From: Thuidium tamariscinum | Lineage: Eukaryota > Streptophyta > Bryopsida > Hypnales > Thuidiaceae | Length of the DNA stretch: 64,000 nucleotides | NCBI GenBank assembly: GCA_947034885.2 | Contig: OX344757.2 | Span: 21,694,001-21,758,000 of the forward strand | Reading direction: 5' to 3' | Shown: one piece after another, positions 1-64,000 of the stretch | How the letters are laid out: each line of letters begins with the position of its first letter | Numbering within the stretch: position 1 is the stretch's first letter | Notes under the pieces: generated by a model | What the model saw: the letters and a program-made list of their open reading frames with translations, nothing else | What the model was told of the DNA's origin: nothing | Database searches by the model: none | Made by a program: the position numbers and the translations under genes

Positions 1-395
1 TCTCCGTCTCTTGCGCTGTAAGTCTCCGAAGCTCTGTCTCCTGCTGCTAGTACTCCGTACTATTCAACCCCTGTCTGTGTTTGTCTATTAGTAACTCCCT
101 TCTAGCTTGTTAACATGGAGTTTTTGAAGGAACAAGTTTCGAGATTGGTGTTGTTTTCACAATTCAAGTGCGTATTTAGTAACTAGTAATCGTTGTTGAT
201 CGATTAGGTTGGATCAAACGCAGGAGTCGACTAAATTCTTGGCGGTCTCCAGCCGCTCTTGCCCAGTGGTGAGCTGCTTGCCTTCATGTATCAGCTTAGA
301 ATTGTGGGGCATACCCCATCGACACCGATCGATCCTTGCACCTTGAATTGATATAATTGCTCATGAAAATGATTGATTTGTGACTCGATCGCATC
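1..395 (+). other. 5' flank / probable leader of the first gene
   Basis: This stretch precedes the intronless gene starting at 396. It is less AT-rich than the deserts further right and probably holds the promoter and leader. I see no clear TATA box or upstream exon, so the transcription start cannot be placed. Confidence 0.35.
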
Positions 396-1301
396 ATGGA
401 AGCCCCTGCAACCCTGAAAGAACCCCTGTCGCAGATCTCCGTTCCAGCTGTAGGCACACCTAAATCCAATGCCACTCCAGAACCCCCTTCCTCCAACGAC
501 TCTGCATCCCGCTACGACATGAGCCTCATCCCCGACACGCGCGTGTACGTTGTCTTTAATCCGAATCGCCACTTGGTCGCCCCCATGTCCCCTGCCAAGA
601 CGATTCATATGACGAAGGGGATCTACAGCCACGACCCCCTTCTCGACCATAACCCTGAGGAGCTTTGGCGCTTCCTCGCGTCCCACCTCAAGGCTCCCCA
701 CATGGCCGTTCGCATTGTCGGCACCCACATCGAAAGCACAGCCGACTCCGGCAGCGAAATCGTCACCGATTTCTCCATTCAACTGGACCTGTCCAGGTAC
801 GTGAACCGGCAGTGGTCCCGGATCTTCACCCGCCCTTCTCGTAAAGACGCAGCCACGCCCTCGGTGAGGGAGACGCTGGAGGAGTACGCGGCCAGCAAGA
901 ACCCATTCAAGGAGTTTCGTCTCATCAAGTTGGTGGAGTGCGGGATGGAGTGGGACTTCGAGAAGCTCACAAAATTGCTCACGAAGATCGTGCGGTCGTC
1001 GGGGTACCAATCCACGGTGACCATAACTTTTCCGATGCGAGATCACAAAGTAGTGGCGTTGGCTTCCAATGAGTTTTCCAAAGCGGCGCATTCGAAAGTT
1101 GTTCGAGTGCTGTGTGTCGTGTCGAGTCTGTTTCTGGTGTTCTGGCCGGCGTGGGCAATCACAAGGAAGCGTATGAAGAATCGACTGGTGTGTGAGTACG
1201 GGATGGCAACCAGTGCGGAGGTGTTTTATGAAAGAAATCACGTCAGAATTTCTAAAATGGTGGCGCTGAGGCTCCAAAAGGAATACGTGACTGCTTTGTA
1301 A
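396..1301 (+). CDS. conserved membrane-anchored protein of unknown function, 301 aa
   Basis: This is a single-exon gene running from ATG at 396 to TAA at 1301. The first 40 residues are rich in Ser and Pro and look disordered. Residues about 42-225 form a soluble domain with segments such as DTRVYVVFNPNRHLVAP, KTIHMTKGIYSHDPLLD and NPEELWRFL. One hydrophobic segment (about 235-255, ending in Trp-Pro-Ala-Trp) is followed by a basic stretch RKRMKNR, so a tail-proximal membrane anchor is likely, with about 45 residues after it. From memory this resembles a little-studied family commoner in fungi than in flowering plants, but I could not search. No enzymatic motif is visible. The opposite strand is also open over 328 codons; I prefer this strand because of the membrane segment, the basic flank and the family resemblance. 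Function is unknown. Confidence 0.75.
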   Translation: MEAPATLKEPLSQISVPAVGTPKSNATPEPPSSNDSASRYDMSLIPDTRVYVVFNPNRHLVAPMSPAKTIHMTKGIYSHDPLLDHNPEELWRFLASHLKAPHMAVRIVGTHIESTADSGSEIVTDFSIQLDLSRYVNRQWSRIFTRPSRKDAATPSVRETLEEYAASKNPFKEFRLIKLVECGMEWDFEKLTKLLTKIVRSSGYQSTVTITFPMRDHKVVALASNEFSKAAHSKVVRVLCVVSSLFLVFWPAWAITRKRMKNRLVCEYGMATSAEVFYERNHVRISKMVALRLQKEYVTAL

Positions 1302-3180
1302 CTAATCAGGCCACAGAAGCCGATCGACTCTGCTCGAAATTGAAGACACTGAGAGAATCCTCAATTGTCACTCAAGGAGGTGGAATGTAGTTTTATTGAC
1401 TAGACAGATCCTTTTCAGTACGACCTCGTATTCGTTAGTGTAATACTGAATTTCGTGATCAGTGAATTGGTGCAGTTTCCGAGTAGCCTTACTGATGCCT
1501 CCGCTCGATGCCAGTTCTAGTTTTTTGAGCTTTGAGCTCTTAAATTCAACAATGTCGGTGCTCTGGAACACGCCATTTTAACGAATCAGACAAATCATTT
1601 AGATGCAACTATTGCTGTCGCTCATGTCACAAGCCGGGTGAACAACCTAGAACGACTTCGGTATAGGGATTGTAGAGATCCGTGTTGTTGATAGAACCTC
1701 CGCTAGTATACATTTAACCAAATGATCGAGTATGTTGGAACGAAGTTGTAAACCATTGTTAATTGTTGTTTAATCTCGGTTGTTGTAAGCATCTGCTCCC
1801 ACTTGTATGTCGCACAAGGATATCAACTTCTTAATGGAGAGTGGCGAGCTGTGCAACATACCTCTGTCTTGTGACGAAGAGCTTCGATCGAGCAGGGAGC
1901 TCTTCGGAGGTAATCGATGTGAAGAGCGAAGACACGGGTTGTTTCTCCTCTTCAATTAGTGGCGAGTAGGATACTGCTTAAGAGCATCCTCAATGGGCTC
2001 TGGATTTCCATTCTGGAAACTTGATTTTCAAAGTCACTGCAAAATTTTAGTGTTGTCGATCCAGAGCTCTCCAATGCATGGATGGTGAACAATGACATCA
2101 ACTTAATTCACCCTGACAAACCAAAATTGATTACGAAATGTTTTCGGATCATGGAATTGTCCTTTGCGTACAGGGGCCCAGTGATTTTGCGATCTGAAGT
2201 CCTGCTCAAGTTCTTGCTGAAGCCTGAAAGAAGCCGCGCATTGTGTCACGGGTTTGAGGTGAAGGACGAGCACTTCGTAGTATCGCATGAGGTAACAATG
2301 CCACTGATTTTTGTTTCGTTGCTTTCACGATATTTCCACTACTTTGGCACTTTCAGACCGCGCCGGCTTGAAACAGAAACCCCTCCAAGTTCATTTCTGA
2401 GTATTCAGTAAGTTCAGTCTGTTCAATTTGTGACGCAGAAATGCGCCAATTTAACGAAATTGCGGAAGTGTTGGACGCTGCGTCTGCGAAGCAACAATGT
2501 GAGCCTTTAACTCGACACTCCCACTCTCTATTTGATTGCCGACAAAAAATGGTTATGGAAGAAGGGGCGGTTGCGAAGGCTTGAAATCTGGTTCTTGACT
2601 TGGCGTCTGACTGACCAGTCCTGCAGGAGTAACTTGGTTGATATACCATTCTGATAGTTCCGTAAGAATGAGTCCGATTCGGACAAAAGACGTTCTTCAA
2701 ATTTTGCTTATAAATTATAAGAAAATTTGCAAATAATTTGAATATTACCTATAATCACCACCATTTGCAACTGAGCATAGGGTGACCTTGATAACATTCT
2801 TCAGTAGTGGCATAATCCCTTTTGAGAACATTGCCAACTGAGATTTAGTCAAAGCAAAGTCACGCCAATGACTCGTTGGCTTCAACAGGTCCTCCCTTGT
2901 TCAAATTGAGCTGAAATTTCCAAACCGAGAGGTTACGGATCCCTTTTCATGCCTATTCAGAGGGTGTTCATTAAGGTTTCTCTAGAATGTTATGGATTAA
3001 CTCTAATAAAATATAGAAAATCTATCAACTGTAAAATGATTCAAGGATTGTAGCTGACGCCGCTCAGCACATATAGGGTTCAATCTGCACATGCTACGAA
3101 AGAAAAACTCCTAAACCATCTAATCTAGCATCACCACGAATCCCTCACCAAAGGAAAAAAATTAAGAATGCAAGAAAAGT
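1302..3180. other. intergenic, no supported gene
   Basis: The first part is probably the 3' UTR and terminator region of the upstream gene. Open frames of up to about 115 codons occur on both strands (for example 2082-2411 + and 2353-2700 -). None shows a recognisable domain or convincing splice partners. Base composition here is less AT-rich than in the deserts, so an unrecognised small or lineage-specific gene between 1.5 and 2.7 kb cannot be excluded. Confidence 0.4.
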
Positions 3181-3765
3181 AATGACATTTAGCATACTTT
3201 TATTCTGCAAACTGGAATCGTTCAAAGCATACAGCACAAGCAGCTCAAAAGCTCACAAAAATTCTGTAATCCCCTTCTACAAACTGAACGGGTTGAACAA
3301 ACCCTAAACTACTTCCACGAACAATGATTCAACCGTATAAACTATCTGCACTACTGCAGTGAACTGAAAAAAAACTGAGTGACGTCTTCTTAAAGATTGT
3401 AAAGAGAGAACTCAAGCAAAATAATGAAATTCAGCATGCATTAATTCTGCAAATTGGGATCACTCAAAGCATACATATACAAACAGCTCATAAGCACCTT
3501 AGACTCTAATATATCCTGCACAAGAACCTCACTCATTAACCAAACCCTAACCTACTCTCATGATTCAACCATATAAACTATTCACTGAACAGGCAAAAAT
3601 GAGGATCACAACGCTTGTTACAATTTATAAAGAGAGTTCAGAGCCTCACTGGTTAATCAAACCATAAACTAATACCATCATACAAATCCTTATAACTATT
3701 CACTGAACAGGAAAAAATGAGGATTACAATTCTTGTTACAATTTAAAAGATTCCAGAAGCAAAGC
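3181..3765. repeat. imperfect tandem repeat, about 2.5 units of 215-240 bp
   Basis: Two diverged units start near 3181 and 3421, both opening with versions of TTCAGCATGCATTAATTCTGC and continuing into CAAAGCATACA. A partial third unit runs from about 3640 to 3765 and shares the TATTCACTGAACAGG block and the CTTGTTACAATTTA block. The array lies immediately downstream of the minus-strand gene ending at 3781 and may be transcribed as its 3' UTR. Confidence 0.6.
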
Positions 3766-3780
3766 TAAAAAATAACTACA

Positions 3781-4381
3781 TTACCTGCCTGCGGTGCCGG
3801 AGAGCACTTGACTGGGCGGCAACAGTCCGCTATCCAGCTCGTACCACCCCAACGCAGGTCCAATGAACCGAAACAGGATCCATCCCCCAATGATGAGAAA
3901 AATCGAAGCGTACGCCAGTTTGTTCAGCCAGAAGAGAGCGCCCTTCTCTCCAATGTAAAGCTCCCATGCTTTTTCAGGATACGACATCTCGCCCCACGCC
4001 TTCGCGGGCATTTTAGGTTTCGGAGCAGGAGGTGGCGCCACCGAGACGCCTTCGTCTCGACGGCTCTTCCGTTTCAGTCCAAGACGCGCTTCGAGCTCCT
4101 CCAGTCGACGGCTATCTGCTTCATCGCTTTGATCGTTCTCTGTCGCACGAACTACTAACAATTTGAGATTTCTCTTGGAACCTAATCTCCCAATGGGAAG
4201 AGCATTATTCAATCCTTTGATCTGTAACCACAAATGACCAAATTAGATCATTAGAACACAGAGAACTGTCGAGAGTTGAGTGGGAATTTTGAGTGAGAAT
4301 TGAGATCACCTGAAGTGAATTGGTGGTGGGACGACGAAGCAGTTGCAAGGAGCAGGAGCTGGCCACCATAGCCATGGCCAT
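3781..4381 (-). CDS. plastid-targeted single-pass membrane protein, At1g42960-like, 170 aa
   Basis: Two exons on the minus strand: 4381-4310 (ATG at 4381) and 4221-3781, joined by an 88-base intron with a GTGATC donor and a TTACAG acceptor. The first 50 or so residues (MAMAMVASSCSLQLLRR and on) are rich in Ser and Arg and poor in acid residues, as in a chloroplast transit peptide. Cleavage near VVRA, residues 48-51, is plausible. An acidic and then basic linker with a Pro-rich stretch follows, then a conserved segment containing EKAWELYIGEKGALFWLNK (about 107-125). One membrane span lies at about 126-145, with a short tail containing LLPPSQVL. Length and order fit the plant family of Arabidopsis At1g42960, described as a chloroplast inner-membrane protein of unknown function. 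That match is from memory. The stop TAA overlaps a possible donor (CAG/GTAATG at 3784), so a further 3' exon is possible. Confidence 0.75.
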
Positions 4382-4671
4382 AGCTGCAACTGAAGTACCG
4401 TAAACGCAAACCCAAACAGCAAAAATTCTGCACACGAGATTTTAAATTGAAATTGTTACTTGGCTAGAAACACCAAACCGCATTCCGCGACTGCTTGTGC
4501 AATGCGGTGAAGGAGGCACTGACTGTCTCCTTTGGCTGGATTGGATAAAGACAACAGGGGAAGGGTGCCATGTTATCGATTCACATGGGTCCGGATATCT
4601 GTCCGGGTATGATTTTTCCTTAGCAGGACTCCTACATGTGTTTACCAGTCATAACATAACATACCAGTTTG
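4382..4671. other. intergenic, upstream of the plastid membrane protein gene
   Basis: This is the presumed promoter and leader of the minus-strand gene starting at 4381. The frame stays open upstream of the ATG to about 4435, but no earlier ATG is present in that frame. I see no clear TATA element. Confidence 0.35.
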
Positions 4672-5081
4672 CAGCCCATTTCCACCAACTAGACTAGCCC
4701 ATTTTTGTCACTCTAGCTTCGGCCCCATTTCTACTTGAACTTTCTCCCAATTTCTTTCATTCTATGATAAAATCAGGGATTTTATGAGAAGTTGGGATAA
4801 CGTGTGACTCCTTAAATAAAGAATATTTAGTTGTTGATTAGGTGTTTATAGGATGTTTATGAGTTGTTTATGATCCTAGTGTAGAGGTGGTTTTGTAATT
4901 TAGGATAGACCACTTCAAAAATTCATAAAAATTAGAGTTTGATCAAAAAATTATAATTCCACTTGGGTTTGATTTGTGAAACATGCACTCATAATTTTCT
5001 GAAAAATATGTGCCCCTCTTAGAATTGGCCCCAATATAACGAGATTGCAAATCAAGATGGTAATAGGCATGTCTACTTTAG
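4672..5081 (-). mobile_element. truncated MITE, GTAGAC-ended family
   Basis: This stretch is the reverse complement of 54,179-54,598 with moderate divergence; shared blocks include CCACCAACTAGACTAGCC and TCATAAACAACTTATAAAC (read on minus). Its right end GGCATGTCTACTTTAG matches one terminus of that element. The other terminus is missing here, so the copy is truncated. A third relative lies at 23,738-24,110. Confidence 0.6.
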
Positions 5082-5117
5082 TAGCACTCTTAATTGCCTC
5101 CCCCCCCCCTCAACGAA

Positions 5118-5141
5118 ATGGTGTGGAATATTCCACACCAT
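5118..5141. repeat. 24-bp perfect palindrome
   Basis: The palindrome reads ATGGTGTGGAAT followed immediately by its reverse complement ATTCCACACCAT. A run of about ten C residues lies just upstream. It could be the relic of a small inverted-repeat element; no function is inferred. Confidence 0.8.
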
Positions 5142-6029
5142 ATCAACCACTAAGTAGACACTTGTCAAAATTTGTCAGAAAACATATTATAAAGGAGTTG
5201 TCCAACAAAAAACAGTAAGAAAACATTTAATGGATATATAATCATCTACATACAATATAGTGATTTATTTTGTCATTGGCAAGTTAGATTTAGTGATTAA
5301 TAATTTACTTATTACTAAATGATTTGACTCCACCAAGATATTTTTTCATTGAAAATACTAAGTGCCATCTTGCCTTTTTTTACACACCTTATTAATAATA
5401 TGGATGGATTTTGTGGATGGGGGTTGCATATAGAAAAAGGCAACCCTCTAATAAGCTACTAAATGTTTTGGTGTATTCCTTTATTATTGAGTTTCTTAAA
5501 GAACAATAGAAAAAAACAATAGAGAAAATACTAAGAAGAATTTCTTGTATGATGGGGCATTTGATCATAAAGAACAAGTCTATGACCACATTTGGAAAGC
5601 TTTGCTAATAACCTTGTCTATTAGGGCATCCTTAGTTAACATCCTAAAAAGGTTTGATGCCAATATATTATAAGACAAGTTGTGACCTACTTCTTTCTTC
5701 ATAGGTGTTTTCTTTATTGTCACAAGGATCCAATCGTACTTAGGAAAGGAAGTCTAACATTTGAATTTTTCCATGAATATCTAACTACAATGGCACCAAG
5801 TTGCACATGAGTTTGATTGATTCTTCGTATTGGGGGTATATCGAGCCACAGAGGATTGATAAAGGAAGTTAGATTTTACTTTGTTGAAAGGGAGTTAAAA
5901 GCTTCTAATGATGACTTTGATGAGCAAGCCTTGATTTGATTTTAAGTGGTTTTGATTTGATTTTGGAGGATCTAAGGTAGGGAGAAATTCACCTTTGGTG
6001 GCAATTCAACAATGCTAATAATTGAGACT

Positions 6030-6260
6030 AGAAATGCAATTGTACAAGCCTTGAGCCTAAGTGTAAGTAGTTATTGTTTGTATAACCATTGAATGTGATC
6101 AAATATATATAACATAGGTACTCTACAACCATAGAAGGTGCCCTATAATATAGGTATATTATAACCAAGAAAGGTGTCAACAACATAGGTACCTATAACA
6201 TAGATGCCAAGGCTCTTAGGCATAAGATTTAAGGCTCACATACTAACAACCTTAGATATT
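6030..6260. mobile_element. degraded Mutator-like MITE, GTGAGCC family
   Basis: The ends carry GCCTTGAGCCTAAGTG on the left and GGCTCACATACTAACAACC on the right. They match, in inverted orientation, the ends of the better copies at 7,341, 9,848 and 25,085. The interior has the same ATAACATAGGTACCTATAA-type palindromic content. Boundaries are approximate and no target duplication was found. Confidence 0.45.
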
Positions 6261-6804
6261 AAACATCCTAATGATATGTATGTTTTGAAAGAACAAGAGG
6301 CTTGCCATGAGTTATTGCATGGATATTAGTTTGTTAATGACTATACTTTTGATGAGGTCAAGGTCAAGTGTCAATTTTGAATGAGATCGCCTCTTTTCAT
6401 ATTCATTATTAAATGTATTTATGCCTTCAATTCTTGGTTTGTACAAAAGTGAGATGGTGTCAAAAGACTTAGACTATCTTCCTTGGTGCTACAAATATGT
6501 TGACATATGATATATCCTCAATACCAAAGATAACTATTGCCGAATCACAATTGATGCAATGAAGTGCTTTATCATGGCAATTTGATGTCGTTTTGAAACT
6601 ATTTTTTCAATCAAGACACTACAACCAATTAGTATAAACAAATAAAAATAAGTATATAAGATTTGTGACTTTCATGGGATATCTAGGATTGAGCTTAGAC
6701 TATATACACTTCGCTTTGAAGAATTTGAAAAAGGTTTATTAGAAAAGATTCATCTACTAAGCAAAAGTGTGAATTCCCAGATAGTAGGAAACTATAGAAT
6801 TGTA

Positions 6805-7018
6805 CCACATTAGCATCTAATGTAATTGAAAGATGGTTACATCAGATAATAATAATAAATGACTAAATTTTAAGTTTTTTTTTCAATTTTTTAGTTTTTT
6901 TTAATTAAATTTTTTTTAATAGTCTTCTAACAACCCATTGTTCTTTAACTACAAGGAGAGTAGTAAAGGCAATAGGTTTAAAATGGCCCTACCTTGCTTC
7001 AAATCCCCTTTAATGTGG
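6805..7018. mobile_element. MITE, CACATTAG-ended family (copy 1)
   Basis: The left end CCACATTAG and the right end TTAATGTGG form imperfect inverted repeats. The right part (CTTGCTTCAAATCCCC) matches the right end of the clearer copy at 38,337-38,662. The superfamily is not determined. Confidence 0.4.
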
Positions 7019-7340
7019 GAGAGATAATTTCAAGACAAACATGACATGTAGATAGTCATTTTGTTGTTCAATCCCTTTATATTTGGCATGCATTGTTCAA
7101 ATTGTTTGGTAGCAATAACAACATCAAGCAATAGTAAGTAAATAAATCTCCACTTGTCAATAACATTATATGTGGAGGAAGTACAAAGTACAAACAAGAG
7201 CTTTGAGGTGAATAGGCCGGCATGTCTACAATCACTTTTATTTACTTATCAATGGCATATATCTACAACATAGTTATTTCTTATTGCCTATCTATGACCA
7301 TCAAAGTAAATAGCAATAGGTTTTTTCTAAGCCTGTCCTC

Positions 7341-7579
7341 CAACGGTGCTAGTATTTGAGTATGAAAGTGTGAGCATGTGAGCCTTAAGCATATATATGT
7401 AAGTATGCATTATGCAACCATTGAAGGTGTTTATAACATAATCACCTATGATATAAGTACTTATAGCATATATACACTATTAACATAGAAGGTTACTATA
7501 ATATAGACATTTATATCATAGGTGTAGTCTTCTAGGCTCACAGGCTCACACTTTTATACTCACATAATAGCAACCTTCA
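7341..7579. mobile_element. Mutator-like MITE, GTGAGCC family
   Basis: Inverted termini of about 40 bp are visible: the left contains GGTGCTAGTATTTGAG and GTGTGAGCATGTGAGCC. The right, read on minus, contains GGTTGCTATTATGTGAG and GTGTGAGCCTGTGAGCC. It belongs to the same family as 9,848-10,094 and 25,085-25,291, which have 10-bp target duplications. Its own duplication is imperfect. Confidence 0.6.
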
Positions 7580-7892
7580 AAGCCTTGTAAGCTTGTTGGA
7601 AGATTGTCAAGAATTCGTACCACTAGTGAATTTAGACACTATTGTGAACATAGCATTGTTGTATCATACAACGAAATATGGTGATTGAAAATAATCAAGG
7701 ATAGGAATTAGAGACTTTGTATGACCACTAAGACTTTTGAGATTCAAAGTTTAGATGCACATTCATCTTGTGTAGTTCCTTGAAATAGTTGAAGTTGGCA
7801 ACCCAATCAATTTGAAGATGCCAAAGTCCAACCCTATTTCTTTCTAGTGGCAAATTCCTCTTCCACTAATCTACACCTACTACAATTGGGTA

Positions 7893-8163
7893 GCATTAGA
7901 AGAGTTTTGAGGGCATTGGAAAACTACGGGAATGCAATTTCTACCTTAGGAACAAGAATCCTACATGGTTGAGAGACAAACATGTCATTAATTTTTTTTT
8001 TGAAAAAAAAATTGAACTTTTTTTCATATTTCAGGACTCAAATTTTTTCTTAAATTTTTTTAAATTTTTGATTAATGTTAGTCTGACAGTAACCAACGAT
8101 ATCGGGAACCATTTTGGAAACACCTGAAATGATCCTTCGGAACCCTTAAATTTCATCTAATGT
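7893..8163. mobile_element. MITE, CACATTAG-ended family (copy 2)
   Basis: The left end GCATTAGAAGAGTTTTGAGG is nearly identical to the left end of the copy at 38,337. The right end TTCATCTAATGT is a weak inverted match. Boundaries on the right are uncertain. Confidence 0.35.
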
Positions 8164-9847
8164 GGTATATATCAATGTACATTGCTTAATTTCATTGTGT
8201 ATCTGCATCCACTTCTTAGTTATCTTTTAGTGAAAGCCAAAAGTGTTTGAAACCAAATTGTTCTTGCTTCAAGGATTCAACCTTGAGGGTTCAAATGTGT
8301 CTTGTACAATGTCTTCAAGTGATTTTTTAGACTTAGACTTTTAACTTGCAAACAATTTTGGTAGGTAGAACTACTCATGTATAAGGATTTTGGCATTTTG
8401 GCATGTAAGTTTTCTTTTGTTTGCAAACTTCTAGATTTTTTTTTAATTTTCAAAACCTATCATGCAGGGGTCAAGTATCCACTATGTAGGTTTTTAGAAG
8501 TATTCAAAAATTAGGCAATATAGATGATATTTCAAAATTTTCACCCAAAGATTTAGACATTCCTAAAAAAATACATAGTTAATATATAAATCTAACCTTC
8601 ATGTAGGGTACACTTTTGCAAACATTACTCAACAAATTTATGCCTACTATAACATGGAATGTGTCTTGATCTAGGATCTTTCAAATTTCAAGATAGGTAG
8701 GAGTTATTGCAATGGAGGCTGCATGAATCTAGTAATTAGTGGAAAAGTTTCCAACATCTATTAACACAATATTCATTAAATTGGAAAATAAAATGCATAA
8801 TTGATTCTTCCTTTTATATTACATATTTTAGCAATGCAATTTAGGTACAATTTGAATTAATGCAAAAAAAATATTTTTTGAATTTCATCCATATTTCAAC
8901 ATAAATTAACTCCTAAAGTTCCATTTGACTCCATAAGAAACAAAGTAGCTAGATTTCTAGTACGTTTCTATAAGCTAAATTTTATATAAAATTTCTTTAA
9001 GAAATTTCATAAGATAAAAAGACTTGTTGTCTATTGGAGAAGATCATTTTTATTTCAATTGGTGCCTAGGAGCTAAATTTTTATTCCATAGTACCATAAT
9101 AAGTCTAGGATTGTATTCAACATGTGGCAAGAAAATCCACAAAAATTTGAAATCAAAATTTTAAAAATTTGTTTATTATAGATTGTAGTTTTGACTTTAT
9201 TAGAAAGCTTTCAATTCATTTGGATTTGTGATGTTAAAGTTTTGGAGCATCTTATTTTACAAATAATAAAAGTATCCTTTTGAAAAAATAACATATAGAC
9301 ATTTTTTAGCTTAATTTCCACATTTTGTCAAACAAAAAGTTTCAGAGGAATAATTTTGATTGGTTAATTAATCTCACCATTGGGATTAGTGGGTTCAAAT
9401 TCCATCTTAGAACTATTATTGACTTAATTTTTCCCTCTACTATATACTTTCTTCTACTTGATGATTTTTTAAAGAATGAAAACCTAATTATAATTTTTTA
9501 CTTTTATTTTTTCTATATTATAATCTCAATTATTCATGAAATCAAATTTTAATGCAAAATTTTCAAGTTAAGAATAATTCAATTTATCTTAAACTAGATT
9601 GCAATGATGCTAAGAATATAATTTCTTTACTTTGAATACATTAATGTTGCAATCTATATGGTCAAAGTGTCTAAAAATGATTGTCTCCAAATTCTTAGAC
9701 TAGTCTATTGCAAGATCCTCTTGTTTGAAATGGAAATTTGAGCAATTTTTTTATGACAAAGGATCTAGGGAATTTAGAGAATAAAATATAGCCCATTCAA
9801 CTTACTACTAGTTTTCTCTTTGATTTCTTTTGAATTAAAAGCATAAG

Positions 9848-10094
9848 GCTAGCAACAACACTAGAATGTGAGTATAGAAGCATGAGCCTATGAACCTTGA
9901 ACCTAACTATAAGTGAGTATTCTACACTCATTGAAGGTGTTTATAACTTAAATACCTATAATATAGGTGTTTAGAACATAGATACACTATAATTATTGAG
10001 TAGTTTATAATATAGACCCCTAGCTATACTATAGGTGTATAGAATTCTAAGCTCATAGGCTCACACTTTTTATGCATACATACTAGCAACCGTG
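9848..10094. mobile_element. Mutator-like MITE with 10-bp target duplication
   Basis: The element is flanked by the direct repeat AAAGCATAAG at 9838-9847 and 10095-10104. The right terminus, read on minus, is CACGGTTGCTAGTATG, identical to the left terminus of the copy at 25,085. The interior holds palindromic ATAGGTGTTTAGAACATAG-like sequence. A 10-bp duplication is typical of the Mutator superfamily. There is no coding capacity. Confidence 0.75.
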
Positions 10095-11706
10095 AAAGCA
10101 TAAGTAGAATAATAAGTTACATCTAAGTTGAAAACACGCAAAATGTTAAAATAAACAATTCCACATAGGTGGAGGACTAGAAGTATCTTTTTTTAAATTA
10201 TAATAATTATTAAAAAAACATTTTTAGTACTAGTAATTGAAAATCATGAATTTTTTTAAAATAAAATTTTGGACAAGACACGTAATTATTATAAATTTTC
10301 AAAGTAGAAGCTTTCTAAGGCATTGAAATTGTCAAATAACTTAGTCATATATTAATATTATATGAGACTATAAATAATGTACTGTTTTTAATAACATGAA
10401 AAATACTCTATTAGCTTTTTGAAAAATTCATTTATTACATTTTTACAATAATAAACAAAAAAAATTTGATTAATATACAAAGATGATTCAATTGATTTTA
10501 AATTTCTTTAATCTCTTCTTTCTGCTCAAAATTCCAAGGTTGAACAATTGCACTTCTTACATACAAGAATTCTTTGTCATCCATCAAATACTTAGTGTCC
10601 ACAATTGAATTGCAAGGTTAAATTCAACATGTGTACAAACACTTGATCCAAAGAACTAAGCAATTACAAATTATTTGATTATGAGAACACTGCATTACAA
10701 ACTTAAGGGTATTACAAATGTAAAACATTCATTATATTGACAAAATTCTCAAACATTTAACTTATGCCTTTGTTAAATAAGGTCATATATATTAATTATA
10801 GTATATAGGCCACACCAATGAGTACAAGAATTCATATACTACAAGGCCAAACTAGAAGCAATTAAATGCTCTTAATGAAAAGTGTTTGGAGGGTCAAAGT
10901 TTGCACAAGAAGCCAAATACTTCCAACAAGAAAAGAAGAAAACTCTAGAGGAACACCACCACTAGTACAAATACCAAAATCTAATTTTCTTGTATACAAT
11001 AGAATTATCATAGAATGTAATTGTTTATTTGGCTTCTCCTAGACTTCTCATACAGATTGAACTAAATTTTGATTCACCTTGGAATTTTTTCGGAATGACA
11101 AAAATGCTTGATTGCATGCTTTCATGTCCTCACAATGACACATAGGCTACCTTTACTATATTTCAAGTATATTTTAGGCCTCTATCCTACTACAAATACA
11201 AGCAGCATGATACTAAAGAAAAGCAAGCATCAACCAAGCAATGCACCTCAGCAACAATTAATTTCTTAAAATTAAGAGAGGGGGTTGCAAAACCAAACTG
11301 CTATCCAGCTTTCGCTAGGTTACATGCTAGTCGGTGCTACATGGACCTACAAGAGAGCCAGTCTATGACCAGAAGTACCAAATTTTCCCACACCCTAAAA
11401 ATCAAACAAACAGAAGCATACTTTTCATGGAGTCACCACAGAAGTTCTTTACGGGCCTGCAAAAACTCCAAGCAAGAAAATTGTTGGAACTTGCCTAATG
11501 TCAAGGGCCAATCTGCTCCACGTCTAGCAAGTTCAAACCTCATGCGGGTTGCCGCAAAACTTCATCAAAAACAGAGTGGCAGAGTACTGATAGATCTGGA
11601 AAATCACACGAGTGAAAAGATAATCTCCATATTCTAAATCCCAGTAGATAGTTTCGTCTCCTGTGTCAATGACAAAGGTATCCAAGTTTTTCTCCGGTGA
11701 CAAGGC

Positions 11707-12897
11707 TCACTTAACCATACCATAACTGCCAGTAATTTTCAGTGCACCCCCTTCCTTTTGGTAGACAAAGTTCAAACCCTTGGTCAACTCCAGCGTCGCC
11801 CCAAACCGCAACGACTTGGACACGCTCTTTTCAAAGAGCAAATCCACCTCTTCATTCGTAGCAATAACCTTCAACTGCTTTGGTCCCGATACAGCTTCCT
11901 TCATGAGCGCTTCTCCAAACATAGTCTTGAGCACGGTTTCATCGACATCAAAAATCTCAACAGGAACTAACTTGGCTGAGCCATGCTTGGTACTAGGTTT
12001 GTACGACATTTGATTCACAACCTGTGACCGGATTGACCTCCTGAGCTTGTTCACCTGCGTCTCGAGTTGCTTAACGGTGAATGCTTTGGAGGGACCCCCA
12101 TTTGCGCCTGTTGGACTGGAATCATCAGATTTCTTGGCGGATTTCAGTTTCCTCTCAAGGGCTGCTACTTGCATGTCTTTCTCAGTGACGACTCTCTGAA
12201 GTTGCTCATCCTTCTCGTTCAGCATTCTCTTGAGGTCCTCAATGTTGTCACAGCAATCCCAAGGGCGAATGCGCTTGACAGCCATGTTGTCTCCTGCGTT
12301 GCATCTACATCAACAAAGACAATTGATACCAATTGAATCAAGTAAAAACGGAAGACTCTACCGAACATAAGGCAGACTATACTATTTAAGTCACTTTAAT
12401 TATTTTAACATGGACCTTAGAAATGTGGTTTTTGGAAGATGTTAAGAGCTGAGGAGAGATCACTCTTTGTATTACAAATCAAATCTCTTGAGGTCGATTC
12501 CTTTTCAATAAGTATCAATTTCTTAAGCAATTTCGAAGTGGGAAATTGGAGACAACTATGAATGACAGTACTCAATCCCATTCCATTCAAAGATAGACAT
12601 TAAACCAAGAGAGTAATGCTTACACCACTTGCTAGTTAACGAAATTTATGGATAGGTGAGATATTGTTGGTAACAAGGGTCAGTACATGAGACGCGATCC
12701 CTGGGCCAGATCTCTATCAATTTTAGTATCCTCTACCCCAAAGAAAGATAAAACAGAAGTTTTGTTACTCACCTTCGCGATGGAGGGGGTAATTCCTGAG
12801 AAGTCCTCTTCAAAGCTTTCTTAAACCTTGGCGAGGGAAAGACTGGCAATTCCACTTCTCTCGTGACGTTCACTCCACCTTCGTTTAAGCTGGCCAT
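11707..12897 (-). CDS. coiled-coil protein of unknown function, 240 aa
   Basis: Two coding exons on minus: 12897-12773 (ATG at 12897) and 12304-11707, joined in frame through a GTGAGT donor and a GATGTAG acceptor. A leader exon with donor GTAAGT at 13489 is spliced to an acceptor TTGTAG just upstream of the ATG, so the 5' UTR also has an intron. The short first exon encodes a basic, Pro-containing segment (KKALKRTSQELPPPSRR). The second exon opens with an acidic and basic helix rich in heptads (about 55-95, KRMLNEKDEQLQ), a Ser/Gly linker, a second basic helix (QLETQVNKLRRSIRSQ), and a compact C-terminal domain ending in ITGSYGMVK. I do not recognise the family. There is no transit peptide or membrane span, so it is probably soluble. 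An E2F-like site lies upstream at 13,649. Confidence 0.7.
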
Positions 12898-13489
12898 TGG
12901 AGTGCAGTCTACAAGACAAACCAAAATCAGTGTCATAAGTAGTCGCCAAGAGATTGAAAAACCATGAACAGCACACCTAATCTAACCCAAGGAAGAAAAC
13001 CTCTTCACAAAGATCACCGGCACGAAAATAATAGACACCAAAACATGGAATATGAGATACCCTACCCATATTCTACAGATACAATGTCCTACTTGCTCAT
13101 CTGAAAATTCAGCATTAACACAAGGTATGCATTGTTACCTCAGGGGGAACGAGCATTCACACAGAAAGAAAGTAAAAAACAACCAATCTAACGACACCCT
13201 AGCTCCCAAATTCCCAACAAATCTACACATCCTAACCCAATCAGACGACACTGTCTCCGAATCCTGAAGAAACAGAAATATCTCCCGCAGAAGGAAAAGG
13301 GTGTATTTGCAAGGATAATGAGCAATTAAGCTCCAGTTCTCCAATTCACGAACACACGACACCAGGCCTTCAATTTCTGGCGCAATTAGATGACAATAGT
13401 CTTGAATCTGTACTACTTGGGAAGAAATTCACAACCAGGATCGAAAGAAACACAAAAGAATTCAAATTCAAATTGATGGGTGCACTTAC

Positions 13490-13560
13490 AAAGGAAGATG
13501 TGCATCCAATCACGTCTACAAGCTCTCAGAGAACTGAAATTCTTGTGGATAACGATAGAA
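13490..13560 (-). other. 5' UTR exon of the coiled-coil gene (start uncertain)
   Basis: On minus the exon ends CATCTTCCTTT at 13490, followed by a consensus GTAAGT donor. The matching acceptor (TTTGTCTTGTAG) lies about 15 bases upstream of the ATG at 12897. The 5' limit of this exon cannot be fixed from sequence alone. Confidence 0.5.
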
Positions 13561-13648
13561 TGTAATCAGTCAGAATGTAAGTTAAAGGTCGGGCGACCTC
13601 GAAGAATTTCTTGACCCATACAAATGAAGAAGACGGCGGGGTGTGGGC

Positions 13649-13657
13649 TTTCCCGCC
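13649..13657 (+). promoter_or_regulatory. E2F-type site TTTCCCGCC
   Basis: TTTCCCGCC fits the E2F/DP consensus TTTSSCGC. It lies about 150 bases upstream of the leader exon of the minus-strand coiled-coil gene, inside a locally GC-rich island (about 13,580-13,700). This suggests S-phase or cell-cycle linked expression, but a single match of this length can occur by chance. Confidence 0.4.
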
Positions 13658-13817
13658 AGTGGAATCTTGTCTTAAATGAAAAAACGGCGCGTATTGTTTC
13701 ATCTACGATTTGGAGATATTCATCCGAATAGGTAGATTCTTTAAAGTCTGAAGTGTTCATCAACTCCATTTTTGTTGAAGCTTGTTTAGGGTTGGCTACA
13801 GAAGTTGCTGGTTGATA

Positions 13818-13910
13818 CTCCCTCCCGTCCCAAAATGATCTTCCACTTTGAATGTCATGTTTTTTGAAGGTCGTTTTGAGTAATTCAAAAAAAATATTTC
13901 TTTGCATCTA
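13818..13910 (+). mobile_element. Stowaway-like MITE end (fragment)
   Basis: The sequence after the dinucleotide TA at 13816-13817 reads CTCCCTCCCGTCCCAAAATG, close to the Stowaway (Tc1/mariner) terminus CTCCCTCCGTCCC known from plants. No inverted partner was found downstream, so only one end survives. Confidence 0.5.
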
Positions 13911-14470
13911 ATTTTATTTAGGTTGCAATGAACACGTATTGTGTTGATTATTGATTTTAGCAATATAAAATTTAGAACCTTTCTTAATTATGTTATTCAC
14001 AATATGAAGTCAATGAAACTGGTTCAAGAAAATATCAACAAAATTGTAGACAATCATTTGAGGATGGAAGGAATATTTTTCATTGAAGAAGATCAAAGCA
14101 AGGTAATACGGTGGAAACACCAAAAACCATCCAAATGAGGAATTCAATATAGTTGGAAGCAATTTTTCTTAAAATAATACTTTTCTAGTATTAGCAAGTA
14201 AAAATCATTAATATTTTTAAAAAAAAGATTTTTTGGATGCCGCATGTATTTTCTATGATTTTCCAAAGTATTGGCTCCCTAGACCATTGGAATTGTTCAA
14301 TAGATGCCCCCAAATTTGAACACTACTAAAATCAAGAGTGAACCAATTAGATTTTGGTAGTATCCTTAATATGCATTTACGAATTGAAGTCAAGCATTTG
14401 GCAAACACATTAACTGCAGTCTAGGGTCCAATGCTAGGTATAAGTGTGGTATTGGGTGTTTCTTCCTTAA

Positions 14471-15005
14471 CCCCTAAAAGCCCAAGGGGTTGGGACAAAA
14501 CACAAATGTGTTATAAAATGTAAGTTCTGTAATTTTCTTAAAGTTAGTGTCAAAGATGATAATGTGAAGCACAAAATTTAGAAATCATCTGTACAATCAA
14601 AATTATAAAATTATTTTAAAATTCTCTTCAAATGAATTTTGAAGATATAACTTCAAAAATTCACCAAAAATACGATTTCTTTATTTAATATATGAATTTT
14701 TTTTTATTGGTCAAAATTGTGGTTTCTATTGATTTGTGAAAAAATGCAAAAGATCTAGTGATGAAACCATCAACACTTTTCCAAAATAGTAAGTTTTTCA
14801 ACACTAGGCAATTCTAAACCTCTTGTGCTATATCTCTTATAATTTTTGTTTGACTGTATTGATCTTAGTTTTGAATATAAATGTTGAAAGAAAACCCAAT
14901 TTTTTCGAAACTGAAAAAAAAAAATTGAAAAAACTTTTTTTTTTGCCCGAAAATTCTGCCCAAAGTTGGGCAGCGACCAAAAATGGTCGTTTGAGGGCTT
15001 AGGGG
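14471..15005. mobile_element. TTAA-flanked MITE, piggyBac-like (535 bp)
   Basis: TTAA flanks both ends (14467-14470 and 15006-15009). The left terminus is CCCCTAAAAGCCCAAG and the right terminus, read on minus, is CCCCTAAGCCCTC. Internal homology to the elements ending at 46,776 and 61,453 (ACAAAACACAAATGTG near one end) defines a subfamily. TTAA target duplication with CCC-type termini is the hallmark of piggyBac; there is no coding capacity. Confidence 0.65.
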
Positions 15006-15009
15006 TTAA

Positions 15010-16955
15010 GTCTTGTAAATCCATCTTAAACTTTCAAGTTTTGTTATAACAAAAATGGGAATCATTTGCACAAATTGAACATTTTATAGTACACACAACA
15101 TATTTTCCACTTAATTTTGATTTTGTTTTGATTAAAAAATTACACTAAAATTTGATTATTCTTTAGTTTTTTTTAAAATTGAAATCTTCAAAAAAAAAGA
15201 AAAAAGGATTGACTCGATTTTTAATCTACAGGCTATGTGCTGAATAATTATTTAGAAAATGGAAATCTTTTTTAAATCTTCTGCCAAAATAACCACGAGT
15301 TAATAGATTTATTGATAAAATATTAGTTAATAAAGATTTACTTTTAGAATTGAAAAAAATTTTACTAAAGTTTTCAATTTTTCAAAAAATCATTCAAAAA
15401 AATTGAGCTATTTTATGCAATTTTGGATACTTGGTAATATTTTTTGTACTATAAATACTTTGGATATATCATTTGCACTTTCAATGAAGGGGTTTTTCAA
15501 GGCTCTGAGAGACCATTTTAGCCCTGTTCCCCAATCTGTAAACCCGTTAGATTAAATTTTAAAAAAAAATTAAAAAAAATTAAAATTAAAAAAAAAAAAA
15601 ATTAAAAAAATTAAAATATTAATTAAATAATAGGTTTTTTTCAAAAAAAATTAAAATATTAATTAAATGTTTAATATATGATGTGACAGTCTCTTGGCTA
15701 CATCAGATCGCCTCTGTGGCAGCTTTCAGCAAGTTCCCACAGTCCAGGAACTCGCAATCTTCTACACAAGCTAAAAATCCTCTTAATATGAAACAATATT
15801 GAAGTTTACTTTCATACTAAAGTTGAATTATTTTCAAATAAATCAAAAGCTTTCATAAAATTTTGAGAAGTGCTTGATGACAACTATTTGCTCCACATTG
15901 AAAAGTTATTGTCATCATTATGTGAAAGGTGGCTTTGCAATTGCAAAGGATAGCATGGTGAAATTGTTTTTTGTAATAATATTATTTATGTTGATCCAAT
16001 TGAAATTTCATTGTGTAATTGATTGACATCTAATGCACAATATTTGGCTTGCAAATTGATTCCAAAAATATCTTGTTTCGTATGAGAAGGCAATTCATTG
16101 ATTTTTATAAAGATTGATGAGCTCTACAAATTTTTGTTCTTTGTTGCACCAAGTATTAAAACTATCACCTTTACTTATGCTTTTAGCAATTAAAAGGTGG
16201 GCAAGTGCAATTTTTTTAAAGAAGGGAATTTATAAGTTTTCTATATTCAATCAAAAATATCTCAAAATCCATTCATCTTATTGTTCTAATTCTTTTTGTT
16301 ATCCCATCTACAATTGTTAGTTGAAATCTAAGATCCCAGGGTTACAATTTCTTTTTAGTCAATGTTTGAATCACTTCTCGATAAGAGTATATCTTCTAAA
16401 ATGTGAAAAACACATTCCTAAAACACCTAAACAAGGCTAAGACATTTGTAGGTTAACAATGGCAATTACTCAAAACATCTTATTAAACCCATAGAAATAA
16501 GCTCCTACCTCATGTGATCAATTGATCATATTAAGAAAACCAAAGCCACAAAAGTGTTGTCTAGAATTCAATGCTAATTTTTTTGGCTTGTTGCTAGAGC
16601 ATGTGAAGAAGGAATTGAGGAAGACAAGACACCAAAATTATACAAAACTATAAATTTAATTTTGAACGTACGGGTATCAATGTTTGGTCTAGTGTTACAA
16701 GTGGGATCGCTATAATTACAAGCAATCATATAGTACAGAAATGAAATTTTTTGGGGGGCTTTTCTAGTTTTCCAACAATAGCTACACGCTGAAGCAGCTA
16801 GACAGGAAGGTACTCTACATCATAAGCTTAAAATTTCTGCAAAACTACTCATACTCTACAGGCTGGAAGTGCAACACGTGGTCGGCTGTGGCATGACACA
16901 ATTCTATGAAGCAGCTACGCCAGCGCACCGAAATCACACCAACAGAGGGGAGGAA
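15010..16955. other. AT-rich intergenic DNA
   Basis: No gene is supported. A low-complexity tract made almost only of A and T lies at about 15,555-15,665. The last 200 bases or so become richer in GC and are probably the 3' UTR of the starch synthase gene. Confidence 0.55.
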
Positions 16956-19900
16956 TCATGAGAGGGAGGCGGGAGGGTGTCCGTCTTCAACGGTGTGCTC
17001 GTACAGTTTGATGTACTGATCGATCGGAGCAGCGTCCCAGCTCATATCGATGCGCATGACCTTGCCCACAAGATCTGCCCACCATTGCGGCTGCTCATTA
17101 TAGTAACCAAATGCTCGGTCCAAAGCACTTGCCAATGCCTGCAACGATCGAGACCCCATTTCGTAAAATTAGCACGTAGTAAGGAGATCTTATCACTTCG
17201 ATCATTTAGATGTTGTTTTGTAGAAAAATCACATTCCGTGCTTTCACAAACTTTTCAATATCACTGATTCTTGAAGTATGTATCACTTACTTCCTCGGTC
17301 GGTTCATTGAATACAAAACCGTTTCGCTTCTCCTCGGTGACAATCTCCCCATCCACATCGAAGACACTGACATGAAAGTCATTGACGTCAATAAACTTCA
17401 TTTTTGTGATTAGAAAGTATAATCCACGGATTAGGAGAAATTGAAACAAGAAACTGTGATTATGTGCGCGAACACGTACTGGATTGAGTCAGTGAGTTGT
17501 CACTACATACCTGTCAGCCAATCCACCAGTCTTGCGAACGACAGGTATGGCCCCGTACCTCATGGCATACATCTGCATTTGAGGAGTTGTATGTTTAAGA
17601 TCAACTCAACTCAGGAAAAAGAGAATCCTATTGTCTGAGTCGCACGTGGTCTTTGTTTTAAGCAGATATTACAGGGCAATTGCTTCCCACAGGAAGTCGA
17701 GGTCACTACAGCATATTTCTGCTTAGACTAAACAGCGTTTTACCAGCCAGGCATTCGAGGGATTCAAACTGACCTGGGTCAGACCGCAAGGCTCGAAGAT
17801 AGACGGTATCACGAACAGATCCGCTGACGCGAAAATGTTGTGTGTGAGTTTCTCCTCACATCTCAAGACAAGCCGCACATGAGGATGGTTCTCAAACTGG
17901 ACTGCAAGCCTGTCAAACTCCTCCTGCAAATGAAAATTTACCTCAGTCTCGATCAAGTGGCTCATAGAATATATGACATTGAAGGGCGATAGTTTTGATG
18001 GAAATTTTGCAAGATTCAATGGCAGAGACTTCGAGTGCCCTCATCCTCAAGCAAGAAGTTCAAGAATTCTTGATCTATGTAAAGACTTTTTCGACGAATG
18101 TCATGCTCCAAGAAGATGAATCACGGGCACTAAAAGTACGTGACCAGCACAATCATACCTTGATCTTAGGAACCTGGCTGGTGCCTTGCAGAATGAATTG
18201 GCCACCACGGTTGAGGGTATGGAAGATGGCCGCACGGAGGAGGTAGACACCCTTCTGCGGTACCAATCTCGATACACAGCACACCTGTAGAAAGAGTGCA
18301 ATTGCATATTATTAGCCGATTGCCTTTCGTCACTGGGCATATCCACATCGCCCGCATCGTATAATTTATGGAACGCCATCAGTGATATGGTCACTGCATT
18401 TTTCCTGCCCACCTAATAGGAAACGAAGGACATTCAAGCGTAGTCAAAGCTTACGAGAGGTTTTTCCGCATCACTGCCTTCCATTGAAAGGCCAAGGCTA
18501 CGCTTGAGATTATTCTTGATCACTTTTTTATTCTCCCTATTGTCTGGGTTGTAGTGGTGCTCCAGATGGCAATCGGTAGATGGGTCCCACATCGTATCAT
18601 CGATTCCATTCACGATTCCATGGAATTTCTTGGTCAAATTTCTTAACGTCGTATGCAGCCCTTCGCCTCCCTGGACATCCCATGAGAAGGTTTCGTATGA
18701 ATGCTAATGGTCAAAGGATTACACATGGAAGAAAGTCAATTTATGGTCATCCAGTTCTGTCTGGAGAGAGAGTATTTCTCACCTCTGGAGTGAGAACCTC
18801 TTTTGCATACGTTGGCGAAACTGTAGTGATGAAGTCCGAATGTACAAGCCCAGCCTGAGCAGACACAACAATTTCACCCATGAGTTATTATTGCCAGCTC
18901 TGACGTAACCTGCACTCCTGTCGTGGCATTCCTCTCCAGAGACCCTACCCTGCCCATGTCAAATTCCAATTTCGCTACAAGACAGGGCTCTCTCACCTTC
19001 AGGACGTTGATTTTGTCAGCTTTAATATTGTCCTGGAAATCATCCTTGTGCAAAGGCGCTTTGAACTGAATGCCGCAAGACTCGAGAGCTTCCATCGAGT
19101 CCTTCCCCTGTGGCTCAAAATTGTGACATGTGAAAGCAAGCTTCGCGCTCAGACCCAAGGCAGCGTAATGACTCTTGTAAAGGGGTGCCTGCGTGGAAAG
19201 GAGACAGGGATCAGACCTTTGAGTAATGATATAATATTGAATAGTTCTTGGAGTGGACATTATGAATCTGTGGTTGACGAGAAGAAATTAGGCAATTCCT
19301 TACCACAATAGCCACAGGCCAGTCATGGCAGTGAATGATGTTCGGTCGCTTGCCGAACTGCAATAGAAACTCGAGAGAAGCTCGCGCAAAGTATGTGAAG
19401 CGCTTGAAGTCGTCAGGTTGGCAGTAGATGGAATCGCGATTGAAGAGCTCCCCAGGATGTTGCGGGTCAATGAAGTACAACCAAAGACCTGCACCCAATG
19501 AGGCTGTTAAAACCAACTGTTCTTATGGACGAGAGAACAGCACAGAAAAAATGTGAAAAAACTGCGAGGGAGGGATTACCCTCCACGACGCCAGTCCACA
19601 CCACGTTCTTGTGCATGGCCCCCTCAAAATACGTATAAAAATGCTTGTTCAGTCTCTGCACAGTTTTCAATCGAGAGCTCCGTTGAAACATCGGACAAAG
19701 AGAGTTTCTCGCACTTTGGAACCAAGAAAATCGGTGCTGAAAACCGTGGCAGAGCGTTTGAAGTTTGCGAACTCGCAAGAGATAGGAAATGGGATGGAAG
19801 ACAAACCTTGAAATTCTTGACACAGCTTGTGTCCAGGCTACTGTATTTTGGGATGACGATCTCCACCCGGTGGCCTCTCTTTTGAAGCGCGCGGCCAAGT

Positions 19901-21008
19901 CCGGTCACCACGTCTCCCAAACCTCCAACCTGATGAGAGAGTGATCGTGGATTTAGTCTTCTCATGAGATGGATTCTCTTGAGCAGCGTGCATAAAACTG
20001 TACGTGCAACGTGTGACTTCGAATCGCTCAAAGGTTTAAATACCTAGATCTTTCATAAAGTTTTCACATCGTCGTACACGTATTGCGACAGACTAACTAC
20101 ATAGGCCGACGCGGAAGCCTTTTTGCATATATAATCAGTATTGTGGTCTAAGTGACCCTACCTTAGCCACAGGGGCCATTTCGGTGGCAAGATGCACGAC
20201 ATGGTACCGAGGCCTGCGATTTCAAACAAGAGTTTTTAGCAGATCCAAATAGCTTGGACATAAGAAATTGCAGTCATGCAAATTGTGTATTTCTGAGATC
20301 TGTGATTTCTGTGCTCTCATCTCGGCTTACAAGTTACTCGAGCATTGTGTGCCTCACTCCGAATTGGCAATAACCGCCAGCCTACATGGCATAATCGGAT
20401 ATAGGCCACATACCGTAAGCGACATGTATCAAATCAAAGAGAAAAAAATAGTGCCAGCGACGCTGCAGGCAACAGAGGAGATCACTGATCAAGTGAATGA
20501 ATTAGTATCACGTTCTTAGAAATTAATGGCGCTACCTTTTCACGGCTGGCGGGCGCTCAAGGGAGCCAAGAAAGCCAGCAACAAGATTCTCCACCTGCTT
20601 CTCGGGTATGGCACCGGCATAAGGGGCAGGCTTAATGTGTTTCCGAGGACCTTGCGTTTCAAGGCGACAGCCAGTTGTGTATCGCGATGAGAGCAGGACG
20701 TTGTTGCTCATGATTAGCTGCAATCAGAAAACACTTCGCATGAATTTGCTGCCTCTCCTCCGTAGTGCAAAACATTCTTGTTTTATTTGTTTCGATTCGA
20801 AGGCAGATCAAAGAGACCGCCGAAAATGCTTTTTCCCGACGAAATTCCGAAATCTCGTGATTGCAGTTCACTTGTGGCTTGAGCATTATGGTGTGCAAAT
20901 TACCTGGTCGCCTGGGAGAGTCTCCTGTGTACGCTGCGGCAAATCCATTTCGAGACGTGTTGCGGAAGGGACTTCTGTTAGATAACCATGCACATACGAA
21001 CACAACAT
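16956..21008 (-). CDS. starch synthase, class IV-like catalytic region with short N-terminus, 599 aa
   Basis: ADP-glucose-dependent glycogen/starch synthase (GT5 plus GT1-like lobe), expected in the plastid stroma to extend alpha-1,4 glucan. Fourteen minus-strand exons can be joined with GT-AG introns and consistent phases: 21008-20904, 20717-20536, 20213-20162, 19929-19807, 19655-19580, 19488-19304, 19188-18997, 18854-18783, 18670-18455, 18284-18159, 17923-17774, 17572-17511, 17366-17291, 17138-16956. The ADP-glucose loop KVGGLGDV is at about 113-120, IIHCHDW near 230, TCHNFEPQG in exon 7, TTVSPTYAKEV in exon 8, FHGIVNGIDD in exon 9, SRLVPQKG in exon 10, the catalytic-lobe motif SIFEPCGLTQ at about 484-493 and RKTGGL at about 507-512. 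KVGGL rather than KTGGL, DDFKRFTYFARA and TCHNFEPQG point to the III/IV group, nearest IV. The long coiled-coil N-terminus of class IV is absent. Exon 1 and its start are the least certain part. Confidence 0.88.
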
Positions 21009-22600
21009 GAGACTCAATGTGTATGCCCACTCTCGTCAAACCTATGGTGCATCTGAGTTTCAACTCAGACAGGGTTATTCCAAGAACTATCGCGATTAAG
21101 ACCAAAGAAAGAACAACAAAATCAAACAGATGTAACAGAATCGCAAGCTCTTCCTCTACGGGTACTCAAGGAGTTGGAACAGAGTGCTTCGCCATTGGAT
21201 CCAGGACAGAAACAAAGTTACGGTCGACATTGAGGAAAACATGCGGCCGGACCGGAAATCACACACCAAGAAACAAAGAATGCGTTCGGCACCATTTTGG
21301 GTACCTACAAATGATCACTGCAAAGCCCTAGAAGCTGGTAAGTCCACCGCAAAGGCGAACGCCATCGAGTGCCTCTACAGCCTAAACATGAAAAATCACC
21401 TAAGGCAATATTTTTCTGCAACTCAAACTCCTAAGATCGACCGAAACTACTAAAGTCCTCTCCGCTGTAGGAAGAAGACGAGAAAAGCTGATCGTCAACA
21501 CCCCTACGACGCAAATCAAATGACTGACAAAACACGGCTCAACTCAAACTCTGGCATGTCAGCATGTATTGGCAAGATGATATTCGCCATGGCAACCGAG
21601 GGCTCATTCACACGCAACCATGTCAGCTTATGCACAGTCATGCATGCACAGATGGAGGTGAGATATCATGCGAAACCGGCTCGCATGTTAGCGCGGTGTC
21701 AACCCTCACATGCAACAATCTTGACGACAGTCGTTCACAATAGAAAGAACTTCACAAGCGACTTTCCAAGAGTCAACTGTTACTTACGCACTGGCGACGA
21801 CTCTTCAGCACCAGAGTTGCGGAATCGCGTAATGTGCTCCATTGCAAGCCCCTTCAACCACTCTCCACTCGCACTCGCACTTCCGAATCAAAGCCCTTCA
21901 ACGACTGTGAATTCGAGGAGGTTCGAAGTCACCAAATGGAAACTCTCTCTACATATATCTCTCAATCGCACCAAGCCAGCACGCACCCGAGTAAAAGGTT
22001 ACACCACTTCAAGACTCAAACCAGCTAACTTGTGATCGAGTCTTGAGTCTTGGCGAGAGAAAATGCAAGAGAGCTTGAGCACTGTAATGACTGTATGACC
22101 GACGCAGTGTTTTTGGAAATTTCTTTTCGAATTTTTTTGGTTATGAACTGAGTTTAAAGATTGACTCAAACAACTGAACTCTCTCGCAGTCTTTCTGGAT
22201 AACTCTTTTCGGATTGGATAGATCAATTCTGGAACTGTGAACTGAAAGAACGAGAGTTTTTCTACGACGAGTCGTGAGAATCTGAAATTTCGAAAACGAG
22301 AGCTTCTTCTACACGTATACGACGAGCTAGCGGAGCTGCCACTGCGATCACTTCAAACTCGACGGAATAGCAATATAAACTCAAGGCAATGAACGAAACT
22401 GGAAATCGAATGAAGCCACAAGCAGAACGCGCTCAGGAAGCAGGAACGGGGTGGCGGTGGTGAGAATTCAAACAGAGCTGGAGAATTTGAACAGAGCGTG
22501 TAGAACACTGGCAGCTGCAGTAGAGAAACTCAGTGCGAGCTCGAAGACACACACTCTCTTCACAGGACTCACTCGCTGCATAGAATGTAGCCAGAGTTTG
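21009..22600 (-). other. probable long 5' leader region of the starch synthase gene
   Basis: This GC-richer stretch lies between the proposed first coding exon and a minus-strand TATA box at 22,601. Open frames occur on both strands but none has a domain. If the TATA box serves the starch synthase gene, the leader would be about 1.5 kb, probably with UTR introns, or further N-terminal exons remain unrecognised here. Confidence 0.4.
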
Positions 22601-22610
22601 CTTTTATATA
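22601..22610 (-). promoter_or_regulatory. TATA box TATATAAAAG
   Basis: On minus the sequence reads TATATAAAAG, a full plant TATA consensus. The predicted transcription start would be about 22,570-22,580, entering the GC-richer leader of the starch synthase gene. The next sequence upstream becomes AT-rich desert, consistent with a gene boundary. Confidence 0.55.
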
Positions 22611-23737
22611 CAGATGGAGGCAAAGCTCATACGGTTGTTGAGCAATATTATAGGAAACTAGTGAGATTGAAGTGTGTGTAGAGTTAGAAAAAATCAGGGG
22701 GGGGAGGTATACATGAATGAAATGAAATAAAGTAGTGTCAAAAAAGTAACCACACTTATAAAAGACTATAAAAAAAATTGTTCACGGCTCCTATTGTTAA
22801 ATAGTTTTAGTTTGTTTGGCCTAGTTAATTGTTTTAGTAGTATGACATCAAATGACTACTTGTCATATACAAAGTTGATAGGCCCCCTAAAATGTGCAGA
22901 AGAAGTCATACTAGTACAATGTTGGTCTTGTTGCCAATTGAAAGAGTAATTATTGTGATTCTCTTAGTAGAAGCCCTTTGTTCAAAGGAGTCTTTTGTCC
23001 AAGGAAGAAGGCTTTGCATTCAAAAAGGCTACATTATAGTAAAAGAGAAGAAATTTACCTAGTTAAGAATAATGGCAATTTTTTAGGGGATAAGCTTCTT
23101 GGAACCCAGCTTCTTATTGTAATCACTCCTACTATGCTATGAACATTGATATGAGATCTTGAACAAACTCAACAAAGAGAGTCTCACTTTGCACCTAAAT
23201 GGAATTTTCTATCTTTTTTTTTTTAAACAAATGATGATTTTACTTAACCAAAGTAACGTCTCTTTAATGTGTTGCTAATTTACAAGAAGCTTTGTTTGTC
23301 AAGCCATTTAGTCACTTTTCAATTAAACAACTTCCTTACACTGACATATACTACTTTTGCCAATGAAAAACCTCATCCCCAAAACAATGAGAATGTACAT
23401 CTAATGCTAATGTGGGAGCAACTAGAAAGTAATTGTAGAGTCTACTCAAATTATATTTGACACAACCATATTGATCACATACAAGGGGGAGTGATTATTC
23501 ATAATATTATCAACCTATATTAGGGTTCCTTTTAATTTTTCCCTAGAAGGTAGGAGCCCTTTGCATGGCAACTTCCAAACCAACCAATGATTCTCTCTAA
23601 TTTAGATTCTTTCCTAGGGGATTCAATGAGGATTATTCCAAATTAAAAGAGGTACAATATATCTAAGGCAATATGAAGTGAAGAAATAAAGTAAACAAGC
23701 CTATGACCACTTTGATTAGAAATCTAAATATCTTACG

Positions 23738-24110
23738 ATCAATTTTTAGAGGGTCATATATTTTTCAAACTTATGTGCTTCTTTTACAAATCAAAACAAA
23801 GTGGAATTATAATTTTCTAACTAAAGTTGTAATTTATATGAATTTTTGAAGCAATCTACGTTCTTATTATAAAAACCATTGATAGAGTGGAGTCATGAAC
23901 ATCCTACAAACAAACCATAATCACTCTTCTATATATTCAATGGTATTGAAGTGTTCACCATCAAATGATCAACAAAATAACCTTCTCTTGGCATTCACAA
24001 AACAATTTTATTAGAAAATGGACAAATTTGGATGAATTTTTGGATAAAATTGGAGCCAACAGTAGGATGATGGAATTAGGGAGCTAGTAGAAATGGGTTG
24101 GTTTATCTTA
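23738..24110 (+). mobile_element. diverged copy of the GTAGAC-ended MITE
   Basis: This matches 54,179-54,598 in the same orientation. Shared blocks include GGAATTATAATTTTCTAAC-like and TATGAATTTTTGAAG sequence, and the right part ends near GAAATGGGTTGGT. Termini are eroded. Confidence 0.45.
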
Positions 24111-25084
24111 GATGAGTTTTGTTAGATAATGCAATGCAGGCAAAAGAAAAATTGCAACCACAATTGCAAATTGTTATACCATAGTCTATATTATCATAGT
24201 TTAACTTTAGTAGGCTGAATTCCTATCAACAAGTTAGTCAACTAAAAGTCATCATATTCTGGGATGAAATATAGATTCTTTCTCCTTTCTACAATTACTT
24301 TGAAAATTATTCTTCAAATACATTTTTATGACAAAAGTGTTTATAATATTTAGAAGATTTTTACTTGTTTCAAAGCAACCAAGAACAAACTATGTTCTTG
24401 TCAAACACTAATATTAATCACATTGGTTTTAATCTACAAGGTTCCAAGGCCTTTTCCATCAAAAAATATTTAAAATAGCCATTTCCATTGTAAATAGCAA
24501 AAACTCTAAAATTTGTTGTTTTTCTTGCATAATAAATTAGGATCTTGTACTAGACCACCATAAAAATGTGTAGAAGAAATTTTAGAAAGCTTGGCTAAAT
24601 AGATTACAAAACATTTTGCATTTAAATTAAAGAAACCAAAGATTTTTTGCACTTTATTTGACTAGATTTTTGGAATTTGATCTTCTTAACTTAAAATTTT
24701 TGCACTCTTCATTTTAAGTTTCTAATATTTTATCTTGAAGAATTGAGTTGAGGGTTTAGAAAAATTATTCAACCAAAAAATAGTTAATTTCCACTCATTA
24801 AATATTCAAAAAATAGAAGTAGGTTCTAAATTGAAGGAAAAACTAAACTAGTAATAGCTCTAACAAAAAAATAGAATTGAAATACATTAATTTTGATGGT
24901 GAGATTGTTTTAGCAATAGATCTTAACTTTTTATTTTAAGCCTTTTGAGTTTTTTTCTTCCAGTAAAACTAAGATTTGAACTTATTGTGCCATAAATTTT
25001 GCTCCCAACCACTAATTGAAATAAAATTATATTCTTCGAAAGCTAATTAATTTTTCTATTTTCACAAAAAAAAAATCATGAAAA

Positions 25085-25291
25085 CACGGTTGCTAGTATG
25101 TAAGCATAGAAGTGTGAGCTTATGAGCCTCAAAGATGATGCACCTATAGTATGGGTGCTTATACTATAGAAACCTTCTATGATAAGTGTATTTATATTAT
25201 AGGTATTTTTACTATAAACACCTTCAAAGGTGGTAGTATATCTACTTATATACATATTAGAAGCTCACATGCTCACACACTAGCATTGTTG
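25085..25291. mobile_element. Mutator-like MITE with 10-bp target duplication (207 bp)
   Basis: The element is flanked by ATCATGAAAA at 25075-25084 and 25292-25301. Its termini are CACGGTTGCTAGTATG on the left and, on minus, CAACAATGCTAGTGTG on the right, followed inward by GTGTGAGC-type repeats. It has the same family ends as 9,848-10,094. Confidence 0.8.
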
Positions 25292-26171
25292 ATCATGAAA
25301 ATATTCAAATCATACAAGCATAGCTAGAATCTATTTTGTCACCTTTAGAAATAATGAAACATCAGGGGTTAAAAATTATAGATGTTTATGATACTATACC
25401 TAAATGTATAATTTTAATCGTCAAGCAACCTCGTGTCACAAGGACATTGGGCAAAGCCTTTCAATTAGTTTTGGATTTTGATAGGTGTTATGAATCACAC
25501 TAATAGAGATTAAGATTTACATTTTCATTCTCTAATTTAGTGTGGCAAATTAAATAGTATTTCCCCTACATTGATAAAACTAATGTTATTAAGCCATCCA
25601 ATTTGAAAGGACCAAAACTTATGGGAGAACTACAATACTTGCTTGCCAAGATAACATTATAAAACAATATCTTGAATATTGTGATGGTTTTAAAATATTA
25701 AGAGGTGTTTAAAGTCGTATGAAGAATATCTTCACACTACTAGAAAATTTAGGTTTTCTATTGATTTGGTTCACTTTTTTGTTAATTTTTACAGATTTTT
25801 GTCCAAATCAAGAGCCTACTATCCTAATCAACGTATCAAGGCCACTTGGGATGAAATCAAACCTAAGAAAATTCTAAGCATACTTATTGGTCAAATGTAC
25901 TCATTTCTACATTCTTGGCCCCTCAAAGTAGATTCATAAATTATCAACAATCCAAAGGTCCCAAGATATTTTGCAATTTTTCACACTTATTCTCATGCCT
26001 CCATCTCCTCTAATAATGTATCCCCCACTTTAGTAAAGAAAGAATCTCTTGGTTTACCTCTCAAGCTTGCAAAGTACTCCCAACATCCTACAAAGTAGTT
26101 TAAATATTGTTGAAAAGATATCTAGCCTAAGTATCTTTCAAAAATACACCTAAGGAGGAAGACAAACTCAA

Positions 26172-26441
26172 GTTGGGAACCTGAGAATGCACCACCGACC
26201 GAAAACTTGCCATCACTATTCTATAAACATCTCCAAAATCAACATGTATGTAAGTGGAAGAAAAAATTTTAGAACCTCTACCAAAAAAACCTTTGACTCT
26301 TTATAACTTTTGCATACAGTATTGACATGTTACATTCTTTGGTGTGTGTTGGAACTTCCTCTCACTAACCAAAAGAAATTGAAAATTTAACCAATCTAAT
26401 AATAGTAAGTAGACATAGTAGCACTTACTAGGTGTCCACCT
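26172..26441. mobile_element. decayed mariner-type MITE
   Basis: This is related to 31,198-31,483: it shares TAACTTTTGCATAC, CTTTGGTG and the right end GGTGTCCACCTTA. The left boundary is approximate and the left inverted repeat is no longer clear. Confidence 0.45.
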
Positions 26442-26730
26442 TAGTCTTGTATTGGTTATAGACTTGATTTTAGCATGTTTGGTAGCCGTGGTAGGCCCCT
26501 AATATCTATTGTGAGTAGGATTAGGGTAACAAGAATTCCAATCCATTTATGTTCAAGAAGAATTGTTTAATTCATTGACTTGAAGGCATCAACCCTATAG
26601 TAGTCTTCAAAACAACCACCCCTTGATTATGTGATGATTAGAATCCAAAGTTCAATGTGCACAACTTACAATGCAATTTTCCTAGAAGAGGGGCAAGAAT
26701 TGTCTCCTTTGCAACTTACATCAATGTTTG

Positions 26731-26812
26731 TGCTTATGTTTGTGCATATGTTTCTACATATGTTTTCGTGTACGTTTGTGCATACATTTGTGTGTATGTT
26801 TGTATGTATCTG
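26731..26812. repeat. degenerate 12-bp tandem repeat
   Basis: Repeated variants of TTTGTGCATATG occur about seven times. Because 12 is a multiple of three the repeat keeps a frame open on both strands, which explains the short frames found here. Confidence 0.6.
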
Positions 26813-27823
26813 CTCAAGACTTTCACACCAACATAGAGTTATAGAGGCCCCAACCAAATGATCTTTGAATAGTGAATTAGGTTAGATAGAATGAGCACCA
26901 CAAGTAAAGAATATATGACTGTAGCATGGCAAGGCCCATCAATCCATGTCATAAGAAAAGAAAATCCTAGAGCTTCTTACCCCACTCAACATGTGCCCAT
27001 AATACAATTTATTAAACAATGTTGTGGAAGCCCCTCACGAATCTGCTGGCTTTCCATTCGGGCATTGGGTTGCTTCCCCTTTTGCAATTTTAATGCTCCC
27101 AAATCATATTTTCTCCAACATAGGGGTCACAACTAGGTGTGGTTACCTTACTAGCTACCTACCGACCGAAAGTGTGTGTACTTTTGTTGGGTATTGCAGG
27201 TTTGCAAGTTGCTGCCTCGCAACTGATTCTCCAGTGGACAATGTGAGGTAGAAAATACTCCAAAATATGAATATATGAGAATATTCTGCAGAATAAACTC
27301 AACTACACAATTTTCTGCAGTATTTTACTGATCAAATTCAATGAGAACTAATGCCCAAATCTGAATATGTGATGTACAGTCAATATCCAATGAGAATATA
27401 TAATATGATATGGAAAGAGAAACCGACCTGGATTCTGGACCACATGAGGAAGTGAGTTCTCCGGAGAATGCATACCCTGCCTGCCTTATAACTTAGTCAG
27501 TTATTTCACTTTCCGGCCACGGCCAATTGTTGGCAATTTTATAGTACGATACTACGTCAACACACACCGTTTTGTTTCATCCTAGAAGCACCTAGATTTT
27601 CATTCTTTTTCATTGCTTAATATTTACGCAGGTAGCAACAAAAAAAACTGGCAGGCACTCTCAACAGTAGCAAGTAAGCTTATTTCATGACAAAAGTGGA
27701 AAGACGGGCTTAAAACAAGATGTTCAGGCCCAAAAATGAAAGAGATTCGTACATTTTGTATCTCACATCCATGTCCACAATTCATCGAACTTGTACTCAG
27801 CTCCTAGTGTGGAGCGTGCAATA

Positions 27824-28013
27824 CATGAGAACCTCTCTAACTCAATAGATCCGGGACCAGTGTGACACATTGGCTTGTAGAAGTTTATTGGCTTAGAGAG
27901 GGTAAGATGTAGGGTCACAATCTTTGTAATGTGGCTCAGCTGGGAGTGGTCCGACACATTGACTTAGATAGGTTTATTGGCTCTGAGAAAGACAACTTAG
28001 AGAGGTTCTATTG
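27824..28013. mobile_element. pogo/Emigrant-like MITE with TA duplication (190 bp)
   Basis: The termini are CATGAGAACCTCTCTAA on the left and, on minus, CAATAGAACCTCTCTAA on the right, flanked by TA at 27822-27823 and 28014-28015. This resembles the plant pogo-group Emigrant terminus CAGTAAAACCTCTATAA. An internal direct repeat (GACACATTGRCTT...GGTTTATTGGCT, about 27,870 and 27,955) lies inside. Confidence 0.7.
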
Positions 28014-28216
28014 TATGTAACGTGATACAACTTTCGAGGTCAGCCTTTTTATACTTTCATTTAGTAGTTCTCATTGTGCAACATCCAAATGAACTAGAAT
28101 GTCAATTTTAGTTCCCAAATAAGTTTATGGGTTTCACTACTACGATGGTAGATGCCATGTCAAAATGGAAATGTTTTATGGAAGTCCTTGGTAATGTAAA
28201 AATAGACATCTCCTCT

Positions 28217-28680
28217 TGAACCCCTAGAGCCCTGAGGTGCATTTTTTGGCATTATAAATTTTTTGGGCAACTCACTATGAAATTACGAATGGAGTTTTTT
28301 TATTTTTTTTTGCTGAAATTTTTACACAAGATGTGCCCAAGGAGTAGCTCTAAGGCCCAACAATTTTTGTAACTTTTGACTTTGTGGTTAAAAAGTTATG
28401 GCATGATATGTCATTTTCTTTACTCGGAGGGCAGCTCGAGCAGCTGAAAAAAATTCTTAAAAAAAACTTTTTTTTCAAAAGTGAAATTTCAAATTGATTC
28501 TTTAGGTTTTTATAGACATGGAAAGCTTTGTTTCATCCCATTTGGATTAAGAAGTCAAAAGTTATGAGCAATTTTAGTTTGCGGGTAGGTATGGAATTTT
28601 TAAATTTTTGCACAAATTTTTTTTGCAAATTTTGAATTCAAATTTGCAATGAAGGACCCAAAGTAACTGAGGGGGCCTAA
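28217..28680 (+). mobile_element. one-ended TTAA-family element
   Basis: The left terminus CCCCTAGAGCCCTGAGGTGC and the following interior (GGGCAACTCA, TGTGCCCAAGGAGTAGCT, GGCCCAACAA) match the left arm of the palindromic element at 36,308. The right terminus is not found; the copy ends near a second MITE at 28,683. Confidence 0.5.
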
Positions 28681-28682
28681 GA

Positions 28683-28896
28683 GAGAGGCACCCAATGGCA
28701 CACATGTACCCAATGCTGTCCATTTCTACAGCACACAATCATTTCAGGCTATAAATGTAGGTAGGCAGTACATGGCTTATTTCTTTTGACCTAAAACAAT
28801 AAGCAATTTACAATCCTGCTACATTTCTGTTCTAGAATGAACGACTGAATTAGAAATGGACGGCATTGGGTGCAAGTGCGCCATTGGGTGCCTCTC
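28683..28896. mobile_element. MITE with about 45-bp inverted repeats
   Basis: The ends are strong inverted repeats: left GAGAGGCACCCAATGGCACA and onward to CCATTTCT, right AGAAATGG to the reverse complement of GAGAGGCACCCAATGGCGCA. No target duplication was recognised, so the superfamily is open. Confidence 0.65.
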
Positions 28897-28899
28897 CCG

Positions 28900-31195
28900 T
28901 AGAACATACCCCAAAACACAGCACAAAAATAGGGGACTTTTTTACTTTTACCTCCAAGTAACATGAGTTTTACCCTGCTCGACCTACTTTCTGGGGTGGA
29001 TTTGGCGTCTTACAATGGTCGATTCCTGAACGTCTTGTGATGGTTGATTCCCCAACTTCTTGGGATGGTGGATTCCTGAACTGCTTACCATATATCACAT
29101 AGCCATTGAAAGAGAAGAGGAATCAAATGAAGCAGGAATCAAATGAATCAAATCAGTCAAAGGAGTTTATGGTTTTGAACTTCCGAGCAATTGGAACCAC
29201 AACCAGTCAGCTTATCCAACTGACTGAAGCACCTTTGCAAAACTGATATTTGCATGTGTGGATGGCAAAACAAGAATCTTAAGTGTGTGTTGCCATTGGC
29301 TGCTTTCATCGCGTTGTTTGGGAATGCAGCAGCAAAAACGTTTTTCAACCCCCTCCAGGAAACTCCCCTTCCAAAAGTCCATAGCATGTTTAAAAAAAAT
29401 TTAAAAGAAAAAGAAAGAGGTCCATAGCCTTAAAATCACCGTAATAGGGAATGTGACTACTTTTTAAACATAAATAAATTGTTACAGTAGGAAAGCATCC
29501 CCACTGGCCTAGTCAGTCCTTGCTCCCCCCATCCCTTGTAAGATAAGCAACCCATAAGAACTACATGAAAAATGTATAAAAATGTTCAATAGTAGATGGT
29601 GGGGTGTCATTTCTATCCATGCAGTAAAAGACTCTTATAACATTGGTTACCAATGAGACATGTGACCCTTTTGCATCCATTCTTTGAAAAGGTGAAGATC
29701 CGTACATTGGTTGTCATTCATTGGTTACCTCAACCCTAGTGGGGTCCTCCTAACATATAGGAATCAAAACATACTATCTTCTCAACGTACGGGGGGACCA
29801 TTGCCCAATTTTACATTTAGTTATGATCATTTTGTCTTTGTTTGTCTTACAACATGACTTCTTTCCACTCTTCCCTATTAGAATTGATTAATGGAAATAA
29901 TAATTAAAAATGACTAATGTTATACAAGGTAACATCACCAAAAATCTTCAAAACAAAGGTTTGAACATGGGTCTTATTAATTGAATTGCCATCAAAATCA
30001 ACAAATGTTTTCAAAAATATTTGTATTTGTACATATGGAGGTTCAATCAATCCCAATTACAACAATACCTAATTCAAAAGTAGATAGTGCATTCTTGTAC
30101 AATACCTCAAAATATTTATATATGCATTGTGTCAAATGCCGAGAAATTAGTGTGGGGCAACCTACTTTCACAATTTAGTGTAGGTTGTGAAGAAGCCTCA
30201 ATTTCAGATGGGAAGAGTGACTTGCGTAGGGTAGTCAAAGCATCATGAATGTCCCAGTATATAGGACCCAAACTTGAAGCCTCCAGTAGGTAGGTACATC
30301 CATAACTTATATTTGACATTTTTTTATTTCAAAAAAATATTTGACATTTTTGTTGATTCTCTGCAGACAAATATACTTGTTGGTAATGTTGTTGGTGGTT
30401 GCTCTTCCATGTACTGGAATCTCAATCTAGGAGGGGGACCAAAATAACTGAGCTCCAGACTCTTGGAAGGGAAACCTCTTGGGGAACCAGAAATGGTTGT
30501 GGATTGTTGGAAACTCATAAACTATAGGGAGACTGCGAGTGGGTGATGATGGGGTGTTCGTTGTGCCCCTGTTGGAAGGCAAAAGCCAAGGAAGACTCAC
30601 TTGGACAAAGTCACCTTACCTTAGTTGACTTCACTTTAAAAGTTAAAGGAGTAAGAAATTCTTTCACAGGGGTCCGCCCTTGGTTCGATGTACTGTTTCC
30701 TGTTCAATGGAAATCATCCATTTGTTTCCAAAAAAAAAGTTAAAGGAGTCTAACATGGGACATGTGAGTAGTTGTACGAAGAGGCCCAACTGGTGACTGG
30801 AAACCACTGCTGCAACTGACTGTACTAATCCTAATATATCAATGGCTTGAGCCTGCCCTGGCCCAAACAGTGCTTTTTCTTTAGGCTCTCTAGTCTCTAG
30901 TTTGAGATTGCACCGGGAAAAAATCATTTCGCTGGAAAAATGGCAAAGAATCATGAGGATTTTCTGCAAGAAATCTTTGAATTGAGAAATATCTTGAGTT
31001 GCATGGAATCCCTAGTTTGTGGATGAAAACAAAATTGTGGAGATGTAAAATGTGGTACAATATGTGAAGGTTTGATTGGGCACTTGAATGTCAAAATTGA
31101 GTTTCCACATCACATTCTGAAGGGTCTACGTCACTTCAAATCACTCACAAGCTGATATCCAATATGTGGATGAATGTTGAAATTTGGAGGACCAT
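28900..31195. other. intergenic, no supported gene
   Basis: Mixed-composition sequence with short frames on both strands (for example 29157-29387 - and 30664-30969 -). None has domains or convincing splice sites. Probably decayed repeats. Confidence 0.45.
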
Positions 31196-31197
31196 TA

Positions 31198-31483
31198 AGG
31201 TAGGTACAACCAAACTGATGGCACCTGACTTTAAAGTGCCATCTACAATATGCATACATTTCCAAAATCAGTCATGTCCTGTCATGTACTCAGACTGTAG
31301 ATGGTGCTTTCAGAAACAAACTTTGACTGTTAATAACTTTTGCATACGGTGTCAAAATCCTCTGTTCTTTGGTGCGTTGGAACATGCTTTCACTTGCTAA
31401 CAAGACTGTATAAAAATCTGAACAATGTGATAACATGACCTAGGCACAATAAGAATAAGTGGTGCTTTTAGGTGTACCCACCT
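31198..31483 (-). mobile_element. mariner-type MITE, AGGTAGGTAC family (286 bp)
   Basis: TA flanks both ends (31196-31197 and 31484-31485). The left terminus AGGTAGGTACAACC and the right terminus, on minus AGGTGGGTACACC, are inverted repeats. The interior matches the copies at 41,511 and 43,709 in reverse orientation with moderate divergence. Confidence 0.7.
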
Positions 31484-31489
31484 TATAAC

Positions 31490-32144
31490 ATTTTACGTCA
31501 CCACTTTTGCACTTCATAAAAAATGGAAAAAAAAGAAGCCTGATCCCATCCCAAATTACTACCCACCCACTGAGGTCACCATTGATCAAAATATGAAAAT
31601 CTTGGAATCAAAAATCAGAGGTACTGCAACCTATGGGGTTGCCGTGTCAAAAAGAAGAACGTACTGGACTATTTCACATAGGTGACTGAGTTCACTGTAC
31701 CATGTACCACTGCTTCTAAAATTCAGCAAAATGACGCACAATTGTGCACAAATGCGCCAAATGGATACAATTTCTCGTGACCAACTGACTTCTCCGACAC
31801 TCACCAAAGGGATGGGGAGGTGTTGATCAGCAAGTTGAGCCAATTCCTTAGTCCGTAAAATGTCGACACGGACATTTTGTGGTCGACGAATGACAAAGAA
31901 TCTCTTCTTCTAAGACAAAAGTGCAACTATTCATCCTCGATATAAGGGGTGAAACGGGGAGATCTTTTACATTACTTTGACTTTCGCTGAGTATACTTGA
32001 CTTATTCAAAGAAGATGATGTCATATGGTATCAAAATGCGTGATTTTCGCAGCCACTTGTTTGTCCTTCAAGGCTTAACCCTATAAGGATAGTTTGGTCT
32101 ACATAAACATCATCCTTTTTGAAATAGTGTGAATGGCATCTACT
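31490..32144. other. intergenic, nothing recognised
   Basis: No domain-bearing frame and no clear inverted-repeat element was seen in this stretch. Confidence 0.4.
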
Positions 32145-32148
32145 TTAA

Positions 32149-32977
32149 CCCCTAAAGCATTGTTGTTCTTTTGAGGAACACATGGGATTTTGGATAGGAA
32201 CCTATAGTCGCAATTTTTGTCTTCACTTTTTAAACTTTTTTTGAAGATAGAAAAATTGATTAGCTTTGTGGGAATATAATTTTCTTACAATTGATGCCTG
32301 AGAATAAAAGTTATGCCTAAATAAGGTGAAAATAGGGGAAAGGAGGTAGCTCCAATTCTCTTTTAAAAATTTCTTCTTGTAGATTATATTTTTGTCTACA
32401 TGGAAAGCTTTGATTCATATCATTCCATTTGAATTTCATATGAGGAAGGTATGGACAATCTTGGGGGGGGGGGGGGGTGCAATTTGATCATCTTTGTGAA
32501 AAAATAATTTGTGGAATTCATTTTAAAATGCAATTTTTACAATTAAAAAAAATTCCACATGGTTTCTTTTGCTTGCTAGAACAATTTCACCATTGGGATT
32601 GGTGCATTTTAATTCCATCTCAAAGATATTTACTTTTTTGTATTTTTTTTCCTTAAATCCAAATCAATTCTCTACCATAAATATTTAAAGCTCAAAACTT
32701 TGTAGTGCAAAAAATTAAAGTTAATAAGGTTCAAAGGTAAATAATCTTCTCTTACAATGTGTTGAAAAACTTGTTTTTTCCATTTTAAATACTGATATCT
32801 TGCAATTTGTGCAGTCAAAATTTCTCAAAAATTTTCTATGCATTTTCATACTAGTTAGGTATAAGATTCTATGTTTATATGTGCAAAAAAATATTTTTCA
32901 AAGTTTTTTACTCTTTGTTATAGAAATGGAAGTTTTAAGTGTTTTTTTTGTAGAAAAGAACCTTGGTCTTTCAAGGG
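32149..32977. mobile_element. TTAA-flanked MITE, piggyBac-like (829 bp)
   Basis: TTAA is present at 32145-32148 and 32978-32981. The left terminus is CCCCTAAAGCATTG and the right, on minus, is CCCTTGAAAGACCAAGG. The interior carries a run of 15 G at 32463-32477 and no coding frame of note. Confidence 0.6.
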
Positions 32978-32981
32978 TTAA

Positions 32982-34667
32982 AAAGAGCACTCATTGGAGG
33001 CCATACTACAATGGAAGACCTCACCATCCTTGCATAAAATTACAAGGATGAATGATAGCACTTCTATCTTACATGCAAAATTCTTTGTCATCCATCTAAC
33101 ATTTAGTGTCTACAATTGCGTTAGAAGGTTAACATATTCAAGAGCACTCAAATAGATGAATTACTAGGGCTCTCATAATTATTGAGTGTAGCATATGAAA
33201 AAGTAGTGAGAGAAATGATAAATTTTCTTTGAGGCTTATAGGAATAATGTAGTAAGTAATGCTACGGCCTAAAAGACAATCCTACCAATCCTTCACCCTT
33301 AATCCAAGATGATCCAGGTGACCATTTTTGGTTGTTTTCCCCATTATTGAGCTCCTTGTTCCCAAATTTTGAGTTAAATTTTAAAAAATCAATAAAATAG
33401 ATTGTGATATGAATCCAATGGCAATAGTTTCATCAAATTCAAAGTTAAACTCTACCTACCTTATGGAATTTTAAAAGTTGAGTATAGTAGTTGGCTACTC
33501 TTGTTTTTTGGTTAAATTTGGACATGCACTAAAAACTCAACCAATAAATGCAATTTGTTGCCCGTGTCAAAAAGGCAAATTGAAGGAGCTCAAGGAGAAG
33601 AGAAGTGTGCTCATTTTTGTTTTCCTTACAAATACTACTTTTATTTGAATGACTACCAGTATTCTTTTTAGGCATTTAAAAGCCCAATTTTCTCAAAAAA
33701 AATAAAGCAAAATGAAGCATGAAGGAAAAAAAGATGGTATATGTGTTAAAAAAATGCTAGATTGTAATCATAGACTTGCACACCATTGCCAGAGTGTTTC
33801 CAAAATCTCATTTCATTGATCATGCAAAGCCAGCGCATACAAAAATTGCATACTAAAAATTGCATATTCAAAATTGGCCTCTACTTCAATTCAAATCCCC
33901 AAATAAACAAGTGAGGATACTCACAACCTTCTTGAAAAAAGGTCATGTAACCATTTGTTAGAAAAAAACAAATAAAATGTTGGTGACCATGATCATACAT
34001 TGCAAGCTCTACGAAAAACTACAAAATGACCATAATGCTATGAGATTTTAGATGAGCATTTGTGAAGATGCAATGACATATTTTTGAAGGTAGAAGGGTC
34101 TATTTTTGATAAACCCCCCAAGCCTACGATGGTTTTATAGTATGACCTATTATTATTAACAATTGGATGCATTGTTCATTGAAAAACAATTCAATCTCTA
34201 TTTGTACCTTCTTGTCTATTCATCTTTTGTCCCTCTTTGCTTCAAGAAAAGTGCCAAAGCTAATCATAATAGGTGAATCTGTAAGATTGTAATGGGTCCA
34301 AATGAAAAATCTACGTTTACATTAATTAAAATATTTATTTTAAAACAAAAAATTATTCTTTTTTATGTTTTGCATTCTTCTTCATCCTTCTGTTCACAAA
34401 TATTGAGCTCAATTTCCAATATCCTACATGCTGAATGCCTATGTTATCAGAATAGGTACCTCTACCTTAGAAGTTCAAATGTTGTGATATACATAAACTT
34501 GAGGGCCATAAAGGCACCTGTTTTGTGCATCACCAAGTCTTCTGATTTGGACATCCCCTCCAATTTTTCATGGGCAGCTGCCCATGAAAATTCACTTTCA
34601 ATTGGCCAGCTCCCCGGAAGCCATTCCATGGAGGACAAAGTACAGGAGAAATTAACCCTTGAATGAT
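32982..34667. other. AT-rich intergenic DNA
   Basis: No gene is supported. A 124-codon open frame at 34292-34666 has no recognisable domain and lies at the edge of the segmental duplication. Confidence 0.45.
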
Positions 34668-37600
34668 GCAGCAACCTCAAAGTGGATGATGGATGACATA
34701 CAATTGTTCCATGTAAGTAAAAAATGCAGATGTTCATCCTTGAAATTTTATGATTCTGTATAGGAAGGAGAGATCTTGTACAGTAGTTTGACCTCCAATG
34801 AATGCTCTTGGTAGACGAATTATTCACAGGGTAACAAAAAGGATGATTTCCATGGTGACTCTCAACTTGGCATTCCAAGGTTAGAGGGTGACAGAGTCTT
34901 CTAATTTCTTGAAACATGCAACCCTGAAGTGAGGGCAACCCAGCCACCTGAGGTTCAGCTTAATTTGAGCCCCTCTGATTGCTCTCTGGACTTTTCCGAG
35001 TCTGTTCCAAGGATAGAAGACCCCTTCCTGTTGTGGCCCCAGCTTCTGGTCACTGTGCTTACTACACTGAAATTGGTAAATAGTATTGGTTAATAATTAA
35101 TGTTGTTCTCAATTTTTACCCCCAATACTATTTATCAACTTACGTCTAAATAGTGTTGGAGCACTTAACTCTTGCCATTGAAATCTGATTCTTCCCTAGT
35201 TTACCACATATTTTGTCCTTTATTGGTTTCCCCTGATTTTACCTTTCTCTGGCCTAAGGCAGTTTTGCCCTTCCATGAACTATGACAGATATTGCCCTTT
35301 CCTGGACTAAGGCAATTTGGCCCCCTTCCTCTTCCCTACTTTGCCTTGAAGACAATTTTGGGACCTTGGTGAGATTGATTATGGGTGCCTTCACCATAGA
35401 CCATGTTTTTCGAGGGCAATCTGAAGAGCCTGGTCACTTTCAGGACCTGTTGCCGTGGATGTACGTTGACCCTTGCCACTCATACTTTTCTTCCCATTTT
35501 GAGCCTAGTGAGGGTCTACTGCGGTTCCCTACAATTGTATGGAGATGTACACTTGAATGGTGGAAAGGGCTTCCATTTGGCGTGATTGGTGCCAAATCCT
35601 TGACATGGAATTTGATTCCATGTAGGATCCACAAACTGAGGTCCTCTTCATACTCCAGTCTCCAGTGAAAGATGAACTGTAAACTAACAATCAGTTGAAC
35701 TTGGACCTCTTCTTTGAAATGGGGGTGATTTCAAGAAAGACTAGGGTGGCCCATGCCGTTGCCACGGTCTAAAAGAAAAGAAAAACAACATAATAAATAA
35801 TTTTTTAATTTTTTTAATGTATAGAAACTTCAAATTTCAATAACTTTCATGCCGTAGGTTGGAACACCATGAATCAAAGCCCGTGCACCCCTCCTCGCCA
35901 AGGGCTTTCCGACGGTACCAAACACGCACCTGGGGGACTCACGGTCCGGGAGATCTCAACGTAACAAACATCCAAACAAACAAACATCGTATCTTCATAG
36001 GGGGATAGGGTGAAGAAAAACACATGATGAATGGCTTCAAAGCAGGGTTTTTTGGGATTTTTTGGGATTTTTTTTTTAATTTAAATTTTTTACCAATGAT
36101 TACGTGGCATTTTTATCAAGAAAGAATATGTAATTTTTGTATGTATTGGTTTTGCACAACAAATAAAATGAGGTTTTGGAACATTGTGGCAACAATGTGT
36201 CCAACTAAATTACAATTTGGCATTCTTTAAGAACATTTTTTCCCATTTTTTTTAATAGGCTTGAAGCGGACCATTTTTTTTAGGAAATTGGGTATTTAAT
36301 TGCTTAACCCCTAAAGGACCAAGTTGCGGTTTTTGGTAACATAGTGATTTTGGGCAACTCAGTATGCATGGAGTTTGGGTTTTTTTTCTTTGAAATTTTT
36401 ACACAATGTTTGCCCAAGGAATAGCTTTAAGACCCAACAACTTTCATAACTTTTGAGTACATGGTTAAAAAGTTATTGCATGGTATGTCATTTTCATTCG
36501 ACATCGGGCAATTTGGGCAGCCCAAGACACTTCTTTAAATTTATTTATTTTTAAAATTAAAAATTAAGAATTGATTCTTTAAATTTATACACATGATAAG
36601 CTTTGAATCATTCCACTTTGATTAATTAAATGAAATTAATTAGTTATGAAGAATTTTAGTTTGTGGGTAGGTATGGATAAAGACTACATATCTACTTGCA
36701 AACTAAAATTCCTCATAACTTTCATTTAATTAATCCAAATGGAATGATTCAAAGCTTATCATGTGTATGTCAATGTAAAGAATCAATTTAAAATTTAAAA
36801 TTAAATTTTTTTTTGTTAAAGAAGTTTTGTGATCTGCTCGGACTGCATGCTGTCGAATGAAAATGACATATCATGCAATAACTTTTTAACCATGTACTCA
36901 AAAGTTATGAAAATTGTTGGGTCTTAAAGCTACTTCTTAGGCACACATTGTGTGAAAATTTCAAAGAAAAAACAACAAAACTCCATGCATAATGAGCTGC
37001 CCAGAATTACTATGTTGCCAAAAAAATGCAGCTTAGTCCTGTAGGGGTTAAAAAAACTGCTTCGAAGGCAGCAGCAAAACTCAATCATTTGCACCAAGCT
37101 TACATGATAAACTCACCATTGGGGCATGTGTTTGTTTTTGTTTTGTTTTTGTTTCTTTGAAAATGGGCGGCATTGGGGCATGTGTTGCTCCGCACATTTT
37201 GGACACTACTGCAGAGATCATGCTGGAATTAACTCTAACACCATTTCCAAGTACTAAGATAACTACAGTACACCTCATTATTTCAACTGCTTAATTTGTA
37301 CAGATTCTTGCCGACCACTACAGATTCTTTCCTGAAATGTACTCTCCCTACAATAGTCAGAGTAGTGTAGGCTCAATTTTAGAAACATCTATTTTTAGCA
37401 CTTTGAAAGTTTGTGGTTATTCTTTTGGTGTCCAACAAACCTTGTATGAGATCTAGCTAGAATTATCTTCTGACTACCAACAAGATCCTACAAAAAAAAA
37501 TGGTATAATAATAGGAATCATATTGAATTGGCTATTTGCACAAGTTTTGACATAGTCACTACCTTAGTCTCCAAGTGGTTCCACTAATAAAAAGGGTACT

Positions 37601-38270
37601 GCTAATGGATAACCATAGTTTAGCACAACTTGATTTTCAGCATATGCATTGAAAAAACAACTTGAAATTGACCCTTTCAAAAATCACACCCTATGGATGC
37701 TTGCCTAAAATGTTCTCTGCAGTAGTTATCAAAGTTTAGGGTTGGTTTTGGAATCACCTATTTCAAGCTCTTTTAAAATTCATTGTTTACACATTTAATA
37801 TTCAAAAAATATACTCTAAGAAAAATCTATAATCTCTTTTTGACTACTGACAAGATCCTAAAAACTTTTCCAATATTAGTTATAATAGAAACAGTGTTGA
37901 ATTGTTTATTCATTCAGTTTTAGGTGTAGATACTTTAATAGTGCCCAATGTCCACCTTGCTAAACTTCATGTGATTATTTCTACCTAAAATTTCTCTTAA
38001 AATGTTGGTCTAAAAAGGTGCAAGCAAAAGGAGTATATTTGATATGATACATGCTACTATATGTGAATCAACATTTCTTATTTAGAATAGTAGAGTCCTC
38101 GTGTCCTTTTTTACATTGTAGAATATTTTGAGGCAATCAAGTGTATAGGTTGAAATGGTTTGTTGAGAAATGTATTATCCAAATAAACTAAAAATAGTGT
38201 GAAGTAAGTCACACTATTTGTAGCCACCAATTCTATTGAGCATCATTAGATGGAATTTGGAGCAAGGGGA
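34668..38270 (+). repeat. segmental duplication, copy 1
   Basis: Collinear blocks match 40,484-45,980: 34,668-35,040 with 40,484-40,860 (very similar), 35,400-35,700 with 43,985-44,620, 37,060-37,260 with 44,690-44,880, 37,320-38,000 with 44,900-45,560, and 38,080-38,260 with 45,790-45,980 (more diverged). The two copies differ by insertions, including the palindromic element 36,308-37,047 here. A GC-rich piece at 35,740-35,960 has no partner in copy 2. No intact gene was recognised in either copy. Confidence 0.7.
36308..37047. mobile_element. long palindromic TTAA-flanked element, piggyBac-like (740 bp)
   Basis: TTAA is present at 36304-36307 and 37048-37051. The termini are CCCCTAAAGGACCAAGTTGC and, on minus, CCCCTACAGGACTAAGCTGC. 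The two arms of about 350-365 bp are inverted copies of each other almost to the centre (near 36,680), so the element is a near-complete foldback. It is absent from segmental copy 2. Confidence 0.75.
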
Positions 38271-38336
38271 GGGCCATTTCAAACTTGTTCCCCTTGCTAT
38301 TTCCCTTATTGTGAAAGGATGGCTAGTTGTTTATTA

Positions 38337-38662
38337 CATTAGAAGAGATTTGAGGGCATTAGAAGCCTGCAAACTCTTTTGAGTTCCTCAATTGTAGGAA
38401 CGTACCACATCATCACTCTAACATTGTCAAGAGATTGCCATGTAAAAAATGTTGTTTTTTGAATTATTTTTAAATGTATTTTAAATATTTGTTTTAAATC
38501 AATTTCAGGATTTTTAACACTTTTTAGAATTTTTGAAAAAAAAATTGAAAATTTTGAAATTTTCAACCAATAGGACTGATTTGTAGATTTGGGACAACAC
38601 AAGGAACACATAAAGGAACAATCGTAAAATGGTCTTCTCTTGCCTTCAAATCCCTTCTAATG
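38337..38662. mobile_element. MITE, CACATTAG-ended family (copy 3, clearest)
   Basis: The left end CATTAGAAGAGATTTGAGGG and the right end, on minus CATTAGAAGGGATTTGAAGG, are inverted repeats. The interior is AT-rich. No target duplication was recognised. Confidence 0.55.
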
Positions 38663-38669
38663 CAAACCT

Positions 38670-40483
38670 TTCAAAACTTGTAACTTCAAATCACAATGAA
38701 TGCTAAATACAAACACAAAATATACTTATCAACAAGAATGTTTCACAAGGAGCTCAAAACACTTGACTATATAGAGAGATCAATCTCCAAAAGAATCTCC
38801 TTACCCTTGAGCTCTATCTTATATAATGGAGACTATCAATAAAACCTATTAGTTTATAAAATAGACTAAGACATTTTTCTATCTTTAGCTTTCTATCCTT
38901 GGTTTATCTAGAACTATCCACTAAAATATAAATTATAGTTTCACTTCTTCAATTATATGTTATCCAAATCATCACTTATTCAAATCTTGATCTTCTACTT
39001 GGAGTTATCTAACTCCAAGTTCCAACTCACTTATGTTTAGCCAATGTACTAATCATCCAAGTGGAATTGTCTAAATTTAGTGTACGAATCCACCATCTAG
39101 AATTATCTATCTTTGAGTAATCTCTAAATATCTTTTAGTGCACTTTTCATCATGAATTAGTTCATGATCATCCATAAATGTATTCATCCATCAAAGGTCA
39201 TGACAAAAGTCATGATACAATCATCATTCCTTTCATTTACCAATTCACATATCCATTTAAGATTGTAACAAAGAACCTAATACAATCTCTTCTTTAAATT
39301 CAATCATTATCTTCAATGACAAAGCTTAGGTAATCCTTTCTAAAATCAATCTCTCTTTTCCAAGAGCCTTTATCTTCAAGGTAATCCTTCCACTTTATCT
39401 TCAACCTTCATAATGATATATCACGAGCAACCATTTAGGTTTTTTCAACAAACTCAAAATTAATGGGAATCATCATCAATCTACAAATTGCAAACAGGTT
39501 CAATTCATATGCCACTAGTCCTAAGGTAAAACAACCCATTACAAATTTTTTATCCATAACAGACTTCTAGGAATGAACCCATTACAGTTTTCTTCCAGAG
39601 AATGAGATTTTGGCCACAATCAATGTCTTAGCTAACTAGAATGGGGTGATTAGTGACCATAATAAGAACTTTTAGCTTTTCAATGTTAATTCACTGTAGG
39701 AAGTGACTCTTTCAAGCCTTCTGTGTTAGAAAATATTTTGACTAAGGTAGAGGGCTCGAAAACAGTTCGGGCATTAAGAACCGCCCCTATAACTGGTTGT
39801 AGAATGGACATGATGCAGTTTTTAAATTGACCTCATGAGTCATTGAATGAAGTGAAGGAAAAAACATTCTTTATCGCAAGAGCCAATCATTGTCTTTGCT
39901 TTCCCCATTTTTTTTTAGAATTGCAAGTGAACACTATATGAAGGACCTAGGAACATAAATAGGGACCTAGGACACATCTCCTTTGAAAATTCATAAGTAA
40001 TTCAATAATGTTTCAAAAAATATGAAACCACTTGGGCTAGATTTCCCATCAATTTTTTTTGGTCTGAAAAATGAGCTAAAAATGTTCCCATCTAAACAAA
40101 TACTGTAAAAATGCGAACCAGCCCTTAGATGAGCGGTTTCTGAGCCTTCTACCTTACATCAAGTGAGTAAGATGATCATTATGGATACAATTTTAGTTGG
40201 TTTTGGGTAGCTTGGAAACCATGATTGGTGCAACACTTCAAAAATTCATAACCAATTCAAACTTCGTCCAAAAAATACAATTTCAATTGCTTTCATCATT
40301 TCTATTACTTGTCCACATGTGGGAAAAAAATTAGAAGATTTCAATAGTGATATGAGGGCAAACTCCTCATTTGGTCTATAGCAGGTTGTTTACTTTATAC
40401 ATTTGATAATTTCAGATGAACCACAAAATTGAGGAGACAACTTCCTTGACTTACCAAGCTTCAATCCTGATTGTTGAAGGGGT
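38670..40483. other. AT-rich intergenic DNA
   Basis: No gene is supported and no clear element ends were seen between the MITE at 38,337 and segmental copy 2. Confidence 0.45.
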
Positions 40484-40914
40484 GATCTAAAAGTGACTAA
40501 TGGATGATATACAATTATTCCATGTTACAGTAGTAGAAAATGCAGATGTTCATCCTTGAAATTTTGTACTTTTGTGTGGGAAGGAGAAATCTTGTACAAT
40601 AGTTTGACATCCAATGAATGCTCTTGGTAGACAAATTATTCACAGGGTACCAAAAAGGATGATTTCCATGGTGACTCTCAACTTGGCATTCCAAGGTTAC
40701 AGGGTGACACAGTCTTCTGATTTCTTGAAACATGCAACCCTGATGTGAGGGCAACCCAGCCACCTGAGGTTCAGCTTAATTTGAGCCCCTCTGATTGCTC
40801 TCTGGACTTTTCCCAGTCTGTTCCAAGGATACAAGACCCCTTCCTGTTGTGGCCCCTGGTTGCAGTCACTACAAACTAAGCTTAAGGTAGAAGTACCTTT
40901 AATGGATACCTTAA

Positions 40915-42571
40915 CCCCTATGGTACGAGGCTCATAAAGCGTCCATCTAAGGACAAATACACCCTTGCAGAAGATAGTATGCAAGTTAATGGGGTTTGCT
41001 TGATTTCAGTGGACAGAGAAGTAAAGAGTAATTCTAATGCAAGTAGAATCAGAATTTTCTGAGTCATAATGAATAAACTACAATTTAATGAAGTAAAAAT
41101 GCATAGGTTTCTATAAATGCTCATAGGTTGCAAAAATTCTGAGTTGCAACATGGCTTTAAATAGAGCAAGTAATTCTAAGAAGTAACCAAGGTAGAAGAG
41201 CAGAGTGCACATAAAAATCTGAATGGTGTCCTCATGAAATCAAAATTGAAGTGGTCTTCCATTTCATTTGTTTAAAAAACAATCTAAAGTAGTCTCCATG
41301 TCAGATGGAAATTGTGCATGTGGAAGCACATCCTCCCAGCATGAAGCTGCTAATATTACAAAAAATATTATTTTTCAGAAGGTTATTTTCACCAACAATG
41401 GAAGTAAGAACCAGTCATTGGATCACTAAGTTAGTAGTCACCTTGTCAAGAGCAAAAAACCAAGCACAGGGAACCCATATCTTCTGACCACACAAACATT
41501 GCTTCATTTAAGGTAGGTACACCCCAAAGCGCCAGTTTCTCTACTGTGCCTAGTTCCTGTTATTATGTTGTTCAAATTTTTTTACAGCCTTGTTGGTGAG
41601 TGAAAGCATGTTCCAATGCACCAAAGAACAGTGGATTTGGATACCATATGCAAAAGTTATTAACAGTCAAAGTGTGTTTCCGAAAGCGCCATCTACAGTC
41701 TGGGTACATGACTGATTTTGAAAATCTATGCACGTTGTACAGAGCGCTTTAAGGTCAGGTGCCATTTTGGGTGTACCTACCTTAAGAACTTCTACACATT
41801 GTGTTTTTACCTTCCCTAGGGACGACTGCAAATGACCAGTTGCTTTTTGAGCCTCCTACCATAAATGCTGCCAATGCCAATTTATGGCATTCAGATGAGC
41901 CAGAAAGTGATCTGGAGAGAGACTGAAAGCACTTTTTCATCCATTTTTTGCTTGTTGACTTTTCATGGAGGATTATGAAGAGTACCTAATTGAGCTTGTA
42001 GTCTTGCCTTCATGTGAATGAGAAGCAAGTAAAAAAATGGATGGCAAAATTTGCTATTTCAATGTATTTTGCTCCTTGTTCTAAATCTCAAATTTCTCCT
42101 TGAAAATGACGTTTTTAGAGTTTGAGCCTTACTTACAAAATGAAGGGCATCTACTCTAGTTTTTTCCTCCATTTGAAATTTTGTAAAAGTTTGTAATGTT
42201 GAATTTTATTGTAGATTGAACTTTGATTGTATTTTCAATGTCCATTGTATTCTAATTATAGAAGGATATGAAAATTGAATTTACACCATAATGTTTGTCA
42301 TTGTAATGTACACACATGGTGAATTTTCAGAATTTTTTGAAATAATTTTCTATTTGATGTGGTTTTTCTTCACTTTTTCTTCAAAAATTCTTAGAAAAAT
42401 CAATTTTCCTCCAAAAAATCTAATTTTTTTGTGAAGTATAGAAGACATTTAATTTCATCTCTCAAAAATAAATATAAAATTTTTCATACATATATAATTT
42501 TAAAATGGCAACAAACTGAGTGTTGGACAATAAGGCTTCAAACCAATGGTTATAGGTCCATCCTTTAAGGG
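40915..42571. mobile_element. TTAA-flanked element, piggyBac-like, with nested MITE (1,657 bp)
   Basis: TTAA is present at 40911-40914 and 42572-42575. The left terminus is CCCCTATGGTACGAGG and the right, on minus, is CCCTTAAAGGATGGACC. A mariner-type MITE (41,511-41,782) sits inside, so this insertion is older than that MITE. No transposase was recognised. Confidence 0.55.
41511..41782 (+). mobile_element. mariner-type MITE, AGGTAGGTAC family (272 bp)
   Basis: TA flanks both ends (41509-41510 and 41783-41784). Its termini are AGGTAGGTACACCCC and, on minus, AGGTAGGTACACCC. It is the same length as, and nearly identical to, the copy at 43,709, so the family moved fairly recently. Confidence 0.8.
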
Positions 42572-42822
42572 TTAAACATTTTTATTAGCCTCTAAGTGGT
42601 TTGAAGTGATGTAGATTCCCTAAGAATCTAATGTGGGGGAATTCAATTTTGGCTCTAAGTTACTAAATCAGACTTTCACGTATGATATCACATTGAAAGT
42701 GAAAATCAGGTTGTAGGTAATAGGGGTCTAAGAGGCACCCCTTTACTAGGTGAATTGAAATTAGAGTTAGTTGGTGCAATGGATGAATTTTTAAGGAAAG
42801 AAGAATGATGGAAAAAAAGCCT

Positions 42823-43040
42823 CCCATTGCATCAGTAATATTGTACTACTGTTTCAAAGGGTTTACATTAGAGCATTGAAAAAGTACTATTGCAGTAGAA
42901 AAGTTATATTGCAACAATATAGTTTTAGTGAAAAATTGCCTTCCATTGAAACTATAATGTTGCAATATAATTTTGTACTACAACAATATGCTTTCAAACT
43001 TCTACTGTGAACCCATTGAAGTAGTATTGATGCAATGGGG
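42823..43040. mobile_element. small MITE, CCCATTGCATCA ends
   Basis: The left end CCCATTGCATCAGTAATA and the right end, on minus CCCATTGCATCAATACTA, are inverted repeats. The interior has a second palindrome around ATATTGCAACAATATAG. No target duplication was recognised. Confidence 0.55.
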
Positions 43041-43708
43041 TTTACTTTCTTGACGAATGAAATGTATTCGTAGGTGAATACAAGGAGTTGCATAGTTTGG
43101 GGCATGTTAGACATTTTAGTAGAATTTTTGAAAGTGCAAGTTATTAGGTCAGTATTTTAAGTTCATAGTTGGTGTGATAATCATGTGGCATAGTTCTATG
43201 ATTGAACCATGATATAGTTAGCCCAAAAGTAATCCTCTAGTATATTTAAAGGCATGTAACATGGTTTCAAAAAGTGTCCCTCCCTAGCTAATTGAAAACA
43301 GAACATAGAAAATAGAATACTCATTACCACATTTTTATTACTATTACTAAATGAAAACAAAATGTTTATGTGTTAGATAACCTTCGAGCCATAGTAGTGG
43401 TGATCACAACCTTTGATCTTCATGATCCCAGGGTGTAGGAAGCAAGTTGAAAGAAAAGAAGGTTATGAGTTATAACTTGTGATGGTGATGGTGATGGGTA
43501 GCCCATGGTATAGAGCCACATTAGCATTGAAAAGTCAACAACCAGTTATGGCTTCTCGTTTGTTTATAATTTTTCTAGTGATAAGCTACACTACACTTTT
43601 TCTTTGCATCTATCTCAGCACTAGACTTGATGCCCTCTGTGGTCACCATGTAGAGAGAAATATTGAACTTCTGCATATCAATTCTTTTGTTCGGTTGTAA
43701 CCATAGTA

Positions 43709-43980
43709 AGGTAGGTACACCCAAAAGCGCCAGTTTCTTATACTGTGCCCAGTTCCTGTTATTATGTTGTTCAGATTTTTTACAGTCTTGTTGGTGAGTG
43801 AAAGCATGTTCCAACGCACCAAAGAACAGTGGATTTGGATACCGTATGCAAAAGTTATTAACAGTCAAAGTGTGTTTCTGAAAGTGCCATCTACAGTCTG
43901 GGTACATGACTGCTTTTGAAAATCTATGCACGTTGTACAGAGCGCTTTAAGGTCAGGTGCCATTTTGGGTGTACCTACCT
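43709..43980 (+). mobile_element. mariner-type MITE, AGGTAGGTAC family (272 bp)
   Basis: TA is present at 43707-43708 and 43981-43982. The termini are AGGTAGGTACACCC on both sides in inverted orientation. It is nearly identical over its length to 41,511-41,782 and in the same orientation. Confidence 0.85.
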
Positions 43981-44462
43981 TAAGTTAGACCATATTTTTC
44001 AAGGTCAATCTGAAGACCCTGGTCACTCCAAGGACCAGTGATCCCAAAATTGGCTAAATTTTGCTCGATTACTACAAAATTTCTTCATGTCCTCAATGTA
44101 AATTTAGAAAAAATCTTCCAAAAATGAACATTTGGCTAAAAACCTTGAACTTGTTTTGAGATCACTGCCAAGGACCTGCTGGATGTAAGTAGTTTTTTTA
44201 GGGGATTTTTTCATTTTTTTTCATTTTTTTTCTTTTTCATTTTTTAAAAACAAGGCAAAAACCTTGCATGTAAGTTAAGTTAGGTTGACTGTTGCCATTC
44301 TTTTCTTCACATTTTGAGCCCAGTGAGGGTCGACCTGGGGTCCCTAGTCCCTACAATTGTCTGGAGATGTTCACTTGAATGGTGCGGAAAGGGCTGCCGA
44401 TTTGCGTGACTGGTGCCAAGTCCCTGATGTGAAATTTGATTCCATGTAACTTAAGTTAGGAT

Positions 44463-44580
44463 CCCCATGCCTGCTCTTCAAAGCAACACTTCAAACATTT
44501 TGGACCACTGATCTTCCTTGTCAGAGGAAGATCAGCGGTCCAAAATGTTTGAAGTGTTGCTTTGAAGAGCAGGCATGGGG
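44463..44580. repeat. near-perfect hairpin, two 56-bp arms with 6-bp loop
   Basis: The left arm 44463-44518 begins CCCCATGCCTGCTC; the right arm 44525-44580 is its reverse complement with one mismatch; the loop is TGTCAG. In segmental copy 1 the corresponding place (about 35,629-35,650) has a short unrelated spacer between GGATCC and GGTCCTCTTCAT, so the hairpin appears to be specific to copy 2. Confidence 0.85.
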
Positions 44581-46145
44581 TCCTCTCCTCTTCATGCTCT
44601 CCATCTCCAGACTGACCTCTTCTTTGAAATGGGATGATTTCGAGGAAGATAGGGGACAGAAAAAAACACCTGAGAATTGGCTTCAAAAGCTGTTGAGAAG
44701 GCCAACAACCCAATCATTTGCACCAAGCCACACACCGATACATGATGCCGATGCCGGATTTTGCGGAGAAAGCTTAAGCTTACATGATCAAACTTGCCAT
44801 TGGGGCATGTGTTGTTGCTTAGCAAATTTTGGACACTAGATCGTGCTCAAATTAATTCTAACACCACTTCCAAGTACACCTAATTCCGACTACTTCTTTT
44901 GAACCGACCACTATAGATTCTTGCCTAAAATGTACTCTCACTATTAATGGGAGTTTAGGGTTAGTTTGAGAAAAAACTACTTCAAGTACTTTGAAAATTT
45001 GTGTTGTATTCATTTGGTATCCAAAAATTGCATTCTAAGAGAATCTAGAATGTCCTTTCAACTACTCAAAAAGACTAGGATAAAAGTTTCGAATATAATA
45101 ATGGGAACCATGTTGAATTGCCTATTTGAGTGATTTTAGATGTAGCTTGTTACTTTAGTCTCTCAATACTTCCATTGACAAAAAGGTATTGTTGATCAAT
45201 AATCCAAGCTTAGCATAACTTGATTTTATACATTCATATAAGTACATTTAAAATTGATCCTTTCTAAAACTACACTCATAGATTCTTGCTTAAAATGTAT
45301 TCTCACTAGTCATGAGAGTCTAGAGTTGATTTTGGAATCACCTATTTTTAGCTCTTTGAAAATTCATAGTTTACTCAATTGGTCTCCAAAAATACTTTAA
45401 AAGAATCTAAAATCTCCTTTTGACTACGAACAAGATCCCATGAAACTTTTCCGATATTAATAATAATAGAAAAGATGTTGAATTTTTTATTTGGTTGATT
45501 TTAGTGTAGCTACTTTAATTGCCCAATTTTCACCTTATTAAACTTCATACAATTATCCTTGTCTAATATTTAAAAATAGATCTAAATGATACAAGAACAA
45601 GGAATAAGGTAATTCAACCTATGACAAACACAATTTTGATCACCGTTATTGCAATTCCAAATATTCTATTAGTGCACATGTGTCTTACAAGATATACTAC
45701 ACAAAAAGAGGTAGGATTGCATTAGGCTTGTCTATAGTTGTATCTATCATTGGTTGAGTTACCTCATATTATATATTGTACAAATTACTATGTACAAATC
45801 AATGCTTCTTATTTGGAAGAATAGAGTCCTTATGCTGTTTTAACATTGGAATATATTTGGAAGGAGTAAAGTTTACAAGTTGAAATGGTATGACAAGAGA
45901 TATATTGCCCAAATAAAAGAAACAATAAATAGTAGTGTAAAGGAAGTCACTCCATGTGTAGTTATCAATTTTGTTGAGTATATTTGTGCTACTACTTATT
46001 AGTAGTGCACATTTCAAAAACATGCACCATTGCTACATAGTAGCATATACATAACATTCACAATTGACTATTTTTCAACTTCTATATGATTTAATGTAAG
46101 AAAAGATATCCTTGCCTCAAATACTTGGTAGGGTTTATGAGGTAA

Positions 46146-46776
46146 CCTCTAAAGTACCATTGTCTCTATGGAAGACAAAATGGGTAATTTTCCTATGAGC
46201 ACAATCTTTGGCAAAAAAATTTGAAATATTTTTGTAAGATAAAAGACTTATTATCTTTATATGCATATAATTTTGATTTTAATCAATGACTAGGTACAAA
46301 ACTTATACTACAATAAACCCAATATTCAACATGGAAAAATTTGTTTCATTCCATGGACATTTGTGATGTAAAAGTTATGGAGCATCTTGTTTTGTAGGCA
46401 ATCAAAGCATCATTTTGAAGAAAATAATATATAAGATTTGTTAATTAGCTCCATTTTTACATTTTTACAAAACAAAAAGTTCCACGAGATTAACTTTGAA
46501 TGCATTTTTTCACAAATCAGTAGAAACCATAATTTTGACCAATAAAAAAAATTCATGTACTAAATATAAAAATTGTATTTTTAGTGAATTTTTGAAGTTA
46601 TATTTTCAAAATTCATTTGAAGAGAATCTAAAAATAATTTTATAATTTTGATTGTACGGATACTTTCAACATTTTGTGTTTTACATTATATTCTTGATGT
46701 TAACTTCAAAAAATTTATAGAACTTATATTTTATAATACATTTGTGTTTTGTCCTAACCCCTTGGGCTTTTAGGGG
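46146..46776. mobile_element. TTAA-family MITE, piggyBac-like (631 bp)
   Basis: The right terminus, on minus CCCCTAAAAGCCCAAGGGG, is followed by TTAA at 46777-46780. It is nearly identical to the left end of the element at 14,471. The left end (GTAACCTCTAAAG) is degraded. Confidence 0.55.
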
Positions 46777-47049
46777 TTAAGAGTCGAAAGAAAAAATTGG
46801 TAAGTAGTTTATCATGTGAAGATCGAAAGAACACATTGCATGTAGTCATTGGTCAAGGAACACTTTCTTCAAATTATTTAGTTGCAACCACTAATTAGGA
46901 ATGAAATTGGAAGCATTCCTATTTGATTAGCCACCTTGGAATGAGTTTATTCTATTAGCTTAAATTTTCCAAATTGAAAAAATGCTTATCTGTAGGCCCC
47001 CTTTCTACTTGTATAAGAATCTTATGATAACTTCTAAATACCTGTGGCA

Positions 47050-47900
47050 CCCCTAAGGCCCTAAATGATCAACTTGTGTTTTTTGGTAACATAGCAATTT
47101 GAGACAGCTCGTTGTGAATGGTGTTTTTTTTAATCCCTTTTCTTTGAAATTTTCACACAACATGTGCCTAAAGGGTTGCTTTAAGGCCCAATAGTTTTTA
47201 TAACTTTTGATTCTAAGGCTAAAAATTTATTGTATGGTATGTAGTTTAAATTTTTTTTGTAGATAGCCCAAGTAGGTCAATTTCTTTTTGAAAAAATCAT
47301 TTTTTTTAAAAGTAAAAATTTGAAATTGGTTTCCAAGATTTATATATATATAAGCTTTGAAATCCATTATTCAACTCAATTTTCAATCTTTTTGAAAAAA
47401 AAATAGAAACTTTGTGTGTAAATTGTTTATTACAACACTACAAACATTGGATTGGCATTTTTTGATTCCATAACTAAACTCTTAACAATTTAGTGTTTTG
47501 AATCATTCTCTACTTCTTTCTACTTATTATTTTTTTCTTATATGTTATACAATTTCAAATGACCTGAATTTTTAAAATATAAAGCCAACTTGATTTGAAG
47601 AGTGAATTTAAAGAATAACCAACAATTTAGAAGTTTTTCATACAAGTATGACATTTTGAAGTACAATTGCCTAGTTTTTTGCATAGCCAAAAAACAAATT
47701 TATGTTAATTCAAATGCTAATATCTTTCAATCTAAATGGAGGAAATTTTTGAAGTTATTTTTACATCATTTCAAACTCTTTAACTAAAATATTCTATAGT
47801 AATATGTGTCAAATTCATTTTTCCTAAAATTTGATACTTGTACTAGAAATGGCAATTTTAGAGCATTTTTGATGAAATCATAGTCCAAAACCTTTAGGGG
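47050..47900. mobile_element. TTAA-family MITE, piggyBac-like (about 850 bp)
   Basis: The right terminus, on minus CCCCTAAAGG, is followed by TTAA at 47901-47904. The left end CCCCTAAGGCCCTAAATGATC lacks an intact TTAA. The interior (TTTTTGGTAACATAGCAATT and following) matches the arm of the palindromic element at 36,308. Confidence 0.55.
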
Positions 47901-48597
47901 TTAAATTAAATCTATTAATGTGATACTTCTAGTATTTTTTTATTCTTTTTCTTAAAGTACACTTTTAGCATCAAAAATCCAATTTTGAAAATGATTGATT
48001 ATGATTTATCTATTCAAGATTTTGTGCAAGGGTGTCCATTGTAATCTTGACTTTTCATAGTGTTGAGGGCTCTTGGAAATGAGCCTCAAATCCACTAGAA
48101 TACTAGATCCAAGAGAAATTATCACATTAGAAATTCATTTAAGAAATTTTTAGATTAGATTTTGAAAAGTCATTATTTAATTGATTGCGGTTATATATGT
48201 TAGGCCCTTTAATCTATTAAGGATTGTGGTCGATTGGAGAGACTGAGAGGTTGATTTTTGGGTCATATGGAGAAAATAATAATAAGTGGAGAAGAATGAT
48301 GATTGTGTCAAATGTGATCATAGTGGTGGAAGTGTAATAAGTAGTTTAGGGTTGCCCAACACAATTTGTGACAAAACTTGGTCTTTTTCCAGGACTTTAT
48401 AAAATATCTTTGTATTTGTATGTATCCAAGCATGTATGCTACAATGTAAATACGTTATTGAATCATATTTCTTTTGGAAAATTTCTTTTTTGTGCTTATT
48501 GCACTATGTGTCTCATCTTTTAGGATTATGATATCTGAGTGGGAAAGGACAAATTCCAGGGAATGCAAACATGCAGTTCCTAATGAAAACCTAATCT

Positions 48598-48868
48598 CAC
48601 TATAAGAAATCTGTGTTTTGGGTGACGATCCCTAATTTTTTATGATAGATTTTAGGTGATGTCAATGTTGACAATCCAAAAATTTTATGTCAACAAAAAT
48701 GTCCAATGTAATATCAATATTAACATAAAAACACTAGACTATCAATGTTGATGTTATATTGGACATTTTTATTGACATAAAATTTTGGGGTTGTCAACAT
48801 TGACATCACCTAAAATCCGTCATAAAAAAATTAGGGCTCGTCACCAAAGAGAAGGGTTTCTTATAGTG
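48598..48868. mobile_element. CACTA MITE with 3-bp TCT duplication (271 bp)
   Basis: The termini CACTATAAGAAA and TTTCTTATAGTG are inverted. TCT is present at 48595-48597 and 48869-48871. Three-base duplications and CACTA ends define the CACTA (CMC) superfamily. The element is almost wholly palindromic around its centre and has no coding capacity. Confidence 0.9.
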
Positions 48869-48871
48869 TCT

Positions 48872-50057
48872 ATTGGCAAATGCCACATGTTCAATTGAAC
48901 TTCAACAATTGCAAAGAAGTGCATCTCAATTAATTGTAACTATAGAATCTTGTGACCTTAGTTATGGAACACACAACTCCAAGAGATAATCAAGGCTTGG
49001 TCCCTAAAGACTCTAGATAATCAAGGAAACCATACATGGAAAGCCCTTATAAATATTGCTAGAATGGAAATATGGCTTGAAACTAGTCATCCTCCTTTGC
49101 AAAGTGGAAGCATTACACCACCACATAAAACTAAGAGGATAGAATGCCAAATAGATGATGGCCACATAAAAATGAGATACATTGCTATCACATTTGATGG
49201 CCCCTAATATTGAAGACAAATCTCTATTGAGGCACAACATAAAGTTTCAATCTAGAGACATACAAAAAATAGAAATTCTCCATCAACATAGTGGCAAAAA
49301 CCTCTAAGGACAAGCAAACAAGGGAAATCCACTTATAAGCCGGATTCTCTACACCACAATTTCAGAGCAGGCACCATTCAATACTGCCAATAAAAGATTC
49401 CACATAGTCTTGGCCTTGCAATGGAGAATGGGAAAATTAGGACAACTTCACATGGCGAGATCTTCATTGCTTCAACTTAGATTCAGTACAATTTGTCCCA
49501 ACATAAATGCATGTACCTACAAGATTGTTGCTTCCATCGGAACAATGTGTACACACAAATGTCAACAACAAACATGCAAAGTCATAGAACTTGAAGCAGC
49601 GGTGCTATTCTGTGAGCCTGCGAGCGTGAGCCTGTGAGCATGGAACAGGGATTTTGTGAGCCTGGAGCCTAACAAATAGAAAATACAAACTTGAACTCCA
49701 TTTTTTAGGAAAAAAACAAATATTTCTACATTTTTGGTAACATTTTTAATTTATTTAAAAATTATTTAATGTATTTGTATAGACCTATGATCGTGGACTT
49801 ATGACAAAAGATATGTATTATATTTGTTAGTGTTGAGATTTCAAAAAATGGACATAGAAAATTAAGCTTGCACTGTTAAAAAAATAAACTTGCCAAAGTT
49901 TAAATAATGAATAATGATAGAGACAAGGCTATATAGAAAATTCTACCAAGTATCAATATTTTTCCAAAGAAAAATAAATATAACCGATCCTAGATATATA
50001 AGTTGAAGCTAAAGTCTTTCATCCACAATTGTCAAGCACCCCTAGAATCCTAAACTT
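48872..50057. other. intergenic, between the CACTA MITE and the transposase gene
   Basis: No gene is supported. The last few hundred bases are the presumed 3' region of the minus-strand transposase gene. Confidence 0.45.
49597..49680 (+). mobile_element. possible terminal repeat of the MULE transposon
   Basis: GCGGTGCTATTCTGTGAGCC followed by GTGAGCCTGTGAGC resembles the terminal repeat of the Mutator-like MITEs at 7,341, 9,848 and 25,085. It lies about 400 bases past the stop of the MULE transposase gene. It could be the outer left end of that transposon, or a separate degraded MITE end. The partner end would lie beyond the window. Confidence 0.35.
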
Positions 50058-51464
50058 CTAGATACGTTGAAGATCATCATTTGGAATATTGATGATACCA
50101 GCCTTAATGAGGAGGCACTTCACTTCATTGAAACTGAAGCTTGGAGAATGAATGAACTTGTCTTCCAAAAGGTTCATTTTGCAGAAGTAGCGAAATAAGT
50201 AATAGAGATGCTTGCAGTTTACGTACTGATGGCGCCCACCGATTGCTGAGACAACCATATCTACAAAATCTGGACATGTGCACTCCGAGTACATACCGAG
50301 TGTGATTTGGTAAACTTTCTGCTTGGGCTCTGTTCCAGATTGAAGGGATATAATGGCTCCTAGTCCAGGAAAGGGGAGCATAGTAACTCCCAAGATTATT
50401 CCTTTCACATTCCCAACACTTTCCCATTTATTGCGATGCTTTGCAGTAGGAGCATTTGCAATACGTCTAATAGGCTTGTTTCTTCGAGTAGTTGGATAGC
50501 TATCAGCGTGTAAAGGAATGGGCTGATCATAGAGGACTGCTTCAAAAACATTGGACATTGTAAACAAGCGTCGAGGTGACATAGGTGGCCGATCCTGGAG
50601 TTGAAAGCCAGCTTCTTGCAATAGAAGTGTTTCTTGTCGAGTCAAGTTAGTACCCGTCAATACAGGCCATACGTCTGGAACTTGAGGCCAATCAATTACC
50701 CAAGCACGTTTTGAGCCCTCAACACATCGATGAATATCGTCTGGGCAGAACCAAAAATCTGTCATGATCTCCTTGTTTCCACCATACTGTTTCTTCCTTC
50801 CATGGTATGTTGGAGCTGGAGTGCCTTTGGAGCCCTTTACAATTTTGGCAACACAACGAATGTTTGATCCTCGCTGTTGAGCTTGACATTTGCAGCTTGA
50901 CTTGTGGGATAGTCTTGCGATATGCCATTGAGAAGTATTGCAGTCGCTCTCCAACGCGGTCGTGACATGTGGTAAATGCTCAGGGGAAGCCAATGTATTT
51001 GGTTCCTTGAAGGCCTCTGTTGGTGTACGTGTTGATCTCTGCATAACTCGAGGTTGAGAAAAATTGACCTTATCTGGCCGATGAGAGTCGCCATCAGAAC
51101 TAATGGGAAGGTCCAGCTTCCGCTTACTACTACCAAAAACCTCCTCTCCCTCTAAGTGTGGAACACGAGTGGAAATATGAGCTGCTCCAGGAAGGACATT
51201 CAAGGCCTCTGCAATCTTCTTGGGATCACCACTACGTCTTGCACTTCTTAACTTAAGTTCCTCCTTTGATGGCCCTGACCTTGATGTAGTACCCTTTATG
51301 AATGCTCGATAATTTGTCATTTGCATGAAGGCTCGAATACAATCATCACATGTGGCAACAAACAGATCTTTACCTCGATTACCCGATTGCTGCAACCATT
51401 TGTTATGTACAGTTTCAGATAAATTGCATGATGGCAAGTCTGCCATTTCTTCCACAGACAACCC

Positions 51465-51845
51465 CTACAAGAAAAAATTTGTAGTGAGATCCAAAATGTA
51501 GTATTTAGACATTCACAAATGAAAACTTTTTAAAACATTGCATAAATAGTAAAGTATTTTATCTTATAATAAGACATGAAGACAAGCCTTTGTTCTAAAA
51601 AATGGTTTAGTGCCTACTTTGTTTAACCTACAAATCAATCTATAAATCACATACTTCCAGAATTACTGATCTCAACAATAGGCATCAATCTTTGCCCTCG
51701 GCTCCGAGGGCAACATTACACCATTCATAATGTGATCTTCAAATCTATCAGAGGTTACGTTTACTTAATTTTTGTGCACAAAAATTCAAGTTAAATATAC
51801 AATGCTCTACAAATACAGAAATTAAAGACATGAATAAAGACTCAC
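51465..51845 (-). other. spliceosomal intron of the MULE transposase gene
   Basis: The 381-base intron has a consensus GTGAGT donor after CAAATG and a polypyrimidine-preceded TTTTTTCTTGTAG acceptor. Removing it joins the DDE exon in phase 0 to the exon carrying the SWIM finger. Confidence 0.75.
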
Positions 51846-53454
51846 CATTTGAGTGGTGCATCCCCATTGGGGATATCGAAAGTGCCAAAAGGCTAGCCAC
51901 AACTCCAATTCTCGCAATGCATCTTCTGAGGCTGCACCAAATGATAGCCACCAAGATCGAATGGCCAAGTATCGAGTCTCAGCTTCTTCCATTGTCCTAG
52001 ACTCCCTGTACTGTTGGCATAAACGAGTATGTTGGTGTTGCATATCTGGTTTGATAAGCTTCTGTGTATGGCGATGCATTGAAGTACTCCAATGCAGGAG
52101 GCATGTGCGTTCACGATTCACCATCTCTGTCTTGGGATTTCCTGATCCGTATATGATACGAACAGCATTCCAATTTGCTTGCGCACTATCAGCCATGAAG
52201 CCCTTAAAGTTTGGACTTTCCACGCCATTGCGTTTCATCACTTCGTTCAGTGACCTCCACATAATACATTGCACTTCTGTGTCTTCGGATTGCATGTCAC
52301 AGACTGCAATAGTCATGACTTTTCTACACCCAGTGTCATACACGTGGCAAGCCATAGTTGTCCAATTTTGGACGCGTTTCACGTGGTCAAACATGAGCCA
52401 CGCGTTCTCCAAATCTCCTCCGGGTTGCATGCGCTTCACGAGGTCCACACCACTACCAGGCCCTTCTACCAACATCTTAAACAAATATACTTTTTCCTTT
52501 CCTTGTCCAGGAAAAACACTATCGTGAATATACTCAAATTTCAAATTCTGTTTCATATTCATAATACTATCTATAATCCCACCCTTTCCAGTGCTACGAA
52601 ACGAAGAGATAGTATTTCGGATGTTAGGGGAACTTAAGTACTGGAACCTATCCATCACATCCTCTAGTGACTTCCCTTGCAACATCTCTTTCGGTCCATC
52701 CCCGTCATGGATGAGATGGTTCTCTAGAAATTACTTACTAGCTGCTAAGGCAATGGACGAGTTAGTTGCACTGAGAGTTCTCGAGACTTCACCAGCTATC
52801 AACTCCGTAATAGTGTCTAATGACTCTCTACATGTTCCAGAAGCCACAGGATGCATGTGGTTCCCTAAATGGATGCATGCCCTGGTCATGACAGTAGTGT
52901 CGTTGAAAACATAATATACTCTAGCATCGCAGACACTAACACAATGAGGTGGAGTCTTACAAATCTTGCAAAGTAGAGTGGAATCCTTGGGAGGGCCAGC
53001 ACCAACATGGAAAGGGACAGAAGTATAACCACACCACTCACTTTCATTGCGCTTTGACAATCTCTTGAGGTAGTCACAATCAGAGTTGTTACATACCAAA
53101 TGGCCGACACAAGAGGATTTCTTGAACTTCAAGCCATCCTCGTTATGAATATTGGATGTCATGGTTCGACACCATGCATGACCATCATAACGCTTGTCCA
53201 TACCATGAAGATTCCTGGCAGCAGATGTTGAAGCTCGAAGCAGGGTTTTCTTGTCGGACATATTTTTGGGTTTTGGTGTCGTGTAGGACGTCTGACGTCG
53301 CGTGTCGCAGGTGACAACATGTCGCTACCCCGTCGCAGCCCGTCGAGTAAGGTAAAAAAAATTTACCCTACGGTAAATGGATTTGGCATACGTGGCAGAT
53401 TGTTCAGAGTGACGTGGAACTTTAAGTAGGCGACTTCGGGTGGGGCGACCACGT

Positions 53455-53970
53455 GTCTAATTTTGAGGGCGACTTCGGGAAGGGCGACCGCGCTTCAAAA
53501 TAGGGCGACCACGTGTCCAATTTTGAGGGCGACCTCTTGTCGAGGGGCGACCTCGGGTGGGCGACCTCTGGTTTGGGGGCGACCTCTTATCAAGAGGCGA
53601 CCGCGGGTGGGCGACCTCTGGTCTAGGGGCGACCTCTTGTCAAGGGGCGACCACGGGTGGGCGACCTCTTTGTTGCAATTGTCAAAAAAACACTTAAAAC
53701 TGCCATTTTTAGTACAAAAAACAAAAAAAATTAGAAATGAAATTTTTTTCATATATAATGGTAGGATCTTGTAATATTATAGTATGAGAATATGTGAAAA
53801 AAATTTCAAAAATTTTCACCACACAGATTGCAAGATAATTGCATTCAAAGTGTAGAAATTATGTTTTGGGGGACTCTGGCGACCTCAGGTGGGCGACCTC
53901 TTGTCTAGGGGCGACCTCGAGTAGGCGACCTCTGGTCAAGGGGCGACCTCGGGTGGGCGACCTCTTTGTT
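53455..53970 (+). repeat. GGGCGACC sub-terminal clusters with a 296-bp tandem duplication
   Basis: Dense repeats of GGGCGACCTC(G/T)GGT occur at 53,460-53,670 and again at 53,875-53,965. Each cluster is followed by the same AT-rich segment of about 215 bp (starting TGTTGCAATTGTC at 53,671 and 53,967), giving a period of 296 bp. The two AT-rich segments are almost identical. Position next to one end of the hAT-like element suggests transposase-binding repeats. Confidence 0.75.
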
Positions 53971-54178
53971 GCAATTGTCAAAAAAACACTTAAAACTGCC
54001 ATTTTTAGTACAAAAAACAAAAAAAATTAGAAATGAAATTTTTTCATATATAATGGTAGGATCTTGTAATATTATAGTATGAGAATATGTGAAAAAAATT
54101 TCAAAAATTTTCACCACATAGATTGCAAGATAATTGCATTCAAAGTGAAAAAAAAATGTTTTAGGGGACAATGACAAA

Positions 54179-54598
54179 CTAAGGTAGACATGCCTATTTG
54201 CAATCTAGCTATATTGGAGTCAATTCTAAGAGGGGTACATATTTATTTGAAGTGTGCACATGTTTCTTGAATCAAACCCAAATGAAATTATAATTTTTCA
54301 ATCAAAATCGTAATTTCTATGAATTTTTGAAGTAGACAATCCTAAATTACAAAACCGCCTTTAGGCTAGGATCATAAACAACTTATAAACATTGTATAAC
54401 CACCTAATCAACAACTAGATATTTTCTATTTAAATAGTGACACATTACTCCAACTTGTCATAAAATCCTTGATTTTGTTATAGAATGAAGGGAATTTGGG
54501 GGGGGAGGTAGAAATGGGGCCAAAACTAGAGTGACGGAAATAGGCTAGTCTAGTTGGTGGAATAGAGTTACAAATGGAAATGGGTTGGTCTACTTTAG
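54179..54598 (+). mobile_element. MITE, GTAGAC-ended family, most complete copy (420 bp)
   Basis: The ends CTAAGGTAGACATGCC and, on minus, CTAAAGTAGACCAACCC are inverted repeats. It has relatives at 4,672-5,081 (inverted) and 23,738-24,110. No clear target duplication was found. It is nested in the hAT-like element. Confidence 0.6.
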
Positions 54599-56006
54599 CT
54601 TAAGAGATTTGATTTTCTTAACTTAAAAAGTTTTCACTTTAGATCTTAACTTAATATATCATTCAAAATTAAGTTGAGAATGTAGGAAAAATAATGTGGT
54701 TGTCATTTTATTTTAAATTATTAAGTAGAAGGTACATCATAGAGGAAAAAAAATAATAGCTCTAAGGTGGAAATGTGGAAATAGAAATTCTAATCCCAAT
54801 GGTGAGATTGTTTGATTAATCAATGCTAATACTACAAAACTGCTTTTTTTAAAATTAAAATTGAAGTAAAAAATGAATCCTATCTCAAACAATTTCAAAA
54901 TCTTATTATTATTGCCCACAAAACAAAATGATTCATAATCTTTGCATCACCAATCTAAATAAAATGAATCAAAGTTCTAAGAAGACAAAATTACAATCTA
55001 TAAGAAAAAAAATTTAATTTTTGTGGATTTGTTTTTACCTACATAATTTAGATCTAAGCTTATTGTGATATGACTCTTGCTTTTAGGCACTAATTCAAAT
55101 AAAACTACATTTCTAGAAAGCCAATAAGATTCTCTATCTTATAATAATGTTTCAAAAAGTTCCATAAAAATTTGACATTATAGGAACTTGTACAAAATCC
55201 ACTTTACCCCCTTGTAGAGACAATGAAACTTTAGAAGATTACAATCTACTAATGTATTACTTATCAAAAAGATTTTGAAATATAAAATTATGGATTGTGA
55301 TTTTTTTTAAATCATCCCCATTTGATTTTTTCTAATCTCCAAGCATCATTATATTCTTATATTTCTTAGCAAGTTAGCATCTTCACCTAAATTTAAAAAT
55401 TAGAAGAAATAGATTTGAATTAAAACTTCTCCGTGTAATTTATGTAAAAGTCAAAGAATCATTCTAAAACTGTATTATTAACTAATTCGATTTCAAAATA
55501 CAAAATAATGAATGGATATTTGTGTAAGAACTTCATCACTTCAATTTTTCTATTTTTCAAGCATCATTGTATTTATGTATAATTTACCACCTTCACCAAA
55601 AATTTTAAAACTAGAGGGAAGAGATTATTTTAACTTAGAACTTCTCTTTTGTTTATATATAAATCTCATAGTCATTCTAATTGTGTGAAATTTATAACTC
55701 AGGAGGGGGGGCACTCCTGGTTTATTTAATTATAGCGTGCAATCAAATGAAAGGTGCTTTTAATTCCCTTAGCCTAAATTTTAAACAATTTTTAGAAATA
55801 AATTAGCATCACTAAAATGAGCTATTATCATTATAAATAATGAAGGGTAGAAAATAATACACAACTTTATCAAATTTGTTTTTCTAAATAAGGGTAGCCA
55901 AAAAGGATCTCTAGAAATTTGAACTTTTATGAAGTATACTAAGTTTGAAATAAGGAATCCTATGAGCTAAATACTATGAGAGCATGAGCTCTACATGTAA
56001 ATGAGA

Positions 56007-56098
56007 GTGACAACTAATGGTGACAACTAATGGTGACAACTAATGATGACAACTAATGGGTGACAACTAATGGTGACAACTAATGGTGACAACTAATG
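56007..56098 (+). repeat. 13-bp minisatellite, seven units
   Basis: Seven units of GTGACAACTAATG occur with one changed first base and one 14-base unit. Near identity of the units indicates recent expansion. Confidence 0.9.
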
Positions 56099-56467
56099 GT
56101 TGTGCTCTTATGAGTACTCACACTTTGAATGTGTTTGAATGAAATTGTTTAAAATGGAAGTATTGCTTATCTAGTCTCTAGCCTCTACATGTATCACATG
56201 TTTAGTCAAAGTTTTAATGACAAATTCTTTTTTCTTTGTAATTATTTGCAAAAAAAATGCAGGTCTTTCTTATGTATAATGAACATAGTGTATAATTAAT
56301 TAGCACCCAAGAAAAATTCAAAATAAAGATAGGGTTATTGAAATTACCTAAGTTTAAAAATTTAGGTAAAGATAGGTCTATTTTAATTCACCAAATGTAC
56401 CTACATTGCCCCCATCTTATAAGGGCTTGAATGCACGTCATGTCCTAATATATTACAAAGTGCATCC

Positions 56468-56764
56468 CCGGGGAGGACACTTCTTGTATATTTGGAGGAT
56501 CCACGTGCGGCGGTGGGGTATTTTTAGGGGGGCTATCAATTACTTGTAATCATTACTTGGCAACATTAAAAGAGCTCCTATTTTACCATAAAGCGGAAAA
56601 ATCAGCCATATTATAATCCCTATTTTATTTTTAAAACACTTTGCCTTTTTAATGTCCCCTATTTTATATGTAAATTTCTTATAAATTTTACCTAAGATTA
56701 TTTAAATGTACCCTATATTCCACCGCATGTAGGTTATTAAAAAACGGGAAGTGTCCTCCCCTAG
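56468..56764. mobile_element. MITE with 9-bp target duplication, GGGGAGGACACTTC ends (297 bp)
   Basis: The inverted termini share GGGGAGGACACTTC. The direct repeat AGTGCATCC flanks the element at 56459-56467 and 56765-56773. A 9-bp duplication fits Mutator; an 8-bp hAT reading is also possible given uncertainty of one base. It lies inside the old satellite region. Confidence 0.75.
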
Positions 56765-58559
56765 AGTGCATCCCCCAAGATTTATAAAGTGAATTATAGG
56801 ATACAAAATAATTATTAGAATTTTGTGTAACTAAAAACTTCTCCATTTGAATTTTTCTATTTTCCAAGCATCAACATATTCATGTATTCTTCATTACCTT
56901 CACCAAAAGCTTAAAAACTAAAAAGAAGAGATTCAGATGAAAACTTTCCCTTTTCATCTAATCAAATCTTAAAGTCATTCTAATGATGTAATATTTATTA
57001 AGTGAATTTTAGAATAAAAAAGAATGCATGGATATTTGTGAACAATCTTCTCCATTTAAAATTCTCTATTTTTCAAGCATCATTATATTTGCGTACTATT
57101 TATCAATCTCCACCTTCAACAATAAATCAAAAATAAAAATGAAGAACTTTAAATTAAAAAAATTTAATTTTTATTTCTACAAATGTTATTTGAAGGCTCA
57201 TCCTAATGGCAAATTATTTATCAAGCAAATTTTAGAACTCAAAATAGGGGATGGAGACTTTAATAACAACTTGCCTATTTCAATTTTTCCTATTTTCAAA
57301 CCATCATCGTTGTCATGTCTTATTTAGGCACCACCTTGATTTTATCCTAAAAATTAGAGGGAAGAGATATAAGTGAAACTTCTCTTTTTTATTTATACAA
57401 CTTTATTTTGAAGGCTTATCCTCATGGTGGATTATTCTATCAAATAGATTTTAGAACTCAAAATAGTAGATAAAGATTTCAATAACAATTTGCCCATAAG
57501 CCCATTTGAATTTCTTCATTTTTCAAGCATCATGATACTCATGTTTTATTTAAACACAACCTTAATTTTGTCTTTAAAATTAGAGGGAAGAGATTAAAAA
57601 AATGAAACTCTTGTTTTAGATTTATGCAACTTTAATTTGAAGGCTCATCTTTTTGGTAAATTATTTATCAAGTGGATGTTAGAACTCAAAATAGTGGATA
57701 GAGATTTCAATAACAATTTACCCATTTGAGTTCTCTATTTCCAAAGTACCACCATACTCATATCTTAATATTTCACCACCTTCATCTCAATCCTAAAAAT
57801 TAGTGGAAAGATATTTAAATGAAAACATTTGCTTTTTGACTTACAAAAATGTCAAAGAATTGTTGTGGTAAAAAACATTTATCAAATAAATTCTAGAATA
57901 CAAAATAATAGATTGAGATTTGTATAAGAAGATATCCATTAAAATTTTCCATTCTTGAAGCATCATTCTACTCAAGTATTATTTACTACTTCAATTTAAG
58001 ATTTTAAAATAAGAAGAAAGAGATTTAAATGATAACTTCTCCTTTTAGTTATGTAAATGTCAATGAATCATCCTCATAGTGTATTGGATTTCAAAATACA
58101 AAATAATAAATAGAGATCAATGTAGATTGTTCCCCATTTAATTTATCAATACATTAAAAATTACAATTCCATTTACATAAACATTCATACAATAATAAAT
58201 TTCCCTTTCCGCAAAATCTGAATCCTCAATGAAAGTTGTGACCTTATCACTCCAATTATCCAGTAGAAAGAACTCATAGGTTAAATTAGATACACAAAAA
58301 TTAAAACCTTACTATAGACAATCGAAAGTAAACAAATCTTGAGAAGAGCTTTGATATTTAGCAAATGAGATTAGACATTTAGCCATTTAGGCATTGAAGT
58401 CTAATTTCAAACATAAACATTTTCTTAGGTCACCAAACATAGAAGGTACATTAATCAATTCAGAAATTGAAGCAAGTGTAAGTACTCACAATGAGTTAGA
58501 CTCTTCTTTCCCTCCATTTTTCAAAAAAATGCCATACTCTATGTTTCTTTCGCGACCAC

Positions 58560-59925
58560 TTCTCAAGGGCAACCTCTTGTGGGCGACCGCGGGTGTGGGG
58601 CGACTGAAGGTAGGAGAATGCGGGTCTAGGACGACCGCGGGTGGAGGTGGGAGCCATTCACTCAACCAAGTTCAAAAAAAGTCATTTTGGGGCCATTTTA
58701 GGCCATTTTGGGGCGACTTCGGGTCTTGAGGCGACCTCTTGTGGGCGACCGCGGGTGTGGGGCGACCGAAGGTAGGAGAACGCGGGTCTAGGGCGACCGC
58801 GGGTGGAGGTGGGAGCCATTCCCTCAACCAAGCTCAAAAAAAGTCATTTTGGGGCCATTTTGGGGCGACTTCGGGGCGACTTCGGGTCTTGGGGCGTCCT
58901 CTTGTGGGCGACCGCGGGTGTGGGGCGACCGAAGGTAGGAGAACGCGGGTCTAGGGCGACCGCGGGTGGAGGTGGGAGCCATTCCCTCAACCAAGCTCAA
59001 AAAAAGTCATTTTGGGGCCATTTTGGGGCGACTTCGGGTCTTGGGGCGACCTCTTGTGGGCGACCGCGGGTGTGGGGCGGCCGAAGGTAGGAGAACGCGG
59101 GTCTAGGGCGACCGCGGGTGGAGGTGGGAGCCATTCCCTCAACCAAGCTCAAAAAAAGTCATTTTGGGGCCATTTTGGGCCATTTTGGGGCGACTTCGGG
59201 TCTTGGGGCGACCTCTTGTGGGCGACCGCGGGTGTGGGGCGGCCAAAGGTAGGAGAACGCGGGTCTAGGGCGACCGCGGGTGGAGGTGGGAGCCATTCAC
59301 TCAACCAAGCTCAAAAAAAGTCATTTTGGGGCCATTTTGGGCCATTTTGGGGCGACTTCGGGTCTTGGGGCGACCTCTTGTGGGCGACCGCGGGTGTGGG
59401 GCGGCCAAAGGTAGGAGAACGCGGGTCTAGGGCGACCGCGGGTGGAGGTGGGAGCCATTCACTCAACCAAGTTCAAAAAAAGTCATTTTGGGGCCATTTT
59501 GGGCCATTTTGGGGCGACTTCGAGTCTTGGGGCGACCTCTTGTGGGCGACCGCGGGTGTGGGGCGACCGAAGGTAGGAGAACGCGGGTCTAGGGCGACCG
59601 CGGGTGGAGGTGGGAGCCATACCCTCAACCAAGTTCAAAAAAAGTCGTTTTGGGGCCATTTTGGGCCATTTTGGGGCGACTTCGGGTCTTGGGGCGTCCT
59701 CTTGTGGGCGACCGCGGGTGTGGGGCGACCGAAGGTAGGAGAACGCGGGTCTAGGGCGACCGCGGGTGGAGGTGGGAGCCATTCCCTCAACCAAGTTCAA
59801 AAAAAGTCGTTTTGGGGCCATTTTGGGCCATTTTGGGGCGACTTCGGGTCTTGGGGTGACCTCTTGTGGGCGACCGCGGGTGTGGGGCAGTTGGAGGTGG
59901 AGGTGGGAGCCATTGCCTTGCCTTT
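58560..59925 (+). repeat. 162-bp satellite built on the GGGCGACC motif
   Basis: About eight units recur, with GGGCGACCGC at 58581, 58743, 58906, 59058, 59220, 59382, 59544, 59706 and 59868. Spacing is 162 bases except for neighbouring units of 163 and 152. Each unit holds four or more GCGAC motifs, the block GGAGGTGGGAGCCATT, and CATTTTGG repeats. Because 162 is a multiple of three, long frames stay open on both strands; these are not taken as genes. Confidence 0.9.
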
Positions 59926-59969
59926 TGTAACATTCTCTTTTATTTTGGATTTTTTTTGGCATTAGATTG

Positions 59970-60937
59970 AGATTTTTCAACTTGTTTACTATTTTTCCTA
60001 AAAATTAAAGAATTGTTGGTAGATGACTCTAAAATTATTCTCTGTGAACAAGTGATAACATTTAAAGAAGAGTATAGAGAGAATGCAAGCAAAGTATAAA
60101 TATACAATGGAATCTATTTTGTTTTCTATTGGAAAATTTGCCAACTTGATGAAAATTAATTAATAATATGGAAAAATACAATAGTGAAGTATTTGAAAAT
60201 ACATCAACATTAAGGTGCTTAATGAGGAAGTTGGGTGTATTGCTTCGAAGAAGCAAATGACAAATGGATAGTTGGTGAATTTGCTTACAGATAAACTATG
60301 GTTGATGAAGCTCTTGAAAATAGTTTCCCCCACCCATTATTTTGTAATAGGACATGATATTCCTATATTACCATAAATGGGTAGGCCACATTGCATGCCT
60401 CTAAATTTCAAAAACTAATGTAAATAAATTAACAAATTCTTTATGATGTGCCATTTAGAAAAATATGTTGAATATCTTGTATGCAAGGTGATAAGGTGTT
60501 GAGATCTATGCATAGAATCTCAAATTTGAATTCTTTTGTGCAAATATTTTGTAATTTTTGTTATAAAATTTACTCTCATTTGTTCATTCCTAAATTACTG
60601 CATGAAAAAGTCTACAAAATGAAATTGAAATATAACATGTAAAGAATCAAGAATCCCCTTGTCTACATATAAAGCTATGATTCATTCTATTTGGACTAAT
60701 GATTAAAAAATTATAGATAATCTTGTTTTTTGAGCAATTATAGAAACTTCTTGAAAAATAACGTATTAGATTTCATTTTGAATGCAATTTTCACAAATTT
60801 TCTAAAAAATTATTTATCAAGTTAAAATTTTCTTCCTAGAAAAATCACACAATTAGAATTTATGTGATTCAATTCTATCCTAGAGCTATCAATAATTTAT
60901 TTTTTTGTTCAACCTATTTCTACTTAACAATTTGTAA
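59970..60937. other. AT-rich interior of the hAT-like element
   Basis: No gene or clear repeat was recognised between the 162-bp satellite and the nested TTAA-family element. Confidence 0.45.
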
Positions 60938-61453
60938 ACCCCTAAGTACTCACGTGGCTTTTTTTTAGTTGTTGCTTGACTTTGGGTAGAATTTTTGGGC
61001 ATTATATTTTTTTTCAATTTAAAAAAATTGGATTGTCTTTCAACATTTACATTCAAAACTAAGATCAATGTGATCAAACAAAAATTATAAGAAAAATAGT
61101 AGGAAGTGTTTAGAATTGCATAGTGTTGAAAATTTTAATATTTGGAGAAAATTTTGATTCTTTCATTATTAGATCTTTTTCATTTTTTCACAAATCAATA
61201 GAAACCACAATTTTGACCAATCCAAAAAAAATCAAGTGCTAAAGATGAAATTTGTATTTTTGGTGATTTTTTGAAGTTATATCTTCAAAATTCATTTGAA
61301 AATAATCTAAAAACAACTTTAAAACTCTACCTATATAGATACTTTCTATTTTTTGTGTTTCATATAATCTTTTTTGATGATAACTTCAAAAAAGTTATAG
61401 AACTTGTATTTTATCACATTTGCATTTTGTCCTAACCTTTTGGGCTTTTAGGG
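60938..61453. mobile_element. TTAA-family MITE, degraded (about 516 bp)
   Basis: The right terminus, on minus CCCCTAAAAGCCCAAAAGG, and the adjacent ACAAAATGCAAATGTG block match the elements at 14,471 and 46,146. The left end ACCCCTAAGTACTCACG is weaker, and the flanking TTAA has decayed to TAAA and TTAG. Nested in the hAT-like element. Confidence 0.5.
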
Positions 61454-61662
61454 GTTAGAGATTGAAAACAAATTTGTTTTTTTGGAATTTTTTTTCTTAG
61501 AATTTTAAATCAATTTTTTTTATTATAATATAACATAAAAAACAAAGTTTATAGTGCAAAAAATTTCCATGAATTACGGTCAAAGTCATTGAAATTGTAG
61601 TCCAACATTCAAAATTTTATTTTTCCAACTTGAATGCTAATATCTTCTAATGGGTGATTGCA

Positions 61663-62489
61663 AGAAACACTTGTACTATTTGTTGCGTTTTGTCACACCT
61701 TAGATTCCGATTTTTTTTTAGCCATAAATTTTGTGTTTTAGCTTCAAATGATTCAAAATTTATTGGGAAGCTACTCATGGCTATTATGTATCTATAATGA
61801 ATTTTGGAGATTTTTCAAAAATAACTTATTATTTTTAAATAGCCCCAAAAATTTCTCACAATACTTGATTTAGGGGTTTTTAGCACCATTTACCTCCCCC
61901 CAAAACGAATTTTGACCTAAAATTTAGAAAAGATGGTCTCTTAGTATATTTATAGCTACTGTCTAAATGAATTTTCAAAATAGACTTATTTTTATGTATT
62001 GTAGAAGTCCACAAAAAGAGCTTCATTTTGCATTTTTTTCCAAAGGTATAAAACATTATTTTAGTGAGTTTTTTGGTCAAATCTCATCTCCGCAAAGTTT
62101 TTCCAAATGATGTATTTTTATGTATTTTAAGAAAAAATGTAAAATGAAGCTCTCTTTGTAGACTTCTACAACACATTAAAATAAGTATTTTAAAAATTCA
62201 TTTAGACAGTAGCTTTAAGTCTACTAGGAGACCATCCTCTCTAAATTTTAGGTCAAAATTCTTTTTTTTTGCAGGTAAATGGTGCTAAAAACCCCTAAAT
62301 CAAGTATTGTGAGAAATTTTTGGGGCTATTTAAAAATAATAAATTATTTTTGAAAAATCTCCAAAATTCATTATAGATTTATAATAGTAGCTTCCCTACC
62401 AATTTTAAGTCATTTGGAGCAAAAAATAAAAAGTTATGGCCAAAAACAAATAAAAAACTAGGGTGTGACAAAAGGCTTTAAGTGTTTCT
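61663..62489. mobile_element. long foldback element (827 bp)
   Basis: The two ends AGAAACACTT and AAGTGTTTCT start arms of about 380-400 bp that are inverted copies of each other, meeting near 62,077. Matching blocks include TTTTGTCACACCYTAG, TTTCTCACAATACTTGATTT and TAAAATTTAGA. The arms are about 85-90% alike by eye. No coding capacity and no clear target duplication. Nested in the hAT-like element. Confidence 0.75.
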
Positions 62490-62634
62490 AAATTTTTATT
62501 TTTTGTATTCTTAGATGAGTGCAATTTTTTTAATAGCATTAGAAGAAGTCACCCTCCTTTCTTTTTAATGCAATGGGGTTTCCCCATTTGCTAAAAAAAA
62601 TTTAAAAAAAAAAAAAAAAAAAAGAAAAGGAAGA

Positions 62635-62740
62635 GGTCGCCCCTACCCGAGGTCGCCCCTACCCGAGGTCGCCCCCACCCGAGGTCGCCCCCACCCGAGG
62701 TCGCCCCCACCCGAGGTCGCCCTCTACCCGTAGTCGCCTA
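62635..62740 (-). repeat. 16-bp tandem array, inverted GGGCGACC motif
   Basis: Six units of GGTCGCCCCYACCCGA are present; on minus each reads TCGGGTRGGGGCGACC, the same motif as the clusters at 53.46-53.97 kb. The inverted orientation at the opposite end of the element fits hAT sub-terminal repeats. An A-rich run precedes the array. Confidence 0.85.
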
Positions 62741-63704
62741 TCTTTTTTAGACCCGCATGCGCCTCCCAAATGTAATACGTGGATGCCACATGGCATCCAG
62801 GTGGCGTTATTTACTATGTGGTAAATTTTTAAAAGTCAAAGGTAACTTTGACTCTATTGGACGTCGCGAGGGTAACCACGAGACGTCGTGTGACGTCTGG
62901 TTGTCGCGATGTCGCGTTGTCGCTAGAGAAAACCCTGGCTCGAAGTGAAGGCAACTCGAAAACCACGTCACCATCAAAGTCAGAAGGAAGATATTGGACT
63001 TTCTGATGTATAATTGAATCATAGTCTAATGCAGCAATTTTGTTTCGAGATCCGCGAACAGATACTAACTTGCGAAGGCACCCAATGATATTGGGTGGTA
63101 CAGAAGTATTTGGACAAATTGGAGGGCAAGAGTGAGTGGATAGAACAGGACTAGTAGAAGGTGTGCTACATTGATAAGAAGTTGGCTTCAAGTCACTTTG
63201 TAGAATCCTATGAGGGTGTGAATCAAGCAAATTTGGTTGGTTGGGCGACTCTCCTTTAGACTCACTAGATATATCTATGATAGGGGATACAAATTCTTCT
63301 TTCACACGGACAAGTGGGACAAGTGTTCTAACTTCCACCATGTGCTCTCGATCCTCTGAATCCAAAACATCACGCCGAGTAAGCGGCATATTGACAGTGG
63401 AATAGTCTGATTGGCGAGGAACGGCTTCATTGGAAGCACCCCTCAAAAGAGAGTTCAAGCCATAAGCTCTATAGCGCCCTATAGGAAGGTGCCAAACATG
63501 ACCATCATCAACTACTATTTTGAGGATGTGAATGGACTCTTTCAGCACTCTAGAGTCCGACATGACCTCCTCCTCGACATAGATACTGGACTGGACAAAA
63601 CCGAATCTAACGTGAAGGGGATGTGAAGATATTGTAGCAAACCCTCCTTCTCCAAGAGGAACAACTAACGGTATCTCGTAGCCATCCGCCCGAATAGAAG
63701 CCAT

Positions 63705-64000
63705 GGACGCTCAAACTAGAAGCCAGTTAAAATCAAAGGTTCATGAAGCAAACTAGGTAAACTAAGAACAACAAATGATTAATCGAGTTCAGAAAGTAAA
63801 GAATATAAGGGTGTAAAATTGTCTCAGCCGCGCGCCTAAGAAGGATAGAGAATATAGCCGCTAGGATGTAAGTAGTTGTCAGAAAATAGCATTGTCAGTA
63901 CCTCCATAATTAGTAGATTTGAAATGGCCGCCTAGAACTTCCTGAAGGATTTCATTCATTATGAACAAGGATTGGTTCCCAAATGTTAGAGAATTATTTG
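63705..64000 (-). other. 5' flank of the MULE transposase gene
   Basis: This is the presumed leader and promoter of the minus-strand transposase gene. No TATA box or terminal inverted repeat was recognised, so the outer end of the MULE element probably lies beyond the window. Confidence 0.4.

What the first reader, a model, noticed from the sequence alone, without database searches (positions are those of the whole stretch)
53233..62945. A 9.7-kb hAT-like element sits in the coding exon of a MULE transposase gene, with a perfect 8-bp duplication
Seen: CAGGGTTTTCT inverted ends, GCTCGAAG on both sides, and the minus-strand frame entering at the right copy continuing in the same phase at the left copy (Leu-Arg-Ala on both sides). 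With one copy of the duplication removed, exon 1 is exactly 718 codons. Known: CAGGG-type ends and 8-bp duplications define hAT. Inferred: a non-autonomous hAT moved into a MULE, giving a dated order of insertion.
Basis: partly seen in the sequence, partly recalled or inferred. Interest (0 to 1): 0.8.

Follow-up and report, generated by a model that had tools for sequence, protein, structure and literature searches.

The report
Non-autonomous hAT beside giant hAT relatives
A 9.7-kb jumping gene that makes no transposase of its own has landed inside another transposon-like gene, and its ends match a family of unusually large (about 37 kb) hAT transposons in the same plant-like genome that carry such an enzyme, plus extra gene pieces.

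Summary
The window carries a 9,697-bp element (53241-62937) with 11-bp inverted ends CAGGGTTTTCT and a perfect 8-bp duplication GCTCGAAG. 22 of 22 paralogs of the interrupted gene compared have no insert there, so it is an insertion, not an intron. The gene's MULE label is not confirmed by Pfam, and its exon also holds a nonsense codon. The element is one of many: 40 near-full-length interior copies were scored (23 rounding to 100% identity), and 11 of 12 further copies checked have 8-bp duplications (10 exact). It encodes no detected transposase. Its ends are shared with a family about 37 kb long: 18 end-to-end spans of 36.6-39.5 kb, 17 with 8-bp duplications (11 exact), 17 with a DUF659-type hAT transposase near the left end (12 of 48 listed copies have open 1,082-aa frames). 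A 361-bp MITE class shares the ends too. The likely system is a giant autonomous hAT driving 9-kb and miniature relatives. A second giant hAT family (22.5 kb) and the 37-kb family both carry SRA (methylated-DNA reader) gene segments, mostly broken; the 22.5-kb family also carries a long RING-finger frame. The insertion is ordinary; 37-kb hATs with such cargo look unusual.

The parts
53233..53240 (.). left copy of the 8-bp target-site duplication GCTCGAAG
   Evidence: single copy in paralogs
53241..62937 (+). 9,697-bp non-autonomous hAT-type element
   Evidence: end pairing; paralogs lack it
53241..53251 (+). left terminal inverted repeat CAGGGTTTTCT
53241..53398 (+). 158-bp left end shared with the 37-kb family (95.6-98.1% identical)
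53430..53966 (+). left subterminal GGCGAC repeats, all in one orientation
57173..57824 (+). 219-bp tandem repeat, 2.9 copies, AT-rich interior
58567..59888 (+). 162-bp tandem array, 8.2 copies, with 35 GGCGAC motifs; its long open frame has no Pfam match
62633..62738 (-). right subterminal repeats (GGCGAC read inward)
62635..62937 (-). right end alignable to the 37-kb element C1:10193053-10229785 (79.7% over 306 columns)
62927..62937 (-). right terminal inverted repeat
62938..62945 (.). right copy of the target-site duplication
62938..63704 (-). 5' part of exon 1 of the interrupted transposase-like gene, from ATG
   Evidence: paralogs L032-L053
51846..53232 (-). 3' part of exon 1; nonsense codon at 52731-52733; GTGAGT follows from 51845 downward
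50058..51461 (-). downstream open frame, probably of the same gene, with a SWIM-like CxC...CxH motif (seen by eye)
   Evidence: no Pfam hit

Best explanation
The 9.7-kb stretch is a non-autonomous hAT element that pasted itself into exon 1 of a multicopy transposase-like gene, duplicating 8 bp. The transposase that moves it is most likely made by a family of giant (about 37 kb) autonomous hAT elements in the same genome. These have the same 11-bp ends, related inner end sequence (158 bp left, about 300 bp right) and GGCGAC-type subterminal repeats, which would be the binding sites, and they carry a DUF659-type hAT transposase, in the best copies an uninterrupted frame of 1,082 codons. A 361-bp MITE class with the same ends is a third tier. 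Shown: insertion, copies, shared ends, duplications, transposase frames. Inferred: that this transposase binds and moves the 9-kb class, and that GGCGAC repeats are its sites.
For: Ends and duplication. 22 of 22 paralogs compared over both flanks have no insert; 5 of 29 paralogs keep exactly one GCTCGAAG. Right-end 19-mer: 80 matches at up to 1 mismatch against 0 in the control; left 16-mer: 95 exact places. Pairing the 95 exact left ends with the 80 right ends: 34 spans of 6.6-10.7 kb, 1 of 12.3 kb, 18 of 36.6-39.5 kb, 10 of other lengths (16.7-69 kb), 32 unpaired. Duplications: 37-kb class 11 exact, 6 with one mismatch, 1 none, of 18; 9-kb class 10 exact, 1 with one mismatch, 1 none, of 12 besides the window. 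Transposase: L133 at offset 4,000 of a 37-kb copy is PF04937, E 1.2e-21; the 48 nearest of 150 scored rows (of 549 candidates) are 89-99% identical to it or are it, and 35 of 48 lie 3.9-4.1 kb (one 5.9 kb) inside an exact left end; 17 of the 18 37-kb spans hold one, 0 of the 35 spans under 13 kb. Of the 48, 12 have a 1,082-aa frame and one a 1,083-aa frame with no stop in the match. The window has no match to the piece (best E 0.23).
Against: No transposition was seen. Only the DUF659 part of the 37-kb family's transposase was read; its dimerisation domain was not, and none of the 150 scored PF05699 hits (of 714 candidates) fell in one of the 18 37-kb spans. Beyond their ends the two classes share no long interior match, only one 70-bp stretch at 80%, but only 2.6 kb of samples of one copy and the first 1.5 kb of 37-kb copies were compared. 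Other hAT families with open frames of 1,061, 1,118 and 1,134 aa exist and could act instead, though the 22.5-kb family has different ends. One 37-kb and one 9-kb span lack a duplication; one 37-kb span (39.5 kb) lacks the transposase; 32 of 95 left ends found no right end.
Confidence: 0.83

Rival explanations
1. The 37-kb unit is not one giant transposon by design but a smaller hAT that picked up nested elements, which then became fixed and travel with it.
For: A 22.6-kb hAT does sit inside a copy of the 9-kb class, with its own duplication. A GGCGAC-type array and sequence resembling dispersed repeats lie in the middle of the 37-kb copy sampled (L137, L138). Fixed nested insertions in giant transposons are described for Ectocarpus (PMC12477816, passages).
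Against: 18 spans cluster at 36.6-39.5 kb and 17 of 18 have outer 8-bp duplications (6 of them with one mismatch), so the whole unit moves, however it was built.
Confidence: 0.4
2. The 9.7 kb is an intron or assembly join rather than an insertion.
For: None beyond the frame continuing on both sides.
Against: 22 of 22 paralogs compared have no insert; exact 8-bp duplication; many dispersed copies with different duplications.
Confidence: 0.01
3. The 9-kb class is moved by a different hAT transposase, or is an independent lineage that only converged on the ends.
For: Several other hAT families with long open frames are present; the interiors differ where compared.
Against: 158 bp left and about 300 bp right are alignable to the 37-kb family; the 22.5-kb family has other end sequence.
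Confidence: 0.12
4. The SRA and RING frames near the transposases are host genes that happen to lie nearby, not cargo.
For: 30 of 117 SRA hits are not near the listed transposase hits. 15 of the 48 transposase copies of the 37-kb family have no SRA hit within 45 kb.
Against: 50 of 117 SRA hits lie downstream of a 37-kb-family transposase on the same strand, 39 of the 50 at 19.0-20.8 kb, and all 17 transposase-bearing 37-kb spans are among those with one; 37 more lie within 4 kb of a PF05699 hit, mostly at 1.74 or 1.94 kb, on many chromosomes. RING hits sit 7.6-9.7 kb inside 17 of the 20 listed left ends of the 22.5-kb family, 12.6 kb inside one, and are missing from two.
Confidence: 0.05

Closest known systems
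Ac/Ds of maize and other hAT systems with non-autonomous classes
   Same: Short inverted ends, 8-bp duplications, subterminal repeats, heterogeneous non-autonomous classes driven by one autonomous element (partly recalled). [quoted passage not shown]
   Different: The proposed autonomous partner is about eight times longer than Ac, and the non-autonomous element is itself 9.7 kb.
KDZ, EnSpm and Sola giant DNA transposons of algae
   Same: Tens of kb, accessory genes, nested insertions. PMC12477816 (passages) gives maximum lengths of 15.2-30.3 kb in Ectocarpus, a 31.7-kb KDZ in Chlamydomonas, and a DNA-methyltransferase accessory gene.
   Different: Transposase here is DUF659/hAT type; the 37-kb units are longer; accessory pieces are SRA and RING.
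ToxhAT (14-kb fungal hAT carrying ToxA)
   Same: A hAT-named element moving a cargo gene; 14 kb (PMC12506042, start of abstract in listing).
   Different: Fungal, shorter, cargo of another kind; here 48 listed transposase copies and chromatin-type cargo.
Pack-MULEs and similar gene-fragment-carrying elements
   Same: Gene fragments between the ends (PMC6431247, passages).
   Different: Here cargo rides in units that also carry a transposase, and part of the cargo frames is open.
Teratorn and Starships
   Same: Giant mobile units with cargo: Teratorn 41-182 kb (PMC6431247, passages), Starships up to about 700 kb (PMC12134995, listing).
   Different: Other recombinases (piggyBac-like; tyrosine recombinase) and other hosts; larger than the elements here.

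Membership tests
hAT superfamily (window element) | Short inverted ends beginning CA(G)GG (definition recalled) | tested here: met
   CAGGGTTTTCT at both ends
hAT superfamily (window element) | 8-bp target-site duplication | tested here: met
   Exact in the window; 10 exact, 1 with one mismatch, 1 none of 12 further 9-kb copies
hAT superfamily (window element) | Own hAT transposase | tested here: not met
   No match to the 100-aa piece of the 37-kb family's transposase and no frame of 120 codons or more in the element apart from the tandem-array frames; the longest of these, 336 codons, has no Pfam hit. Hence non-autonomous, which hAT systems allow
hAT superfamily (37-kb family) | hAT transposase domains | tested here: met
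   DUF659 PF04937 1.2e-21 in L133; 39-54% identical to 27 of the 30 loci found by PF05699 and to L091
hAT superfamily (37-kb family) | C-terminal dimerisation domain PF05699 in the same frame | tested here: inconclusive
   That part was not read; none of the 18 37-kb spans is among the 150 scored PF05699 hits of 714 candidates
hAT superfamily (37-kb family) | 8-bp duplication | tested here: met
   11 exact, 6 one mismatch, 1 none of 18
hAT superfamily (22.5-kb family) | Ends, 8-bp duplication, DUF659 plus PF05699 | tested here: met
   8 of 9 exact plus one nested copy exact; PF04937 2e-35 and PF05699 5.7e-10 in L091
hAT superfamily | Catalytic activity and excision | not testable with these tools
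   Needs experiment
MULE (interrupted gene) | MULE transposase domain PF10551 | tested here: not met
   No hit at this gene or its paralogs among 33 in the genome, 70 of 70 candidates scored; 0 families in 9 of 9 paralogs
MULE (interrupted gene) | SWIM zinc finger | tested here: inconclusive
   CxC...CxH motif seen by eye in 50058-51461; no Pfam hit
MULE (interrupted gene) | Terminal inverted repeats and 8-11 bp duplication (definition recalled) | tested here: inconclusive
   No convincing inverted repeat between 62946-64000 and 36001-53232, but homology to paralogs runs to the window end
KDZ giant transposons | KDZ transposase | tested here: not met
   The transposase fragment matches only PF04937 at E up to 0.01; only 100 aa of it were tested

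The most novel reading that the evidence does not exclude
Giant hAT transposons in this genome carry a chromatin module, a SUVH-like SRA reader of methylated DNA without a SET domain plus a 1,194-aa RING-finger protein, that shields them from DNA-methylation silencing, and this lets them and their 9-kb and 361-bp relatives burst. The SRA segment passes between giant families.
Probability: 0.16. Interest if true: 0.85.

Novelty: new variant of a known kind. Interest (0 to 1): 0.55.

Why it matters
A non-autonomous hAT inside another element is routine. [quoted passage not shown] One 37-kb copy and one 22.6-kb copy share an SRA segment at 94% DNA identity although their transposase pieces are 48% identical, so cargo seems to move between families. 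If any of the SRA and RING frames work, transposon defence against methylation becomes directly testable.

Tried and rejected
Intron or chance: rejected by paralogs and copies. 9-kb class as a simple internal deletion of the 37-kb unit: no long interior match found, but only samples of the 37-kb unit were compared. MULE by profile: no support. L091 hAT frame as transposase of the 9-kb class: rejected, it belongs to a nested 22,597-bp element with its own CATATTTA duplication. The 26.5-kb span on C10 is a false pair: its left end belongs to a 361-bp copy. Plasmid collection search with the transposase piece: no match. Structure prediction of the interrupted gene: machine busy twice, never run. 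Species: not identified; 11 chromosome-sized contigs and SUVH-like best matches suggest a land plant (inference; a moss was my guess only). Paper searches, meant to find the species, did not settle it.
Full report
Observation. The window element spans 53241-62937 (9,697 bp). Its ends are CAGGGTTTTCT in inverted orientation, the only two matches in the window, and it is flanked by GCTCGAAG on both sides. Counting one duplication copy, 718 codons run from the ATG to GTGAGT. The frame has a nonsense codon at 52731-52733 that 9 of 9 aligned paralogs lack, so this gene copy is broken in two ways; the order of the two events is unknown.

Insertion, not intron. A search with the left flank found 40 scored matches of 71 candidates, the window's own included. 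Of 29 paralog loci viewed next to the site, 5 hold exactly one GCTCGAAG; the others differ in one or more bases or have diverged further. All 22 paralogs compared over both flanks (L032-L053) have no insert; in 21 the two flank matches meet within a few bases and in one (L053) within 47. In 6 of 29 paralogs an open stretch of 729-746 codons spans the site. The gene is thus a member of a multicopy family. Whether it is a MULE is open: PF10551 has 33 hits in the genome, none here; nine paralog proteins have no Pfam match at E up to 1 and their profile no PDB match. A SWIM-like motif is seen by eye.

The family. The left 16-mer has 95 exact places; allowing three mismatches there are 4,164 matches against 2,566 for the reversed control. 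The right 19-mer has 80 places at up to one mismatch against 0. Pairing exact left ends with right ends by coordinate gives, of 95: 34 spans of 6.6-10.7 kb, 1 of 12.3 kb, 18 of 36.6-39.5 kb, 10 of other lengths and 32 without a partner. The interior piece 54250-56000 gave 51 matches from 40 scored of 4,008 candidates: 40 near full length, of which 23 round to 100% identity (the window's own included), 10 to 99% and 7 to 93-98%, and 11 short ones at 65-73%. 26 of the 34 short spans hold one of the 40. So the 9-kb class spread recently. Target duplications at 12 other 9-kb copies: 10 exact, 1 with one mismatch, 1 none; at the 18 37-kb spans: 11 exact, 6 with one mismatch, 1 none. A 46.8-kb span also has an exact duplication. 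A third class of 353-361 bp shares the ends: 27 places of its right-end 16-mer against 0 in the control, of which 5 pair with exact left ends by coordinate; L029 has an exact duplication and L007 one mismatch.

The partner. Seven 300-base samples of the 37-kb copy C1:10193053-10229785 were read. One, at offset 4,000, is open on the minus strand and matches DUF659 at 1.2e-21; the other six gave no identified gene, though only one of them was scanned. Searching the genome with the 100-aa piece gave 150 scored rows of 549 candidates; the nearest 48 (89-100% identical) form the family: 35 of 48 lie behind an exact left end, at 3.9-4.1 kb except one at 5.9 kb; 17 of 18 37-kb spans have it and 0 of 35 spans under 13 kb. 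Twelve of the 48 have a 1,082-aa frame and one a 1,083-aa frame with no stop in the match. The window element has no match to it. Both ends align between classes: left 158 bp at 95.6-98.1% in 12 loci of the 37-kb type, right 79.7% over 306 columns with one copy. GGCGAC repeats point inward from both ends of the window element. I infer that the 1,082-aa protein moves all three classes.

Cargo and a second giant. L091 turned out to be a copy of the 9-kb class broken by a 22,597-bp hAT with CATATTTA on both sides. A pattern for its two ends has 194 matches in the genome against 1 in the control (100 rows listed, 85 of them used). Of the 20 left ends listed, 14 pair at 22.1-22.7 kb, 4 at 25-41 kb, 2 not at all. 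Duplications: 8 of 9 exact, 1 not. The nested copy carries a DUF659 plus PF05699 transposase (two frames of 845 and 272 aa parted by one stop; 1,118 aa open in other hits), a frame with an SRA domain (PF02182, 7.4e-20) and a RING-finger frame (zf-RING_2 3.2e-8). PDB matches of the SRA frame are led by plant SUVH9, SUVH5 and SUVH6; UHRF1 follows. Genome-wide SRA search: 117 matches from 135 candidates; 50 lie downstream of a 37-kb-family transposase (39 of them 19.0-20.8 kb away; looked for within 60 kb), 37 within 4 kb of a listed PF05699 hit, 30 elsewhere; 33 of the 48 transposase copies have one within 45 kb, 15 do not. By my count about 80 of the 117 matches contain a stop, and many of the rest cover part of the domain, so most SRA copies look like fragments; that counts against a working protein. 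Five SRA matches among the 30 have no stop and a RING hit 7.7-8.4 kb away, but three of those five RING matches contain stops. The SRA segment of a 37-kb copy and of the 22.6-kb copy is 94% identical over 411 bp while their transposase pieces are 48% identical over 99 aa. The RING frame has 108 scored matches of 700 candidates; 18 of 108 have a 1,194-aa open frame with no stop in the match; 48 of 108 lie within 12 kb of a listed PF05699 hit. None of the 17 transposase-bearing 37-kb spans has a listed RING hit; of 21 37-kb-family transposase copies checked, 2 outside those spans have one within 36 kb. Only the best RING matches were scored, so a more distant one is not excluded.

Known and new. 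Giant DNA transposons with accessory genes are known in algae and fungi: PMC12477816 gives 15.2-30.3 kb and a 31.7-kb KDZ (passages); PMC6431247 reviews others, including Teratorn at 41-182 kb (passages); Starships reach about 700 kb (PMC12134995, listing); ToxhAT is a 14-kb hAT (PMC12506042, listing). I saw no paper describing a hAT of this size or hAT-borne SRA/RING cargo in searches, which cover only an open-access library; I read listings and passages, not whole texts. So the window element is a new member of a known kind, and the system behind it a new variant.

Limits. Ages are not calibrated. 

Noticed in passing
L091:1064-10000 (C6:21331828-21354424): A 22,597-bp hAT with exact CATATTTA duplication nested inside a copy of the 9-kb class (first 9 kb and right edge read); 194 end-pattern matches genome-wide.
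   Followed up: partly
L091:2092-2775 and L140: SUVH-like SRA segment shared at 94% DNA identity by one copy each of two giant hAT families whose transposase pieces are 48% identical; most copies carry stops.
   Followed up: partly
L091:8858-10000 (-): RING-finger frame, open for 1,194 aa in 18 of 108 scored matches, at near-constant distance inside the 22.5-kb family; 700 candidate places.
   Followed up: partly
L137 (C1:10215053-10215352): GGCGAC-type array in the middle of a 37-kb copy, next to what looks by eye like a gene start on the minus strand.
   Followed up: no
window 58567-59888: 162-bp tandem array inside the element repeats the subterminal motif 35 times in the left-end orientation; copy-number change may explain 9-kb class length variation.
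   Followed up: no
window 47416-47776, 28284-28566, 36304-37051: Stretches 73-83% similar to the left interior or samples of the 37-kb family, probably relics of related repeats.
   Followed up: no
G000 genome-wide: Other DUF659/hAT families with many open frames of identical length (1,061, 1,118, 1,134 aa), pointing to several recently active hATs.
   Followed up: partly
C6:124522-171294, C6:8233581-8293725: Longer spans consistent with 37-kb copies that hold nested elements; the first has an exact outer duplication, the second was not checked for one.
   Followed up: partly
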